A stretch of 64,000 nt of DNA from Angelakisella massiliensis (GTDB lineage: Bacteria; Bacillota; Clostridia; Oscillospirales; Ruminococcaceae): contig NZ_LT629944.1 of NCBI RefSeq assembly GCF_900104675.1, positions 496,001-560,000 on the forward strand, read 5' to 3'. Below the pieces are notes generated by a model. That model saw only the letters and a program-made list of their open reading frames with translations. It had not been told where the DNA came from and searched no databases. The position numbers and the translations under genes were made by a program. Within the stretch, counting starts at the first letter, position 1; each line of letters opens with the position of its first letter. This document shows positions 1 to 64,000 of the stretch, piece by piece.

Positions 1-2757
1 AAGGGCGCGGTTCCGGCTGCGGTCATAACCGATGGCCTCACCGGTGGATTTCATTTCGGGAGAGAGGTAAGCGTCCAACCCACGAATCTTGGAGAAAGAG
101 AAGGCGGGAACCTTTACATACCACCTCTTCTTCTCCGGCCAGCACACTTGGGTGATGCCCAGCTCCTTGAGGCTGTGGCCCAGGATGACCCGGGTAGCCA
201 GATTGGCCATAGGCACACCGGTGGACTTGGAGAGGAAGGGAACGGTTCTGGAGGACCGGGGATTGACCTCGATGACATAAACATCCTCATTGGCGTCCAC
301 AATGAACTGAATGTTGTAAAGGCCCACAATACCGATGCCCAGTCCCAGACGGACGGTGTAATCCACAATGGTGTCCTTCACCTTCTGGCTGACGGAGTAG
401 GTGGGATAGACGCTGGTGGAGTCGCCGGAATGGATGCCGGTACGCTCTACCAGTTCCATGATGCCGGGAATAAAGACATCCTTGCCGTCACAGATGGCGT
501 CCACTTCCAGCTCCTTGCCCATGATATACTTATCCACCAAAACGGGCTGCTCGGTGTTGATTTCCACAGCGGTCTGGAGGTATTTCCGCAGGCCCGCCTC
601 ATCGGAGACGATCTGCATGGCCCGTCCGCCCAGCACGTAGGAGGGCCGTACCAGCACAGGATAACCGATGCGGGCGGCAGTCTTTACACCGTCCTCAATG
701 TTGGTCACCGCTTCGCCGGTGGGCTGGGGGATCTGGAGGCGCTCCATGATCTTCTCAAAGCTGTCCCGGTTCTCCGCGTTCTCAATGGCCTTGACGCTGG
801 TACCGATGATGGGCACTCCCAGGGCCTCCAAACGCTCCGCCAGGTTAATGGCGGTCTGTCCGCCCAGGGAGACCACCACGCCCTTGGGGTTCTCCAGGTG
901 AAGGACGTTCATGACATCCTCGATGGTGAGAGGTTCAAAATACAGCTTATCGCTGGTGGTGTAGTCGGTGGAAACAGTCTCGGGGTTATTGTTGATGATG
1001 ATGGCTTCATAGCCCGCTTCCCGAATGGCCCAGATGGCGTGAACGGTGGAATAGTCAAACTCCACGCCCTGACCGATACGGATGGGACCGGAGCCCAGCA
1101 CCACGATCTTTTCCCGGTCGCTGACTACCGATTCGTTCTCATCCTCATAGGTGGAGTAGAAGTAAGGAACATAGGAGTCAAACTCGCTGGCGCAGGTATC
1201 GATCATCTTGTAAACCGGGAAGATGTTCTCCTTTGCCCGCAGACGATACACTTCCAGTTCGTTCATTCCCCACAGCTTGCCGATATACTGATCGCTGACG
1301 CCCAGCTTCTTGGCCTCGCGGAGGATCTCCAGATCCATGGGATGGTCCTTGATGACTTGATCGAAGCGGACGATGTTGCGGATCTTCTCCAGGAAGAAGG
1401 TATCGATCTTGGTGACATCATAGATGAGGTTCAGGTCCACATCGTAGGAGATGAGGCGGGCGATGGCGAAGATCCGGTCATCAGTGGGATTGGCGATATA
1501 CTTCAGCAGTTCGGCCTCGCTCCAGTTATCGAATTTCTTGTGATAAAGATGGTTGACGCCGGTTTCCAGGCTGCGGATGGCCTTCAGCAGGCTTTCCTCG
1601 AAGGTGCGGCCAATGCTCATCACTTCGCCGGTGGCTTTCATCTGGGTGGACAGATGGTTGTCGGCGTTGGCGAATTTATCAAAGGGGAAACGGGGAATCT
1701 TGGTAACCACATAGTCCAGGGCCGGCTCAAAGCTGGCGGGAGTATTGGCAATCTGAATCTCGTCCAAAGTCAAGCCCACAGCGATCTTGGCGGAAACCCG
1801 GGCGATGGGATAACCGCTGGCCTTGGAAGCCAGAGCGGAGGAACGGGATACACGGGGGTTGACCTCAATGAGGTAATAGTCAAAGGACAGGGGGTCCAGG
1901 GCAAACTGAACATTGCAGCCGCCCTCGATCTTCAGCGCCCGGATCAGCTTGAGGGCGCTGTCACGGAGCATATGATACTCCTTGTTGGTCAGGGTCTGGC
2001 TGGGGCAGACCACGATGGAGTCACCGGTGTGGACGCCCACAGGGTCCAGGTTTTCCATATTACAGATGGTGATGGCGGTATCGTTGGCGTCCCGGATCAC
2101 CTCATACTCGATTTCCTTAAAGCCCCGGATGCTCTTTTCCACCAACACCTGATGGACAGGGGAAAGCTTCAGCGCATTTTTGGCCAGCTCCCGCAACTCG
2201 CCCTCATCGTCGGCAAAACCGCCGCCGGTGCCGCCCAGGGTAAAGGCGGGACGAAGAACCACAGGATAACCGATCCGCCCAGCGGCTTCCACCGCCTGTT
2301 CAATGCTCTCCGCAATCTCAGAAGGAAGCACCGGTTCACCCAGGGACTGGCACAGCTCTTTGAACAACTCCCGATCCTCCGCCTGCTCGATGCTCTGGAA
2401 GCTGGTGCCCAGGATCTCCACCTGGCACTCCTCCAGCACACCCTTCCGGGCCAGCTGCACCGCCAGGTTCAGGCCGGTCTGTCCGCCCAGGCCGGGAACA
2501 ATGGCATCGGGGCGCTCATAGCGGATGATCTTGGCCACATATTCCAGGTTCAGCGGCTCCATATACACCTTATCGGCAATGTGAGTGTCGGTCATGATGG
2601 TAGCGGGATTGGAGTTAATGAGGACAACCTCGTAGCCCTCTTCCTTCAGGGCCAGACAGGCCTGGGTGCCGGCATAGTCAAATTCCGCAGCTTGTCCAAT
2701 CACGATGGGGCCGGAACCGATGACCAGCACCTTTTTGATATCTGTTCTCTTAGGCAT
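1..2757 (-). CDS. carB: Carbamoyl-phosphate synthase large subunit (3' end outside window)
   Basis: Makes carbamoyl phosphate from bicarbonate, ammonia (channelled from CarA) and two ATP, the first step of pyrimidine and arginine synthesis. The minus-strand translation starts [21 protein letters not shown] and has the duplicated ATP-grasp architecture of the family: a second start-like block ([18 protein letters not shown]) about 550 residues in, [12 protein letters not shown] and [11 protein letters not shown] loops, and EVNPR motifs in both halves. About 919 residues are present. The family is about 1070 long, so the C-terminal allosteric (MGS-like) domain lies beyond base 1. The ATG at 2757 overlaps the end of carA by 8 bases, so the two are translationally coupled. 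Identity is secure. Confidence 0.97.
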
Positions 2758-3859
2758 TCTTCTTTCCCTCCTTGTTCTGCTCCATCATGGCAATAAACTG
2801 GTCAAACAAATAAGCCGAATCCTGAGGACCAGGGGCGCTTTCAGGATGATACTGCACCGAAAAGACCTGATCTTCCTTGCAGCAGACACCCTCAGCGGTA
2901 TCATCCAGCAGATTCACATGGGTCAGAGTCAAACCAGTACCTTCCAGTGAAGCGCGGTCCACAGCGTAGGAATGGTTCTGGCTGGTGATTTCAATGCGGC
3001 CGGTCTCCAGGTTCTTGACCGGATGGTTGCCGCCCCGATGACCGAATTTCATCTTGTAGGTACGGGCGCCATAGGCCAGAGAGATCATCTGGTGTCCCAG
3101 GCAGATACCGAAGATGGGCAGCTTACCCCGCAGCTGACGGATCAACTGGATCACCGGCTCAACATCCTCTGGGTCGCCAGGGCCATTGGAGAGGAACACA
3201 CCGTCTGGACCCAGGCGGAGGATCTCCTCGGCGGTAGTGGTATAGGGAACCACTGTCACATTGCAGCTGCGGGCATTGAGGCTGCGGATGATGTTGTGCT
3301 TGATGCCGCAGTCCACCGCCACCACGTCGTACTTATGGCGGGAGGTGCGGGAATACCAGCGCTTTTTGCAGCTGACTCTGGCCACCTGATCCCGGGGCAG
3401 TTCAGTAGCTTTCATCCGGGCTACTGCTTCCTCCCGGTCCGTCTCAGGCGCGGTGAGGAGGACCTTCTGGCTGCCTTCATTGCGGATAATCCGGGTGAGC
3501 ATCCGGGTATCCACACCGGTGATACCGGGAATATCATTTTCCTCCAGCAGCTCAGCCAGGGTCTTGGTAAAGCGGAAGTTGGAAGGCTCGTCATTATAAT
3601 CCCGCACAATCAGTCCGCCGATGGTGGGGGTACCGGTCTCATAGTCCTCGTCGGTGATTCCGTAGTTGCCGATGAGGGGATAGGTCATTACCACCATCTG
3701 ACCGGTGTAGGAGGGATCGGAAACAATCTCCTGATACCCCACCATAGAGGTGTTGAACACCAGCTCCAGCATGGTTTCTTTTCGGGCTCCAAAGCCCCAT
3801 CCGTACAGTTCCCGCCCGTCTTCCAGGACGATCTTACGGTCATAAGGTCTTCTTTCCAT
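2750..3859 (-). CDS. carA: Carbamoyl-phosphate synthase small (glutamine amidotransferase) subunit
   Basis: Hydrolyses glutamine to supply ammonia to CarB. The protein (369 aa, normal length) has the CarA N-terminal domain ([29 protein letters not shown]) and a C-terminal class I glutamine amidotransferase domain with the nucleophile cysteine in FGICLGHQM and a HPE triad near the end ([11 protein letters not shown]). An in-frame GTG lies one codon upstream, but the ATG at 3859 is better spaced from AGGAG. It lies 48 bases after pyrC and overlaps carB, so pyrC-carA-carB is one operon. Confidence 0.97.
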
Positions 3860-3907
3860 CACTCACTGCTCCTTTTTGATTCCAAACCCGGCGATATCTT
3901 CCACCGG

Positions 3908-5176
3908 TCACTCCTGCCAAACGATCTGCCCTTCCACCATCGTCATGGTGTTGCGGCCCCGCACCTTCCATCCGGCAAAGGGGGTTGCCCTGCCCATGGA
4001 AAGGAACGTGCCGGGATCGATCTCATACTCCTCTGTCAGCTCCAGCACCGCCAGATCTGCCGGCTGTCCCGGCTCCAATCCTCCCGCAAGTCCAAAGACT
4101 TGTCTGGGCCGCACTGACATCCGCTCCACCAGCTGCTCCAATGTCAACACACCGGGCAGTACCAGGTGGGTATACAGCACTGGAAATGCGGTTTCCAGTC
4201 CCACAATACCCATGAGACTCTTTTCCAGTCCCCTGCCTTTCTCCTCGGCACTGTGGGGAGCATGGTCGGTGGCAATCATATCCACTGTGCCGTCCAGCAG
4301 TCCGGCAATCAGGGCATCCCGGTCTTCCTTCCCTCTCAAAGGAGGATTCATCTTGAAGCGGCCATCCTCCTGGAGATCCTCGTCACACAATACCAGGTAA
4401 TGAGGACCGGTTTCACAGGTTACCCGAACGCCTCTGGCCTTGGCCTGACGAATCAGCTCCACCGATTCCTTGGTGGAAACATGGCAGACATGATACCGGC
4501 AGCCGGTCTCCTCCGCCAACTTCAAATCCCGCTCCACCTGCTTCCATTCGCTGGCCGAGGAGATTCCTTTGTGTCCGTGAGCAGCAGCATAAACCCCTTC
4601 ATGGATCCAGCCACCGGTGAGGAGGCTTTCATCCTCGCAGTGGGCCACGATCATCTGCCCCAGAGCAGCGGCCCGCTCCATAGCCTCGTGCATCCGCTCC
4701 TCCTGCTGCACCCCTTTGCCGTCATCGGAAAAGGCCACCGCTCCTGCTTGGGACAGGGCGGCCATATCCGTCACCTCTCCCCTGCCTGTCTGACCCATGG
4801 TGATGCAGCCATAAGGATATACCCGGATGCGGGCATCCCGGCGAATGGCTTCCTGCTCCACCGCCAGATGCTCCGGCGTATCAGGAGGCGGGTTCAGATT
4901 CGGCATGGAACACAGGGCAGTATATCCTCCCCTGGCTCCTGCCGCCGTGCCTGTAGCCACCGTTTCTTTATAAGAAAAGCCGGGCTCCCGCAGATGAACA
5001 TGAACATCAGCAAAACCCGGTACAATATATTTGCCGGAACAATCCAGCACCGCCGGGCTGTCAGAACGGGAAAGTTCCCTGCCGATCCGAACAACACAGC
5101 CATCTTCTATCAGCACGTCCAAAGGAAAAAATCCCGTTGGGGTGTATGTCATTCCGCCAACCAGCAATCGCTTCAT
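3908..5176 (-). CDS. pyrC: Dihydroorotase
   Basis: Zn-dependent amidohydrolase interconverting carbamoyl aspartate and dihydroorotate, the third step of pyrimidine synthesis. The 422-aa protein shows the type I dihydroorotase metal motif DVHVHLREPG (about residue 56), the conserved asparagine loop in CSMPNLNPPPDTPE, a substrate-binding CETGPHYL, and the catalytic aspartate in TDHAPH. The length is typical. It is the first gene of the pyr operon and is preceded by a good ribosome site (AAAGGAG) and a leader with a hairpin. Confidence 0.96.
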   Translation of the reverse strand: MKRLLVGGMTYTPTGFFPLDVLIEDGCVVRIGRELSRSDSPAVLDCSGKYIVPGFADVHVHLREPGFSYKETVATGTAAGARGGYTALCSMPNLNPPPDTPEHLAVEQEAIRRDARIRVYPYGCITMGQTGRGEVTDMAALSQAGAVAFSDDGKGVQQEERMHEAMERAAALGQMIVAHCEDESLLTGGWIHEGVYAAAHGHKGISSASEWKQVERDLKLAEETGCRYHVCHVSTKESVELIRQAKARGVRVTCETGPHYLVLCDEDLQEDGRFKMNPPLRGKEDRDALIAGLLDGTVDMIATDHAPHSAEEKGRGLEKSLMGIVGLETAFPVLYTHLVLPGVLTLEQLVERMSVRPRQVFGLAGGLEPGQPADLAVLELTEEYEIDPGTFLSMGRATPFAGWKVRGRNTMTMVEGQIVWQE

Positions 5177-5206
5177 CCCTGCCGCTCCTTTCTTTTTTCA
5201 TGCCTC

Positions 5207-5242
5207 GGAAAAAGCACCGTGACATGGGCTGTTACGGTGCTT
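5207..5242 (-). promoter_or_regulatory. Leader hairpin with U-tract before pyrC (possible attenuator)
   Basis: On the minus strand AAGCACCGT (5242-5234) pairs with ACGGTGCTT (5220-5212) and runs into a short T stretch. It lies between the promoter and the pyrC ribosome site, where a pyrimidine attenuator would be expected. I do not see a convincing PyrR binding loop, so the regulator is unknown. Confidence 0.45.
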
Positions 5243-5271
5243 CCAGTGTGTTTGTTTATTTAACCTGTTTT

Positions 5272-5300
5272 ATTCTACCATATTTTCTCCATTCAGGCAA
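5272..5300 (-). promoter_or_regulatory. Sigma-A-type promoter of the pyrC-carA-carB operon
   Basis: Read on the minus strand, TTGCCT (5300-5295) and TAGAAT (5277-5272) are separated by exactly 17 bases. Transcription would start near 5265, giving a leader of about 90 bases before pyrC. Confidence 0.6.
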
Positions 5301-5732
5301 GTGAAAAGGCACACTCTCTTATTCTTTCGGCTATGTTTGCAAAATCTTTGACCATAAATTTCCTTCTTTGCGCTTGTTTGTATGAAACAGAAGAAAAAAT
5401 ATATACTTTTCCTTTCCTGGGGGCAACTGGCTGCCCCAGAAGTTTTAACTATGTGTTTCTTTTCATACAATGGCAGGACAAGTTTATTTGCTCATCCCAA
5501 TACATTCTCACAAGCACATTATTCTTATGAAAAATCAAAAACAACTGCCAAGGGAATGGAACGGAAAACGATTATTCAAAAATGCCTCTTCCTTGGTGTT
5601 GACTTTAAAACAAAAATAGAATAAAATAGATATGATTTGTCAGCGGATGCTGCCGCTTGTACTGATGAAAAAGTCAATGTACAGTGCGTACGCTTTGGGA
5701 GAATACGCCCAGAGCCTCTTACAATTTCACAT
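5301..5732. other. Intergenic stretch without recognisable gene
   Basis: AT-rich spacer between the pyr operon promoter and the first tRNA-Pro piece. Short open frames on both strands lack ribosome sites and family features. No repeat or structure stood out. Confidence 0.5.
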
Positions 5733-5794
5733 CGGGGTGTAGCGCAGTTGGTAGCGCGCATGCTTTGGGAGCGTGAGGCCGGAGTTCGAGCCAC
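5733..5794 (+). pseudogene. Truncated tRNA-Pro(UGG), 5' part
   Basis: The acceptor 5' strand CGGGGTG, the D-arm and a full anticodon arm (CATGC-TTTGGGA-GCGTG, anticodon TGG) are present. The T-arm is degenerate and there is no matching 3' acceptor strand or CCA before the sequence diverges. It is nearly identical to the intact tRNA at 5916 through the anticodon. Its 5' half pairs perfectly with the orphan 3' half at 41528. It is probably an attachment-site remnant of element integration. Confidence 0.75.
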
Positions 5795-5878
5795 ACTTTC
5801 TCAAAATCCCGGAAAGCTCTGGGACGCTAAGGCGGACGGAGTTTTGCCCCTCGCCGGGAACTGGTCAAAAACCGGCGC

Positions 5879-5894
5879 TGACCCCATATTTGAC
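5879..5894 (+). repeat. 16-base repeat next to tRNA-Pro, copy 1
   Basis: TGACCCCATATTTGAC occurs here and again at 41394-41409, each time just upstream of tRNA-Pro sequence. An inverted near-copy lies at 6197-6210. It probably marks the end of a related integrated element. Confidence 0.5.
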
Positions 5895-5915
5895 TACAAT
5901 CAGAAAACTTTATAC

Positions 5916-5991
5916 CCGGGTGTAGCGCAGTTGGTAGCGCGCTTGCTTTGGGAGCAAGATGCCGGGAGTTCGAGTCTCCCCACTCGGACCA
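5916..5991 (+). tRNA. tRNA-Pro (anticodon UGG)
   Basis: A complete cloverleaf can be drawn: acceptor CCGGGTG with CACTCGG, anticodon stem CTTGC/GCAAG around TTTGGGA, T-stem GGGAG/CTCCC around TTCGAGT, discriminator A and encoded CCA. It is directly followed by a strong terminator. With the neighbouring copy at 5733 broken, this may be the only functional copy here. Confidence 0.95.
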
Positions 5992-6031
5992 AAAACCGCC
6001 TCAAAACATCAGTTTTGAGGCGGTTTTTGTA
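5992..6031 (+). terminator. Intrinsic terminator of tRNA-Pro
   Basis: A 16-bp perfect stem (5992-6007 with 6012-6027, core CCGCCTC/GAGGCGG), 4-base loop and T-run. A similar terminator follows the orphan tRNA 3' half at 41581. Confidence 0.9.
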
Positions 6032-6303
6032 ACTTTTTCGACAATGACTTGTTTGGCGTTCTGCATAAATAAGACCTCAAATGTGGTCAACACACTTTTT
6101 CGGATTTGTTTTGAATTTTCGTTGTAGACATGGTTTTTGGCCCGTCTCCGCCACAATTCGTTCCGAAAAGAGGCAAAGGAAAACTGCACAATTTTTGAAA
6201 TATGGGGTCATAACCACCTATTCACGATCAGTTCATGCGGCCACAGCTTTATCTTTGTATCTTGCGTCGCAAAATCTGATGAGCCAGTCTGCGCCTCCCG
6301 GCC

Positions 6304-6332
6304 TTGTCCCTCTCGGCGAGGCCGTATATAAT
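6304..6332 (+). promoter_or_regulatory. Promoter of the SGNH hydrolase-TetR pair
   Basis: TTGTCC (6304-6309), 17-base spacer, TATAAT (6327-6332). The flanking CGGCCT...AGGCCG inverted repeat overlaps the spacer and could be an operator for the downstream TetR protein, but this is inference. Confidence 0.6.
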
Positions 6333-6374
6333 GGCAGTTGGAAACAGTGAAAGAAACGAGTAAGGAGCAGTGCT

Positions 6375-6947
6375 ATGCGGATCCTTATGCTGGGCAACAG
6401 CTTTACATTCACCAACAATATGCCGAAGATGCTCTCTGAGTTGACCGGAGCGGAAGTGATTCACCACACCCGGGGCGGGGCGCGGCTGTCGGAACAGCTG
6501 AACCCCAACACCAACTTGGGCGGACGGACCCAAGCAGCCCTTCAGGACGAGAAGTGGGACTATGTGGTGCTCCAGGAGATGAGCCACGGCCCCATCACCG
6601 CCCCCAAGAGCTTCTTTTCCAGCGTGGAGCAGCTTTGCCGGCAGATTCGGGCAAACGGGGCAGTCCCCATTATGTTCGCCACCTGGACCTACCAGAAGGG
6701 CGGGGCCAAGCTGACGGACAAGGGCTGGGACTACGACGAGATGGCCCAAAAGCTGTCTGAGGCCTACCACAAAGCGGCACGGGAAAATAACGCCCTGATC
6801 GCCGACGTGGGAAACCGCTTTTATGAGCTGTCCCACGCCCAAAGCCTCTACGCCGCGGACGGGGTCCACCCCAATGAGGCGGGCTCCCATATCGCGGCGG
6901 AGACCATTGCAGCAGTGATCCGGCAGCACGAAAAGGAGGCGCAGTAA
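6375..6947 (+). CDS. SGNH/GDSL-family hydrolase
   Basis: Probable cytoplasmic esterase of the SGNH fold (190 aa). The nucleophile block is at the very N terminus (MRILMLGNSFTF, Ser9 as candidate nucleophile). The C-terminal block DGVHPNEAGS supplies the catalytic Asp and His. No signal peptide is visible, and the substrate is unknown. The stop is one base before the start of the TetR gene, so the pair is co-transcribed. It is a different protein from the SGNH hydrolase split between 20.9 and 63.8 kb. Confidence 0.85.
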   Translation: MRILMLGNSFTFTNNMPKMLSELTGAEVIHHTRGGARLSEQLNPNTNLGGRTQAALQDEKWDYVVLQEMSHGPITAPKSFFSSVEQLCRQIRANGAVPIMFATWTYQKGGAKLTDKGWDYDEMAQKLSEAYHKAARENNALIADVGNRFYELSHAQSLYAADGVHPNEAGSHIAAETIAAVIRQHEKEAQ

Positions 6948-6948
6948 T

Positions 6949-7509
6949 ATGCCAAACACCACAAAGCAGGCTCTGGAGGAATCCCTGAAGCATATGCTGC
7001 TGAAAAAGCCCCTGGACAAGATTACCATCCGGGACATCACCGAGGACTGCGGCATCAGCCGCATGGCCTTCTACTACCACTTCAAGGACATCTACGACCT
7101 GGTGGAGTGGGCCTGCATCGAGGACGCGTCCAAGGCCCTCCAGGGGAAGAAGACCTACGAGACCTGGCAGGAGGGACTTCTGCAGATTTTTGAGGCGGTG
7201 CTGGAGAACAAGCCCTTCATCCTCAACGCCTACCGCTGTATCAGCCGGGAGCAGATGGAGCGGTTCCTCTATCAGCTGACCTACGGCCTGATCCGGGGCG
7301 TGGTGGAGGAGCAGAGCCAGGGGACGGCCGTCTCTGAGGAGGACAAGTCCTTTATCGCCGAATTTTACAAGTACAGTTTTGTGGGGGTTATGCTGGACTG
7401 GATTCGTCAGGGGATGACCGCCGACCCCCGGGTGCTTACGGGAAAGATCAGCGCCGCCATGCGGGGCAGCATTGCCAACGCCATCCGAAATTTTTCGGAA
7501 ACAGAATAA
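6949..7509 (+). CDS. TetR/AcrR-family transcriptional regulator
   Basis: 186-aa repressor-like protein. The N-terminal helix-turn-helix reads KITIRDITEDCGISRMAFYYHFKDIYDLVEW (shown in two parts: KITIRDITEDCGIS and RMAFYYHFKDIYDLV). The C-terminal part resembles the ligand domain of DhaS-like TetR proteins. It follows the SGNH hydrolase immediately and precedes oleate hydratase, so it may control either or both. The ligand cannot be read from sequence. Confidence 0.85.
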   Translation: MPNTTKQALEESLKHMLLKKPLDKITIRDITEDCGISRMAFYYHFKDIYDLVEWACIEDASKALQGKKTYETWQEGLLQIFEAVLENKPFILNAYRCISREQMERFLYQLTYGLIRGVVEEQSQGTAVSEEDKSFIAEFYKYSFVGVMLDWIRQGMTADPRVLTGKISAAMRGSIANAIRNFSETE

Positions 7510-7516
7510 GAGCCGC

Positions 7517-7569
7517 TTTACAATCCGGGCCCGATGATCAAAAACTGATCATCGGGCCCGGATTGTAAA
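7517..7569 (+). terminator. 24-bp perfect inverted repeat between TetR and oleate hydratase
   Basis: Arms 7517-7540 and 7546-7569 are perfectly complementary around a 5-base loop (AAAAC). It contains a GGGCCC core in each arm and has no long T-run after it. It could be a bidirectional terminator, an operator or a relic insertion end. Confidence 0.6.
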
Positions 7570-7657
7570 TGGAAGAATGGCTCCCCAGGGGGTAAGATCA
7601 TGCCATCAAATGAATCCGGCCCGCAGAAGCGGCAGGATCGGAAAGGCGGTATCTGAC

Positions 7658-9628
7658 ATGGATAAGAAATTGGGAGCACTGACTGCAGCGGCGGCTGTAG
7701 CTGGAGCGGGCGCGGCGGTAGTCCTGGCAAAGAAGGGGGCGGGCGGCCAAAAGGCGGTGGAGAAGTCCGGGCCTGAAACCTGCGCTTCGGCCTCCTATCG
7801 GAATACGGAGCTGGGGAAACATGAGAAAAACCGCAAGGGCATCTATTATACCAACGGCAACTATGAGGCCTTTGCCCGGCCGGAGAAGCCGGAGGGCGTG
7901 GAGAACAAGAGCGCCTACATTGTGGGCAGCGGCCTGGCGGCCCTGGCGGCGGCCTGCTTCCTGGTGCGGGACGGGCAGATGCCCGGGGACCACATCCACA
8001 TCCTGGAGGCCATGGACGTGGCCGGCGGTGCCTGCGACGGCATCTTCGACCCCAGCCGGGGCTATGTGATGCGGGGCGGCCGGGAGATGGAGGACCACTT
8101 TGAGTGCCTGTGGGACCTGTTCCGCTCCATCCCCTCTTTGGAGAAGCCGGGGGCCTCGGTGTTGGATGAGTTCTACTGGCTCAACAAGCACGACCCCAAC
8201 TACTCCCTGTGCCGGGCAACGGTGGACCGGGGCCGGGACGCCCGCACCGACGGGAAGTTCAACCTGAGCCAGAAGGGCTGCATGGAGATCATGAAGCTCT
8301 TCATGACCCCGGACGAGGACCTGTACGACAAGACCATCGAGGACGTCTTTGACGACGAGGTGTTCTCCTCCACCTTCTGGCTGTACTGGCGGACCATGTT
8401 CGCCTTTGAGAACTGGCACAGCGCCCTGGAGATGAAGCTCTACTTCCAGCGCTTCATTCACCACATCGCGGGACTCCCCGACTTCAGCGCCTTGAAATTT
8501 ACCCGGTACAACCAGTACGAGTCCCTGATTCTGCCCATGCAGAAGTACCTGGAGGAGGCCGGGGTGGACTTCCGCTTCGGCACCGAGGTCACCAACGTGA
8601 TCTTCGACATCCGGGACGGCAGAAAAACGGCCACCGCCATCGAGTGCCGGGTCAACGGCGCGGAGCAGGGCATTGTCCTCACGGAGAACGACCTGGTGTT
8701 CGTCACCAACGGCTCCTGCACCGAGGGGACCATCTACGGCGACCAGGACCACGCCCCCAACGGGGACGCGGAGGTGCGCACCAGCGGCTGCTGGAGTCTG
8801 TGGAAGAACATCGCCAAGCAGGACCCCGCCTTTGGACGGCCGGAGAAGTTCTGCTCCGACATCTCCAAGACCAACTGGGAGTCGGCTACCATCACCACTT
8901 TGGACGACAAGATCCTCCCCTATATCACCAACATCTGCAAGCGGGACCCCCGCACCGGGAAGGTGGTCACCGGAGGCATCGTCAGCTGTCAGGACTCCAA
9001 GTGGCTGCTGAGCTGGACCATCAACCGCCAGGGGCAGTTCAAGGAGCAGGAGCCGGAGAAGGTGTGCGTCTGGGTGTACGGCCTCTTTACCGACGTGCCC
9101 GGCGACTATGTGAAAAAGCCCATGAAGGACTGCACCGGGAAGGAGATCACCCAGGAGTGGCTCTACCACATCGGCGTGCCGGTGGAGCAGATCCCGGACC
9201 TGGCCGCCCACAGCGCCGTGTGCGTGCCCACCATGATGCCCTACATCACCGCCTTCTTTATGCCCCGGACCAGGGGAGACCGGCCCGATGTGATCCCCGA
9301 CGGCTGCGTGAACTTCGCCTTCCTGGGCCAGTTCACCGACACCCCCCGGGACACCGTATTCACCACTGAGTACTCCGTGCGCACTGCTATGGAGGCCGTC
9401 TACGGCCTGCTGGGGGTGGACCGGGGGGTGCCCGAGGTGTGGGGCAGCGTGTACGACATCCGGGAGCTGCTGCACAGCACCGTCTGCCTGATGGACGGCA
9501 GGTCTCCGCTGGAGGTTTCGCTGCCCGGCCCCCTGGAGCTGCTGAAAAAGCCCCTGCTGAAGGCCATCCGGGGGACCGTCATCGAAAAGGTCCTGCGGGA
9601 TCAGGACGTGCTCCGGGACGGCATGTGA
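7658..9628 (+). CDS. Oleate hydratase (67-kDa myosin-cross-reactive antigen family)
   Basis: FAD enzyme that adds water to the cis-9 double bond of oleate and related fatty acids, giving 10-hydroxy acids; in gut bacteria this is seen as detoxification of host and diet unsaturated fatty acids. The 656-aa protein shows an N-terminal hydrophobic Ala/Gly-rich stretch (residues 6-24), then KGIYYTNGNYEAFARP, the dinucleotide-binding IVGSGLAALAAACFL (about 88-102), HILEAMDVAGGA, and the family blocks RGGREMEDHFECLWD and YNQYESLILPMQKYLE. The ATG at 7658 follows a GGCGG site; the frame is open further upstream but that part is not family-like. The gene has the GC-rich composition of the core genes. 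Confidence 0.93.
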   Translation: MDKKLGALTAAAAVAGAGAAVVLAKKGAGGQKAVEKSGPETCASASYRNTELGKHEKNRKGIYYTNGNYEAFARPEKPEGVENKSAYIVGSGLAALAAACFLVRDGQMPGDHIHILEAMDVAGGACDGIFDPSRGYVMRGGREMEDHFECLWDLFRSIPSLEKPGASVLDEFYWLNKHDPNYSLCRATVDRGRDARTDGKFNLSQKGCMEIMKLFMTPDEDLYDKTIEDVFDDEVFSSTFWLYWRTMFAFENWHSALEMKLYFQRFIHHIAGLPDFSALKFTRYNQYESLILPMQKYLEEAGVDFRFGTEVTNVIFDIRDGRKTATAIECRVNGAEQGIVLTENDLVFVTNGSCTEGTIYGDQDHAPNGDAEVRTSGCWSLWKNIAKQDPAFGRPEKFCSDISKTNWESATITTLDDKILPYITNICKRDPRTGKVVTGGIVSCQDSKWLLSWTINRQGQFKEQEPEKVCVWVYGLFTDVPGDYVKKPMKDCTGKEITQEWLYHIGVPVEQIPDLAAHSAVCVPTMMPYITAFFMPRTRGDRPDVIPDGCVNFAFLGQFTDTPRDTVFTTEYSVRTAMEAVYGLLGVDRGVPEVWGSVYDIRELLHSTVCLMDGRSPLEVSLPGPLELLKKPLLKAIRGTVIEKVLRDQDVLRDGM

Positions 9629-9770
9629 CCGTTGGGTTCTGCCATTCTGCGTCCTGAAAACCGAGGAGACGACCGTTACCCAGAATACTTTCATCCCTAA
9701 CCGGGGCCTCCTTCTCAAAGATTATCGCCCGTCATGAGATTGAAAACATTGATATAATGACAAATGAAAG

Positions 9771-9799
9771 AGGATCGTATCGAGTTATGATACGATCCT
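9771..9799. terminator. Hairpin between oleate hydratase and recombinase remnant
   Basis: AGGATCGTATC (9771-9781) pairs with GATACGATCCT (9789-9799). It occupies the same place relative to the recombinase tail as the hairpin at 11372 does relative to the intact recombinase. Confidence 0.6.
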
Positions 9800-9802
9800 C
9801 CT

Positions 9803-9936
9803 CTATTTCAGATTCCCCACCCCCAGTATCCCCCGCATCATCTCATACCACTTGGCCGCTGTGTGCCTTGTCACCCCGGCGCCTCGGGCGATGGCCCGGA
9901 AGCTGGTCACGTCGGGGTGGAACTTCATGTACGTCC
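9803..9936 (-). pseudogene. 3'-terminal fragment of a tyrosine recombinase
   Basis: The minus strand encodes only the last ~44 residues (YMKFHPDVTSFRAIARGAGV, then a W-x-E-containing tail) of a protein nearly identical to the C terminus of the recombinase at 11416-12996. The two DNA copies (9821-9936 and 11428-11543) are about 93% identical by eye. The fragment ends abruptly at 9937 where the ATPase upstream region begins. Confidence 0.85.
9821..9936 (+). repeat. Direct repeat A, copy 1 (recombinase 3' end)
   Basis: 116-base direct repeat with 11428-11543; the two copies bracket the DUF4143 ATPase gene. The repeat is recombinase coding sequence, so it arose by duplication or by recombination between two related elements. 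Confidence 0.8.
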
Positions 9937-9963
9937 CAAATTGCAAACCTCCGCACAAATCAC

Positions 9964-9992
9964 TTGCCACAGCGCGCAAGCAGTTGTATAAT
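9964..9992 (+). promoter_or_regulatory. Promoter of the DUF4143 ATPase gene
   Basis: TTGCCA (9964-9969), 17-base spacer, TATAAT (9987-9992), about 55 bases ahead of the ATG at 10048. Confidence 0.65.
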
Positions 9993-10047
9993 TTTCATTG
10001 AAAAGTAGTATGATAAATCTGTAAAGTTTTCAGTGAGGTGTGGCGCT

Positions 10048-11349
10048 ATGGAGATCAAACGGGACCGCTATCTGAACAAGCTCATATCCTTCATGTGGGA
10101 TGGACAGGTGAAGGTCATCACCGGCATCCGCCGCTGCGGAAAGTCCTACCTCCTCCGCAATCTGTTCCGCACTTATCTGTTGGGGGAGGGCGTTCCGGCA
10201 GATCACATTCTCTCCTTTGAGTTGGATCTGACCCGTGATATTCGGTACCGGAACCCGCTGGAGCTTGCAAATCGTGTCCGGGAGATCGTTGAAAACCAGA
10301 GGGAGCAATTCTATCTTTTCGTAGACGAGATCCAGATGTCGGACGAAGTACCGAATCCCTATAACCCGGACGGGAAGAAGATCACCTTCTACGATGCGCT
10401 CAACGATTTGAAGTCCCTGTCCAATCTGGACATCTATGTGACCGGAAGCAACTCCCGGATGCTGTCCTCAGACATCCTCACCGAGTTCCGGGGGCGCAGC
10501 GACGAGATTCGGGTGCATCCGCTCAGCTTTGCGGAGTACTACTCCGCCGTGGGCGGGGACAAGGAGGACGCATTTGAAAATTACGCCTTCTACGGCGGGA
10601 TGCCGCTGATCCTGTCCCGCCCCACTGACGCGGCGAAAATGCAGTACCTGCGTTCTCTCTTCTCCGAAGTTTATTTGAAGGACATTGTGGAGCGCAAGAA
10701 GGTCAAACGGGAGGATGTGCTTTCGGATATTCTGGACCTGCTCTGCTCCTCAGTGGGATCGCTGACAAACCCCACCAGGGTGGCGGATACCATCAACTCC
10801 AAGCAGAAACGGAGCGGCGAGAATACGGTTTCCCCCAACACTGTGAAAGCGTATATGGATCACTTGGCGGACGCGTTCCTTTTTACTGAGTGCAAGCGCT
10901 GGGATGTCAAGGGGAAAAACTATTTCGATTACCCTAACAAATATTACTGTGAGGACATCGGCCTGAGGAATGCCCGCATCGGCTTCCGCCAGCAGGAGAT
11001 GACCCACATCATGGAGAACATCCTTTTCAATGAGCTGATGGTGCGGGAGTGCGCGGTGGACATTGGGATCGTGTACAGCAATGAGCGAAACGCCAAAGGA
11101 AAACTGACCCCGGTAGCACGGGAGATCGACTTCATTGCTGCTTCCGGCGGAAAAAAGACTTATATCCAGTCCGCCTACGCTCTTGGGACGGAGGAAAAGT
11201 CTGTCACGGAAAACAAACCGCTCTCCCTGACGGGGGACTCTTTTCCGAAGATCATCGTCCGGCACGACATCCGGAAACGTTGGTACGATGACAACGGCGT
11301 TCTGAATATTGGAGTCTTGGACTTCCTGCTGGACGATACATTGGTCTGA
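10048..11349 (+). CDS. AAA-type ATP-binding protein with DUF4143 domain
   Basis: 433-aa orphan ATPase. The Walker A is GIRRCGKS (residues 26-33) and the Walker B is YLFVDEIQ (about 87-94). A conserved TGSNSRMLSSDILTEFRGR sensor block follows, then a C-terminal DUF4143/restriction-endonuclease-like region. These proteins are widespread in gut bacteria and their role is not settled; they are often found near mobile elements. The GTG five codons upstream is less likely because the AGGTG ribosome site sits between it and the ATG. The gene stands alone between two copies of a recombinase 3' end and has its own promoter and terminator. Confidence 0.85.
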   Translation: MEIKRDRYLNKLISFMWDGQVKVITGIRRCGKSYLLRNLFRTYLLGEGVPADHILSFELDLTRDIRYRNPLELANRVREIVENQREQFYLFVDEIQMSDEVPNPYNPDGKKITFYDALNDLKSLSNLDIYVTGSNSRMLSSDILTEFRGRSDEIRVHPLSFAEYYSAVGGDKEDAFENYAFYGGMPLILSRPTDAAKMQYLRSLFSEVYLKDIVERKKVKREDVLSDILDLLCSSVGSLTNPTRVADTINSKQKRSGENTVSPNTVKAYMDHLADAFLFTECKRWDVKGKNYFDYPNKYYCEDIGLRNARIGFRQQEMTHIMENILFNELMVRECAVDIGIVYSNERNAKGKLTPVAREIDFIAASGGKKTYIQSAYALGTEEKSVTENKPLSLTGDSFPKIIVRHDIRKRWYDDNGVLNIGVLDFLLDDTLV

Positions 11350-11371
11350 GCAACGGATCATCTGGATCACA

Positions 11372-11410
11372 GGAAGAGGCTGGTATCAAAGTGTGATACC
11401 AGCCTCTTCC
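11372..11410. terminator. Bidirectional terminator between ATPase and recombinase
   Basis: 17-bp perfect stem (11372-11388 with 11394-11410), loop AAGTG. It serves the convergent ATPase and recombinase genes. Confidence 0.85.
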
Positions 11411-11415
11411 ACATT

Positions 11416-12996
11416 TTACGCCGCCCGCCCCAGCATCCCCCGCATTATCTCATACCACTTGGCCACCGTATGCCTTGTCACCCCGGCGCCCCGGGCGATG
11501 GCCCGGTAGCTGGTCACGTCGGGGTGGAACTTCATGTACGTCCAGATCTTCTTCTGAGTTTTGGTCAACTTATCCGGCGGGGTGACGCCCCGTGCCTGGT
11601 CCCGCAGGGCCTGCCGCTCCGCGTTCATCTGCTGAATCAGCACCTTCAGTTTCGCCTCGCACTCCTCCCGAGTGTGGGCGTAGACGCATTTGGAGTGTTT
11701 GGTGCCGTCCGGCCAGGTGGGGGAGTAACGGCCCTCAAACAGGTGGTCATTGATCTGGGTGATACACCCGGTGCCGGGCTTTCGCTTTCGTCCCAGCACT
11801 GGCTGGAAGTTCGCGGTTGGGTCCTGCGCTGCCTGCTCAGGGCTCTCCAACACCTCGTTGCCCAGCCCCCGGTCGATCTTGGCCGCCGCCTCGGTCTGCA
11901 TATCCCCTGTGACGTGGGTGTAGATGTCCAGGGTGGTTGCCGCCGACACATGGCCCAGCATGGCGGAGAGGGTCTTCACATCCATGCCGCTCTCCAGGGA
12001 CAGGGTGGCAAAGGTGTGGCGTAAATCGTGGAATCTAATCCTCTTACACCCGGCCCGCTCCAAAATGATCTGGAGCCGCCGGCGCACCGCTCCCGGCGTC
12101 ATGGGCACGTCCTCCTTGACCGGCGAGGGAAACATCCACCGGGAGTCCACCGTCTCCCGGTATTGCCGCAGCACCTCCACCACGCCGGGCGGCAGGACCA
12201 GCCTGCGGATGGACGCCTTGGTTTTGGGGACGCTCACCTGGAGCTGTCCCTTCACCTCGTAGACCTGCTTGTTCACGGTCAGGGCCCCGGTCTTGAAATC
12301 CAGATCGTCCCACTGGAGAGCCAGTAGCTCTCCTCGGCGCAGGCCGGTGCATAAGTCCAGAAGAAACAGTTCGAAATAACCTTCTGCCTGTGCCTGGATG
12401 AGGAACCGCTGGAGCTCTTCCCGGCCCAGCACCTGCATTTCCCTGCCCCGCTTGGGCGGCAGCTTGCAGCCCACCGCCGGGTTGGTGCGGATCAGTTCCT
12501 CCTGCACCGCCTTCTCCAGCGCGGACCGGCAGGCGGCGTGGAGGCCGCGTACCATGGAGTCGGAGAGGCCCTTGCCGAACTGCTCCGTGCGGATGAGCCG
12601 CCCGCCCGTTTTCATCCGGGCATAGAACTGCTGGAGGTCCTTCTGGGCCAGCTGGTTCAGGGGGATCTTCCCCAGCTCCGGGATGATGTGCTGATAGATC
12701 TTCGCCTCGTAGTTGGCCTGGGTGGTGGGGCGGATCTGGGGCTTCACATAGTTCTGATACCAGAAGTCCAGCCACTCCCCGAAGGGCATCTCCGGCCGAA
12801 TTTTCTCCGTCTTAGGGCCGGTCACCGTCTCCCGGAGCTGTTTCAGCTTTTCCTGGCACTCCCGTTTCGTTTTGGACAGGACGTTTTTCGTCTTGGGAAG
12901 GCCCTTCTCGTCGTAGCCGATGACCACCCGGCCCTCCCAGCGGCCATCTTTCCGCTGGCGGACGGAGCCCTCGCCCTTTTTCCGCCGCTTAGCCAT
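11416..12996 (-). CDS. Tyrosine recombinase with extended C-terminal HTH domain (second of a tandem pair)
   Basis: 526-aa integrase. The N terminus has a basic arm (MAKRRKKGEGSVRQRKDGRW), then a SAM-like core-binding domain, then the catalytic domain: GLRRGELLALQW (Arg I), HDLRHTFA (His-x-x-Arg) and GHVSAATTLDIYTHV (Tyr nucleophile). A ~130-residue extension follows, with a second AP2-like DNA-binding stretch (HLFEGRYSPTWPDGTKHSK) and a final helix-turn-helix (SYRAIARGAGVTRHTVAKW). Most integrases lack this tail. The ATG at 12996 sits behind GGAGGT and overlaps the upstream recombinase by 8 bases. A close paralogue lies at 60651-62225. Confidence 0.92.
   Translation of the reverse strand: MAKRRKKGEGSVRQRKDGRWEGRVVIGYDEKGLPKTKNVLSKTKRECQEKLKQLRETVTGPKTEKIRPEMPFGEWLDFWYQNYVKPQIRPTTQANYEAKIYQHIIPELGKIPLNQLAQKDLQQFYARMKTGGRLIRTEQFGKGLSDSMVRGLHAACRSALEKAVQEELIRTNPAVGCKLPPKRGREMQVLGREELQRFLIQAQAEGYFELFLLDLCTGLRRGELLALQWDDLDFKTGALTVNKQVYEVKGQLQVSVPKTKASIRRLVLPPGVVEVLRQYRETVDSRWMFPSPVKEDVPMTPGAVRRRLQIILERAGCKRIRFHDLRHTFATLSLESGMDVKTLSAMLGHVSAATTLDIYTHVTGDMQTEAAAKIDRGLGNEVLESPEQAAQDPTANFQPVLGRKRKPGTGCITQINDHLFEGRYSPTWPDGTKHSKCVYAHTREECEAKLKVLIQQMNAERQALRDQARGVTPPDKLTKTQKKIWTYMKFHPDVTSYRAIARGAGVTRHTVAKWYEIMRGMLGRAA
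11428..11543 (+). repeat. Direct repeat A, copy 2 (recombinase 3' end)
   Basis: Matches 9821-9936; see that entry. Confidence 0.8.
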
Positions 12997-14197
12997 GGCG
13001 TGCACCTCCCTCCGGCCTGCCTCTCTGCCACGGTTTCAGGTCTTCCCCCAGGAGATCTTCCAGAAAGCCGCCCACGATGTGGCTGGCCTCCTGCTGCATG
13101 TCCGGCGTCACATGGGTGTAGGTGTCCAGGGTGAAGCTGGCGTTGGTGTGGCCCAGAATGCCGGACAGGGTCTTGGCGTCCACGCCGCTGGTGAGGGCAT
13201 GGGTGGCAAAGGTATGCCTTAAATCGTGGAATCGGATCGCAGGCAGCCCCGCCTCTCTCAAAATTCGTTTCATCCAGTAGTAGGCGGCGCTGGGGCGCAC
13301 CGGTTTCTCCGGAGCCAGAGGTTCCGGGAAGATCCACTGGCTGACGGTGTGCTGTTTCCGCTCCCGCAGACGCTGGACGGTGCTGGGCGGCAGGCGGATG
13401 GTCCGCCGGCCCTGGCTGGTCTTTGTCTCACCGATCTCCAGCTCTCCGGCCTTGGGGACATTCACGGACCGAAGAATCTTCAGCGTCCCGGCCTTCTCAT
13501 CGAAGTCCTGCCACATGAGGCCGCAGATCTCGCCCCGGCGCAGGCCGGTGGTCAGCTCCGTGTAGAAGAAATCCCGCCAGATCTCGTTGCGCTCCACTGC
13601 AGCCAGAAATGTCTCCATCTGCTCCTTCGTGAGGATCTGCTTGGGACGATGGTTGGCCTTGGGCACCGCAGCTCCATCGGTGGGGTTCCGGGCGATCACA
13701 TGGGCCGCCTCCGCGTCCTTCAGGCACCGGTGGAGCATGGCGTGGATGCGGAGCACCATGGTGTCCGACAGCTCATGCCCGTGTTCCGGGCGCTCGCGGA
13801 CGCGGCCCTCGTGTTTCAGTGTTCGGTACAGCTTCTGGATGTCAATGCGGGTCACCCGGGAGACGATCTTGTTTCCCAGGTAGGGCTTGATGTAGCACCG
13901 GATGAACTGCTCGTAGCTGCGCAGGGTGTTGGGCCGCAGGGTGGCCGCGCCGTAGTCCTCCATCCACCGGTCCAGCCACTCTCCCAGAGTCATGCGGCTG
14001 TCCTCGGTGAGCTCCACGTCCTGAAAGGCATCCAGATCCCGGTGGAGCTTGTCCAGCAGTTCCTTCTGGGTCTTTGCCAGGACATACCGGAAGATGGGCT
14101 CGCCGTTTTGCTTGTGGCCCACCACGATGCGGCCCTCCCAGCGGCCGTCCTCCCGCTTTCGGACCATGCCGTCGCCGGACGGCCTGCGTTTTGCCAT
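12989..14197 (-). CDS. Tyrosine recombinase (first of a tandem pair)
   Basis: 402-aa integrase with the basic arm (MAKRRPSGDGMVRKREDGRW), core-binding domain and intact catalytic residues: GLRRGEICGLMW, HDLRHTFATHA, GHTNASFTLDTYTHV. It is clearly a separate subfamily from the downstream recombinase, which it overlaps by 8 bases, so both are made from one transcript. Two different overlapping recombinases recall tandem-recombinase elements such as Tn554. Whether both are needed for excision here is unknown. A C-terminal remnant of a homologue sits at 62189. Confidence 0.92.
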   Translation of the reverse strand: MAKRRPSGDGMVRKREDGRWEGRIVVGHKQNGEPIFRYVLAKTQKELLDKLHRDLDAFQDVELTEDSRMTLGEWLDRWMEDYGAATLRPNTLRSYEQFIRCYIKPYLGNKIVSRVTRIDIQKLYRTLKHEGRVRERPEHGHELSDTMVLRIHAMLHRCLKDAEAAHVIARNPTDGAAVPKANHRPKQILTKEQMETFLAAVERNEIWRDFFYTELTTGLRRGEICGLMWQDFDEKAGTLKILRSVNVPKAGELEIGETKTSQGRRTIRLPPSTVQRLRERKQHTVSQWIFPEPLAPEKPVRPSAAYYWMKRILREAGLPAIRFHDLRHTFATHALTSGVDAKTLSGILGHTNASFTLDTYTHVTPDMQQEASHIVGGFLEDLLGEDLKPWQRGRPEGGARHG

Positions 14198-14200
14198 AGG

Positions 14201-14503
14201 CTATCCCTCCTTATTTGGGTCGAGCAGACTGCCGTCGTCCTCATCCAGGGCCTCCAGGATCATGCGGACTCCCAGACGGAACCCCAGGACGAAGTTCTCC
14301 AGGGCCATGGTGCTGCCGATCTCGTTCTCCGCATTGATGAGCCGGAGCAGCAGCGTTTTTTCTTTGTCCTCCAGCAGGGCGGTGAGTTTCTCCTCGCACT
14401 CCGCCGACTGCTCCATGGCCTTTTTCAGGGCAGTCCCCGATTTGACGATCTGATCGTTGGGGGTGATGTTTCCAAAGTACAGATTTTCCAGTGTGTCTCT
14501 CAT
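14201..14503 (-). CDS. Small DUF6809-like protein upstream of the recombinases
   Basis: 100-aa acidic, helix-rich protein (MRDTLENLYFGNITPNDQIV at the start) of a family I associate with DUF6809, common beside integrases and phage genes of Clostridia, with unknown function. The ATG at 14503 follows AAAGGAGG; an open frame further upstream has no ribosome site. The stop is 3 bases before the first recombinase, so the three genes form one unit. It might be a recombination directionality or accessory factor, by position only. Confidence 0.7.
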   Translation of the reverse strand: MRDTLENLYFGNITPNDQIVKSGTALKKAMEQSAECEEKLTALLEDKEKTLLLRLINAENEIGSTMALENFVLGFRLGVRMILEALDEDDGSLLDPNKEG

Positions 14504-14650
14504 GTGTGCCGCCTCCTTTGTCAGCAACACACAATACCCGAACTTCCTTCCAATAGCTACCCCCAACTGCAACTATTTTCAGAAAGTTATCATCTGCGGG
14601 CAGGATTTTATCTTTGTATTACGGTCCAGATTTTGATATGCCTGCCATAG

Positions 14651-14678
14651 AAAAAACCGCCTGCATCTCTGCAGACGG
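14651..14678 (-). terminator. Terminator after the toxin gene
   Basis: On the minus strand CCGTCTGCA pairs with TGCAGGCGG, followed by six Ts. Confidence 0.85.
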
Positions 14679-14719
14679 TTCCGGTGACAAATCGTTTCTC
14701 CCTATGGAGAAGATTGTCT

Positions 14720-15055
14720 CTATTCGTTTGTTTCGTCGTCCTGCACATCTCCAAAGAGGATGCGAAGATAATCCCGGCGGCCGTAGAGCACACGATCCAC
14801 ATAGACATCGTTGTCAAGAACTCGGTAAAAAGTGAGGTAACTGCCGGTCACCAGGAAACGATAGTCACTCTCGACATCGGCAATCGAGGACAGGGACGCA
14901 CCAATCAGACTGTGCTCCCGCAATCTGCGGATGTCCTTTGTGATGTTCCGTACCGTGGAGATCGCCGCGCTGGGATTTTCCAAATTCTTTGCGATATAGG
15001 ACTTGATCCCGGCCAAATCAGCCTGCGCCTCGTCGGATAAATGCAGGTTATTCAT
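14720..15055 (-). CDS. RelE/ParE-type toxin
   Basis: 111-aa protein of the type II toxin fold: LSDEAQADLAGIKSYIAKNL, SLSSIADVESDYRFLVTGSY, YRVLDNDVYVDRVLYGRRDY. Members are ribosome-dependent mRNA endonucleases (RelE) or gyrase poisons (ParE); the sequence does not decide which. It overlaps the antitoxin gene by 8 bases, the usual arrangement with the antitoxin first. It probably stabilises the mobile element. Confidence 0.88.
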   Translation of the reverse strand: MNNLHLSDEAQADLAGIKSYIAKNLENPSAAISTVRNITKDIRRLREHSLIGASLSSIADVESDYRFLVTGSYLTFYRVLDNDVYVDRVLYGRRDYLRILFGDVQDDETNE

Positions 15056-15302
15056 CTGCGATTCCGAGATGTTTTTCTACGGCCTCCAGCGTCAACCAGC
15101 CCTTTTCCTCCCCGGACTTGCGGCCCTTGGCCAGCTCGTTCATCAGTCGGAGGGTGGCCTGTGTCCGCTCATAGTCCTGCATGTCCACGATGGCGTAGCG
15201 GCCCCGGCCATTCTTCGTCAGAAAAACCGGTGCGCCCACTGCCACGTCACGCAGGACCTCCGTGTAATTACGCAGATCGGAGATGGGTTTGATGTTCGGC
15301 AT
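15048..15302 (-). CDS. Phd/YefM-type antitoxin
   Basis: 84-aa DNA-binding antitoxin (MPNIKPISDLRNYTEVLRDV, then VFLTKNGRGRYAIVDMQDYE) typical of Phd/YefM. The ATG at 15302 follows AAAGGGG. It neutralises the adjacent RelE-like toxin and should autorepress the pair. Confidence 0.88.
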   Translation of the reverse strand: MPNIKPISDLRNYTEVLRDVAVGAPVFLTKNGRGRYAIVDMQDYERTQATLRLMNELAKGRKSGEEKGWLTLEAVEKHLGIADE

Positions 15303-15389
15303 GGTATTCAGCCCCTTTCTTGCCCTTAGTATACCTCGATCTGCTGTAAAATTCAACGGCATTTTTTACTGCGGTTTCGTTGGTGATTG

Positions 15390-17195
15390 CTACCACCCCA
15401 TGGTCATGCCGCCCATATCCTGCCGGGGAGCTTCTTCATGGTCATCCGGCTTGTGACCCATGGCGATCTTCTTTTTCTGGATTTTCCGCCGCAGCTTTCG
15501 GTCCACCCGCTGTCCCACCGGGGCGGCGGGCGGCACCGAGTTGTCACGAAAGATCTGACTCAGATGGTGGAGCAGTCGGGTGGCCGCCAGGAACACATTG
15601 GGCCTGCGCACCTGATCGAAGTGCTCCAGAAAGAAGTCGGCGTACTCATTTCCCTGTTCCGCCGATTCATAGAAATACGCCCAGGCCCGCTCCCGGTCCT
15701 GTTTGACATTCTGTCCGGTGAGGTACAGCTTTCCAAGAGCGTACTGGGCGTACTGGTTTCCGTGTTCGGCGGAGTCGGTGAGATAGGCCACCGCCTTTCG
15801 CACGTCTTTCGGGACATCTTTCCCCTCCAGATACAGCTTTCCCAGGCGGTAGGCGGCGCAGGTGTTCTCCTGCGCCGCCGCTTTTTCATACCAGGATACC
15901 GCCTCGTCCATTCGGTTCTGACTTTGCAGAAGTTTTCCCAGCGCGTACTGAGCGAAGTCATATCCCGCATCAGCTGCCCGCCGGAACCACAGTTCTGCCC
16001 GCTCGTCATCGGGGAGAACACCCTGCCCGTCCCGCCAGCACTTGCCCAGCTGGTAGGCGGCCAGAGAGAAACCTCTCTGCCAGAGCTGTTCCAGCACCCG
16101 CACCTGTTCCACTTTTTCACTCTCCGGGTTTTCGTACTCCTCCAGCACCTCCTTGGCACTCTGGTAGGCCTCGGTCATCTGCCAGTCGGAGTCCCAGGCG
16201 AAGTACACCGCATCCTGGTCCTCATCCACCTCGTCTCTCATGCGGGCGTCCTCGAAGGTAACCGTGCCCAGCCGGAGCCGCTCCGCCTCCCCGATGACCA
16301 TGTTCTGGATGGCTTTGAACTCCTTCTGCTGTGAGAGAGGCAGGTGTTCTCTGGGGGAGTCTTTGTAGTAACGCTCCAGCTCGTCCCGAAGCCGGTTCCA
16401 CTGTTCATAGCACTCTGCCACCTCTGGAACCTTGGCCAGTTCGTCCACGATGGCGTCCACCTGCGCCTTTGCCGGCTTTTTCAGGTAGCCGTAGACCTTT
16501 TTGCCCTTGTGGTTCTCCAGCATCCCGGCCAGCGTCTCCATCTGCTCCATGATGACGGGGCTGTGGCACAGACCTGTCTCCATCTCCCGGATGAGCCGCC
16601 CCATGGCCTCCGTCGCCGCGTCCCGCACTTGGCCGTAGGACAGATCTTTCTGCTGATACAGGGACAGCAGCTCGTCCCGGAAGATCTCATTGGACAGCTG
16701 GGAGCGCATCTTCTCGATACCCTTTTCTGTTAGAAATCCTTGCTTTGGGTCCGCCGACCAGACTATCATGTGGATGTGAGGGTGGTGCTTTTCGTCGTGG
16801 AATGCGGCCCGCCATCGGAAATTGTTCGGGGAAATTTTCATGGCCTGAGCCAGTTCCGTCTGATGGGCCAGCAGGAGTTTCCGCCAGCTCTCGCTGTTCT
16901 CGTAGCCCAGCCGGTGGGCATCTTCCCGTTTTAGGGAGTAGACGAAGGTCCACACCGGCCCGGTATGCCCGTTGATCTCCTCCATGGTGTTCTCCAGATC
17001 GGCGGGACCGTCAGCGGAGAACAGGCCGTGGGAGCGTGAACGCTGGGCCATATATTCCAGGTATCTGCCGCCGTCATGGGAGGGGGACGGAGCTTCAATC
17101 AGCTCCACCCCCTCCCGGATGGCGATGTACTCGGCGTAGTGTCCGCCGCCGTTTCCCGGCTTGATGTAGCCCGACTTCTGGATCAACCCCGGCAT
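15390..17195 (-). CDS. MobP-type relaxase with C-terminal Sel1 repeats
   Basis: 601-aa DNA-nicking mobilization protein. The N-terminal relaxase domain carries the histidine cluster FHDEKHHPHIHMIVW (about residues 132-146) that binds the metal at the nick site, and a candidate Tyr in the N-terminal YAEYIAIREG block. From about residue 375 onward there are at least four Sel1-like (TPR-type) repeats, for example QLGKCWRDGQGVLPDDERAELW, YALGKLLQSQNRMDEAVSWY and YALGKLYLTGQNVKQDRERA. The tail is basic. The family I associate is MobP3. The ATG overlaps the stop of the upstream gene (TGATG). No coupling protein or type IV secretion genes are present, so the element would need a helper. Confidence 0.85.
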   Translation of the reverse strand: MPGLIQKSGYIKPGNGGGHYAEYIAIREGVELIEAPSPSHDGGRYLEYMAQRSRSHGLFSADGPADLENTMEEINGHTGPVWTFVYSLKREDAHRLGYENSESWRKLLLAHQTELAQAMKISPNNFRWRAAFHDEKHHPHIHMIVWSADPKQGFLTEKGIEKMRSQLSNEIFRDELLSLYQQKDLSYGQVRDAATEAMGRLIREMETGLCHSPVIMEQMETLAGMLENHKGKKVYGYLKKPAKAQVDAIVDELAKVPEVAECYEQWNRLRDELERYYKDSPREHLPLSQQKEFKAIQNMVIGEAERLRLGTVTFEDARMRDEVDEDQDAVYFAWDSDWQMTEAYQSAKEVLEEYENPESEKVEQVRVLEQLWQRGFSLAAYQLGKCWRDGQGVLPDDERAELWFRRAADAGYDFAQYALGKLLQSQNRMDEAVSWYEKAAAQENTCAAYRLGKLYLEGKDVPKDVRKAVAYLTDSAEHGNQYAQYALGKLYLTGQNVKQDRERAWAYFYESAEQGNEYADFFLEHFDQVRRPNVFLAATRLLHHLSQIFRDNSVPPAAPVGQRVDRKLRRKIQKKKIAMGHKPDDHEEAPRQDMGGMTMGW

Positions 17196-17608
17196 CACTC
17201 AGCCTCCTGTTGATAGCGGACAGCGTCCTCGAAACTGATTTCACCGTTGGTTTCCTTCACCTCTTTGACGCACCGGACCCGGGCTTTTCGTAGCTGATCC
17301 GGGTCGATCTCTATGTCGGCAGCCAGGATATTCCCCATGAGGTTTTGATCCACCGACAGCTTGAACAGCAGGTGTCCCATCCGTTTACCGAATGCATTCA
17401 GCTTGCCTTCCAGCACATCGGACAGGACGCGGGGCAGGTAAGCATCGGCAGATTCCGCATCCAGATAGCCGGAGTAGAAACGAATGGCCTTTTCGATAAA
17501 TTCATTTCTGGTGGAGCAGTTATCTCGCCTGTAGCGCGATTCCACCTCGGTCCAGGCGGATTCACTGAGCCAGACGGAATGTTTCTTGTTTTCCTTTTTC
17601 AAATTCAA
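17195..17608 (-). CDS. Relaxosome accessory protein (MobC/ribbon-helix-helix type)
   Basis: 137-aa protein with an N-terminal basic stretch and VWLSESAWTEVESRYRRDN, a pattern like ribbon-helix-helix nicking accessory proteins that bind oriT and load the relaxase. It is translationally coupled to the relaxase. The start is a TTG (17608 or 17602) behind GAGAGG. Assignment rests on position and size more than on motif. Confidence 0.6.
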   Translation of the reverse strand: MNLKKENKKHSVWLSESAWTEVESRYRRDNCSTRNEFIEKAIRFYSGYLDAESADAYLPRVLSDVLEGKLNAFGKRMGHLLFKLSVDQNLMGNILAADIEIDPDQLRKARVRCVKEVKETNGEISFEDAVRYQQEAE

Positions 17609-17920
17609 AATCCTCTCTTTATTGCATTAGCGCCGCCCGAAAGCCTGTCACAGCGGGGATTCAGGCGGCTTTTGAGAAAAAACAGCGCCAATCTCAAATC
17701 GGGTTGGTCAGAACAGCGCCAACTCCAACTCCTGAAACCGCCCGCACTGCGGGCGGAAGTGACCGCCCAGGCGCAACAAAAGCGCCAGGGCTTTCTCCTG
17801 CTCCTCGTCGTACCTCGTAGCCCCTATCCCGAAGCGCCCCTGAAATCGGGCCAAATCCGCCCTGAAAGCCCCAGGTGGGGCAGGGACTCTGCCCTGCCCC
17901 CAAAGAGGGCACACAGCCCC
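17609..17920. other. Candidate oriT region upstream of the mobilization genes
   Basis: A 312-base non-coding stretch just ahead of the mobC-relaxase pair, rich in inverted repeats: CCGCCCGC-ACT-GCGGGCGG (17738-17756) and GGGGCAGGG-ACTCTG-CCCTGCCCC (17877-17900), plus GCGCC-rich short repeats. Location and structure fit an origin of transfer. No nic consensus is recognised. A 76-codon open frame inside is probably spurious. Confidence 0.45.
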
Positions 17921-18292
17921 TCACAGGCCGTTACACGGGGAGAGTTGCTTGCTGCAGGGAACGGCGTGCTGCGGCAGAAAGATCCGGCAGTATTCCTCCG
18001 GGCCGGACACCCGATGCCGGCGCATCATCTCGCCGCACTGAAACATCTGGAACACCGCATTTCGATAGCAGGCCTTGATCTCCTCACGGCACTCTCTCGC
18101 AAAGTTCCTCTGTTCATCTGTCAGATTCCCGCGGTTCTCATCGCAGAGGAACAGGGCCACCCCGTCTTCGTCGATAGACTCCTCATGCGTACGGTTCCAC
18201 TGGTTGACAATGTACCGCCGCACGTCTATGGCGCGCCGTGCTGACAGAGACGGATCCTGCTCAATCAGGCAGTCGATCATCTGCATCAGCAT
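17921..18292 (-). CDS. Hypothetical protein of the mobilizable element
   Basis: About 123 aa, no recognised domain. It is acidic at the start with a cysteine-containing middle (ALFLCDENRGNL, ECREEIKACYRNAVFQMFQC). The ATG at 18292 overlaps the end of the upstream HTH gene by 7 bases, indicating co-translation. A GTG at 18304 is possible but sits on the ribosome site. Confidence 0.55.
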   Translation of the reverse strand: MLMQMIDCLIEQDPSLSARRAIDVRRYIVNQWNRTHEESIDEDGVALFLCDENRGNLTDEQRNFARECREEIKACYRNAVFQMFQCGEMMRRHRVSGPEEYCRIFLPQHAVPCSKQLSPCNGL

Positions 18293-18726
18293 CCGGATGC
18301 ACACTCCTTTCTCTCCAGCGCCGCCATGCGCTGTTCCGCTCTCTGTCGTTCCAGAGCCAGGTCAGCTGCGTGGAGCTGCCGCTCATAGAACTGTTCGATG
18401 GACATCTGGATGGGCAGGATGTAGTAACGCAGACAGCCGTTGAGGGTGCGGCCGTCCCGGGTGGTGACGGTGGTGCGCTCCGTCCGGATCAGCCCCCGGT
18501 CCTCCAGCTCGGTCACATACTTGCGCACTGTGTTGACGCTCATCCCCACCGCCTCTCCGATGGTCCGGTAGCTGGCCACGCACTGGTAGGTCCTCCGGTC
18601 CTCCCGGTGGAGGAGAAACCCGTAGACTGCGATCGCCCCGGCGGACAGTCCCAGGGAGAAGATCTCGTTGGGGAGGGGGAAGTAGTTCTTGATAGGATCC
18701 CGCTTGGGCCAGTGCTGTTTTCTCAT
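18286..18726 (-). CDS. Helix-turn-helix protein, replication-initiator-like
   Basis: 146-aa protein. It starts MRKQHWPKRDPIKNYFPLPN, a pattern shared with RepA_N/helix-turn-helix initiators of Firmicute mobile elements, followed by a winged-helix segment (SYRTIGEAVGMSVNTVRKYV) and LEDRGLIRTERTTV. It is probably a replication or transcription protein of the element. The ATG at 18726 follows GGGAGGT and overlaps the excisionase gene by 4 bases. Confidence 0.7.
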   Translation of the reverse strand: MRKQHWPKRDPIKNYFPLPNEIFSLGLSAGAIAVYGFLLHREDRRTYQCVASYRTIGEAVGMSVNTVRKYVTELEDRGLIRTERTTVTTRDGRTLNGCLRYYILPIQMSIEQFYERQLHAADLALERQRAEQRMAALERKECASGC

Positions 18727-18932
18727 TTGGCACCTCCCGACTGTCCCTCCGCCCACTGGATGAACTTCTCTTTCGGAACTACCATACGGCTCCCCACCCG
18801 CAGTGTGGGGAAACCGGGATCGTTGAGCAGCTCGTAGGCGGTGGAGATGGACACGCCCAGTACCTGCGCCACCATCTTGGCATTGAGGAACAGGGGCAGG
18901 TCGTCGTAGGATTTGTAGACAGACAGTTTCAA
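18723..18932 (-). CDS. Excisionase-like small HTH protein
   Basis: 69-aa protein with the MerR/AlpA-type excisionase fold: LFLNAKMVAQVLGVSISTAY, then RVGSRMVVPKEKFIQWAE. Such proteins bend attachment DNA and direct the integrase towards excision, and may regulate the operon. The start is a TTG at 18932, eight bases after GGAGGT. It is the first gene of the element operon that runs down to the recombinases. Confidence 0.82.
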   Translation of the reverse strand: MKLSVYKSYDDLPLFLNAKMVAQVLGVSISTAYELLNDPGFPTLRVGSRMVVPKEKFIQWAEGQSGGAK

Positions 18933-18975
18933 TGTTTAGTACCTCCGGTGTTTCAAATTCAGAGAAAAATTTCTT

Positions 18976-19077
18976 GCGTTTCGGAGGTCTCTCTGTTAAA
19001 CTGGAACACAGATCAGGCTGTGTTTTCCGAAACGCAGCAGGCCGCTGAACTGTTGCAGCAGTTCGGCGGCTTTTTTT
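18976..19077 (+). ncRNA. Structured segment ending in an intrinsic terminator (possible small RNA)
   Basis: Three nested or tandem stems are visible: GCGTTTCGGA (18976-18985) with TCCGAAACGC, an inner AACACAG/CTGTGTT hairpin, and GCCGCTGAACTG (19041-19052) with CAGTTCGGCGGC (19059-19070) followed by seven Ts. It is oriented away from the excisionase gene, with no open frame in it. It may be a ~100-nt RNA or the leader/attachment structure of the element. Not matched to a known family. Confidence 0.4.
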
Positions 19078-19436
19078 GCAGGAGCTGTCTTTTTAGATCT
19101 GTCTGGCCATGCACCATACCCGTTCCTGCCCTGCGGCCTTGTTTGACCAACACAGCGTTTTCTTCCCCTTGGTACGCTCAATTGTCGGTGCTCTGCGACA
19201 ACGTCCTGGCGTTACTTCTCCGGGGAGTATCGTCTCTGGTGATGGGTATTCGGTTTTCAAGGTGCCGTTCCGAATGTTTGGGATCAGTTTCCCGTTGACA
19301 ATCGGATTTTTCGGTGTTAGACTATTGTAAGATTATTTTGACAGTTCCTTTGCAACTGTATCGTAACATGATTTCCAGTCGCTGTCAAGACTATCTTAAA
19401 ACTAATTTATAATTGTCTATTTCGGAGGGCGCCGAC

Positions 19437-20414
19437 ATGTGGTATGCCAAGATGTACTTCTCTGAGAAAAAAGAGGTTTTCCAATTTGATAGCCACGGGG
19501 TTCAGGGCGTTCCCTCGACCTACGAGGAATTCCCGTTCCTGGAGAGCCTGCTGTCTTTTCTGGAGGCGGACTGTAAGGAGTTGGAGCCCCTGCTGCGGCG
19601 GGCTTATGAGAATTGGTCCCTTCTGATCGACAGGGATGATAGAGATGCTGGGGTCCGTACCTTGATGGATCTGGGTGACCTTGGGAGCCGGCACATCTAC
19701 CTGCATCTTCTGTATGTGCGCTGGTTTGAGCGGTTTGGGCGCATGGGGATCACCCAGGACCGGGGGAGCAGGGAGGATCAGCAGATGCTGGAGGAGCTAC
19801 AGGGCCTTCCGGAACAGCTCCCGCTTTATCAGCAGCAGGTACAGCGCTTCTTTGATCTCGTTCTGGATGTGGACAAGGCAGGGCGGGATCCCCAACAGCA
19901 GGCGTCGGCCCACTATCTCTACGATGCCCCCAAGGATCCGTCTCTGTTCTCCTTCCGGCCCATCCCCCTCAGCTTTGAGCCGGTAGAACCGGGCCGGTGC
20001 TCGCCGGTCTTGTATCCCCTCCACATTTCGGACATGATCGACTACTCCCTGCGCAGCTGCGTGGAGCGCGGGATCACCGTCCGGCGGTGTAAGAACTGCG
20101 GACGCTGGTTCCCCCAGACCGGCCGGGTCAGTGCGGAGTACTGCGAGCGCCCGGTGGCCTCCGGCCAGCAGACCTGCCGGGAGGCCGGGGCCTTCCAGCA
20201 GTGGACCAAGAAGCAGTCCGACGATCCGGTGTTCAAGGCCTACCGCAAGGAGTACAAAAAGCGCTTTGCCTGGATCAAGGCCGGCCGCATCACCGACGAG
20301 CAGTTCTACGCCTGGAGCGAACAGGCCAGAGAGATGAAAAAGAAATGCGACCGGGAGGTCATCACCCTGGAGGAGTTCCAGGATTGGCTGAAGAACGCAA
20401 AGGTGCCGCTCTGA
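19437..20414 (+). CDS. DUF6076-like protein with cysteine-rich domain
   Basis: About 325 aa. A poorly conserved N-terminal half is followed by a zinc-ribbon-like region (VRRCKNCGRWFPQTGRVSAEYC and a nearby C), then a helical tail with repeated Trp/Lys. The pattern resembles CGNR-type zinc fingers and the DUF6076 family often found beside integrases. Function unknown. The ATG at 19437 follows CGGAGGG. It is a single gene with its own terminator. Confidence 0.7.
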   Translation: MWYAKMYFSEKKEVFQFDSHGVQGVPSTYEEFPFLESLLSFLEADCKELEPLLRRAYENWSLLIDRDDRDAGVRTLMDLGDLGSRHIYLHLLYVRWFERFGRMGITQDRGSREDQQMLEELQGLPEQLPLYQQQVQRFFDLVLDVDKAGRDPQQQASAHYLYDAPKDPSLFSFRPIPLSFEPVEPGRCSPVLYPLHISDMIDYSLRSCVERGITVRRCKNCGRWFPQTGRVSAEYCERPVASGQQTCREAGAFQQWTKKQSDDPVFKAYRKEYKKRFAWIKAGRITDEQFYAWSEQAREMKKKCDREVITLEEFQDWLKNAKVPL

Positions 20415-20438
20415 TAGCGGCCTGTTTCAAAACGGAGA

Positions 20439-20465
20439 AAGGGACTGGCCGGAGGCCAGTCCCTT
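20439..20465 (+). terminator. Terminator of the DUF6076 gene
   Basis: 12-bp stem AAGGGACTGGCC/GGCCAGTCCCTT with GGA loop, followed by TGTATTCTTTG. A near-identical terminator plus tail is at 63197. Confidence 0.85.
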
Positions 20466-20532
20466 GTATTCTTTGACTCGGCGATGCAGTTTTTGATGGG
20501 GTCATATGTGCTTAGACTCTCTATTTCCGAGT

Positions 20533-20910
20533 CTATGACTCCGTCTCATAGGGCCAGGTGCTGATGCCGCCGAATTCGTAGATGTTGGTGTAGCCCAGTT
20601 CTGCCAGAGCAGAGGATGCCGTCTTGCTGCGGTTCCCACTGCGGCAGTAGACCAGAACGGTGGAATCCTTTTCGGGGATCACCTCGGTGGCGGTGTCTTC
20701 GTCGATGCTTCCCACTGGCAACAACACTGCGCCGGGGATGTGGCCGCTGTCGTACTCGTCCTGCTCCCGCACATCCAGGATGATGACTTCCTGGGTGTCC
20801 ATCATCTCTTTGGCCTCCTCCTGGGTGATCTGCTGGTAGCCATCCGCGGAGTTTCCGCCGCACCCAGTCAACAGCAGAAGAGATAAGAGTATAGGCAGGA
20901 TTCGTTTCAT
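20533..20910 (-). CDS. Rhodanese-domain lipoprotein
   Basis: 125-aa exported protein. It has a lipobox-type signal (LLSLLLLTGC, Cys17), then a single rhodanese domain with IILDVREQDEYDSGHIPGAV and the active-site loop VYCRSGNRSKT, whose cysteine would carry a persulfide. It is likely a membrane-attached sulfurtransferase. It overlaps by 4 bases the tail of a broken SGNH hydrolase gene upstream, its original operon partner. A diverged copy of its last ~32 codons is fused to the SGNH N-terminal half at 63.3 kb. Confidence 0.88.
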   Translation of the reverse strand: MKRILPILLSLLLLTGCGGNSADGYQQITQEEAKEMMDTQEVIILDVREQDEYDSGHIPGAVLLPVGSIDEDTATEVIPEKDSTVLVYCRSGNRSKTASSALAELGYTNIYEFGGISTWPYETES

Positions 20911-21715
20911 CTGAGTTTCTCCAGAAGTCCGGCGGCAAAGGTTCTGTGCCCCTGCTCTGTGAAGTGTACGCCATCATAGTCCCGGATAGCGGCGTCCAGA
21001 AAGTCCCGGCTGTTCTGATCCAGGGCGCTGGTGTCTTCGCTGTTCTCCTCGTCCAGAATGCCGTCCGCTTCCTCCTCGTTGGCCCCGTAGCTGTAGATCG
21101 TCGCCACCCGCAGTTTCTTTGTGGGGTCGGCTGCCATCTGCTTTTTGAACTCCTGATAGTAGAGCTTGGCCATGTCCACCGAGGCCACCGCGAAGATGGA
21201 GTTGAAGCCGCTGATCCTCTGCTTCTGCTTGATCTCCTCTACCGCGCCGTTTTTACCGGAGGCCACCTCCGCGATGTTGGTGAGGGTATTGAACAGATAG
21301 GTCTTGTCCCCTCTGTAGGTCTTCTGGTCGAAATGCTCCAGGATGTACCGGGTCACCAGCTCGATGCGCTCCGGCGCCATGAAGGCCTTTTCCCGGTCGA
21401 TGTCCCAGACCGCCTTGTCGTCAATGTCCGGCTCGGCGTCCATAGTCTGGATGTAGTCCACCCGGAAGGGCAGCACATTCTTGTCGTTGATGGCGTCCAC
21501 GATGGTGTACGTGTGGAGCTGGTCGCCGAAAGTCTGGGCGGTGGTGAAGAACTGCGCCCCGCCGGCGGCCCTGGCGTTGGCCGCAAAAATGGGGGTGCCG
21601 GTGAAGCCAAACAGATGGTATTTCTTGAAATTCTTTACGATGGCCGTGTGCATATCTCCGAATTGACTGCGGTGGCACTCGTCAAAGATGATGACCACAT
21701 GCTTTTGATAAAAAG
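20907..21715 (-). pseudogene. Type I restriction HsdR fragment fused in frame to an SGNH hydrolase tail
   Basis: Most of the frame is the middle of a type I restriction motor subunit: HVVIIFDECHRSQFGDMHTA (DEAH-type box), FGFTGTPIF, then the SGFNSIFAVASVDMAKLYY block. After RDFLDAAIRDY (codon at 20976-20978) it switches to DGVHFTEQGHRTFAAGLLEK, the C terminus of an SGNH hydrolase. Both ends of HsdR (N-terminal nuclease domain, helicase C-terminal part) are missing, so no restriction function can remain. The matching SGNH N-terminal part lies at 63380-63853. Confidence 0.85.
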
Positions 21716-22186
21716 CGGCCCCTGATACTCCACCAGGAAAATACCGACATCACGGCAACCGATATACTTTTGAAGTGAATTAATATGATGCTGCCAGTTT
21801 TTTCGAAACGATGCTTCATACATCTCATAACTGTATGGCGGCGCTTCCATTTCACAAATTTCACGAGTCAGGCTATTTGCGGGCGGGGCATCGTTCAACT
21901 CGCGGCCCATTCTTTGGAATCGCTGTTCCGCCTCTTTACAAAACTGTGCTTGTCTCTGTCTATGTTCCGCACCTTTCCTTGTTTCTCTCGACGCGGTGAT
22001 TTGAAAGTGCTCAATAAAACCGTTTTCAAACAAAAAGTCCGGAAAGTTGCTCTGTGCGGGATTGGGCCTTGCACTTTTCAAAATACGAATAATCTTTTGC
22101 GGGTCACTGCAAAAGTAATGCACCGAATTTCTGTCCAAATTTTGCTTTACCCTTGTGAGGCAGTTGGTTTCCTGCTCACCTCTCAT
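21716..22186 (-). pseudogene. Truncated unknown gene of the former type I restriction locus
   Basis: Readable from [20 protein letters not shown] through GCRDVGIFLVEYQGPLFIK, about 160 residues, then cut off at the junction with hsdR DNA. It overlaps the end of hsdM' by 4 bases (ATGA), so it belonged to the hsd operon. Not recognised; it contains acidic and FxVEYQ patterns that could belong to a nuclease fold, which is a guess. Confidence 0.55.
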
Positions 22187-23133
22187 GCTTCGATCTCTCC
22201 AATGATCTTGTCAATCTCCGCCCGCAGCACCTGCTCCCGGGCCACGATCTTCTCAATCTCGGCATTCAGCGCGGTGATGTCGATGACCTCCCGGGTGTCC
22301 TCCTGCTCCACATAGGTGGAGACGGACAGGTTGTACTCCTGCTCCCGGATCTCCTCATAGGCAGCCAGATGGGAGAAGTGGGCGACCTCGGCGTGGCCGG
22401 CGAAGGTGTCCACGATGCGGTCGATGTTCTCCGGCGTCAGCTTATTGTTGTTGGTCACCTTGACGCACTCGCCGGAGGCGTCGATGAACAAGGTCTTGCT
22501 ATCCGCCTTGTTCTTTTTCAGCACCATGATGCAGGTGGCGATGCTGGTGCCGAAGAACAGGTTGCTGGGCAGTTGGATCACGCAGTCGATGAAGTTGTTG
22601 TCGATCAGGTACTGGCGGATCTTCTTCTCCGTACCGCCCCGGTACAGGATGCCGGGGAAGCAGACGATGGCGGCGGTGCCGTTGGACGCCAGCCAGCTGA
22701 GGCTGTGCATGATAAAGGCCAGATCTGCCTTGCTCTTGGGGGCCAGCACCCCGGCGGGGGCAAAGCGGGGATCGTTGATCAGCAGGGGGTTGTCGTCCCC
22801 AGCCCACTTGATGGAGTAGGGGGGATTGGAGACGATCAGCTCAAAAGGCTCATCATCCCAGTGCTGGGGGTTGGTCAGGGTATCCTCACAAGCAATATCA
22901 AACTTGTCAAAGCCGATGTCGTGGAGGAACATGTTGATACGGCACAGGTTGTAGGTGGTGATATTGATCTCCTGGCCGTAGAAGCCGTTGCGGACAGCGT
23001 CACGGCCCAGCACCTTCACAGCCTTCAGCAACAGAGAGCCGGAGCCGCAGGCGGGGTCTATAAAGACGTAATCTTTGATACAAGCCCGGTCGCCGGAAAA
23101 GTGTATAAAAATAGCGAAAACCGCAGGAAACAA
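22183..23133 (-). pseudogene. 5'-truncated type I DNA methyltransferase (HsdM fragment)
   Basis: N6-adenine methyltransferase with the SAM motif [15 protein letters not shown], catalytic NPPY ([11 protein letters not shown]) and the C-terminal half through a coiled-coil end. The ~200-residue N-terminal domain is gone; upstream of [11 protein letters not shown] the sequence is unrelated. With hsdR also broken and no specificity gene in sight, the locus is dead. Confidence 0.88.
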
Positions 23134-23296
23134 GGCGTTTCTTGCGATTTTCGCTGTATTTGTCGGTGTTCAATTTGTCCTATCAGAGCACAGCTGAGGT
23201 TTGTCTGATGCTGATGTCTGGGCTCCTGCGCGGCAGGCTCAGGGAATAATTAAAAAGTATGGCAAAATTAAATGGTTCGGGCAAAATTAAAAAGTA
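23134..23296. other. Junction between dead hsd locus and defence operon
   Basis: Short non-coding stretch with a repeated AAAATTAAAAAGTAT-type motif near 23249-23298, directly at the 3' end of the big ATPase gene. It may mark where the defence operon joined the old restriction locus. Confidence 0.4.
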
Positions 23297-26200
23297 TCAG
23301 TCGACGACTTCAATCCAACCATTATTCAAGCACATGGTCAGGTTATACTTGACATCCTGACAGGCCTTATCCCCACTCTCGAAATTCAAGACCACATACT
23401 CTCCGTCGCATCCAACTACACGAGCGTATGCTTTCTTCGATTTGTGGAACACCCGTCTACCAATGAGCTCGCCATATGCGCTTGTATCGCTCTGCAGTCC
23501 TTCTTCTTCCGGTTCCGGAGTAGAATGTGGAGTCTCTTCCTTAACAGGCTGCACAGGTGCAACTCTATTCGACTCCGGCGCTTTTGCCACTTCCTTCGGC
23601 TTGGGATTACTGGCAGTCTGCAGTTGGGCTTTGCGCTCCTCTGCAGCTTTTTTCTTCAGCTTCAGAAGCTCTATAATTTCAGCGATATGAGTAGGTGTGA
23701 ACCAGAAATCATAGTCGTTGATAGCAACTGAAACGTGGTCATTCTCCTCAATGTCATTTTCTGACACATCAAGGATGGAATCTATTAGCCGGTCTGCCAG
23801 GTACTTATCATTTCGCAGCGTTCTAAACTTTGCGGCGCAATTCGGACAAAGGCAGACGTTCAACGGGTCGAGCTCTACATCCGGCTTCTGTTCCAGCTGG
23901 CACATTTCCACATTGGAGAACGGCTTGTGACACAGCTGGCAGGCATATCGATAAGACGAGTTTACGCGATACATATTCATCAGGTATGCGCGGACATCGT
24001 CTTGCGGTCGACTGACGCGGATACGCCTCACGACAGTCGCATATACGGTTGGGCTGGCATAGGACAGTATTTGAGCGGCATGCTTCTTCAGCGCCTCCCA
24101 GTTCTTAACGGAACCGGTCGGGAACTCAAATTCGTCCTCCTCAGATTGACCAGTAGAACCTTCTTGTAGAGACAGCCCACCAAATTCACGGCTGAGCTGC
24201 TCCGGCGTAATGTGGAATCGGCGCTCCAACTCGATTTCAAAATAGGTTTGTTTCTTCTCATCTGGCAAGGCATCGTAATCCTTGACAATAGCCTCATGCT
24301 GGTCAATTTTCCCTTTCTTAAATCCAAGAATGTCGTACAAATTTGAATCAAGGCTTACCTTCCCATATAGCGACTTGTTCAAATCGTGCTTTGATATGGC
24401 CTTGTGCGAGACCAGTTCTCCAGACTCAGTATAGAGCCATTTTCCGTTCCAGTCAGAAAGACGCCAGTTAAACCCATCCCTGTTCAGAGTATGGATTACA
24501 TCTGCAGGCTCGTCATATTTATTTGGCGTTCCTCCGCCGATATAAACAGTACCAACAAGGCGAGACATGTTCTCCTGCAGTGTCTTAAAAATCACCTGTG
24601 ATTTTATTAAGGCGTCTTTAGCTTTCGCATGCTGGGAGATGTAGAGAAGGGCCTCTTCCAACTTATCAATGCCGAGTTTCCAGCGAAAGTCTCCGGTCGT
24701 TCTCCACTCAGGCTGTCTGCCGGGATTGCCGGTATAGTATTCACCCCAGGTTTTTTCGTCCCCGGTGATGATTTTGTCTGTAACGCCAAGCGCCCGTAGG
24801 TCATCAAAGGTGATTCCGGCTGACTGGTATGCGTCAAAGTCGACAAAGTAGATATCCGGCGCAATGCCTTTGTAGTATTGCTCCAGCATTAGACCGGTTT
24901 CGGACTGAGGGAACCGAATAACCTTTGAATGTGGCCGTACCCAGTATGCCTTTCCTCCTGACCTGCACTTTATGTAGAACGCTTTCCGAACAATCTGTCT
25001 CAGGTCAGCCTCGTAGTCAGAATTCCTGAGATACTTGACAAGGGCGTGTATGTCTTGTACGTGCTCCTCAAATGAACCGCTAAAATCTGTACCAGCATAC
25101 CGCTTTTCAAGAGATTTTACAAAGTGCTCGTACTCGTTGGGCGTCTTCAGGTGCAGTACATTTTCAAAGAAGGTTCGGCACTTCTCAAATAGATATGGAT
25201 GGACAAATTCCACCTCGGCCTGCATCGCCTTCTTCGACGGAAGAAATACATTGGGCAAATAAGAAGACTGCGATTTTCGGTATGGAGCAACCATGCGGTT
25301 GGATGCTGTGCGGACAATCACAGCGTCGAGAATATTTCTGTAATTCGATTCGGAGAAAATATTCGGGACAGTCTCATACAGCTTGTAAAGCCTAACGAGC
25401 CAGTCATTATCTCGGTTTTCCAAAAAATTGTGATTTTCGTTGAAGTAGCTTCTAAGGTCTTCCGGACGAATAACCTCTATTCCCAAAATGCTGGAGAAAT
25501 AAGAGAGCACATCTTTGTACGGGCCTGTCTCCGTCAACGAAACCGGAAGCCATTCATAATGTCTTTTGTCGTTGATAAGTTCCGAGATTAACTCGCTGGG
25601 CAATAGCTCTGCAATTTCTCTGCTTCTCGCAATAACTGCATTGGCAGCCTTAGTGTAGCCCTTCCCATCCTTAACCGGCAAAACGCGCTCCGACGAAAAC
25701 AAATCCCGCATTTCTTCGTATAAAGGATAGAAAAGCGGATAGACATCAAAGTCGTCCTCATCAAGAGGAAGAATCCGAATCAGGCTCAAGTCAAGGAGTC
25801 CCATATCGCGCAGCTCAAGGACACTCTGTCTGAGGAGCTTTGCCGTTTGTTCAGCCAGAGCCTCGTTTTCCTCCTCATCGGCAGGAACACTGCTCCGGTT
25901 TGGAGTAGTGCGGAACGGGCCTTGGACAATGAAGTCAAGTTTGCTTTCGGTCTCTGTCGGGAAGTAAACGGAGATATACGGATTCTTTGCTTTTTGGAAA
26001 GTGGTTTTTCCTTCTTTGTCTGTTGCGACTGTGAACGCAACGTCAATTGTACGGGTAGAAACCCCCGAATCAATCGGCATCGAAAATTTGATGAATGACA
26101 GAGACTCGTCCGTCTTATCATCCTCGGATTCAATTGCCGACACGCGGGTGCAGTGGTCATTTACCGGCTCAGCATCCAGTAAATATTCCCCTGATGCTTC

Positions 26201-26824
26201 TTTGCCCGGAATCTTGATTTCGTACTCAATGAGTTCGAGGTGCCGCATGAAAAGGAGCGTGGTCACTCCGAGATTTTTGAGTCGCTTTGTAATAGCTTCA
26301 TTCAGCGCAGCCAGATTTTTAAATCCCGAAAACTGGAATCCAACGCTATATGGGAACACGAAGAGGGTCGTATAGCCAGCCGGAACATCAATGGAAGGGA
26401 TATCTACGGGCTTCGTGAAGTCCTGTATCTCAACAGCGAAGGGATGGCAATTCTCTGCCAGCTCCTTTTTGCGCGGCGAGCTATACAGCCTGACCGTTTC
26501 ACATATGCCAAAGACTGATTTGAAGCCGACACCGAATTCGCCAATCTGGTTTAAATCATTAACCTTGTCCGACTGCCCTATGTCGCACAGGCCCTGCAGG
26601 TTCTCCGTAGTGAAGGATTTTCCATCGTGCATCACTTCAAGCCTGTCAGAGTATTGGACAAACCGAATTCCAGTAGCTCCTGCGTCTTCCGCGTTCTGGA
26701 GCAGTTCGTAGACAAAGTGTGATTTATCGGTATAGAGCTGAATTATCCGTTCGAGCGACCGCCTGAGCATGCCGTCCCTATCTTGATTCTGGAGAATCTT
26801 ATCAGCTATATTCAAAGCGCTCAC
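23297..26824 (-). CDS. Giant GHKL (sacsin/Hsp90-like) ATPase, last gene of the defence operon
   Basis: 1175-aa protein. The N-terminal ATP-binding domain has the GHKL signature: YELLQNAEDAGAT (N box, residues 39-51), MHDGKSF (about 65-71) and IGEFGVGFKSVF (94-105). The middle ~700 residues are unrecognised. Near residue 960-1010 there is a zinc-binding pair CQLCHKPF ... CLCPNCAAKF resembling an HNH nuclease scaffold but without clear catalytic histidines. The tail (YGELIGRRVFHKSKKAYARV) looks like a small SH3-like domain. The start is GTG 26824 or, better spaced from AGAGG, TTG 26815. It lies 4 bases after the SNF2 gene. Family knowledge: sacsin-like ATPases recur in defence loci with helicases. 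The role here is inference. Confidence 0.85.
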   Translation of the reverse strand: MSALNIADKILQNQDRDGMLRRSLERIIQLYTDKSHFVYELLQNAEDAGATGIRFVQYSDRLEVMHDGKSFTTENLQGLCDIGQSDKVNDLNQIGEFGVGFKSVFGICETVRLYSSPRKKELAENCHPFAVEIQDFTKPVDIPSIDVPAGYTTLFVFPYSVGFQFSGFKNLAALNEAITKRLKNLGVTTLLFMRHLELIEYEIKIPGKEASGEYLLDAEPVNDHCTRVSAIESEDDKTDESLSFIKFSMPIDSGVSTRTIDVAFTVATDKEGKTTFQKAKNPYISVYFPTETESKLDFIVQGPFRTTPNRSSVPADEEENEALAEQTAKLLRQSVLELRDMGLLDLSLIRILPLDEDDFDVYPLFYPLYEEMRDLFSSERVLPVKDGKGYTKAANAVIARSREIAELLPSELISELINDKRHYEWLPVSLTETGPYKDVLSYFSSILGIEVIRPEDLRSYFNENHNFLENRDNDWLVRLYKLYETVPNIFSESNYRNILDAVIVRTASNRMVAPYRKSQSSYLPNVFLPSKKAMQAEVEFVHPYLFEKCRTFFENVLHLKTPNEYEHFVKSLEKRYAGTDFSGSFEEHVQDIHALVKYLRNSDYEADLRQIVRKAFYIKCRSGGKAYWVRPHSKVIRFPQSETGLMLEQYYKGIAPDIYFVDFDAYQSAGITFDDLRALGVTDKIITGDEKTWGEYYTGNPGRQPEWRTTGDFRWKLGIDKLEEALLYISQHAKAKDALIKSQVIFKTLQENMSRLVGTVYIGGGTPNKYDEPADVIHTLNRDGFNWRLSDWNGKWLYTESGELVSHKAISKHDLNKSLYGKVSLDSNLYDILGFKKGKIDQHEAIVKDYDALPDEKKQTYFEIELERRFHITPEQLSREFGGLSLQEGSTGQSEEDEFEFPTGSVKNWEALKKHAAQILSYASPTVYATVVRRIRVSRPQDDVRAYLMNMYRVNSSYRYACQLCHKPFSNVEMCQLEQKPDVELDPLNVCLCPNCAAKFRTLRNDKYLADRLIDSILDVSENDIEENDHVSVAINDYDFWFTPTHIAEIIELLKLKKKAAEERKAQLQTASNPKPKEVAKAPESNRVAPVQPVKEETPHSTPEPEEEGLQSDTSAYGELIGRRVFHKSKKAYARVVGCDGEYVVLNFESGDKACQDVKYNLTMCLNNGWIEVVD

Positions 26825-26828
26825 CTCT

Positions 26829-29800
26829 TTACTTTACCGTGATAACCCCGTTTGCAATCAACGTAGTATGTATATCTGCCTTCGCAATCTTCGCTTCAAT
26901 CTCTGAAACCTTCTGCTGATAACGCTGTGTAGCGTTTTCCAATTCAGAGCGATGCATAGTTGCAATTCGTTCATCCCCGGCCTCAGCAATCTTTCTTTCC
27001 AAGACCAATTTCCGGTTTCGGTAATTGTTCTTTAAGCTCTCTAATTTATAGCGAGCGACTTGCCTTGTAGACTCTGTATGCTGGGCTTTCTCAGCTTGCC
27101 ACATCCGGACATGGTGTTCCTCCAAAGCATCCCATGCCTCCGGCTTTAGCTTTGAAGAATAGTCAACTGCGGCAGCTGTCAGGATGTATTCCGGGAGCTC
27201 TGCTGCAATTCTCGGTTCTTCACAGATTGCTACCAATTTGAAATTTGAACGAATCCCAACATAATCCCACGCATAAATAGACATCGGGTAATCACCGGCT
27301 GGAATCTCGTCAGAGTAGTATTCCAAGTGAATATAAACGAGCTTGTTGGTGGCAAAATAGGATGCGGCTTGTTTGACCAGCGGGTGCACCGGAGTAACGA
27401 AAAAGGCGGTTCGGTTTTTCTCGGCAGCTTCTGAATCAAAAGTAATCGGGTGGTTCGGATTGTTGCCCTTAAGATAAACCTCCCATTTCCTACGCAGGCT
27501 GTTCCGCAGGCCAGTCAGATTTCTGAGGTCAGACAGGATTTCAGAACGCGCCACTGCACTGAGGCGCAGCGTTTTCAGAGCACCATCACCAAGGATATAA
27601 TTGCTACCACCTAAGCGGTGATTGAGATACATCTCTACAAGGTGCTGAATGCTCCTGGCCGACAGGAAGGGACTTTCTGCCTCCTGAATTTCCTTTGACA
27701 TCGTATAGTTCGATAAATCGAACCCGAATAGCTCCTTTTCCTCGCTTTCCAGCTTGTTCAGCTCTTGAGCCTTGCGCACCTCATTATCAGCCATCTGCTC
27801 CAGCTTTGCTTTTCGCTCTGCATCCGTAAGGCTGGTATCCAGTGCAATCAGCTCAATTTGCCTGCCGATTTCGCCGAGAATCTCCTCGCACTCACCGATG
27901 CTTCCTTCAAAGACACCGATGCGGGAGAGGCAGCGGTCATAAATATCAGCGTCTACCGTATCACTGGTGATAACGTTATAGATGTTGACAACTTCGCTCC
28001 CTTGGCCTCGACGGTCGATACGACCGATGCGCTGCTCGATGCGCATGGGATTCCAGGGCAAGTCATAGTTTATCATCATGTCACAGAACTGATAGTCCAA
28101 GCCTTCAGAACCGACTTCTGTGAAAAGCATGATGTCAATGGCTTCCGGGTCGTCCTTCGGGAGTTCAAACCGCGCCCGGAAATCCAGCCGGTCATCATTT
28201 TTAACGCTACCATCGATTTGCTCGACACGAAATCCCGCTTCTCGCAGCTTTCTTTTGATATAATACAGCGTATAGCGGAATGTGCTGAACAGGATGATTT
28301 TATTGTTTTCAGATTTCTGCTTTTCTCGGATAATCTGGAGCACCCCATCGAATTTCGGGTCGTCCTCCGGCAGGTTATCCGCCATTTCCAAAATGTTCTT
28401 TGCGATAGAGCGGAATGTCTCCAAGTCCATCTCGCTGAACTCGCCATCATCGAAATCAAACTCCGGGTCGTCCGTCATCTGCTCAAATCTATGGTCAATG
28501 ATACCCCGGATGTGCGGAGCAAGTCCAAAGATGCAGCTTGCGGCCTGACGACGAATCGTTGACATCATAAATTTGACACCACGTCCACCGTGCAATTTGG
28601 ACAGCGCGGCAACTTCAAATGTCAGCAGAGCATCATGGAGCTCCCGCTGTTGGTCGGTAAAATCGCTCTCCAGCGTATGCGTTCTCCGAATGCAGAAATC
28701 TTGGATATCCTTTCTGCGCGTCCGGTTGAGCATCATATTGAAGCTATGGAGAGACTCAATATCGGTAATGAGCTTTACCCGTTCCTCTCGGGTGATGGTG
28801 TCCTGTCTGAGAACCTTCCGGATTTGCTCAAATACCGGATTATTTGCGATTACATTTTCGCCCCATTGGGTAGTGAGAACACTGTCCAGCATCTCCAGTG
28901 CTTCTGCTTTCCAGTTTTCCTTCGCAGCTCGAACGATGTGGGCACACTGAGAGATATACGGATTCGGACGCGACATCATCGTGAAGCTCTTCTTGTCGAT
29001 TACGACATCCGGGCGCAGCAGATTAAGCAGCGTGTACAGGTCGTCGTCACTTGTCTGCAGCGGAGTCGCGGTCAGCATTACGACAGCGTCTGCGTGCTGG
29101 CAGAAGTAGTGGACGCACTTATATGCAAATGCCTTGTCCTTCTCCATGCTGCCATTGCGCAGGTGGTGGGCCTCATCAATGATGACCAGGTCAAAATGCG
29201 GTGCCGGGTCTAATTGTTGGAGGCCGAAGCTCTTATGGCGCTTGGATTGGTTCCCTTGGTATGTCCTCGCATCCAGAATGGAATACGGGACGATGACCTT
29301 TCCATAGCGGGTAGGCCATTCACCGTCACGGTCGGTATCAGAGATAATCTGCCGAAGAGTATCGCCATCCAAGGGCGTGAATTCCTCGTCAAAGCGCTTC
29401 ATCTCATTTTCCCACTTGCGGTCTGCGACAAGCGGCTTCGGGCAGATAATCATGATGTTTTCCAAATCGGAACGGGCCTGCAGCTCCTTGATAATCAGAC
29501 CGGCCTCGATGGTTTTACCGACACCGACACTGTCTGCAATCAGAATCCTTGGCTCATCTGCTTTTATCAGTTTCAATGCCGGTCTGAACTGATAGGGCAC
29601 GAAATCGATACGGGCAGCATTAAGGGAATACAGATTTCCGGCAGACGGATTGTTAATCTGGTAGGCAGAAAGGTAGCTTCGCAGGGTCTCAGAATCCACC
29701 CACTCATATTCAGGTGTGCTGCTCACCAGCGCAATCTGACCCTCATAATAGGTCTTCAGCGCACCTTCGACGAACACCTCGTACTTCTTGGTGTCGCCAA

Positions 29801-30431
29801 GCTGTGTAACAGAAAACACCATACCCTTGGTGTCCGGGCTGCCGACGATGTAAACGAGGCTTCTTTCTGTGATATCGTCCTCCTGCACAACCTCCGGCTC
29901 CACTATGACATCTGCCTGCTTGGGCACGGTAACGGTTGGGCGAAGCACTGACTGCGGAGGTGTTTCATCCTTGAATGCTTCGGGACGCTCCACCCTTGCT
30001 TTGAACTGTTCCAAATCAGGAATCAGTCCGCTCCGGTTCATCTGGGTGAAAAACCGGATGAGGCATTCAATGTCCGATACGATGGTATCCTTGCCGGGAA
30101 GCTCTGCGCTGACATGCGCCCAGTTGTTCCGGACGCCAATCATATCGCGGATGCACTCCCGCTCACTGGTCGGAAGATAGGCATAGCCACGCATCGTGTA
30201 CCACGACTTGTTGGCAACACGAAGAAGCGCCGCAAGGTCTAATTCCTCCAGCTTAGAAAGGCCCTTTTTCTCGATGAGCTCTCTCTGGGGATAGCTCAGA
30301 TTGGAGAGTACGCACTCCTCCCACCAGTCTTCACCGGATTTGGGCAGCATCACAGAAAACCACGACGCCAGTGCTTGCGCGGCCTTGTGAAGATAATCGT
30401 TCATCCGGGATATGATGTTCTCGTCGTACAT
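26829..30431 (-). CDS. HEPN-SNF2/HepA helicase fusion
   Basis: 1200-aa protein. Residues 5-115 resemble a Swt1-type HEPN domain, including the RNase-like motif R-NNWA-H (Arg101, His106). Then a SNF2/RapA-type motor: Walker A DSVGVGKT (300-307), DEAH (419-422), TATPLQ, and the helicase C-domain with TEVGSEGLDYQF and QRIGRIDRRGQ. A long coiled, charged C terminus follows. The motor is intact. It could translocate on DNA while HEPN acts as an RNase or a scaffold. Related SNF2 proteins occur in DISARM (DrmD) and other systems. It is spaced 16 bases from res and 4 from the GHKL gene. Confidence 0.88.
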   Translation of the reverse strand: MYDENIISRMNDYLHKAAQALASWFSVMLPKSGEDWWEECVLSNLSYPQRELIEKKGLSKLEELDLAALLRVANKSWYTMRGYAYLPTSERECIRDMIGVRNNWAHVSAELPGKDTIVSDIECLIRFFTQMNRSGLIPDLEQFKARVERPEAFKDETPPQSVLRPTVTVPKQADVIVEPEVVQEDDITERSLVYIVGSPDTKGMVFSVTQLGDTKKYEVFVEGALKTYYEGQIALVSSTPEYEWVDSETLRSYLSAYQINNPSAGNLYSLNAARIDFVPYQFRPALKLIKADEPRILIADSVGVGKTIEAGLIIKELQARSDLENIMIICPKPLVADRKWENEMKRFDEEFTPLDGDTLRQIISDTDRDGEWPTRYGKVIVPYSILDARTYQGNQSKRHKSFGLQQLDPAPHFDLVIIDEAHHLRNGSMEKDKAFAYKCVHYFCQHADAVVMLTATPLQTSDDDLYTLLNLLRPDVVIDKKSFTMMSRPNPYISQCAHIVRAAKENWKAEALEMLDSVLTTQWGENVIANNPVFEQIRKVLRQDTITREERVKLITDIESLHSFNMMLNRTRRKDIQDFCIRRTHTLESDFTDQQRELHDALLTFEVAALSKLHGGRGVKFMMSTIRRQAASCIFGLAPHIRGIIDHRFEQMTDDPEFDFDDGEFSEMDLETFRSIAKNILEMADNLPEDDPKFDGVLQIIREKQKSENNKIILFSTFRYTLYYIKRKLREAGFRVEQIDGSVKNDDRLDFRARFELPKDDPEAIDIMLFTEVGSEGLDYQFCDMMINYDLPWNPMRIEQRIGRIDRRGQGSEVVNIYNVITSDTVDADIYDRCLSRIGVFEGSIGECEEILGEIGRQIELIALDTSLTDAERKAKLEQMADNEVRKAQELNKLESEEKELFGFDLSNYTMSKEIQEAESPFLSARSIQHLVEMYLNHRLGGSNYILGDGALKTLRLSAVARSEILSDLRNLTGLRNSLRRKWEVYLKGNNPNHPITFDSEAAEKNRTAFFVTPVHPLVKQAASYFATNKLVYIHLEYYSDEIPAGDYPMSIYAWDYVGIRSNFKLVAICEEPRIAAELPEYILTAAAVDYSSKLKPEAWDALEEHHVRMWQAEKAQHTESTRQVARYKLESLKNNYRNRKLVLERKIAEAGDERIATMHRSELENATQRYQQKVSEIEAKIAKADIHTTLIANGVITVK

Positions 30432-30447
30432 TCTGCTTCACCAGCCT

Positions 30448-33291
30448 TTAACCGAAAAATCCATCCTCATCAAAAATATGGTCAAGCTCGTCATTGGACA
30501 TCGCGTGGGAAACGCGGTCACGGACGGCGCTGCGGGACATATCCAGTCTCTTGATGCGCCCGTTCAGCAGCCGGATAAGCTGAAGCCTGCCGACACCGGG
30601 ATTCTGACGGGCATACTCAGCAAAGCCCTTAGCCTTGCCCAGATTGTCCGTTCTGGTACCATCATGCGGTTCCAAAATATCAATGACGAAGCCCATCTCA
30701 TCCTTCCGGATAATCAGAAAATCGGGATACATCGACTTCTTCTCCGCGTTCTGCTCATAGGGAATGCACAGAGACCACGACTTTCTCGGCGGATTACGGA
30801 GCCAGCAGATATAGTCCGAACGGCCACGCTCGGCCTGAAGGACAGCCTTTTCCCAATTGTTCAGGTTAATGACGGCCTTGCCTGTCGCATTGTCCACAAA
30901 CAGATGGTCGGTATAAGCCTCGCCGACATTGCTGCGCTCAATGCTGATGGTCTCCGGCAGCCGGAAGTTATGCTTACTGATGATGTCGCCATCAGAAACA
31001 ATGCTGTCATACTTTTTCCGATACCGCTCAGTCAGGCCGGTGATACGGCGGCGATTCGCGTCATTGATATCGTGGAAACGACTGCGGGCATAGTTATGGA
31101 GCATATCCATGCAGTCTGCGTCGGCGGCAAAGATGATGACGTCGATTTTGTATCCGGCAGGATTATCGTCATCTGCGTATCGGGTGCCGTAGCGGATGCC
31201 GACACCCTCGTTGCCCAGCTTGAGCTCCGCAAGACGGAACTGACGGTCGAGGTCGGTATCCGTGGTGGAAAACAAATCCATCTCCGCATGGTCATCCACG
31301 GACTCGCCGAACACATCAAACGTCTGCGTTTTCAGCTTGAACTGCAGTACCTGCGCGGCCAGCTCGTCATATCTACCCTCGTCCTTTGTCTTCTTGATGA
31401 AGCTGCGAATCATTTCTACGATTTCATTCACAACATCATAGGAGGCAGAGGGCTGAAGGCCGGACTGCGTCAGGAGCCGGGTAAGGCTGAACAGAGATTT
31501 CAGATAGTCGTTGATTCTGACTTTTCGCACGTCATATGTCAGGAGTCCGGCATCATTGATGGCCTTTACGATAGCCTCACGGTCAAGTTCCGGCTCTTCG
31601 GAAACGTCCGCCGGAGCAGGCTGAGGCTCAGATGTCGCGGTTGGCTCTGTTCCTGCAACGGCTCCGTCTGCAGGCATTACGGTGTTTATACCACTCGCCG
31701 GGTGAACGGCATCCGTGGTGCCGGGAGCAGGTGCCGCTGGTGCGCCGAATGAGGTGCTGCCACTTTGCGAGGGCGTCTGCTGCGTCGGCTCCTGCGCAGA
31801 AGGTTCGTTGCCGGTCTCAGGTGAAGGGCTGTCTCCCCAAGAAATCTGGCCGGGAAGTTGTGGTTTTGGTCTTGCGGGTCGCTGAGCCGTAGCCGGTCTG
31901 GTCGGACGGACAGTCCACGTTTCGATGGTGCTGTTCTCGAAGGAATCGCCGATAACATCGGTGGGGATCTCACCTCCCTCGGTGCTCTGAAGGGCCTTGA
32001 CAACATCCTCAACAGTCTGAGCATCAAAGTACGGCAAATAGAGGTGCACGTCGTTCAAAACATCGTCCACCTGAATATGCATCTGCATGGGTGTTCTGAC
32101 CATTCTGCCGAGCAGCTGCGCGATATAGGTCGCATCTGTAGCACGACGGAAAGACATCATGGTTTCAGCGCGAGGGCAGTCCCAGCCGGTGGAGAGGTTC
32201 TCTTTAAAGAAAACCACCTTGACATTCTTATCATCCGCAATGCGGGACGGCTCCAGATATCTGACTGCGACACCATTGATTTGGATGGTGCTGGTCGTCT
32301 GGCCGAAGGTATGTACAACTTCTCCGTCCTGAAAGCGGAAGCCTGTCCGCTCCTCAATCTTCCGCAGGCAGTCATCCAAGTCAGTATCGGAAATGCCGCT
32401 GCCGGTCTGGTTCTGCACCTGAATCACGAAAACCGGATTCACATAGGCGTAGTGCTGCTCCTGACAATACTGAGTCCAGTGCTCCCACTTCTGCTTCCAG
32501 TCATCGGCAGCAGCCTGCAGCACAGCCATATCCTTGCTTCCGGAGGCATCCTCCGGATAGGCGATGATGATTCTGTCCTTCAGTAGACCGGAGGCCCGCA
32601 CATCGTCGGCGGACACGATGACCTTCTGGATGGTCGATTCTGTCCCGGACACCAGATTGTTGAAGCGCTCCGGTGTAGCGGTCACGCCAAGCACGACCGG
32701 AACGGGAGCCAGACGGTCTTCCCGGCTGCCCTTGAGGAACTTCTGCATGATGGTGGTGGCCTGTGCAGCGGCTCGGCCCTGCATACCACGGTGGGCCTCG
32801 TCAATGATGAAGTACAAGCGGTCATACTTCTCGTCCATCGTGTTCTGCAGCGTTTCCCAGATGGTGAAGGTGCGTCCGTCGCCCTTCTTCGTCAGGTTAC
32901 TGCTCTTGCCGAGCTTCTGAGTGTTCAGAAAATAGATATGCCCATCGTCCAGCATCTCCTGGTCGAAGGATTCATCGGTGATGGTCACGCACTGGTTGAG
33001 CCGAATCTTATCCGCCTTCAGGTCAATCTTGCTGCGTGACTGTTCATTAAGCTCCGGAGAGTCCGAGAGCCAGACGAAGATGGCATCCGGCTGGTCGGGA
33101 TACTCCTCATCGCCGAAATAGATGGATTCAATCAAAGACGCCAAGATGATGGTCTTACCCGCTCCGGTGGGAGCGGTGAATGAGAGAACCTGCGGTGTGT
33201 GGGTGCGCTGGTAGGCGCCGAGGGCTTCAGCGGTCTTTCTCCGCAGCTGGAACAGCGCCATCTTCTGGAAAGGAAATAATTCTACTTTCAT
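30448..33291 (-). CDS. Type III restriction-like Res subunit (helicase-nuclease)
   Basis: 947-aa protein. Superfamily 2 motor: FTAPTGAGKTII (Walker A 42-47), FIIDEAHRGMQG (DEAH 164-167), VTATPERF, and LLGRMVRTP. A Pro/Ala/Ser/Thr-rich linker of about 110 residues (460-570) separates it from a C-terminal region with a PD-(D/E)xK-like pattern (YPDFLIIR ... VIDILEPHD). This is the restriction partner of the upstream Mod: the mod stop and res ATG are one base apart. The ATG at 33291 is preferred to an upstream open frame that overlaps mod. Confidence 0.9.
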   Translation of the reverse strand: MKVELFPFQKMALFQLRRKTAEALGAYQRTHTPQVLSFTAPTGAGKTIILASLIESIYFGDEEYPDQPDAIFVWLSDSPELNEQSRSKIDLKADKIRLNQCVTITDESFDQEMLDDGHIYFLNTQKLGKSSNLTKKGDGRTFTIWETLQNTMDEKYDRLYFIIDEAHRGMQGRAAAQATTIMQKFLKGSREDRLAPVPVVLGVTATPERFNNLVSGTESTIQKVIVSADDVRASGLLKDRIIIAYPEDASGSKDMAVLQAAADDWKQKWEHWTQYCQEQHYAYVNPVFVIQVQNQTGSGISDTDLDDCLRKIEERTGFRFQDGEVVHTFGQTTSTIQINGVAVRYLEPSRIADDKNVKVVFFKENLSTGWDCPRAETMMSFRRATDATYIAQLLGRMVRTPMQMHIQVDDVLNDVHLYLPYFDAQTVEDVVKALQSTEGGEIPTDVIGDSFENSTIETWTVRPTRPATAQRPARPKPQLPGQISWGDSPSPETGNEPSAQEPTQQTPSQSGSTSFGAPAAPAPGTTDAVHPASGINTVMPADGAVAGTEPTATSEPQPAPADVSEEPELDREAIVKAINDAGLLTYDVRKVRINDYLKSLFSLTRLLTQSGLQPSASYDVVNEIVEMIRSFIKKTKDEGRYDELAAQVLQFKLKTQTFDVFGESVDDHAEMDLFSTTDTDLDRQFRLAELKLGNEGVGIRYGTRYADDDNPAGYKIDVIIFAADADCMDMLHNYARSRFHDINDANRRRITGLTERYRKKYDSIVSDGDIISKHNFRLPETISIERSNVGEAYTDHLFVDNATGKAVINLNNWEKAVLQAERGRSDYICWLRNPPRKSWSLCIPYEQNAEKKSMYPDFLIIRKDEMGFVIDILEPHDGTRTDNLGKAKGFAEYARQNPGVGRLQLIRLLNGRIKRLDMSRSAVRDRVSHAMSNDELDHIFDEDGFFG

Positions 33292-33292
33292 C

Positions 33293-35386
33293 TTAGCGTC
33301 CTCCGTGGTTAATCCGGAAGTTATCCAGATAGTCTCTGTAAAGCTGATAGGTGTCCTCAGCATGCAGGCCGGAAACCATCTCCCGGTAGCCCGGTTCGGA
33401 ATTGGTCACGATATATACCGTCGTTATGGAGTCCTCGCCGTTCACCCGCGCAGCAAACGCCTCGTACTGCGACTCATCGGTCAGCACAGCGAAATGATTT
33501 ACCGGCAGCACCAGCATGGCGGGCACTTCCGCTGTCTCCTCAAGCGCGGGACAAGGCCCGTGGGCACCGGCCTTCAGCCAGAGCACTGGGAGCAGCTCCT
33601 TAAATTGGCGACCCAGCGCCACGGCGTTCTTATCGAGGAAGCCCAGCTTGAAGAAAGCAGCATTAGCCATAAAGCCATCGGCCATGGAAATATCGCTGCC
33701 AAGATAAGACCCTCTCAGCGGATTTCCGTTGACATCATGTCCTTCGATGGAACACACCGTTCTCGGCCATGTCACATATCGGGCAATCCCCAGCCTGTTC
33801 CATTCCTTATCTCCCGGTTGATATCCGCCAGCGCGGAGCGCCTTAGCCTCATCATCTGAGACCTCATTGTTTGTAACCATGATGCAGCGACGATGGCCGC
33901 CGTCCTCTGCATTTAGAAGATTGACCGCGTGAAGCGTCGTGCCTGAGCCTGCAAAAAAATCTACGATAAGGGCATTTGGTTTGCTGTCTACAAAGAATCT
34001 TATTACATCGTGAACCGCATATAGCGATTTAGGGAAGGGGAATTGCCTTCCAGGAAGTATTTTTGTTAATAAATCTGTTCCATGCCTCGTTGCGTCATGA
34101 GCCTTTATTCTCCATTGTGTTCCGGGCATAATATCTCGAACTTCATTGGTCGAGATAATAGAGCCATCCTCAGCATATCCATCTATTTGATAGGTTCCTT
34201 CTTCGACTTTTTTTATTTCTCCGCTTGTAAGAAAAGTAATTGGAACTCCGTTTTTTGTTGGCCTTCCGAATTTGATGTATCCTTTGGATTTGTACTCTAA
34301 GAATTTGTCCCGATTAATATTCCAGTAGTGCTCTCGTCCTTGAGTGTCAATCGGGAATACCGGAAATGTTCCTTCCGGCGAAACAACAGTGCTTCTATCC
34401 CTTTCAAGCGGAAGCGGCATCCCCACGCTATGAAACTTCCCATCATTAGTAAAAAACACTGGATAGAAGTTGCCCGGACTTCTCTCGCGAAAGCCAGCGC
34501 TACCACTCCGAATCAGATACTTCCAAGTTAAATGAGTCGCTCGTTCATCGTCTGGATTCATGCGCCATTCATCAGATAGTGGCAATCTCTGAATTGTTGC
34601 CTCTCCGAATACCAGCACATATATGTACTCATCAAGCCTTGTAAACTGTTGCTTTCGTGCGGAACCTTTAAAACTAATCACACTACTTATCATCTGCATT
34701 ATCGCTTCGGGAAACATTTCCTCCAACAAACAACCCAGATGAAGATATTCTTTTTCATCTATGGTGACTATCATAACCGAGTCGGCAGGATTCAAGAGAC
34801 GTTTGGCAAGTCTCAGCCGTTTCTCCATCATGGAAAGCCACTTGCTGTGACGATAAGTATCACTGCCATCCACGTAGTCGTTATTGTATTTCCAGTCACG
34901 AGCCCCTGTGTTATAGGGTGGGTCGATATAGATACAATCCACCTTTCCGGCATAGAGGTACTCCAGCAGCTGGAGCGCATGGTAGTTGTCCGCCTCAATC
35001 AGCGTGTGCCACAGGTCGCTGTCCGGCGCATTGCAGACGGTGTCCAGCGGCTGCAGATAGGGATAGATGGGCTCACCGAATTGGGCCACGCAAACCAGGG
35101 TATCCACGGGAAGCACGACGTGCTCCTTCGTCGCCTTGTGGAAGCAGGTAGCCTGCCCATCCTCGATTTTCTCTACATAGTAGATGTCAGTAACCTGTCC
35201 GTCCTTCTTGGCCACGACGGAACCGCGCTTTACCGGGATATCGTAAAGCGGTGTGGCCTCCGGCAGATGCTCTTCAAATACCAGACCGAATTTCTTCTGG
35301 CGATTAGCCCGCTTCATCTCTGCGCGAATCCGCTCACGCAGGGACTCGTCCGGAATCTGGCTAATCAAATCGTCTAAAGCAGCCAT
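33293..35386 (-). CDS. Type III-like Mod DNA methyltransferase
   Basis: 697-aa beta-class N6-adenine methyltransferase: catalytic DPPY in YIDPPYNTGARDW (155-158) precedes the SAM motif FAGSGTTLHA (478-484), the motif order of type III Mod proteins. The ~320 residues between them carry the target-recognition region (SVISFKGSARKQQFTR to GTQWRIKAHDATRHG). The ATG at 35386 sits behind AGGAGG. Recognition site not predictable. It would mark self DNA for the Res partner and perhaps for the whole operon. Confidence 0.92.
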   Translation of the reverse strand: MAALDDLISQIPDESLRERIRAEMKRANRQKKFGLVFEEHLPEATPLYDIPVKRGSVVAKKDGQVTDIYYVEKIEDGQATCFHKATKEHVVLPVDTLVCVAQFGEPIYPYLQPLDTVCNAPDSDLWHTLIEADNYHALQLLEYLYAGKVDCIYIDPPYNTGARDWKYNNDYVDGSDTYRHSKWLSMMEKRLRLAKRLLNPADSVMIVTIDEKEYLHLGCLLEEMFPEAIMQMISSVISFKGSARKQQFTRLDEYIYVLVFGEATIQRLPLSDEWRMNPDDERATHLTWKYLIRSGSAGFRERSPGNFYPVFFTNDGKFHSVGMPLPLERDRSTVVSPEGTFPVFPIDTQGREHYWNINRDKFLEYKSKGYIKFGRPTKNGVPITFLTSGEIKKVEEGTYQIDGYAEDGSIISTNEVRDIMPGTQWRIKAHDATRHGTDLLTKILPGRQFPFPKSLYAVHDVIRFFVDSKPNALIVDFFAGSGTTLHAVNLLNAEDGGHRRCIMVTNNEVSDDEAKALRAGGYQPGDKEWNRLGIARYVTWPRTVCSIEGHDVNGNPLRGSYLGSDISMADGFMANAAFFKLGFLDKNAVALGRQFKELLPVLWLKAGAHGPCPALEETAEVPAMLVLPVNHFAVLTDESQYEAFAARVNGEDSITTVYIVTNSEPGYREMVSGLHAEDTYQLYRDYLDNFRINHGGR

Positions 35387-35493
35387 GCGTTTTGCCTCCT
35401 GTGTCTTTCTCTGGAGATTACTCTTCAGGGATTTTTTAATCATCAACGAGCTCCTGGGGCTCATCACATTTTACAACCTGTCCTGTCCCAAAA

Positions 35494-38091
35494 TCAGGAC
35501 TCCAAGTAAATTTCGGGACTATTATACTGCACCTGTTCTGCTTCTCGGCGAATGCTCAGGTTTTCGCATTCCAGAAGCGCAGGCTTCAACCGGAGTTGGT
35601 CATTATCGTCAAAGGTAATGTACTGGCTCCGTTTTTCTGTAATATAGGCTGCCGCTTCGCGGGTGAAGCCATTTCGCTGCAGCCAAACTGCCTCCGGATT
35701 CGTTGTGCCGTACTCAACGAGTTCGTACCAATCGGTAAAAGAAGCATCCGGGAAACATGCTCTGTATTCCTGCGAAAACCGGAGGAAGTAGTTTGCAATC
35801 CGAAAAAGGATTACATCCTCGATGTCCTCCAGCATCCCGCTGATGAGTGCGTTAACATAGGCAGGCTCATTCTTGAACGCGACATACTGACCTTTGAGCT
35901 TTACCTTTCCTTTGCCGGTCGATAGATAGTAATCAATGGAATCTGTAACCATGTGGTTTAAGCTCATGCCAGAAACCCACTGATTCAGGACAAAGGCATA
36001 GTGCGACAGCTTCGTATGTGCTCCGGATGATTTGTTTTGAAAGCCAAGAGTATCGTACTCGTAGGTTTCCCACTTGAAAATGTCGCATAGCCGCTCAAGA
36101 AAGTTCCTCAGCTCATTATAATCAGCCTTGCCTCCAATGCGGATAGCCGGATAATGGAGTCTTCCACTGCGGATTTCCCTTGCGAGTCGTTCTGTCTGGT
36201 CAAGAGATAGGTTGATGTCATCATCAAGGGAATGCTCCCGGCCAGCGAAGGCTGCGGCAATGGCGGCTTCATCCTCCGGGCTCAGCACATCGGAGAACTC
36301 CTTTTTCACCCGGCTTGCACGTCCAGAAACAATATCTTTCAACAGGATATTGGCCACCTTGCGAATCAAAGAATACTCCGCTGGTGGCAGGGAGCCATCC
36401 TTTGGTATTTCAGCCTGCCCGCTCTTCAAAACAGAAACAATGCCGGTTTTCTGTTCCGGGGTCAAAGCAGTGGCCAGCGACAGCTGCTGTGGTACGATTT
36501 TCTCCTGCAGCAGATGGAGGAAGCGTTCTTTTTTCGTCTTCCGCTTTATACACACAAGGAACACGTTGCCATACAGGTTGAACTCTATGCGCCCGACCCT
36601 TCCCATCAGGTTTCTGAAATCGACCGGAGACATATCACCACCATTTTTGTGGCTGGTGATGAAAAGGTTATCCGCAGGCAAATTGACGCCTTCCAGTAAT
36701 GTACTGGTACAAAACAGGGTATGAATTTTTCCGTCCTTATAGAGCGATTCGATACGAGCCCGAATCGTCGAGGGCAAATACCCCATGTGATAGGCTACGC
36801 CTTTTTCCACAATATCGGCCAGGTAGTAATCGCCGTGAACATCCTGCCGGATGTCTTGCGCCAGAACATCCAGGTCACTATCATGCAACGGCTGGAGCTG
36901 TGCGGCATACTGCAAAGCATACTCCACAACATTGTCCTTACTATTCGAGTACACGATACTCCTGGCACCTTCACCCAATTCACGGACAAAATCCAGTAAT
37001 CCCTTGTCCTCCGGGAAACTGCAGTATTTTGTGAGTTTCTGAGTCGCCTCATTATAATAATGCAGCTCGAAACGCTTGAAATCAATCAGAAACTTCTCCT
37101 GATTCACAGGCGAAAACTTCGTTGCTATTTTATAGTTCTCCCTATTTGCAACGTCTGGGATGAGCTGCAAATAGACTTCTGGATTCGGGATGTTCGGAGA
37201 CGCAAAAATAATGTGTGGAGGTGTGCTCCTTTGAGAAAGCATATCAACCACCTTGTAGTAGAATGCGCTCCGGCCATCTTTCTTGGAAATCTTGTGAGCC
37301 TCATCGATGAAAAGGTATTCAATAGGAATATCCTTCATCAAAATCAGCAAGTAGAGCAGGCGTTCTGGGGTCATGGCAAAGATGAAGTTATGCTCTTCTT
37401 CCAAGGCCATTGCTCCCGCTGAGGTAACAATTCTATAATTTTTCTCCTTGAGCTCCGGCCCAAGAACCTCTGTCAGTTTTTCCGTCGTTTCATTTATGAG
37501 GGCTTTGGTCGGAACTATAATAGCGAAATTGCACTGTCTGCCTTTTGCTATCTGCTCTCGGATAAATGTCCTCATGATATATGATTTCCCCAGCGATGTG
37601 GGGGCTGAATAACTGAAGTACGGTTCGTTAAACTTCTCGTATATTTCCTTTTGAGCGCGGAAGAAGTATTCATTCTCTGCTTCCGGGATACGCAGGTATT
37701 CCTTGCTGACCTGGGTGAAAATACGGTCAAGGAGGTCTGCGCTCACATAATCTGCAGCTTTGAGACTCACACCTCTAAAATTGCTCACGCTGGTGAGAAC
37801 AGAGCCGAGATAATACTGTATCAATTCGTCATCCGGATGGAGAGCATTCAAAAGAGCGACGATTTCCTGCGCCCACAGCTTGTGGGTCTCCTCATTCTGC
37901 GTATGTACTGATTTTGAGAGGATATCTGCAAACCGCAAAGCTGCAGGTACACTTATCTCCTTTTCCGGAAGATTTGTCAGCCCAAAGAGCTGCCGACCAT
38001 AGTTGTATAGAATGGCGTCATACAGTTCGTTGAGATACGGATTCTCCTCAATGCCATCAAAGAGGACAGCGCCGATGGTGGTTTCTTCCAT
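35494..38091 (-). CDS. HamB-like DEAD/DEAH helicase (Hachiman-type)
   Basis: 865-aa superfamily 2 helicase with a ~150-residue N-terminal domain, Walker A APTSLGKS (163-170), FIDEAHKIS (DEAH 263-266), TLLEGVNLPADNLF and LMGRVGRIEF (motif VI, about 495-503). In Hachiman, HamB is a DNA-damage-sensing helicase that holds the HamA nuclease. The architecture and the coupling to a HamA-like gene (stop/start overlap TGATG) support the call. A 107-base gap separates it from mod, the largest gap in the operon. Confidence 0.8.
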   Translation of the reverse strand: MEETTIGAVLFDGIEENPYLNELYDAILYNYGRQLFGLTNLPEKEISVPAALRFADILSKSVHTQNEETHKLWAQEIVALLNALHPDDELIQYYLGSVLTSVSNFRGVSLKAADYVSADLLDRIFTQVSKEYLRIPEAENEYFFRAQKEIYEKFNEPYFSYSAPTSLGKSYIMRTFIREQIAKGRQCNFAIIVPTKALINETTEKLTEVLGPELKEKNYRIVTSAGAMALEEEHNFIFAMTPERLLYLLILMKDIPIEYLFIDEAHKISKKDGRSAFYYKVVDMLSQRSTPPHIIFASPNIPNPEVYLQLIPDVANRENYKIATKFSPVNQEKFLIDFKRFELHYYNEATQKLTKYCSFPEDKGLLDFVRELGEGARSIVYSNSKDNVVEYALQYAAQLQPLHDSDLDVLAQDIRQDVHGDYYLADIVEKGVAYHMGYLPSTIRARIESLYKDGKIHTLFCTSTLLEGVNLPADNLFITSHKNGGDMSPVDFRNLMGRVGRIEFNLYGNVFLVCIKRKTKKERFLHLLQEKIVPQQLSLATALTPEQKTGIVSVLKSGQAEIPKDGSLPPAEYSLIRKVANILLKDIVSGRASRVKKEFSDVLSPEDEAAIAAAFAGREHSLDDDINLSLDQTERLAREIRSGRLHYPAIRIGGKADYNELRNFLERLCDIFKWETYEYDTLGFQNKSSGAHTKLSHYAFVLNQWVSGMSLNHMVTDSIDYYLSTGKGKVKLKGQYVAFKNEPAYVNALISGMLEDIEDVILFRIANYFLRFSQEYRACFPDASFTDWYELVEYGTTNPEAVWLQRNGFTREAAAYITEKRSQYITFDDNDQLRLKPALLECENLSIRREAEQVQYNSPEIYLES

Positions 38092-39524
38092 CAGATGCCA
38101 CCTCCTATCAGCATGTTGATAATGCTGGTTTTATCTTGGGGCGCATTGTTGAACGGCAGAACGTAAATATAAAACGAATGCATCCCAAGATGGAGGGCCG
38201 TAATCTTCTGCGAAATATATTCCGCATTCTCAGTGATTGCACTTTCCATTCTTGCAACAGCTTCTTCTATGAACTCTGTCGCGGAATAGTCCTCTGGATT
38301 TAATCCAAGAGAATAGCCAAGAAATAGGCCAAATGCGGTTCCGGGCGGTTCCTGCCCCTGCTTCGTAGGAATCAGTATATCCTTGACCGCAAGCGCTGTC
38401 TGAACATCCACGCTCCTCCCGAAAGCAGCGCTGTTGACCAGTTCCACGCCTGTAATCCGCTTTGCTTTTATCTGAACCACCGCGTCAAAAGCCGCGTCAA
38501 TGGCAGATTTCAGGTCTCCTTCCATTTGAGAAGACCCGTACACCATTTGGTATTCGGAGGTGTCCCGCCCGATGGAACGCAAATGAATCCCGGCGCAGTT
38601 TGTGCTGGCACCCAGTTCAATAGAGCTCAGCAACTTAGGCGCCTTTAGCACCTCTTCCAAAAACGCATACAGCAGCATATCCGCCAGCTCGTTTCCTGTG
38701 CTGTGTTCGCGGATATATTGCGCAGCGTCCATGCCGACGCTTTCCAGGTCGCCCTCTGCCTTATACCGCTCCATCTCAGCTCTGGAATATACATAGCGAC
38801 CTATGTTGGTATTCAAATACTTTTTCAGACCGGCATAGGTGAATTCGTTATCTTCGATTTTGAGACGGAAGATTTGATAGTCTTCCGGATTTCTGAGCCC
38901 AAGAGGAATCTGGCAGACGGGGACGAATGCATCCTCAAAGCCCTTACCTCGAACCGACATAGTAAGGCCGGTAGCAGCTCCACTTTCTAACAGGACTAAA
39001 CGATTGAGTTCGTCCTGATTGAACGAACTTATATACTCACGTGAGACATCTTGAATGTATGTGCGCCCAGCCTTGTTATCGACTGTCCGAACGACAAAGA
39101 AGAAGAAATCTGTTAGCATCTCTGCCAGATTATATCGGTACTCAAGCCGATAGTAGCCCTTGGTATTAGATGTGATGGTGCCGATTCGCACATCATCAGC
39201 AATATCATCGTCCTGAAAAAGCAAATCCAAGAGAGCGTGAACAATATGCTTCCGCTTCTCTGGATAGAGCTTCGGAATTATCTGTGTCTCGAAACAGGCC
39301 AGAACGGACGGCGCGTGCTCCGGAGAAATCTCATCTGTAATCGCCGGTGAAATATTGTTTGAGCAGTTGACCAAGTGGCCTACGGTACCGTCATCTTCCC
39401 GGATGTCATACATGGAATTGACTGCTAAAAACATTGTTCCACAGAGGAATTTTTGCGTCGTGCTTCTGGGAGAGCACAAAGTGAGTATTTTAAGGAATGA
39501 CCCAAAACAAAGGTGCCCTGCCAT
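38091..39524 (-). CDS. HamA-like (DUF1837) protein, catalytic motif apparently degenerate
   Basis: 477-aa protein. The C-terminal half has the DUF1837/HamA pattern: ADMLLYAFLEEVLKAPKLLS, SIELGASTNCAGIHLR, then QMVYGSSQMEGDLKSAIDAA. In HamA nucleases, as I recall the family, the GExK-type motif falls at YGSSQ; here Ser331 and Gln333 (codons 38532-38534 and 38526-38528) stand where Glu and Lys are expected. The N-terminal ~230 residues are longer than in compact HamA and may be an extra domain. The start at 39524 follows AGGAGG, 31 bases after the Xre gene. Partner of the helicase downstream. Confidence 0.72.
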   Translation of the reverse strand: MAGHLCFGSFLKILTLCSPRSTTQKFLCGTMFLAVNSMYDIREDDGTVGHLVNCSNNISPAITDEISPEHAPSVLACFETQIIPKLYPEKRKHIVHALLDLLFQDDDIADDVRIGTITSNTKGYYRLEYRYNLAEMLTDFFFFVVRTVDNKAGRTYIQDVSREYISSFNQDELNRLVLLESGAATGLTMSVRGKGFEDAFVPVCQIPLGLRNPEDYQIFRLKIEDNEFTYAGLKKYLNTNIGRYVYSRAEMERYKAEGDLESVGMDAAQYIREHSTGNELADMLLYAFLEEVLKAPKLLSSIELGASTNCAGIHLRSIGRDTSEYQMVYGSSQMEGDLKSAIDAAFDAVVQIKAKRITGVELVNSAAFGRSVDVQTALAVKDILIPTKQGQEPPGTAFGLFLGYSLGLNPEDYSATEFIEEAVARMESAITENAEYISQKITALHLGMHSFYIYVLPFNNAPQDKTSIINMLIGGGI

Positions 39525-39555
39525 CTCAAACTCCTCCTTTCACAAATCGGAACAA

Positions 39556-39756
39556 TTACTCTTTTACATAGTTGACTATGTCGCCGATATCGCAATCCAG
39601 CGCTTCACATATCCGCCCCAGTATTTCCATGTTCACAGGTAAGCCCTTTCCCATTTTGGCCATTGTAGAGGAGGTTATATTTGTCTCTGCCATAAGGTCT
39701 TTTTTCATCATGTTCCTGTCGATAAGCATTTTCCACAATTTATTATAGCTGAACAT
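39556..39756 (-). CDS. Small Xre/Cro-type regulator, first gene of the defence operon
   Basis: 66-aa helix-turn-helix protein (MFSYNKLWKMLIDRNMMKKD, LMAETNITSSTMAKMGKG) of the YozG-like Cro/C1 class. It lies just downstream of a strong promoter and heads the operon, so it likely autoregulates it. The ATG at 39756 follows AAGGAGGTG. Confidence 0.88.
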   Translation of the reverse strand: MFSYNKLWKMLIDRNMMKKDLMAETNITSSTMAKMGKGLPVNMEILGRICEALDCDIGDIVNYVKE

Positions 39757-39771
39757 CCTTGCACCTCCTTG

Positions 39772-39833
39772 GGTACCGTAGTGCCGTACTGCTGATACTC
39801 AAGCATTATATCACAAAACTTTGCTTTTTGCAA
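39772..39833 (-). promoter_or_regulatory. Promoter and possible operator of the defence operon
   Basis: On the minus strand TTGCAA (39833-39828), 17-base spacer, TATAAT (39810-39805). Between it and the xre ribosome site lies TACGG-CAC-TACGG (about 39788-39776), a direct repeat suited to an Xre operator. The promoter is clear; the operator is inference. Confidence 0.65.
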
Positions 39834-39966
39834 TATGAAGTTTGAGTTTGCGAAGATTTATCATTTCCGGTCTAATCCATTTTTTGTTCCACCAAGGTGT
39901 CCTGACAAGAGACTTCAATCTTCCAAGTCCGTCCAAGTCTCAATCATGTAATCCAAGTTTGAAAAG

Positions 39967-40005
39967 CTGTACTCTGTAATTGCTCAAGCGCAGAGTACAG
40001 TTTTT
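39967..40005 (+). terminator. Hairpin with U-tract upstream of the small element gene
   Basis: CTGTACTCTG (39967-39976) pairs with CAGAGTACAG (39991-40000), then TTTTT. It ends 26 bases before the ATG at 40032, so it could be an attenuator. Upstream at about 39925-39960 TCCAAGT occurs three times. Confidence 0.65.
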
Positions 40006-40031
40006 CTTTTTGGAAAGGCAGGTGAAAACCA

Positions 40032-40214
40032 ATGCTCTCAAACCGTGATTGGGTCATCAACATCGAGAATGCCGCAGCAAAAGTGGCAGCCGAGTATGGC
40101 CAAAAAGTGGTGGATTCCGTGTTCTGCCGCTACGACGCTCACAGCTTGGAGGATTTATCTCCTTGCTACTACGGCGAGGTGTTCAGCGACTTAGAGCAAA
40201 TCGCCAACGACTAA
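40032..40214 (+). CDS. Small conserved protein of integrative elements
   Basis: 60 aa: MLSNRDWVINIENAAAKVAA, then VFCRYDAHSLEDLSPCYYGE. I recognise the pattern from conjugative-element backbones of Clostridia but not its function. A ribosome-site-like AAGGCAGG precedes it. It is a leftover of an element whose other genes are mostly gone. Confidence 0.6.
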   Translation: MLSNRDWVINIENAAAKVAAEYGQKVVDSVFCRYDAHSLEDLSPCYYGEVFSDLEQIAND

Positions 40215-40463
40215 AGGCTACACAGCCGCCCTAAGCAAGGCGTAAAACTACTTTCCCGAAAACCGACTCACCTTCTTCGTGGCCACGAGGTGTGTTCGCA
40301 GTCGGTGGACGGGAGAAAGTTTATATAGAGTGCCAGCTTGCGAACGGCTGGTCACCGAAACGAAGCGGAGAAATCCGCATGAGGTGACCATCTATGTACA
40401 GAAGAACTGGCAGCCATACAGGTTATCTCCGCTTCGGCTTCACCGCCGAAAGGAGAAAATCTT

Positions 40464-41213
40464 ATGGCAAAGTACGACAATCAGAAGCAACCCTTTATCT
40501 ACGACCGCGCCACCGGTGAGAAGATTCCGGTCAGCAAAGAAGTCCGCGACGCCTACTACGGCGAGGCAGCCCGCATCCGGATGAAGGAGCAGGCTCATGG
40601 GCGCTGCGTCTGCCCGAAGAGCAAGGTCTGGGCCTGTGACGGCGACTGCCTCATTTGTGAGTACCATCGTTCCGGCGACCTGGCTTCTCTGGACGTTCCC
40701 ATCGGTGAGGATGGTGAGGATATGGTGCCCTGGGATAGTCCGTCTGCTTTCAAAAATGCTGAGCCCTGCACTGGTGGTGCGGACGACTATCTGCGACTGC
40801 CGACTGAGGAGATTATTCCAACGGCAGAGAGAAAGATTGCCGGCGTTCCACGATGGCGGGGAATCGCTGGGTACTCTCTGGCGGGGTTATTTGCCCTGTA
40901 CGCCATCTATCAGACTGATGTGTTCTCACGGGTGGGGTGCATGTCCGGTTCTCTGTGGTTTCCTGGTTTCAAGGAGTACATTTTCTCCCACGAGCCGAAG
41001 CGCCGGCCGGACTGCATCTATTTCTCTCTGGGGGACAAGGAGGCTAAGACACGCAATCCAGTCTTGAAAACAGTTCAGGAAAATACAGAGGAGATCCGGG
41101 CTTTTTACCAAAGTAAAGGTATCGACACAGAGTTCCAGCTGAATGCCGGAAACCACTTTGCCCATGGAATCGAGTGGACGGCGGCGGGCATTCAGTGGCT
41201 GTTGAGCAGATAG
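40464..41213 (+). pseudogene. Chimera: element sigma-like protein N terminus fused to esterase C terminus
   Basis: Codons 1 to about 90 (MAKYDNQKQPFIYDRATGEK, CPKSKVWACDGDCLICEYHR) match the N-terminal half of a sigma-factor-like regulator common in conjugative elements. From about DMVPWDSP on, the frame reads as the C-terminal part of an alpha/beta-hydrolase esterase with nucleophile elbow GYSLAGLFALY and a catalytic His in NAGNHFAHG. The esterase lacks its first ~100 residues and the regulator lacks its DNA-binding half, so neither is likely functional. The fusion is in frame with a good ribosome site (AAAGGAG) and would be expressed. Confidence 0.75.
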
Positions 41214-41527
41214 TGGATGATCTTCGGCCCTTATTCTTTGAATAGGCGCGTGAAAAATTGATACGCCTGCCGAGCAGAAAAGACTTGCCTAACCGCCGCG
41301 GCAGAGGTACAATACCCCAAACCCAAAGCCACGAAAAGACGCTTCCCAGCCGGGACCGACAGACACCTGCCGCCCCTGGTCAGGAAGCGTTTTTGACCCC
41401 ATATTTGACCACAGTCAGGACCGGAGCACGTGGAAACAGCGGATTTAAGAGCGTCAAAAAATATTCAATACCGAGCAGAAAGCGCCGGATAGCGCTATAA
41501 ATCGCCACAAAAAATTTGGTTCAAGCG
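41214..41527. other. Element end next to orphan tRNA half
   Basis: Non-coding. It contains AGGCGCGT-GAAAAATTG-ATACGCCT (41243-41267), a hairpin echoed at 46408-46432, a second stem CGCTTCC ... GGAAGCG followed by TTTTT, and then the 16-base repeat at 41394. No gene seen. Confidence 0.5.
41394..41409 (+). repeat. 16-base repeat next to tRNA-Pro, copy 2
   Basis: TGACCCCATATTTGAC, identical to 5879-5894. Confidence 0.6.
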
Positions 41528-41572
41528 TTTGGGAGCATGATGTCGGGTGTTCGAGTCACCTCACTCCGACCA
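41528..41572 (+). pseudogene. Orphan 3' half of tRNA-Pro(UGG)
   Basis: It starts in the anticodon loop (TTTGGGA), then GCATG (anticodon 3' stem), T-arm GGGTG-TTCGAGT-CACCT, acceptor CACTCCG, discriminator A and CCA. Sequence to the left is unrelated to tRNA. Its anticodon strand and acceptor strand pair with the 5' piece at 5733, so the two are halves of one ancestral gene, separated at the anticodon loop. Confidence 0.8.
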
Positions 41573-41580
41573 ACTTTATC

Positions 41581-41610
41581 AGAAAAACCGCCTGAACAGG
41601 CGGTTTTTCT
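41581..41610 (+). terminator. Terminator of the ancestral tRNA-Pro
   Basis: 14-bp perfect stem (41581-41594 with 41597-41610) rich in CCGCC/GGCGG with T-run. Confidence 0.85.
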
Positions 41611-41777
41611 GCGTTTTTAGTTCTGTTTTTGTGCTCAAGGCGATTGCTGTTCAGCGGTGGTTTCAGGGGCAGAAAAGTGGCGGGAGCACGAGTAAGGATA
41701 GCCACCGAAACCGCCAAATCCCTAACCCATCCCTAATTGGAAGAAACAGCAAAAACCGAGCTTTTATGACTTAATAA

Positions 41778-41806
41778 TTGAAACCAAATTCAATTTTCGC
41801 TATAAT
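41778..41806 (+). promoter_or_regulatory. Promoter of the membrane-anchored orphan gene
   Basis: TTGAAA (41778-41783), 17-base spacer, TATAAT (41801-41806), 100 bases before the ATG. Confidence 0.7.
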
Positions 41807-41906
41807 AAATTTCGTTGAGCTGGTGAGAGACTTGTTCTTTTCCGTCTATACCGCTTCGGGAAATTTGCAACCTCTTTTATAGATCAAAAAGGAGGTACCG
41901 CCATAT

Positions 41907-43190
41907 ATGGAGTACATAACAATCGGAGTATGCATCATTGCAGTTGTTGTTATTGGTGCAGTAGTCATGCTCAAATCAAGAATAAAAGCCACTAATAGCT
42001 TATCGCCATCTGAAGCATCAACGGATAGCTCAAACAGGGCAACATCTATGTTGCAGGATACTGCTTCTCAGGAGTTTAGGATTTCAGTGGAAATGCTTCC
42101 CGCTGAAACGATTAGCGATGAGAGCGAATTGATTGAAATTACTGACAGCAGGGTTTTGGCTCGAGTAAACAGCCTTGTTCCTGGCTTGGTGCAGACTGGT
42201 AATGTAATTAACAACGCAGTCCAGGCGGCACAAACTCAAGGCGAAGTTCTATATCGGGCAATCATTCCCGCCGGAGCAAAACTTGCAGATTCAAGAGCAA
42301 TGGATGGCGCTGTTCGCGGTTTTTATCACGGTGCGGAGGGTATCCAAGGACACGCAAATTGGGTAGCAGTTGAAGCTCAAAAGGGCACTACTGTAATTGC
42401 TAATACAGCTGCAGCTGCAATGGGTGTTGCATCTATAGTCGTTGGTCAGTATTATATGACACAGATCAACGCCGAATTGGGACAAATCAGTGATGGCATT
42501 TCTAAAATTGCAGATTTCCAGGACAACGAATATCGAAGCCGAGTTTTCTCCCTGGTCAGCCATGTTAAGAAAATCGCTGAGTTTCAAGTGGAGATTCTTG
42601 AGAATGATGAGTTGAGACTTTCTAAAATCGCACAGTTGGATAGTCTGGAAGAAGAATGCACCAAACTTTTAGGGCAGGCCAACCTTACATTGGCAGGCTT
42701 TACAAGGAAGAATGACCTTGATTTTGCAACCTATGAAAAAGAATTGCAAGAGGTGCAGAACTGGTACATATATCAGAACACCTTACTGGAAATGCTCCAT
42801 AAACTCTCTGACCTTAGATTCGCTCTGCATCTTGGCGCTGTTTCCAAAGCGCAGTGTACCGCATTGTTGCCGACCTATACTCAGCAAGTCGAGGAAACTC
42901 AGTCCCGTATAACTCAGTGGCATCAGGATACCACAAAGCGACTCAATGTCGATACAGCAGAGATACGCCGAAAGAGAGATGGCTTGGATAAAGTCATTCA
43001 TTTCATCCCTGGTCTGATAAACGATGATTGGAATTTCTGTTCCATCTCCGAAAAAACTGCATGTATGATTGATTGTCAAGCCAGTGGGCGCGCTGAGTTG
43101 CACCACGATAATTCAGATTTTTACCTTGAAGATGTGCAGTTGATTTCCAAAGGTGGTAAAGTGTATTATCTACCGCCGTGCAAAAATTGA
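41907..43190 (+). CDS. Membrane-anchored coiled-coil protein of unknown function
   Basis: 427 aa. A single N-terminal membrane segment (IGVCIIAVVVIGAVVML, residues 6-22) is followed by a long soluble part with helical and coiled stretches (residues ~180-300) and a glycine/alanine patch (ANTAAAAMGVASIVVGQYY) that could be a second membrane segment. No enzyme motif is seen. It is AT-richer than its neighbours and has its own strong promoter and ribosome site (AAAGGAGGT). It lies as cargo between the tRNA half and an integrase, the usual slot for defence or toxin genes in mobilizable elements. Role unknown. Confidence 0.6.
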   Translation: MEYITIGVCIIAVVVIGAVVMLKSRIKATNSLSPSEASTDSSNRATSMLQDTASQEFRISVEMLPAETISDESELIEITDSRVLARVNSLVPGLVQTGNVINNAVQAAQTQGEVLYRAIIPAGAKLADSRAMDGAVRGFYHGAEGIQGHANWVAVEAQKGTTVIANTAAAAMGVASIVVGQYYMTQINAELGQISDGISKIADFQDNEYRSRVFSLVSHVKKIAEFQVEILENDELRLSKIAQLDSLEEECTKLLGQANLTLAGFTRKNDLDFATYEKELQEVQNWYIYQNTLLEMLHKLSDLRFALHLGAVSKAQCTALLPTYTQQVEETQSRITQWHQDTTKRLNVDTAEIRRKRDGLDKVIHFIPGLINDDWNFCSISEKTACMIDCQASGRAELHHDNSDFYLEDVQLISKGGKVYYLPPCKN

Positions 43191-43241
43191 GCGACTTCTA
43201 ATTACTCTGCAAAAAACAATGCTTTTCTGCGCAACAAAACG

Positions 43242-43277
43242 GAAGCCCAAGGGACATACCTCTGTCCCTTGGGCTTC
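43242..43277. terminator. Bidirectional terminator between orphan gene and integrase
   Basis: 15-bp perfect stem (43242-43256 with 43263-43277), loop TACCTC. Confidence 0.85.
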
Positions 43278-43284
43278 GTTTCTT

Positions 43285-44523
43285 TTACCCTACCTTCTCG
43301 AACGGAATCACCTTGCACCGACCATCCTCTGTTGGTTCCGGCGGGTCGGGCGGCTCGGGTTCCGGCTTGGCCGTGGCCGTTTCCATGAAGCCGCCGATCT
43401 TCTCCGCCGCACCTCTCTGCATCTCGTTGGTGATGTGGGTATAGGTGTCCAGGGTAAATCCGGCGCTGTAGTGGCCCAGCATACTGGACAGGGTCTTTAC
43501 ATCCACGCCGCTGGAGAGGGCCATGGTGGCGAAGGTGTGCCGGAGATCATGGAAGCGCACATGCTCCTCGATGCCGGCCTTCGCCAGCAGCTTGCGGTTG
43601 ATCCGGGACACCGCGTCCGGGCTCCAGTACCCACCGGTGCGGGGCGACGGGAACAGGAGGGGATTGTCCGGGTGCTGTTCATGCTCCCGCATCAGGAGTT
43701 CCACCGCCTGCTGGGACAGTGCCACCCTGCGGATGGAGTTCTTGGTCTTTGGCTCGGTCACCACCAGCTCCCCGTCGATGCGGGTGACCTGCTTGCTCAC
43801 CGAGAGGATGCGGTCCTTCACGTTCAGGTCATCCCACCGAAGCGCCAGCAGCTCCCCGCGCCGCAGGCCGCTGGACAGCTCCAGGAAGAACATGGGCAGG
43901 ACACCGTACTGTTCCGCTTCCCGGAGATAGGCTCCCAGCTTTTCCGGCGGCAGGATGGTCATCTCCTTTTTCTCCTTGGGCGGGATGCGGCAGTTGTCGC
44001 AGGGATTGTAGGGAATCAGCCGCTCCTTCACCGCCTGCTTCAGCGCCGAGGAGAGCACCATGTGGATGCGCCGGACCGAACTGCCGGTGAGGGCAGTGTT
44101 GGTCTGGTCTTTCCACCGCTGTACCCGTCCGTTGGTTCGGGAGTCATTGTAGAGCTGCTGAATCTGAATGGACGTAAGCCGCTTGAGCTTAATCCCTCCC
44201 AGAGCTGGAATGATGTGGTTTTCGATGGCATTGGCGTAGGTCTTGGCGGTATTGGGGCGGATCACCGGCTTGCTGTAAGTTTCAAACCACAGCCTGCACC
44301 ACTCCGCCACCGTGTAATCCTCGTTGTAGTTGATGGGGATTCCCCGGTTGTCCCGGATGGCCCTGGTCAGTTTTTCCTTGCACTCCGCCTGGGTCCTGGC
44401 GGATACACTTTTCTGGATCGTCCGTCCAGTCACCGGGTCGATGCCCTGGGTATACCGCCCCTCCCAGCGCCCGTTGGGCTTTTTCCGGATGCTGCCCTCA
44501 CCGTTTGCACGTTTCTTTGGCAT
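43285..44523 (-). CDS. Tyrosine recombinase/integrase
   Basis: 412-aa integrase of the Tn916/phage class, with basic arm (MPKKRANGEGSIRKKPNGRW) and catalytic residues intact: SSGLRRGELLALRW, HDLRHTFATMAL and GHYSAGFTLDTYTHI. The ATG at 44523 follows AAGGAGG; the longer open frame upstream overlaps the excisionase and is not used. Together with the excisionase and the relaxase remnant it marks a second mobilizable element whose attachment site is probably the tRNA-Pro half at 41528. Confidence 0.93.
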   Translation of the reverse strand: MPKKRANGEGSIRKKPNGRWEGRYTQGIDPVTGRTIQKSVSARTQAECKEKLTRAIRDNRGIPINYNEDYTVAEWCRLWFETYSKPVIRPNTAKTYANAIENHIIPALGGIKLKRLTSIQIQQLYNDSRTNGRVQRWKDQTNTALTGSSVRRIHMVLSSALKQAVKERLIPYNPCDNCRIPPKEKKEMTILPPEKLGAYLREAEQYGVLPMFFLELSSGLRRGELLALRWDDLNVKDRILSVSKQVTRIDGELVVTEPKTKNSIRRVALSQQAVELLMREHEQHPDNPLLFPSPRTGGYWSPDAVSRINRKLLAKAGIEEHVRFHDLRHTFATMALSSGVDVKTLSSMLGHYSAGFTLDTYTHITNEMQRGAAEKIGGFMETATAKPEPEPPDPPEPTEDGRCKVIPFEKVG

Positions 44524-44576
44524 AGATGATTCCTCCTTCCATAACACAAACACATACCACAGAATCGCTCCAATAG

Positions 44577-44789
44577 CTACTGAAACTTTTTCTCTGCCTG
44601 CTCCTCGATCCACGCCATAAATCTGTCTCGGGGAATGATGATCCGGCTGCCCAGGGTGATGGCGGGAAAATCCTGCCGGTGTACCACCTCATAGGCATGG
44701 GCCAGGCCGATGCCCAGCACATCCGCCACGTCCTGCACATTGAGCATCAGGGGCAGTTCCTCAAAAGAATGATATTTCGATCGCTTCAT
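44577..44789 (-). CDS. Excisionase-like small HTH protein
   Basis: 70 aa: LMLNVQDVADVLGIGLAHAY, then ITLGSRIIIPRDRFMAWIEE, the same fold as the protein at 18723. It precedes the integrase by 53 bases. Ribosome site AAAGGAG. Confidence 0.85.
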   Translation of the reverse strand: MKRSKYHSFEELPLMLNVQDVADVLGIGLAHAYEVVHRQDFPAITLGSRIIIPRDRFMAWIEEQAEKKFQ

Positions 44790-44858
44790 AGAACTCCTTT
44801 CTGCCTTCCCGATGGGAAGGGCTTATTCTTTGTTTAGGCGGCTCACTTTCTGCGCCGC

Positions 44859-46088
44859 TTACAGGGTCGGGCTGGGGCTCTGCTCTCCCTGATCGTCCGG
44901 CTTCTGGCCCAGGGCAATCTTCTTCTGGCGGATCTTCCGGCGCAGCTTCCGGTCGGTCCGCTGGCTGCCCGGCAAAACAGGAGGAACCGAGTTGTCCTGG
45001 AAGATCTGCCCCAGCTGATGGAGCAGCCTGGTGGCGGTGAGCAGAAGGTGGGGGCTTTGGGATTCCCCGGCGTGTTCCAGGAAGAACCGGGCATACGGAT
45101 TCCCCTGTTCTGCCGCCATCTCAAACCAGCGGTACGCCTTTTCCCGGTCTTGCTCCACCTCTTTTCCCATGAGATACAGCTTACCCAGAATGTACTGGGC
45201 GAACGGACTGCCCTGTCCGGCAGAGGCGGTCAGATACTCCAGCGCTTTCGGCACATCTTTGGAAACCAGCTCTCCCTGAAGACACAGTTTTCCCAACCGA
45301 GAGGCGGCAGCCGGATTCCCCTGAGCCGCCGCTTTTTCGTACCAGGTAATCGCTTCCACCATCCGCCCCTGCGTTTCCAGCAGCCTGCCCAGAGCATACT
45401 GGGAGAAATCATAACCGGCTTCGGCGCCGTGGCGAAACCACAGTTCCGCTTGTTCATCATCCGGGAACACTCCTAGCCCGTCCCGCCAGCACTTTCCCAG
45501 CTGGTGAGCTGCCGCCGGGAAGCCGCCTTCCCAGAGACGCTCCAGCGTCTGTACCTGCTCAGCCTTTTCCGCTTCTGTAATTTCCGGCTCCGACAGAATT
45601 TCTTTGGCGTGTTGGTAGATTTCCCACCTCTCCCGCCGGGAATCCCCCTCCCGAAGCACCGCTTCCTCTTTCTCCTCCACCTCATCTTTCATGTCTTCGT
45701 CCTCGAAGGTGAACACTCCCAGCCGCAGATTCTCTGCCTCCCGGACGACCATGTTCTTGATGGCACGGAACTCCTTCTGCCGGGAGAGCGGCCGGTGTTC
45801 CCGGGGTGTGTCCTTGTAGTACCGCTCCACCTCGTCCCGAAGCCGGTTCCACTCCTCATAGCAGGCCGCCACCTCCGGCAGCTTTGCCAGCTCATCCACG
45901 ATAGCATCCACCTGTGCCTTTACCGGTTTCTTCAGATACCCATAGACCTTTCTTCCTTCGGCATTGCCAAACATCTGGGACAGCCTGTCCATCTGCTCCG
46001 CAATTACCGGACTGTCGCAGAGGCCCGTTTTCATCTTCCCGATGAGACGGCTCATGGCCTCCATGGCTGTATCCCGTACCTGCTGATA
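44859..46088 (-). pseudogene. Relaxase C-terminal remnant with Sel1 repeats (N terminus lost)
   Basis: Close homologue of the relaxase at 15390 from YQQVRDTAMEAMSRLIGKMK to the end, including the same Sel1 repeats (QLGKCWRDGLGVFPDDEQAE, YALGRLLETQGRMVEAITWY, YILGKLYLMGKEVEQDREKA). The whole nicking domain with its histidine cluster is missing; at about 46088 the frame runs into unrelated DNA. It cannot mobilise DNA. Confidence 0.88.
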
Positions 46089-46107
46089 TCTGGACGGTTC
46101 TCGGGAT

Positions 46108-46350
46108 TTGAGCCGGGCCAAATGTAAAACGAAGAAGTGCTGCTTGACCAAAGGGCACATCACTTGTGGGGACTGCAGGGAGTACGAGTCCTGCGAAATC
46201 ATTCAATCATTTCTCAACCACCACGGCTATAAATACGGGAAGTACAAGCAGGCGCTGGAGTACATCCGCGCCCATGATTATGCTGCTTTCATGAAAGCGG
46301 CTGAAAATTGGAAAAACGCCTATGGCAAATACCCCGAACAGGACAACTAA
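46108..46350 (+). pseudogene. DUF3795-like protein, N terminus missing
   Basis: 80-aa remainder: CKTKKCCLTKGHITCGDCRE (cysteine cluster), then FLNHHGYKYGKYKQALEYIR, the C-terminal part of a DUF3795-type cysteine-rich protein. The usual N-terminal CGLDC segment is absent and the frame begins at the junction with the relaxase remnant. It might still be translated but is probably dead. Confidence 0.6.
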
Positions 46351-46359
46351 AAAGTCAGT

Positions 46360-46396
46360 AGCGCCCGCTGAAATCTGTGGATGTTCAGCGGGCGCT
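46360..46396 (+). terminator. Terminator after DUF3795 fragment
   Basis: 13-bp stem AGCGCCCGCTGAA/TTCAGCGGGCGCT followed by ATTCTTTGT. A second hairpin AGGCATAT...ATATGCCT follows at 46408-46432. Confidence 0.85.
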
Positions 46397-46473
46397 ATTC
46401 TTTGTATAGGCATATTAAAAACTGATATGCCTGATGTGTGCATGAAGCAGAATTGGGGCAACAGCCAGTTGCT

Positions 46474-46501
46474 TTGCTTTTTGCTTCCGCTGTGGTACAA
46501 T
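46474..46501 (+). promoter_or_regulatory. Promoter of the interrupted HTH/zinc-ribbon gene
   Basis: TTGCTT (46474-46479), 16-base spacer, TACAAT (46496-46501). Confidence 0.5.
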
Positions 46502-46522
46502 CCAGGCAAGGTGGTGATCAAC

Positions 46523-46651
46523 ATGGATACCAAAGAAATCCTTCTGGAACTGCGCACCAAGCGTGGACTTTCCCAGGAACAACTGGCGGAACAAGTGCAT
46601 GTGACCCGACAGGCGGTTTCCCGCTGGGAGACCGGGGGTTCACTTAGATAA
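46523..46651 (+). pseudogene. HTH/zinc-ribbon regulator, 5' half (cut by transposon)
   Basis: Begins MDTKEILLELRTKRGLSQEQ and runs through a Cro/C1 helix-turn-helix (VTRQAVSRWETG), then enters transposon DNA at 46636 and stops at 46651. The rest of the gene is at 56652: joining at the shared ACCGG gives ...SRWETGETVPNTETLKLLSR..., a normal continuation of the fold. Confidence 0.9.
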
Positions 46652-47171
46652 AGATACCACATCAATCCCACGCTGACTTTTGCTCAACCGATACAGCCGG
46701 AGGGCTGGATAACAAGAAAAGGCGGTATGCGCCCCGTGGAGGGGTAGCGTACCGCCTTTTCTTGTGGGGGTTTCCAAAGGGGGCAACGCCCCCATTTGGC
46801 ACACGACTTTGCGAAGCAAAGTGTAGTGTGTTATACGCTCTGTCGGCGTTGCCGTGAAAATGCCGTTGCCGCCGGGGAGGGCAAGGGCATTTGGAGCGGC
46901 AGGAAAACAGGGCTGTGCTTGCGTGGCGTAGAGCCGTAAGCACAGGTCTGGTTTCAACAGCAGACTGGGCGTATATGAAAGCCCCCGTCCCTCGTCCTAC
47001 GCTCCGACTTGTGGACAAAGTGTCCCGAAGTTGTGGCTACACTCCCGGAAAAGTAACAGGACAGCGGGCAACCGTCAAGGCTGAAATGAACGGGCTTACA
47101 CCCGGCCTTGACCGCCACCCGCCGTTCCGCTGAATGGGTGAACAAGGCGACCAATCCCTCAAAGTGCTTGG
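46652..47171. other. Non-coding left arm of the transposon
   Basis: No credible gene. It contains a 15-bp perfect hairpin (46713-46727 with 46750-46764, core AAAAGGCGGTA) and several GC-rich short repeats. Short open frames on both strands lack family features. Confidence 0.55.
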
Positions 47172-47336
47172 CCGCTCTCTTTCTGATTTTGGAGTGTTTC
47201 TTTTCTCATAATTGAAATGGGCGGGAAGCCATTTTAGGGCTTTCCCGCCTTGATTGCCCATCAGCAAAGCCAGACGGAACGGTCAACGGCGGCGCATGAA
47301 ATGCGCCGTTCATCTTGACCGTTAACTGGCTTTGCT
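47172..47336 (+). repeat. Direct repeat R, copy 1, with nested hairpins
   Basis: About 165 bases, repeated at 49683-49856 with roughly 90% identity by eye. It contains GGCGGGAA...TTCCCGCC, and a cruciform-like nest: ACGGTCAA ... TTGACCGT enclosing GGCGCAT/ATGCGCC. Each copy sits directly at the 3' end of a minus-strand gene. Confidence 0.8.
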
Positions 47337-47375
47337 ATTTCTCTGATAAATGAAATTTCGATTTTTAGAAATCGT

Positions 47376-47799
47376 TTAAGATAGCAATGCGGCTCCACTT
47401 GAAATTTTTTCTTTTACTGCAAAAACAGCCTCTTGGATAGAATAGGTTGTCGTTTCTATAACATTCGATTCATATATCCCCAAATTACAAAATTGCTCCC
47501 ACATTGTTTCTACTAATTCAACATTTGTTTTTCTGTCTAATTTTGAACGTTCCACAGCTCGTTTCATAGTTTCTTCTTTACTGGCTCTTAAAACAATATA
47601 GTGTACTTCATAATCTTCTCGAACAAGGGCTCTCCATGGTTCTAAAAACCACGGCCCGACAATTCCATCTACAATTACATCATATCCGCCGCGGGCATAG
47701 CGCTTTGCAGCTTCTAAAAAGGCTTCAATGACAACTAAATTTTGTTCGTTGGACTCTGGTAAATGCGGCGGTATTGCTCCTTTGCTTAAATAATGAAAG
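47376..47799 (-). pseudogene. P-loop kinase/AAA gene, 3' part (cut by the lnu(C) unit)
   Basis: C-terminal ~140 codons: HLPESNEQNLVVIEAFLEAA, GGYDVIVDGIVGPWFLEPWR, VHYIVLRASKEETMKRAVER. Joined to the 5' part at 49532-49654 across the target duplication, it makes a ~180-aa P-loop nucleoside/antibiotic-kinase-like protein. It is inactive because of the insertion. Confidence 0.85.
47792..47799 (+). repeat. 8-bp target-site duplication, left copy
   Basis: TAATGAAA, repeated at 49524-49531 immediately outside the insertion. An 8-bp duplication is characteristic of the IS1595 family. Confidence 0.92.
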
Positions 47800-47879
47800 G
47801 CTATGTCACAACAAACAGTTGATAAATAGCCATTTTTATAGGGGAGTATCAGAACTCCCCTACAAACTGTTATTTGCAG

Positions 47880-48374
47880 TTATCTATACTCATTTGGAAT
47901 TTCGATATGAAGTGTCTCACACAATAACTTCACATCATGTGCATCATTTTCATCAAACTCGTATCCCAGATGGAACATTACTTGACTATATGGTTCAATA
48001 CAGGAAACCTCTATTTCCTCAATTCTTCCTTTACCCGAAAAAGTTTCTACCGGAAAACAATCCCCATCATAAAGAATTTCACCTTCGTCCGTATATTCAA
48101 AACAATGCAAATCAATAATTCTGTTTTTCAAATCTTCCCATACAGTATGGTTCAATGTTGTATATTCCATCTTAATCTCATAAAAGCCATTAGCTTTCAT
48201 TATTTCTATAAAGTTCTGATAATCGATCTTTTCTACAAAAATGTCAATATCATTATGGGCTCTTGACTGATATCCAAGAAGAGCATCTACACCCCAGCCA
48301 CCATCAAGAAAGACTTTAATCTCCGCATCTATTGCAAATTGAAGAATCTGTTTTACATCTGTTATATTGACCAT
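47880..48374 (-). CDS. lnu(C): Lincosamide nucleotidyltransferase Lnu(C)
   Basis: 164-aa cytoplasmic enzyme that adenylates lincomycin and clindamycin. It shows the nucleotidyltransferase signature VFLDGGWGVDALLGYQSRAH followed by NDIDIFVEK (the acidic pair Asp42/Asp44 binds metal) and the typical HCFEYTDEGEILYDGDCFP. The length equals Lnu(C). The ATG at 48374 is used rather than the longer open frame that runs into the transposase end. Confidence 0.92.
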   Translation of the reverse strand: MVNITDVKQILQFAIDAEIKVFLDGGWGVDALLGYQSRAHNDIDIFVEKIDYQNFIEIMKANGFYEIKMEYTTLNHTVWEDLKNRIIDLHCFEYTDEGEILYDGDCFPVETFSGKGRIEEIEVSCIEPYSQVMFHLGYEFDENDAHDVKLLCETLHIEIPNEYR

Positions 48375-48397
48375 CTTATCATCTCCACAAATTCTAA

Positions 48398-49441
48398 TTA
48401 GGCGACCAGAGGAACTGCTGGTCTGTTTGATAAATCTCTGCATTTAGCAGTTTTCAATGTTGCCAAAACGAAAGTTAAGAAGATGTTCCTTTTCTCCATG
48501 TCGCTTTCTTTGGCGTAATTTACAAGGTTATTCCACACAAGATAGTTGTTCAGATACTTGGTAGAAACACCGTTAAAGCCACGCATAAACCTCTTTAACT
48601 GGCTATGGTAGCTATTGATATGTTGGATATTATAAATGCCTTTCTTGGCTTTGCCAGTCTTTAACTGCACAAGGTCAATGCCATTGGCATTTGTAAATCT
48701 CACATAGGAGTTCATCTTGTCCGTAACAAGAGTGGAATTGGTCTTAATCCTACCATCATAAATATGATGTAAATCTATTGTAGAAACTCTACCAGTATTC
48801 GTAATCTTGGAGATAGACAAGCCATTCCTATTAACCGCACAAGGAACACATACCTTTTCTTGGGACAAGCCTCTGATATGTGTAGAATGACCACGCTTAT
48901 GAGCCTTGCGTGGCATAGCAAATGTCTTACTCTTGCTATGATTGCCCTTGTACGAGATGGCGAAAAAAGTTTCGTCAGCCTCAATAATGCCGTCAAGGGT
49001 AACATCGTCTGCCATATTCTGAAGTGCATCCAAAATCTTGTGTCTCCAAAGGAATGCGGTGTTTCTGTGAATCCCACAAGCAACAGCAGTCTTACGAATG
49101 GATAAGCCATTCATCATACAATCAATGTACTGCTCCCACACGGACAAGTCTTTTCTTGTACCAGACACAATGGAGTTCGTAGCAATCACGAAGGACTTGC
49201 CACAATCCTTACATACATATCGCTGTGTGCCATCTTTACGATGACCATTGCGAACCACATGGATACAGCCACAAAGAGGGCATACACGACCATTTGCAAA
49301 GCGTTCCTTTGCTACGAAATCTTCAATATTCAAAGACTTTACAAAGGCAGGACTTAAAAGCATTGTTTTAAGGCTTTCCTGCTCTGCGACAGTCAACTTA
49401 CCGATAATATCTAATGCGTCTTTGATAGTAGGCATATCCAA
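48398..49441 (-). CDS. IS1595-family transposase (ISXO2-like)
   Basis: 347 aa. The N-terminal zinc ribbon CPLCGCIHVVRNGHRKDGTQ with CKDCGKSF is followed by a helix-turn-helix (GLSIRKTAVACGIHRNTAFL) and a DDE-type catalytic domain opening with GIIEADETFF, with later acidic residues in VTDKMNSYV and a terminal HINSYHSQLKRFMRGFNGVS block typical of ISXO2-like enzymes. Intact. Ribosome site AAGGAGG. Confidence 0.93.
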   Translation of the reverse strand: MDMPTIKDALDIIGKLTVAEQESLKTMLLSPAFVKSLNIEDFVAKERFANGRVCPLCGCIHVVRNGHRKDGTQRYVCKDCGKSFVIATNSIVSGTRKDLSVWEQYIDCMMNGLSIRKTAVACGIHRNTAFLWRHKILDALQNMADDVTLDGIIEADETFFAISYKGNHSKSKTFAMPRKAHKRGHSTHIRGLSQEKVCVPCAVNRNGLSISKITNTGRVSTIDLHHIYDGRIKTNSTLVTDKMNSYVRFTNANGIDLVQLKTGKAKKGIYNIQHINSYHSQLKRFMRGFNGVSTKYLNNYLVWNNLVNYAKESDMEKRNIFLTFVLATLKTAKCRDLSNRPAVPLVA

Positions 49442-49523
49442 TTACCTCCTTCGGTGGTACTGTTTCTTACTATTATTATACGCTATTTCTCGTCAAAAAT
49501 CAACCATTTGTTGTGACAGAGCC

Positions 49524-49531
49524 TAATGAAA
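49524..49531 (+). repeat. 8-bp target-site duplication, right copy
   Basis: TAATGAAA; see left copy at 47792. Confidence 0.92.
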
Positions 49532-49654
49532 AAAGTCGTCTGTGTGCATATGCACAGATTTATCCATGTTCGATTCTTTTGCGACAATCGACGCAGTTGT
49601 TGTCTTTCCTGTTCCCGGCGAACCTGTAATCACAATAATTCTTCCTTGATTCAT
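49532..49654 (-). pseudogene. P-loop kinase/AAA gene, 5' part
   Basis: Starts MNQGRIIVITGSPGTGKTTT (Walker A GSPGTGKT) and continues SVHMHTDDFFH before the insertion. The ribosome site GAGGGAG precedes the ATG at 49654. Confidence 0.88.
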
Positions 49655-49682
49655 CTACATTCTCCCTCGCAATTCAGATTTA

Positions 49683-49856
49683 CCGCTCTCTTTCTGATTT
49701 TGGAGCGTTTCTTCTCTCAAGATTGAAATGGGCGGGAAGCCATTTTAGGGCTTTCCCGCCTTGATTGCCCATCAGCAAAGACGGGCGGGACTGTCAACGG
49801 CGGCGCATTTATGCGCCGTTCATCTTGACCGTTGATTGGCCCCGCTAACTTTGCTA
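49683..49856 (+). repeat. Direct repeat R, copy 2
   Basis: Pairs with 47172-47336. This copy ends at the stop of the ANT(9)-like gene. Confidence 0.8.
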
Positions 49857-50630
49857 CTCTGTTCTAAGTAATTCCTCAATTTGTTTTTTCATATATTCTA
49901 CAAGTGCCATCGCTTCCTTTTCTACTGTCTCCCATTCATCAGACAAATTTCCCAAATAAGCTTCCTTTGCCGTTGTTAGCAGGGGGGGAAATCTCTCCGG
50001 CAATTTTAAAATTACCCATTTTGCGGCAACATCTTTTGTCGTGATTTCTTCTGTTACTAAAGTAAACCACATTCGTGATAAGGTTAATAACACATTTCTT
50101 TCATCACCCTTAAAGCTGGAAATCAAACCAGGTAAAGAAAACCGAATTGCTTTTTTAATTTCGTGAAATGGGATAGCGGGAATAAGCTCTTTGCTTTCCG
50201 CCCCCTTCAAAGTTATGCTATTTTTTCTTGCTTGCCATAATAAAATCATTATATCTGGGTCATTGCAGGCTTGCGGATATTCTCCTGCTTCCATCTCTCC
50301 CCTTAGCCATTCACCATACATATACTGACATTTTGGCGGAAATTGCAACGGAACAATATCAGATTGATTGATAATAGTTACCTCTAAAGGTCTTTTTTCA
50401 ATACAGCCTACGGAGCCAGAAATTTTCAATAATTGCTTTGTTAGATCTGCTCTGATTGAATTACTCAATTCTTGTTTAGTAATTATCAGTATATCTATAT
50501 CACTATCTGGACGCAGCCCATTCATTGTTGCTGAACCATATAAATATATCCCCAATATTTGACCTTGTAATATGGTTTCTGCTATTGAAATAACTTGATT
50601 TACTTGTTGTGGAAATTCATTTATATTCAT
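49854..50630 (-). CDS. ANT(9)/AadA-like aminoglycoside nucleotidyltransferase (spectinomycin resistance)
   Basis: 258-aa enzyme predicted to adenylate spectinomycin. Motifs: GIYLYGSATMNGLRPDSDID (metal-binding Asp44/Asp46), RPLEVTIINQSDIVPLQFPP, YGEWLRGEMEAGEYPQACND, QARKNSITLKGAES and GDERNVLLTLSRMWFTLVT, all aligning with ANT(9) proteins of Gram-positive bacteria, though clearly diverged. Streptomycin activity (ANT(3'')) cannot be excluded. Ribosome site AGGAG; 24 bases downstream of the phosphorylase gene. Confidence 0.85.
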   Translation of the reverse strand: MNINEFPQQVNQVISIAETILQGQILGIYLYGSATMNGLRPDSDIDILIITKQELSNSIRADLTKQLLKISGSVGCIEKRPLEVTIINQSDIVPLQFPPKCQYMYGEWLRGEMEAGEYPQACNDPDIMILLWQARKNSITLKGAESKELIPAIPFHEIKKAIRFSLPGLISSFKGDERNVLLTLSRMWFTLVTEEITTKDVAAKWVILKLPERFPPLLTTAKEAYLGNLSDEWETVEKEAMALVEYMKKQIEELLRTE

Positions 50631-50654
50631 TGTAACTCCTATATGTATTTATTT

Positions 50655-51425
50655 TTACTCCTCAACAACTGATAAAACAGCGTCTAAGGCTAATTCTAAG
50701 GCTATGGATATACTTGTTTTTCCCCATTCTCTTTCTTGGTATTTATGAGGGTCTGCAAGAGTATCGGCTGAAAAAAGCAGCATAGCCCATGTAACTTTTC
50801 TAAATTTTGCACACGCCGCCAATGCGGAACATTCCATTTCTACTACTTGACATCCCTCTTCTTTCCGATACTGAACCATTTCTACTGTTTCTCGATAAAA
50901 ACCGTCTGTTGTCCATGTTTTAACTTCCCAATATGGTATATTCTTTTGGCTTAAAGCAGATTCAATCGCATTTATACCAGCCTTTGAAATCTCTACTTCT
51001 CGGGAGGGAGGAAGATAATGGTAAGATGTTCCCTCATCTCTCAATGCAGAAACAGGTATCAAAAATCTATTTTCCGGGATGTCTTCCAATACGCCGCAGG
51101 AGCCGACGGAAATAATCTTTGTTACACCCCCTGCAATTAAATATTCTAAAACTTGGACGGCAGCAGCACTTCCCACAGGAGCCGGACATAGACATATTTT
51201 CTCCTGATTATAAAGACATTCATAAATAGGATATCGTCTTGTTGCACTTTCAAATTCATCTATCTGTATTCCATCATGGGTATGTGCATAATTTTCAACC
51301 TCGTCTCCTAAAAAAGCAAACACTGCTTTTGCAGGAAAACATTTTTTCCCATTTCCCGGCTGAAAAACAGCTTTTGATGCGGTATCGTACTCTAAAACAG
51401 GGTAGTCATGCTTTACTAATGGCAT
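50655..51425 (-). CDS. Nucleoside phosphorylase (PNP/UDP family)
   Basis: 256-aa protein with AVQVLEYLIAGGVTKIISVG and SCGVLEDIPENRFLIPVSAL (phosphate/ribose site) and the substrate-binding EMECSALAACAKF near residue 196. It likely cleaves purine or uridine nucleosides with phosphate. It sits upstream of the resistance gene in one transcription unit. Its benefit on a resistance transposon is unclear; it may be a hitch-hiker. Confidence 0.85.
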   Translation of the reverse strand: MPLVKHDYPVLEYDTASKAVFQPGNGKKCFPAKAVFAFLGDEVENYAHTHDGIQIDEFESATRRYPIYECLYNQEKICLCPAPVGSAAAVQVLEYLIAGGVTKIISVGSCGVLEDIPENRFLIPVSALRDEGTSYHYLPPSREVEISKAGINAIESALSQKNIPYWEVKTWTTDGFYRETVEMVQYRKEEGCQVVEMECSALAACAKFRKVTWAMLLFSADTLADPHKYQEREWGKTSISIALELALDAVLSVVEE

Positions 51426-51449
51426 ATTATTATCTCGAATAACAGGCTA

Positions 51450-52247
51450 TTATTCTATTCCTTTCATCATCTTTTTTGCCAACTGCTTGAACAGGTCGGC
51501 AGTTTCTTCATCCATCGGTGCAAGCTGTCCGATCTGTCCGGCAACCATCGCCGCTACATCGTCAATGGAAAGCGGGTTTTGCTTCTGTTCCGCCAATGCG
51601 TCCCGCATGGCTTGGAACATCGCGGCGGTCACAGCTTCTCCCGGCTGTTCCCCGTTGTCAATGTCTTTCTTAATATCCCGCAGGATAGCAAGGAACACAT
51701 TTTTGATTTTCTCAATCTCCGCCTCATGTTCCCCCATCTTCTGGGCGTTCAAAAGCTGTAAATCCTGCTTTGCTTCCGCCCGGTGTTCCGGGTGTTCTTT
51801 CATCAGGTCGGACAGGGAAGCCGTTGCTATCTCGATAAGCTGGTTTCTTGCTGTTATGCCTTTTGCCGCTGTGTCCTGAAAATAAATCCGTATCAAATCT
51901 ATCAGCTTAGGAAAATTCCTGTGTTCCAACAGGCGGTTGAGGATTTGCACATCAACAGCACCCGTCACGAGCCCCCTCACGGCTCCCTCGGACAAGCCTA
52001 ATTCAGAAATATCGTAGCTTTTACGGACGCTCACGGTGGATAAGCCCAGTATGTAGTCTGTCGATACCTTAAATTCCTTTGCCACGCCTATGAGAATATC
52101 ACTGCTGACCGTTCTCGTTTCGCCGCTGACAATGCGGCTCAACTGGGAAGCGGAAACCCCTATCTTCTCCGCAAGTTCCTTTTGTGTGATGTGGTTCCCG
52201 TTGCATAAATCGGAAATCCGCTGTCCGGGTGTTCCGGGTAAAGCCAT
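51450..52247 (-). CDS. Xre-family regulator of the transposon
   Basis: 265 aa. N-terminal Cro/C1 helix-turn-helix (ITQKELAEKIGVSASQLSRI, VSSDILIGVAKEFKVSTDYI), then an acidic helical C-terminal part. It is divergent from the backbone genes and probably represses them. The ATG at 52247 follows GAGGAGGT; in-frame codons further upstream are not preceded by a site. Confidence 0.85.
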   Translation of the reverse strand: MALPGTPGQRISDLCNGNHITQKELAEKIGVSASQLSRIVSGETRTVSSDILIGVAKEFKVSTDYILGLSTVSVRKSYDISELGLSEGAVRGLVTGAVDVQILNRLLEHRNFPKLIDLIRIYFQDTAAKGITARNQLIEIATASLSDLMKEHPEHRAEAKQDLQLLNAQKMGEHEAEIEKIKNVFLAILRDIKKDIDNGEQPGEAVTAAMFQAMRDALAEQKQNPLSIDDVAAMVAGQIGQLAPMDEETADLFKQLAKKMMKGIE

Positions 52248-52414
52248 AGATACGCACCTCCTCCGCATACTTCCATTATACAGAATGATTGCAAAAAATG
52301 CAATTTCCAAAGTGTAAACTTCATCAAAATGCAATTCTCGCAAAATTCCGGGGATTGCATTTTTTTCGTGTAGACTTAGGGTAGTTCATCGATGGACAGC
52401 ACCTTGAAAACAGA

Positions 52415-52597
52415 ATGACCGTCCGAAAAGGAATACCCCGGCTGGGGAAGCACCGCAAGGAACCGGACTTCGAGACAAAATGTCCCGAAGCTGCGGGGAG
52501 CGTGCCAACGCCGGAACACGCCGCAGGAATGGGGCAGGAAACCTTTTCGGGGAGAACGGCAACGGAAAGCAAAATGGAGGGAACGCATGAGAGATAA
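52415..52597 (+). CDS. Possible small leader protein
   Basis: 60-codon frame (MTVRKGIPRLGKHRKEPDFE...) whose stop overlaps the start of the next gene, as for translational coupling. No family, no strong ribosome site; could be spurious. Confidence 0.25.
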   Translation: MTVRKGIPRLGKHRKEPDFETKCPEAAGSVPTPEHAAGMGQETFSGRTATESKMEGTHER

Positions 52598-53000
52598 CCC
52601 CTATAAAGACTTGCCGCCACTGGAACGCAGGCCGGACGGTTCCCTTTACCGCATGACACCGGCGCAGAGAAAACAGGCGGCCAGCCTGATACGCCGGGAG
52701 TGTTGTTGCTGTGAGGACGGCAACTGCATTGTCCTTGATGATGGGGACACCTGCACCTGCCCGCAGACGATTTCTTTCTCGGTCTGCTGTAAGTGGTTCC
52801 GCTGGGCGGTCTTGCCGCTGGACGGGACGCTGGAAGCGGAAATTTTCCGGGATAAGGACTTGAAACGCTGTGCGGTCTGCGGTGGCGTGTTCGTCCCCAA
52901 ATCCAACCGGGCAAAATACTGCCCCGGCTGTGCCGCCAGAGTTCACAGGCGGCAGAAAACAGAAAGTGAACGGAAAAGGAGGTCTGCTGTGGACAGTTAG
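52587..53000 (+). CDS. Cysteine-rich VLP-domain protein
   Basis: 137 aa with about 15 cysteines: RRECCCCEDGNCIVLDDGDT, CTCPQTISFSVCCKWFRWAV, then VCGGVFVPKSNRAKYCPGCA. This is the small cysteine-rich protein regularly found beside RepA and the relaxase in Tn4451-like and other Clostridial elements; function unknown. Ribosome site GGAGG. Confidence 0.85.
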   Translation: MRDNPYKDLPPLERRPDGSLYRMTPAQRKQAASLIRRECCCCEDGNCIVLDDGDTCTCPQTISFSVCCKWFRWAVLPLDGTLEAEIFRDKDLKRCAVCGGVFVPKSNRAKYCPGCAARVHRRQKTESERKRRSAVDS

Positions 53001-53111
53001 GAGCGAAAAAAGCCTTGATTTATCAGGCTTTGCAAGCCCCAAACCGGGGCAGGTGGTATAAAGTATCGCCCGCCCCGGAAAACGGGCTTCTAACCGTCCA
53101 CAAAACGAACT

Positions 53112-53507
53112 ATGACAAATACCATCTATATCCACCAGCCGGAAAAGGCGTTCAGCTTCACCCGGCTCCCGAATTTTCTCTTTGAAGCCCCCACATTCAA
53201 GCCCCTGTCCAACGAGGCAAAGGTTCTGTACGCCTTTATCCTGCGCCGGACAGAGTTATCCCGCAAGAATGGGTGGGCGGATGACTGCGGACGGATTTTC
53301 CTGTATTACCCTATCTGTGAAGTGGTCACACTGCTCCATTGTGGGCGGCAGAAAGCGGTGAATACCCTGCGGGAACTGCAATACGCCGGACTGGTGGAGA
53401 TCCAGAAGCAGGGCTGTGGAAAACCCAACCGCATTTTCCCAAAATCCTATGAAGCGGTTCCAAACACCGACTTTAAGAAATCCCGTTCTGGTACACCGGA
53501 GGACTGA
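53112..53507 (+). CDS. RepA_N-type replication initiator (short form)
   Basis: 131 aa: YIHQPEKAFSFTRLPNFLFE, LSNEAKVLYAFILRRTELSR and a winged-helix part (CGRQKAVNTLRELQYAGLVE). This is the DNA-binding N-terminal domain of replication initiator protein A; longer homologues continue for another 100+ residues. Here a TGA ends it, while readable similarity seems to continue in the ~60 bases after, so it may be truncated. Confidence 0.82.
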   Translation: MTNTIYIHQPEKAFSFTRLPNFLFEAPTFKPLSNEAKVLYAFILRRTELSRKNGWADDCGRIFLYYPICEVVTLLHCGRQKAVNTLRELQYAGLVEIQKQGCGKPNRIFPKSYEAVPNTDFKKSRSGTPED

Positions 53508-53689
53508 AAACCGTACCCATGAAGTACGGAAATCACTCCTGAGACGTACGAAAACCGGACGGTATATAGAAATACAAAGATAAAAAGATTGATTTATATT
53601 CTATCCATTCCAATCCTATCCGAGCTATTTTCTGCGGGATTTTCCCTGTGGAAAACCCCGGATAGGAAAGGAATGGGGAAAGGAGCAGA

Positions 53690-54634
53690 ATGGCACAACA
53701 CGCAATTTTACGGTTTGAGAAGCACAAGGGCAACCCGGCAAGGCCGCTGGAAGCCCATCACGAAAGACAGAAAGAACAGTATGCCAGCAATCCCGACATT
53801 GACACAAGCCGGAGCAAATACAACTTCCATATCGTCAAGCCGGAGGGACGCTATTACCACTTCATTCAGAGCCGGATTGAGCAGGCCGGGTGCCGAACCC
53901 GCAAGGACAGCACACGGTTTGTCGATACGCTGGTAACTGCCAGCCCGGAGTTTTTCAAGGGGAAATCCCCAAAGGAGATACAGGCGTTTTTCCAGAGGGC
54001 GGCGGACTTCCTCATTGGCCGGGTAGGACGGGAAAATATCGTGTCGGCGGTGGTACACATGGACGAGAAAACGCCCCACCTGCATTTGACCTTTGTTCCG
54101 CTGACAAAGGACAACCGCCTGTGTGCAAAGGAGATTATCGGCAACCGGGCAAACCTGACGAAGTGGCAGGACGATTTTCACGCCTATATGGTGGAGAAAT
54201 ATCCTGACTTGGAGCGTGGGGAGAGCGCCAGCAGGACAGGCCGGAAGCATATCCCCACCCGGCTTTTCAAACAGGCGGTTTCCCTCTCCCGGCAGGCAAG
54301 AGCCATTGAAGCCACACTGGACGGCATTAACCCGCTGAACGCCGGAAAGAAAAAAGAGGAAGCCCTCTCCATGCTGAAAAAGTGGTTCCCGCAGATGGAG
54401 AATTTCTCCAGGCAGTTGAAAAAGTACAAGGTCACAATCAATGACCTGCTGGCGGAGAATGAGAAGTTGGAAGCAAGGGCAAAAGCCAGCGAAAAAGGAA
54501 AGATGAAAGATACGATGGAACGGGCAAAGCTGAAAAGCGAACTGGACAATTTACAGCGGCTGGTTGACCGTATCCCGCCGGATATACTGGCGGAACTGAA
54601 ACGTCAGCAGCGGCACACGGTAAAGGAAAGGTGA
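53690..54634 (+). CDS. MobV-family relaxase (Mob/Pre type)
   Basis: 314 aa. It nicks the circular form of the transposon so that a helper conjugation system can transfer it. Motifs: FEKHKGN, the NxDxDTSRSKYNF block (about residue 34-47) and the metal motif HMDEKTPHLH (123-132). A coiled-coil C terminus follows (LLAENEKLEARAKASEKGKM). The TnpZ-like counterpart in the Tn4451 family. Confidence 0.93.
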   Translation: MAQHAILRFEKHKGNPARPLEAHHERQKEQYASNPDIDTSRSKYNFHIVKPEGRYYHFIQSRIEQAGCRTRKDSTRFVDTLVTASPEFFKGKSPKEIQAFFQRAADFLIGRVGRENIVSAVVHMDEKTPHLHLTFVPLTKDNRLCAKEIIGNRANLTKWQDDFHAYMVEKYPDLERGESASRTGRKHIPTRLFKQAVSLSRQARAIEATLDGINPLNAGKKKEEALSMLKKWFPQMENFSRQLKKYKVTINDLLAENEKLEARAKASEKGKMKDTMERAKLKSELDNLQRLVDRIPPDILAELKRQQRHTVKER

Positions 54635-54706
54635 TAGATATAAGCAGAAATTTTCGCCGCCTTTGTGCGGCATTGTACCTTGAAAACTGAATATGGAGGA
54701 CACTGG

Positions 54707-54901
54707 ATGGCAAAAAGTGAAAGCGATATTTTTACACCCCGAACAGGGCAGGTTATACAAGCAGAGAACGGCACGCAGTATTTTGTATGTGGGAACAACC
54801 GTATAAAAATCTCCGAACACTTCGCCGCAGGCGGGAAGCCCCTCGGTGATCTGATTGTAGATGTGGTGCGGCATACCGCAGAAAAAGCCGCTTCAACCTG
54901 A
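54707..54901 (+). CDS. TnpW-like transposon protein
   Basis: 64 aa (MAKSESDIFTPRTGQVIQAE, ISEHFAAGGKPLGDLIVDVV). Matches the small TnpW family encoded just ahead of tnpX in Tn4451-like elements. ATG at 54707 after GGAGG. Confidence 0.82.
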   Translation: MAKSESDIFTPRTGQVIQAENGTQYFVCGNNRIKISEHFAAGGKPLGDLIVDVVRHTAEKAAST

Positions 54902-55000
54902 TAGCCCATCATTGATAACACGCCCACGCTTATGATATAATTGCCATAGAGCAAAAGTATTGTAAGCGTGGGTTGTTTCTTTAGAAGGAGGATTTTTACG

Positions 55001-56623
55001 GTGAAACAACCTTACAATACTACGATTTACAACACGGCGCTTTATATGAGATTGAGCCGGGACGATGAAAACTATGGTGACAGCGTAAGCATTGAAACAC
55101 AGCGGACAATCCTGCAACAGTACGCAAAGGAACAGGGGCTTCATGTAGTCGGTGAGTATGTGGACGATGGCTGGTCGGGGACGAACTTTGAACGCCCGGA
55201 TTTTCAGCGCATGATGGACGATGTGGAAGCCGGAAAAGTAAACTGCATTGTTACGAAAGACCTGTCCCGTTTCGGGCGGGAACATGTGATGATGGACTAC
55301 TATCTGGAATTTCTGTTCCCGGAGAAACGGGTGCGCTACATCGCCGTTGCAGAGAATGAGGACACAGAGAAAGGGCTTTCCGATTTTGTCCCGTTCAAAA
55401 ACCTGTTCAATGAATGGTTTGCGAAAGATACAAGCCGCAAGGTAAAGGCCGCTTTCAAAGCAAAGTTTGCCACAGGACAGCGTATCGGCGCCTATGCTCC
55501 CATCGGGTACAGGAAACACCCGGAAATCAAAAACAAGCTGATAATCGACGAGGAAACCCGCTGGATAGTGGAGAAGATTTTTGACCTTGCCATTCATGGC
55601 AGAGGGGCGGCCAGTATCACAAGAATACTGATTGCGGAAAAGGTTCCCACGCCGGGATTTATCAACTTCCAGCGTGACGGGACTTTCGCAAACATCTATG
55701 CGGGTGCACCGGAGGAAAAAAGCTACGCATGGACGATAGCGCAGGTCAAGAGCATTATGAAAGATGAAACCTATATCGGCCATACCATCCACTACCGGGA
55801 AACAAATATTTCCTTTAAGAACAAGCGGAGGGTACGCAAGCCCCAAAGTGAATGGGTGCGGGTGGAGAACACGCAGGAGCCGATTATCAGCGAGCAGGTT
55901 TTCCGGCAGGTACAGGAGCAGATAGCAAACCGCCGCAGGAAGTGCAAGGATGGTACAACGCAGATTTTTTCCGGATTGGTAAAATGTGCGGATTGCGGCT
56001 GGTCGCTGTCCTATGGGGAGAACAGGCAGAACAGCAAGCCTTACGGCCATTATCATTGTAGCAAGTACGGGCAGGGCACACGCCAATGCTCCATGCACTA
56101 TATCCGTTATGATGTGCTTTATGCCTATGTCCTCTCCCGTCTGCAATACTGGTCGGGACTGGTACAACATGATGAAGAACGGCTCTTGAAGCGGCTGTTA
56201 AATGCCACTGATAAGGGACAGGCCGCCGCAAGAAAGAAGCAGGCCGCAGAACTGAAAAAGGCAGAGAAGCGAAAAGCCGAAGTCGATACTTTGTTTGCCC
56301 GGATGTATGAGGACTGGGCGGCGGGGCGTATCACGGAATACAACTTCTCTATGCTGTCCGGGAAGTACCAAAGCGAACAGGCTGAACTGGACGAAAAGAT
56401 TGAGCGGCTTCAATCCGCTATCACCACTGAAAGCCAGAACGCCGCAGACGCAGAAAAATGGATTGCCTTGATGAAAGAGTGCGTCAATCCAACGGAACTG
56501 ACCGCCGAACTTTTGAATACGCTGATTGAAAAAATCGTTGTCCATGAAGCGGTCAAAGGTGAGGACGGAAGCAGGGAACAGGAGGTAGAAATCTTCTACC
56601 GCTTTATCGGCAAGATTGATTGA
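55001..56623 (+). CDS. Large serine recombinase of the TnpX/TndX type
   Basis: 540-aa site-specific recombinase that excises and inserts the transposon. N-terminal resolvase domain: ALYMRLSRDDE with catalytic Ser19, ETQRTILQQYAKEQG, CIVTKDLSRFGREHV. Next is a recombinase domain (GQRIGAYAPIGYRKHPEIKN), then a zinc ribbon (CADCGWSLSYGENRQ ... CSKY ... CSMHY) and a coiled-coil arm. The start is GTG at 55001 after AGAAGGAGG. Sited at the element's right end, 28 bases from the right terminal repeat. Confidence 0.95.
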   Translation: MKQPYNTTIYNTALYMRLSRDDENYGDSVSIETQRTILQQYAKEQGLHVVGEYVDDGWSGTNFERPDFQRMMDDVEAGKVNCIVTKDLSRFGREHVMMDYYLEFLFPEKRVRYIAVAENEDTEKGLSDFVPFKNLFNEWFAKDTSRKVKAAFKAKFATGQRIGAYAPIGYRKHPEIKNKLIIDEETRWIVEKIFDLAIHGRGAASITRILIAEKVPTPGFINFQRDGTFANIYAGAPEEKSYAWTIAQVKSIMKDETYIGHTIHYRETNISFKNKRRVRKPQSEWVRVENTQEPIISEQVFRQVQEQIANRRRKCKDGTTQIFSGLVKCADCGWSLSYGENRQNSKPYGHYHCSKYGQGTRQCSMHYIRYDVLYAYVLSRLQYWSGLVQHDEERLLKRLLNATDKGQAAARKKQAAELKKAEKRKAEVDTLFARMYEDWAAGRITEYNFSMLSGKYQSEQAELDEKIERLQSAITTESQNAADAEKWIALMKECVNPTELTAELLNTLIEKIVVHEAVKGEDGSREQEVEIFYRFIGKID

Positions 56624-56651
56624 ATGACACCAATATCTTTAACTATGTGAT

Positions 56652-56993
56652 ACCGGTGAAACAGTGCCCAACACAGAAACCTTGAAACTGCTCTCCAGGC
56701 TGTTTGATGTCTCCATCAACACCCTGTTGGGTTCCCCCAGGCAGCTGATCTGCCAGTGCTGCGGTATGCCCATGGAGGACGCTAATATCAGCCGGGAGCC
56801 GAACGGTGCCTTCAACGAGGAGTACTGCAAGTGGTGCTATGCCGACGGAAAATTCGTCTACACGAGCCTTGAGGAACTGCTGAATTTTCTGGAAAGTCAT
56901 ATGTCCAATGAGGCTTGGCCCCCGGAGCAGGTCAGGGCCTACTTTGAAGCTCAACTGCCCAAACTGAACCACTGGAAGCAGAGCATGACATAA
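56652..56993 (+). pseudogene. HTH/zinc-ribbon regulator, 3' half
   Basis: Continues the gene cut at 46635: GETVPNTETLKLLSRLFDVS, then ICQCCGMPMEDANISREPNG with CKWCYADGKFVY, a zinc-ribbon domain, to the natural stop. An internal ATG at 56664 might allow expression of the zinc-ribbon domain alone. Confidence 0.9.
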
Positions 56994-57039
56994 ATACCTC
57001 CCTCTGAAAACCTGAAGTTTCAGAGGGAGGTATTTTTTA
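56993..57039 (+). terminator. Terminator of the HTH/zinc-ribbon gene
   Basis: 17-bp stem (56993-57009 with 57018-57034, core CCTCCCTCTGAAA/TTTCAGAGGGAGG) and T-run. Confidence 0.9.
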
Positions 57040-57133
57040 TCTCATATCATTCAGGACTTAGGATACAGACAGCCTGGACTTGTCTGCAAAGCCAATCATC
57101 TGAATAAGATGATAGTTCACGATTTGTTGTGTA

Positions 57134-57325
57134 ATTCAGCAGCGTAATAATATGAGTTTTATGAACTGACTTCGTACATTGAGATTATCTATTAGTATTT
57201 TAACCAACTCTAGGTTTCCCGGCGTGAGAGGATTGCCTGCATTGTCAATATTGTGGATTTTGCTATCGTCAGCCAATGTAGAACCGTCTTCTCCGCAAAA
57301 TAGAAAAAGTTGGCATTACATCTGG
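57134..57325 (-). pseudogene. Possible decayed coding fragment
   Basis: The minus strand reads FCGEDGSTLADDSKIHNIDN and AGNPLTPGNLELVKILIDNL to a stop, with no start codon and an in-frame stop just upstream. It looks like a genuine protein tail but is unrecognised. The remainder up to 57543 has nothing else. Confidence 0.35.
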
Positions 57326-57543
57326 CTTGTAGAAGTATCGTCTCCATTCAGATTTTTGTATATGAAAACGCCATCTCTAGGTTGATTTGAGTGGCATAAT
57401 TTGTCATAATGTGATACACTTTAATAAATAATAAAATAGATTTCTGATCTCCACCTCTTTGCATATGAGGTGAAAACTAGGTGAAATACATTGGGATACT
57501 TTAGCAGTAACAATGTTGCTTATGAAGGTTGGGTGAAAAAAGA

Positions 57544-58629
57544 ATGTTACAGTCAATATTGTACTATCCCACAATCGATATAAAAGATAGCGCTTGGCTT
57601 AGGTGTGCTGCCTTATATTGGGATGAAGTGTGCTCTATCGTGCCGAACAGAGATTATAATCGTTTTTCTCCCGAGATCCTATATTTGCAGGAAAGAGGAC
57701 AGTACAGGGCTATATATCCTAAAGATATTTTCACCCTTGGGAAGCCCGCTGAATTTTCAAATATGGTCAAGAGGTACTTCTTACATTCCTCAAATATCAA
57801 TAGGAGATATTGGAAGCACGCCGAACAAGCAAATCTCGTTCAATTATATGATCCTAGCCTTTCAGCATTAATCTATTATGAAAAGATCCCTCCTGAAGTG
57901 AGGCGTATGTTAACAGAAGGCGGACTGATACGCACAGAGGGGGATGGTTATATCGAAACAACAGAAGAATTTGCAACACAATATATGCGCCTTTTAGTTG
58001 AGTTTGCGATCAAATACGATGATCACAACATAGTAATCGGAACAGACCGGAAATCAAAGTTGAATAGTATTTATCCGCAAACTTATACTCGAAAAGATGA
58101 TAATGCCGCAATCTGCCTAATGTTAGAAAAATGTCTACCAATTCCGGCCAATGATGTTAGTTTTGAGACTTTATTAGATTTCAAAGAAATTCATAGAGAT
58201 GAACTATTATCTCTGCAATTTAAGTTGCTAGAATTTGAACGCGGCGTTGCTGAATGTGAAAATGATATAATGCTGAAAAATCATATATCAGCTTTTAGAA
58301 TAACTTGGGAAAAAGTCTTATCTGAATCAGAAAAATTGTATAAAGCTGAAAAAGTCAATTTTGTTTTAGGCAGTATAATCTCGTTTATTTCCACTGGAGG
58401 CGGAATGGCTGGGTTAGCCCAGTGGGCACAGCAATATGCACTTGCAAAAATTCCTAATATAGCTGTGGGTGCCGCTGTAGGTATGGCGGGTTTGATTGGC
58501 ATAGGCGCATCATACCGAAAATTTAAAGAGCGAATTCGGGAGGACATGACAGAGGAGGGGTTTGCCTATTTGATTTCCGCCCAAAAATCAGGTTTATTAT
58601 CTAATCACCATCCTGTGGAAATATTATGA
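57544..58629 (+). CDS. DUF6236-like protein
   Basis: 361 aa. It opens MLQSILYYPTIDIKDSAWLR, CAALYWDEVCSIVPNRDY, the pattern I associate with DUF6236. The C terminus has two hydrophobic glycine-rich stretches (VLGSIISFISTGGGMAGLAQ and IAVGAAVGMAGLIGIGASY) suggesting membrane insertion. AT-rich compared with the core genes, so likely acquired. The start could also be TTG at 57529; the ribosome site is weak. Function unknown; such single orphan genes in islands are often defence-related, which is inference. Confidence 0.65.
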   Translation: MLQSILYYPTIDIKDSAWLRCAALYWDEVCSIVPNRDYNRFSPEILYLQERGQYRAIYPKDIFTLGKPAEFSNMVKRYFLHSSNINRRYWKHAEQANLVQLYDPSLSALIYYEKIPPEVRRMLTEGGLIRTEGDGYIETTEEFATQYMRLLVEFAIKYDDHNIVIGTDRKSKLNSIYPQTYTRKDDNAAICLMLEKCLPIPANDVSFETLLDFKEIHRDELLSLQFKLLEFERGVAECENDIMLKNHISAFRITWEKVLSESEKLYKAEKVNFVLGSIISFISTGGGMAGLAQWAQQYALAKIPNIAVGAAVGMAGLIGIGASYRKFKERIREDMTEEGFAYLISAQKSGLLSNHHPVEIL

Positions 58630-59035
58630 GAGATTATGTATTATCGAAGTTGAGATATAAATTTTATACTCAGCTTTAAGAATAAAAACTTTTTGTTGAC
58701 GGTCTGCACCCTTGGTACAACTGGATTGAGTTAAGTCTAAGATGATCGTATTTAATGCTGTTATAGGTCACTCTCTACCATAATTCTTTTTGATTAGAAT
58801 TATCCGTTGTTTTACATCTCCTTCATCAAAATGACAACATTCACAAATTGCGAAGTTCACCACTCAGTTTATAATGGTTTCCATGTAAGTTTCTTTATCA
58901 ACAGCCTAGAGGTGCCACAGGATAAGAGAGTGTAAGCAATGAATTTCTATTTCCTGGAGCAAGCAACTCAGTGTGGGTAATATCAATACCTGACTTTATA
59001 TCCCAAAATCATGGATATACCAAGGAGTGAAGTTT
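58630..59035. other. AT-rich intergenic stretch
   Basis: No gene, repeat or clear terminator recognised. Confidence 0.45.
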
Positions 59036-60124
59036 TTGAAAAAAGGTAGATATCTCATTCTGGTTGCTTTTTGCTTTTTGCTAATAACTGCGAGCGTTGG
59101 ATGTAGGGCAAGTGAAAATGTAATAATAGTAAATGATTTAATCTCTAATATCGACACAGTAACCCTTGATACTGAAGATTCAATTATTGATGCAGAACAA
59201 GCGTATGATTCACTAAGCAGATGGGACAAGATGCATGTTAGAAACCATCAGAAGCTGTTAGATGCGCGAGAAACTTATAACCGAATTAAAGATGTAAGTA
59301 ATTTAATCCAAGGACTTGAAACTGTGACAATTGATAGTGAAGAAGACATTACTAAAGCGGAATCCGCGTATGAAGCCTTGTCTTCTGAAGAACAACAAGC
59401 TATTCAAAATTATGACTTATTGATAGAGGCAAAAAAGCGCTATGAATCTTTGGTACGTATTAACAGAGTAGAAAAAGCAATTGAAGCAGCAAAAGAAATT
59501 GATGTTGAAGAAATCAAAAGCAAGAGTGACATTGCTCTCTATATAGAAGCAAAAAAACTATATGACGCTTTGGACGATACTGAAAAGAGTGAGGTCCAAA
59601 ACTATAATGTATTAACAGACGTAGAAGCTAAGATTCCAATAGGATGGACCCTTCCAGTCCTGTCAGAAAAGGATTATTGGGAATTTATAGACACTACAAT
59701 AAGAGAAATATTTCGCAAACACAATCTGTTTATCATTAGAATCGATAGTAGAATGCCCTACTATAACTATTATATTGAGCCGGGTAGATTGCTGGATGAC
59801 AACACATATCAGCCAATTGGCCTACAGAAAGATAATTATGAAGCACTTATTAGTGAAACGAAAGAATCATTGCATCAACTATTGAAGCAATATTCTATTG
59901 ATTATGGGAATGGATTTTTTAGTAGGCCAAACAGGGACATCGTCGGCTTGCATTTTTACAATCGTTTTAATAACTCTGTATATGGCAGAGGCGCATGTCT
60001 GGGTGTTGCGGATTATCAAGTAGATTTACTTAACTACTATTATCATCACTGGTCTGAAGATTATATACAGATGGATAATTTTGATGATTATTACTGGATA
60101 GTCAGTGAAGTATATACCCCTTGA
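59036..60124 (+). CDS. Lipoprotein with three-fold helical repeats
   Basis: About 362 aa. It has a lipoprotein signal (LILVAFCFLLITASVGC), then three ~65-residue repeats, each with a Y-(D/E)-x-L ... V/I-x-N-(H/Y)-x-x-L-x-(D/E)-A core: AYDSLSRWDKMHVRNHQKLL, AYEALSSEEQQAIQNYDLLI, LYDALDDTEKSEVQNYNVLT. The repeat type is common in secreted proteins of gut Firmicutes. The C-terminal ~150 residues are unrecognised and rich in Tyr. A TTG start at 59036 is best placed after AAGGAG. Surface-anchored, role unknown. Confidence 0.75.
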   Translation: MKKGRYLILVAFCFLLITASVGCRASENVIIVNDLISNIDTVTLDTEDSIIDAEQAYDSLSRWDKMHVRNHQKLLDARETYNRIKDVSNLIQGLETVTIDSEEDITKAESAYEALSSEEQQAIQNYDLLIEAKKRYESLVRINRVEKAIEAAKEIDVEEIKSKSDIALYIEAKKLYDALDDTEKSEVQNYNVLTDVEAKIPIGWTLPVLSEKDYWEFIDTTIREIFRKHNLFIIRIDSRMPYYNYYIEPGRLLDDNTYQPIGLQKDNYEALISETKESLHQLLKQYSIDYGNGFFSRPNRDIVGLHFYNRFNNSVYGRGACLGVADYQVDLLNYYYHHWSEDYIQMDNFDDYYWIVSEVYTP

Positions 60125-60605
60125 TTTTCAACTCACCGGAACTGGAAACTCGATGTGGACGGTCCGGTAGTTGGTTCGCCTCACAGGATGAGACCTATGC
60201 TATTGTCGGCCCGGAAAAGTTGCCCAAGCCCTGCGTTCACCTTTGTTGTCTGCATATACCCAATTTACCACAAAGCAATTTTTCTAGATTTGGCCCTTAG
60301 ACAACAGCTACAGTTTGCTGGTGCCCAATAGCTACATCATTAACTCCTATATTGATAACGAGGACGAGTTGTGGCAAAAGATGACACCATCTGGGAGGAA
60401 CCAGGACGGATAGCCCAGAAGATTTTGTTGCAGGATCGGGTATACCGTGTCTATGACCGATATGCTCGAGCATTCGTTCACAAAAATTGGTGAGCACAGT
60501 CAGAACCATTCTGCATGAGTAGTTTTTACCAAAAAGTAAAATACTCCATCATAACAGGGGCAGGTTCCCAGTTGTCTGAAACTATCCTGCTCAGAGCGGT
60601 ACATA
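60125..60605 (+). pseudogene. Decayed coding remnants
   Basis: Pieces of readable protein in shifting frames, for example LLVPNSYIINSYIDNEDELW and, from about 60371 to 60493, DDTIWEEPGRIAQKILLQDR followed by VYRVYDRYARAFVHKNW and a stop. No intact gene; not recognised. Confidence 0.35.
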
Positions 60606-60650
60606 AAACAAGCCATCCGCAGGCAAGTGCTGCTTGTGGATGGCTTGTTT
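60606..60650 (-). terminator. Terminator after the 60.6-kb recombinase
   Basis: AAACAAGCCATCC (60606-60618) pairs with GGATGGCTTGTTT (60638-60650), directly after the recombinase stop on the minus strand. Confidence 0.75.
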
Positions 60651-62225
60651 CTATGGTCCCAGCATCTTCTGAATCATCTCAAAGTGCTTGGCCACTGTAT
60701 GCCGGGTCACCTTAGCTCCCTTGGCAATGGTGCTGTAATTGGTTTCATCGGGATAAATCTTCATGTACTCCCAGATCTGCCGCTGCTTCTTGGTGAGTTT
60801 CTCAGGTGATGGGACCCCTCGTAGCCGATCCAGGATTGTCTTCTGCTCGGCATTCAGCTGCTGGATGAGCACCTTCAGCTTCTCCTCACACTCTTCACGG
60901 GTATGAGCATAGACGCATTTGGAGTGCTTGGTGCCGTCCGGCCAGGTGGGTGAGTAACGCCCCTCGAAGAGGTGGTCATTGATCTCAGTGATGCAGCCAG
61001 TCCCGGGCTTTCTGGTGCGCCTCATGACTGGTTGGAAGTCGGCGAGCGGATTCTGCGCTGTTTCAGAAGAGTTCTCCGCTACCTCATTGCCCAGGCCTCG
61101 GTCGATTTTGGCGGCGGCTTCGTTCAACATGTCACTGGTGATGTGGGTGTAGATATCCAACGTTGTCGCCGCCGACACATGACCCAGCATGGCGGAGAGG
61201 GTTTTGATGTCCATACCATTTTCCAATGCCATGGTGGCAAAGGTATGACGCAGATCGTGAAATCTGATTTGCTTGCACCCGGCCCGCTCCAGAATGATAT
61301 GGAGCCGCCGGAGCATGGAGCCGGGTGTGAGCGGCATATCCAAATTTTTCGGAGAGGGGAACAACCACCGGGATTTTGCTGTCTTTCGGTATTCCCGGAA
61401 CACCTCCACCACAGCAGGCGGCAGCACTAATTTGCGGATAGAGGCTTTTGTCTTGGGGACACTCAGCTGCATCTTTCCATTTACCTCATAGACCTGTTTG
61501 GTTACGGACAGCGTTCCGGTATCCAGATCCAGGTCGGACCACTGGAGGGCCAGCAGTTCGCCTCGGCGGAGGCCAGTGGATAAATCCAGCAGGAACAGTT
61601 CAAAGTAGCCATCCGCCTTGGCCTGAATGAGAAATCGCTGGAGTTCCTGGCGTGACAGCACCTGCATCTCCGGGCTCCGCTTGGGCGGTAGCTTACAGCC
61701 TACCGCAGGATTGGTCCGGATCAGGTTCTCCTGCACCGCCTGATCCAGTGCTGCCCGACATTTGGCGTGACACATTCGAACCATCCGATCAGACAGCCCC
61801 TTCCCAAATTGTTCTGTGCGAACGAGCCGCCCCTCCTTTTTCAGGTGGGCGTAGAATTGCTGGAGGTCCTTCTGGGTCAACTGGCACAGCGGGATCTTGC
61901 CCAGCTGCGGGATGATATGCTGATAGATGGTGCTCTCATAAGTGTTCTGCGTGGCGGGTCGGAGACCGGACTTGATGTAAGTCTGATGCCAAAAGTCCAT
62001 CCATTCACCGAAGGGCATATCGGCGCAGATCTTTTCGGACTTGGTGCTGCCCACTGTCTCCATCAGCTTGGTCAACTTTTCCTGGCACTCGTGCTTGGTC
62101 TTGGCCAGCACATTTTTCGTTTTTGGAAGGCCCTTGTCGTCATAGCCCACCACGGCCCGGCCTTCCCAGCGGCCGTCTTTACGCTGCCTTATGGTGCCGG
62201 TTCCGCTTTTTCGTTTCCTTGCCAT
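60651..62225 (-). CDS. Tyrosine recombinase with extended C-terminal HTH domain
   Basis: 524-aa paralogue of the recombinase at 11416, same layout to the end: basic arm (MARKRKSGTGTIRQRKDGRW), GLRRGELLALQW, HDLRHTFATMAL, GHVSAATTLDIYTHI, then the HLFEGRYSPTWPDGTKHSK segment and terminal helix-turn-helix (NYSTIAKGAKVTRHTVAKH). It appears intact. Its upstream tandem partner survives only as a tail (62189-62347), so the pair is broken. Confidence 0.92.
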   Translation of the reverse strand: MARKRKSGTGTIRQRKDGRWEGRAVVGYDDKGLPKTKNVLAKTKHECQEKLTKLMETVGSTKSEKICADMPFGEWMDFWHQTYIKSGLRPATQNTYESTIYQHIIPQLGKIPLCQLTQKDLQQFYAHLKKEGRLVRTEQFGKGLSDRMVRMCHAKCRAALDQAVQENLIRTNPAVGCKLPPKRSPEMQVLSRQELQRFLIQAKADGYFELFLLDLSTGLRRGELLALQWSDLDLDTGTLSVTKQVYEVNGKMQLSVPKTKASIRKLVLPPAVVEVFREYRKTAKSRWLFPSPKNLDMPLTPGSMLRRLHIILERAGCKQIRFHDLRHTFATMALENGMDIKTLSAMLGHVSAATTLDIYTHITSDMLNEAAAKIDRGLGNEVAENSSETAQNPLADFQPVMRRTRKPGTGCITEINDHLFEGRYSPTWPDGTKHSKCVYAHTREECEEKLKVLIQQLNAEQKTILDRLRGVPSPEKLTKKQRQIWEYMKIYPDETNYSTIAKGAKVTRHTVAKHFEMIQKMLGP

Positions 62226-62347
62226 GGGTTCAACTCCTCTCCCAATAGATTTTTCAGAAAGCCGCCAACTACATCGCTGGCGGCTCTCTGCATATCCGGC
62301 GTCACATGAGTGTAGGTATCAAGCGTGAACGATGCGTTGGTGTGTCC
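62189..62347 (-). pseudogene. C-terminal remnant of the partner recombinase
   Basis: Reads GHTNASFTLDTYTHVTPDMQ and then VVGGFLKNLLGEELNPWQGN to a stop, homologous to the end of the recombinase at 12989. Everything before the last ~52 codons is replaced by a different sequence. Confidence 0.88.
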
Positions 62348-63192
62348 CTGGATATACGGAGCCGGTGGAGTACCGAGCATCCAGTAAAAAGGACACCACC
62401 TGGCTGGGTCGTTTTACCTTCGAAGCTCTTCGGGATTTTAGCGGTATGAACCGTATTTTGACCATCATTGCACGCGGTTTTTTATTTCACGCTTCGGATG
62501 GTACGCTGTTGTCAGGCGATCCGAGAGAACGAATCAGTTTTGCTTACGATGGCCTGTGTGCCTGGTGTAGCATTCCGGAGGGAGGCGGGAAGCCGAAAGA
62601 AGGTTGGCAGCACCGCACCGATTTTGCGTCACTCCACAAACAGTTTCCCAAGTTAGTGGACAAGGATAGCTGGGGCTGGTTCAGTCGCCACTTCCATCAG
62701 GCTATGCGGTTTGCTACCGAACATCCGGAATTGGTCCGTAAAAACTATGCGGACTCTGCCGGCGAGCTAAGCAAGCGGTTTGACCGAGTGTGGCGCAGCA
62801 AGGTGCTCCAATACCAAACCAAGGCTCTTTCCACCTCTACGGAAGGTGCGTGGACGATCCGCTTTGATGATATGATTGCCGATGCCCTGGAATTGGGCCC
62901 TCTGCGCCGCACAGAACCTGAACTGCCGTCGGATCTGACAGAGAGACTTGAGCAGATTCGCCCTGAGAAAATGCCTTCCAATGTCCTGCCCACCCTGGTG
63001 GCTTATTACCTGGCCAACCGCCCAGAGGACAGCGACTGGGTAGTACTCCCTGTGACCAATTTTGACTGTTACTTCGGCGATACCAACTTTGGCCGGAAGT
63101 ATCTGAACCAACTTCCTCGGGAGGTCATAGAGCGGAGCAATAGTTTCGGTATTAGCCGATATCGAGTAAAAGCGGATTATCTGCCCAAATAA
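62332..63192 (+). CDS. Unknown protein, 5' end fused into recombinase remnant
   Basis: Open frame of 286 codons. The first ~5 codons lie in antisense recombinase DNA, so the original start was probably lost at 62344. The remainder (GMNRILTIIARGFLFHASDG, FAYDGLCAWCSIPEGGGKPK, DSWGWFSRHFHQAMRFATEH, SDWVVLPVTNFDCYFGDTNF) is protein-like and unbroken to the stop and a good terminator. Not recognised; no motif suggests activity. Confidence 0.5.
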   Translation: MRWCVPGYTEPVEYRASSKKDTTWLGRFTFEALRDFSGMNRILTIIARGFLFHASDGTLLSGDPRERISFAYDGLCAWCSIPEGGGKPKEGWQHRTDFASLHKQFPKLVDKDSWGWFSRHFHQAMRFATEHPELVRKNYADSAGELSKRFDRVWRSKVLQYQTKALSTSTEGAWTIRFDDMIADALELGPLRRTEPELPSDLTERLEQIRPEKMPSNVLPTLVAYYLANRPEDSDWVVLPVTNFDCYFGDTNFGRKYLNQLPREVIERSNSFGISRYRVKADYLPK

Positions 63193-63196
63193 ACGG

Positions 63197-63222
63197 CGGG
63201 ACTGGCCAACCGGCCAGTCCCG
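63197..63222 (+). terminator. Terminator of the unknown gene
   Basis: 11-bp stem CGGGACTGGCC/GGCCAGTCCCG, then TATTCTTTGT. Homologous to the terminator at 20439. Confidence 0.85.
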
Positions 63223-63262
63223 TATTCTTTGTATAGGCGATGTAGGTTTTGTTCCGTTTATC

Positions 63263-63853
63263 TTACGTTTCCGTCTCATACGGCCAGGTGTTGATACCGC
63301 CGAATTCATAGATATTGGTGTACCCCAGTTCGGCCAGTGTGGAGGAAGCGGTCTTGCTCCGGTTCCCACTGCGGCAGTAGGCCAGGGGGATGTCCCACTT
63401 TCCGGCGTTGGTAAAGCGGATGCCCATTCGCTCTGCCATAGCCCGGCAGAGCTGGGCGAAGGCGCAGGAGCCGTCAATGAGCTGCTTGCTTGGTACCCAC
63501 GTTCCCAGGGTCACCGGCGGCGGTGCGATCAGCAGGATCTTGTTTCGATCCAGAGGGATACTTGAGAGGAACCGTTCCAATCTCTCAGCGGCCTGCTCGG
63601 GACTACGCCCCTGGAGCAGGTCGTTGGTGCCCAGCATAACGATCAGCAAGTCGGTGTCATCTGGGAAAGCAGGAGCGGCAGAGGGGATCTCCCGGCCGTT
63701 CTGTCCCATATTATAGACTGTCCACCTGGTTTCCGTAGCCAGGATGTCTACCCATCGGCAGTCCGCGTCATGCCGCCCGCCGAAATAGCCCCGCGGGTCG
63801 TAGCCGTAGGTGTTGGAGTCACCGAAACAGATGACCATCATCTTGTATCTCAT
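63263..63853 (-). pseudogene. SGNH hydrolase N-terminal part fused to rhodanese C terminus
   Basis: Codons 1-158 are an SGNH/GDSL hydrolase: ICFGDSNTYGYDPRGYFGGR (nucleophile Ser), MGQNGREIPSAAP, MLGTNDLLQGRSPEQAAERL. After NAGKWDIPLAY (Tyr codon 63377-63379) the frame continues CRSGNRSKTASSTLAELGYT, the end of a rhodanese like that at 20533. The catalytic Asp-x-x-His block (DGVH) is missing here and found instead at 20907-20975. The start is ATG 63853 or the ATG pair at 63841/63838. Confidence 0.88.
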
Positions 63854-63874
63854 CCTCTCTGTGTGGTATCGCTA

Positions 63875-64000
63875 TCATAAATCCAGCAGTTGTTTTACTG
63901 CTTCTGCCATCGCAATCGGAGAATCCAAACGCAATGTCTCTACTCTGACAAGGCTCCCACTGGGAGAAGAATAGCAAAGAGGGCTTTCCTGTCCTGACAT
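63875..64000 (-). CDS. C-terminal end of an unidentified gene (runs off the window)
   Basis: At least 42 codons ending LRLDSPIAMAEAVKQLLDL and a TGA, 22 bases upstream of the SGNH start, so probably co-transcribed with it. Too short to identify. Confidence 0.5.
   Translation of the reverse strand: MSGQESPLCYSSPSGSLVRVETLRLDSPIAMAEAVKQLLDL

Follow-up and report, generated by a model that had tools for sequence, protein, structure and literature searches.

What does a Hachiman HamA protein do once its nuclease site is gone? The question is raised by an operon on the minus strand of Angelakisella massiliensis contig NZ_LT629944.1, within the 64,000-nucleotide stretch that was analyzed as a whole (the window). 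The operon runs from 39756 to 23297 with gaps of about 30 bases or less and combines HamA and HamB with genes resembling a restriction-modification (RM) system. Its features, and those of the HamA gene itself, are as follows.

39556 to 39756, minus strand: HTH_26 (Cro/CI type) regulator, first gene of the operon (Pfam PF13443, E = 1.9e-19)
38091 to 39524, minus strand: predicted nuclease-dead HamA, 477 amino acids (Pfam and PADLOC HamA; AlphaFold model and structural match)
38985 to 39524, minus strand: N-terminal helical domain of HamA, about residues 1 to 180, related to the N termini of FW-domain partners (profile hits, profile-profile score)
38592 to 38594, minus strand: codon of Ala311, at the catalytic Asp position (alignment, translation, Asp-column tally)
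38520 to 38540, minus strand: Y-G-S-S-Q-M-E replacing x-G-E-x-K (G330, S331, S332, Q333; direct translation, alignment, clade tally)
38094 to 38951, minus strand: PD-(D/E)xK-fold domain of HamA, residues 192 to 477 (structural match)
35494 to 38091, minus strand: HamB SF2 helicase (PADLOC HamB1, 1075 bits; SAPTSLGKS, DEAH, and GRVGR intact)
33293 to 35467, minus strand: type III-like Mod, an N6/N4 DNA methyltransferase (PADLOC MTase_III, E = 4.3e-171; Pfam PF01555; DPPY and FxGxG); true start likely near 35386
30448 to 33363, minus strand: Res-like helicase with a C terminus reading PD...LEPH, not PD...ExK (Pfam ResIII, E = 2.1e-15; motif check); true start likely near 33291
26829 to 30431, minus strand: SNF2 helicase (DrmD-like) with an N-terminal Swt1-like HEPN domain (Pfam HEPN_Swt1, E = 7.2e-9, and SNF2; PADLOC DrmD, E = 1.7e-111)
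23297 to 26824, minus strand: sacsin/HSP90-like ATPase resembling TmtA, last gene of the operon (PADLOC TmtA, E = 1.7e-59; Pfam SACS; NCBIfam P_loop_sacsin)
20907 to 23133, minus strand: type I RM remnants (HsdM and HsdR fragments) past the operon, of uncertain membership (sequence comparison)

The HamA protein and its nuclease site

The initial annotation had placed the protein in the DUF1837/HamA family and described its Glu-x-Lys motif as missing and its helicase partner as intact, and all three points stood. Pfam matched PF08878 over residues 233 to 458 (E = 1.4e-28) and PADLOC matched HamA1 over nearly the full length (E = 1.1e-101); the HamA domain was the only Pfam domain, with no trypsin-like protease. 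The start codon is backed by alignment with the proteins of loci L013 and L006 and by the full-length PADLOC match. Residues 193 to 477 of the AlphaFold2 model (mean pLDDT, 89.5) matched E. coli HamA 8vx9 (Z = 14.5, rmsd of 3.8, 220 residues aligned), and the model also matched 8zue (Z = 16.2), while the best unrelated structures reached a Z of only about 5.

The catalytic set of HamA is D-E(X)K, with E138 and K140 in the ECOR31 protein (PMC12278908). On the minus strand, positions 38540 to 38520 read tac ggg tct tct caa atg gaa (YGSSQME, residues 329 to 335 of the 477-amino-acid open reading frame), so that Ser331 and Gln333 fall, exact to the residue, at the Glu and Lys of the published D-GExK site. 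Over the wider region the window protein has A311-G-I-H...G330-S331-S332-Q333 where its closest intact relatives have DGIH...GESK or GEAK, and all three catalytic positions (A311, S331, and Q333) are therefore lost. Because the D-GExK site is gone, we file the system by its predicted nuclease site as a Hachiman variant, not as canonical Hachiman. PADLOC-type annotation labels such genes Hachiman HamA despite the absent site. Compared with Hachiman HamAB of E. coli ECOR31 (8VX9/8VXY), the window system shares the HamA fold and has HamB, with its motifs intact, as the next gene; it differs in lacking the catalytic residues, in its added N-terminal domain, and in its position within an RM operon.

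The dead-HamA clade

Homologues were collected from whole genomes, GTDB contigs, and viral contigs, with HamA-family hits from Bacillota-kin genomes taken irrespective of motif. Single-protein scans of genome and viral contigs gave no hits; homologues were recovered by alignment-based scans. Scans of viral contigs for further intact HamA proteins yielded few or none. Among 111 distinct sequences of the clade to which the window protein belongs, the Glu column holds Ala in 64, Thr in 30, Ser in 8, Lys in 7, and Val and Ile in 1 each, and an acid in none. The Lys column holds Asn in 39, Ser in 34, Asp in 22, Gln in 6, His in 4, Glu in 2, and Lys, Cys, Met, and Phe in 1 each. The loss of Glu and Lys is thus common to the relatives, but the exact Ser/Gln pair, which the initial annotation had suggested looking for in all of them, is not. 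G330 is invariant, the intervening residue is Ser in 110 of the 111, like the GESK of the nearest intact relatives, and the catalytic Asp column still holds Asp in 76 of the 111.

Since the loss of Glu runs through all 111 sequences and that of Lys through 110, chance or sequencing error is dismissed, on this alignment, as the origin of the dead site in the window. A tree built on 115 sequences recovered the dead clade as monophyletic (support, 100/97), with one change required; its sister, formed by L062 and L089, is intact (GESK in both). Judged from sequence, the predicted site loss has become fixed in one large, old clade. A TIR domain is fused to a dead HamA (GKSS) at L189:8433-9920 (plus strand), beside HsdM and HsdR.

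The best PDB sequence match to window HamA (profile E = 1.7e-26) was AbpA (PDB 9wh1) of the E. coli AbpAB system, which likewise joins a nuclease-dead HamA domain to an N-terminal addition. In AbpA the addition is a Cap4 nuclease (PMC12278908, PMC10732053), whereas residues 1 to 208 of window HamA had no Pfam match up to an E value of 1, Cap4-type PF14130 included, and no catalytic signature. Membership of AbpA in the dead clade was considered and rejected: in the tree it falls outside the clade, though on a long branch, and its site loss consequently looks independent. AbpAB reacts to DNA damage and to phage SSB (PMC10732053), and the dead HamA of AbpA was termed enigmatic by the authors of the main Hachiman paper (PMC12278908).

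Restriction-modification partners and a predicted adaptor

Neighbor clustering and Pfam placed HsdM, HsdS, HsdR, Mod, Res, Dcm, McrB, and similar genes in dead HamA-HamB operons. Among loci with at least 5 kb of upstream and 3.5 kb of downstream sequence, RM genes belonged to the HamAB operon in 76 of the 87 dead and 4 of the 38 intact ones, a comparison in which RM beside intact HamA may be under-counted, the RM models having been built from dead-locus genes. After clustering of HamA at 70% identity the figures were 33 of 37 and 3 of 30. RM genes were missing from the operon in 11 of the 87 dead loci and from the surrounding 9 kb in 6. Intact HamA-HamB genes in or next to RM genes occurred at L207, L062, L251, and L219, and RM linkage may be older than the site loss. 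As the dead clade has a single origin, the tree holds one independent pair for site loss versus RM linkage, and the counts are no proof that the one follows the other.

The history within the clade is more telling. Within the dead subtree one RM type gave way to another about 18 times, counting some switches into or out of mixed types or an RM-free state, and this turnover with RM itself retained argues, as far as sequences can, for a durable functional link of dead HamAB to RM. The same link is supported by a Mod/Res cassette (58 to 62% identical) found in differing gene order: it follows HamB in the window and L082 and precedes dead HamA in L054, L060, L083, and L117; at about 60% identity it accompanies both short (~310 amino acids) and long (>400 amino acids, the window type) dead HamA forms. 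By gene, Mod relatives that are 58 to 62% identical adjoin dead HamA in L082, L060, L083, and L117, and Res relatives that are 60 to 62% identical occur in L054, L060, L082, L083, and L117. The partner nuclease varies (HsdR, Res, SacI-like REase, or McrBC), with HsdR partners keeping ExK in 55 of 57 cases (51 by pattern and 4 by eye); constant across relatives are HamB, dead HamA, the shared N-domain or an FW partner, and RM of one type or another. In Streptococcus thermophilus, an island combining Hachiman with type II RM gave much stronger protection than Hachiman by itself (PMC12322248), a result that by analogy fits cooperation, though no dead HamA is known there.

For the window, the initial annotation had proposed that effector activity moved to the partners Res and HEPN. 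A shift to partners is plausible in general, but the choice of these two found no support in the relatives, whose nucleases differ. Of the elements of type III RM, the window has Mod and a ResIII helicase carrying PD...LEPH where PD...ExK is expected (YPDF...DILEPHD); LEPH recurs in the five nearest relatives, while other Res partners have PD...ExK. Window Res is, by its motif, a conserved variant without canonical ExK, and a predicted nuclease at most. The HEPN motif RNNWAH is intact at residue 101 of the SNF2 protein, whose only close relative is in L082 (61% identical). Either protein as the general effector was rejected, as relatives use other RM types and the SNF2 relative is confined to L082. 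Past the operon, the remnant HsdM fragment is 41% identical to HsdM of L189 and the HsdR fragment 35% identical to HsdR of L092. Because the nearest dead HamA relatives (L090, L092, and L096) carry HsdM-HsdS-HsdR after HamB, we would guess that these fragments may be a trace of partner exchange.

The two length classes of dead HamA differ in a further partner. A protein with an FW (NBR1-Ig) domain was encoded in the operon at 49 of 56 loci with short dead HamA but at 0 of 31 with the long form, and the window operon has none. The regulator at the head of the window operon belongs to an HTH family that stands before many long dead HamA genes. The C-terminal domain of the FW partner matched the FW domains of ILRUN (Z = 12.6) and NBR1 (Z = 12.0), with the next matches below 10 except for another NBR1; the Pfam N_BRCA1_IG match was slightly under the cut-off. 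The likeness to NBR1 and ILRUN lies in this domain, here at the C terminus of a partner acting in trans, and not in their eukaryotic autophagy-receptor setting.

The N-terminal half of the FW partner was weakly modeled (pLDDT, 30 to 77), and whole-model fold searches with window HamA and the FW partner matched only outside the N-domain. A profile of the long-dead-HamA N-domain alone matched the N termini of FW proteins from L024, L026, and L022 (E = 1.2e-28 to 2.3e-21), and against a broader FW set the profile-profile score was 34, versus 20 or less over 60 shuffles and 43 background windows. As a query for scans, the N-domain alignment proved too diverse. Given this homology, we read the two as one predicted adaptor, fused in long dead HamA and separate, on the FW protein, in the short form. 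When the loci were approached in reverse, from the FW side, they led to HsdM-HsdS-HsdR-HamA-HamB wherever downstream sequence sufficed, with the FW gene first, before HsdM, and HamAB after HsdR, so that the RM genes lie in between; one exception, L267, is ambiguous, and the others end at a contig edge. At L267 the FW-HsdM locus has several HsdS genes, two of them on the other strand, and resembles an invertible specificity locus. The N terminus of a STAND-like ATPase at L142:16402-18444 (minus strand) also matched the N-domain profile (E = 2.7e-7), its STAND/AAA matches being weak.

A relay reading and its rivals

HamB senses abnormal DNA and controls HamA (PMC12278908), and in HamMAB a dead HamA is required to oligomerize and trigger a fused protease (PMC12799240). 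With a probability of about 0.7, we propose that the dead clade is a variant of Hachiman whose HamA has ceased to be a nuclease and, with the HamB helicase retained, relays through the N-domain/FW module either to RM or to some other effector. HamB would still scan DNA for abnormal states, e.g., ends or single-stranded DNA, and dead HamA would be the scaffold that relays its state change, much as toward the fused protease of HamMAB. The role of adaptor would fall to the N-terminal domain in long forms and to the separate FW protein, with its related N terminus, in short ones, and the outcome, whether DNA destruction or growth arrest, would be carried out by other proteins, RM acting either as a nuclease that is recruited or as the source of the DNA ends read by HamB. 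We are most confident of one part, that dead HamA acts as a scaffold working through partners; an RM-coupled relay in particular is tentative, at somewhat less than even odds. Since RM type is exchanged freely among unrelated nucleases, coupling through DNA, in which RM cuts and HamB reads, is favored over specific contact with each nuclease. By analogy, dead HamA of the window would most likely use its N-domain to relay from HamB to an effector path. HamMAB is alike in using dead HamA as a relay with the effector elsewhere, but the window operon has no trypsin-like protease or MBL pro-nuclease, and the partners here are the FW/N-domain module and RM genes; restriction systems go unmentioned in the text of the HamMAB paper (PMC12799240).

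The alternative we take most seriously, although we consider it unlikely, makes the N-domain or FW protein the effector itself, or the recruiter of a third-party effector like effector-associated domains, with RM as independent defense cargo under the same promoter. No other partner is as constant as this module, the STAND-like ATPase of L142 carries a related N-domain, and a TIR domain occupies the corresponding place in L189 (TIR_2, E = 3.5e-11); the RM types, moreover, are unrelated to one another. Against cargo stand the persistence of RM linkage through type exchange and the position of the RM genes between FW and HamAB, and the N-domain's want of a catalytic signature or Pfam match argues against its being the effector. 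Tight linkage whatever the RM type would suit a HamB-dead HamA pair that shields the host from its own RM, by restriction alleviation or end repair, outside any defense effector path, and nuclease loss would suit such a protective role; we hold this improbable, as the characterized Hachiman, AbpAB, and HamMAB systems are anti-phage and cause growth arrest or death.

Plain defense-island clustering, with dead HamAB and RM functionally unlinked, seems a shade less probable again: defense genes cluster in general and the dead clade has a single origin, but intact HamAB of the same phylum is seldom in an RM operon (the 4 of 38 above), and the conserved gene order and the reverse FW test also oppose it. 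Least credible is that HamA still cleaves DNA with a displaced catalytic set. The domain does hold conserved charged residues (E290, K297, E303, and H314), and the Asp persists in much of the clade; in the alignment, however, these residues are equally conserved in intact HamA and hence no replacement, so that the acidic/Lys set elsewhere in the protein that could have overturned the initial annotation was not found. None of the 111 dead sequences combines an acid at the Glu position with the Lys, and the E138A,K140A substitution in ECOR31 HamA abolishes defense (PMC12278908).

A wider version of the relay is more speculative than RM coupling as such. It would be a widespread combined immune system in which RM of any type marks self and cuts non-self, HamB reads the ends, and dead HamA with its adaptor, in cis or in trans on the FW protein, triggers a second, amplified response. 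If true, two known defenses would have been fused into one sensor-relay-effector circuit via the loss of an active site. Dead HamA was already known from AbpA and HamMAB, but literature searches, largely of open main texts, found no RM-embedded dead HamA, no FW-domain proteins in RM operons, and no experimental work on a clade member, and the RM-embedded clade with its cis/trans adaptor appears to be new relative to the literature searched. The clade amounts to a natural experiment on a large scale, with one loss of the site, a helicase retained, partners swapped, and a single adaptor module left in place. With it the scaffold hypothesis can be tested directly, and it suggests that an RM system can be coupled to a sensor of DNA damage.

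A tyrosine integrase-like open reading frame, recognized by eye, lies a few kilobases from the operon (window positions 43285 to 44613, minus strand), and the window defense genes may be on an integrative element. Farther on, the minus-strand frames between 47880 and 50630 may encode a lincosamide-type nucleotidyltransferase, an IS1595-like transposase, and an ANT(9)-like nucleotidyltransferase, which they resemble.
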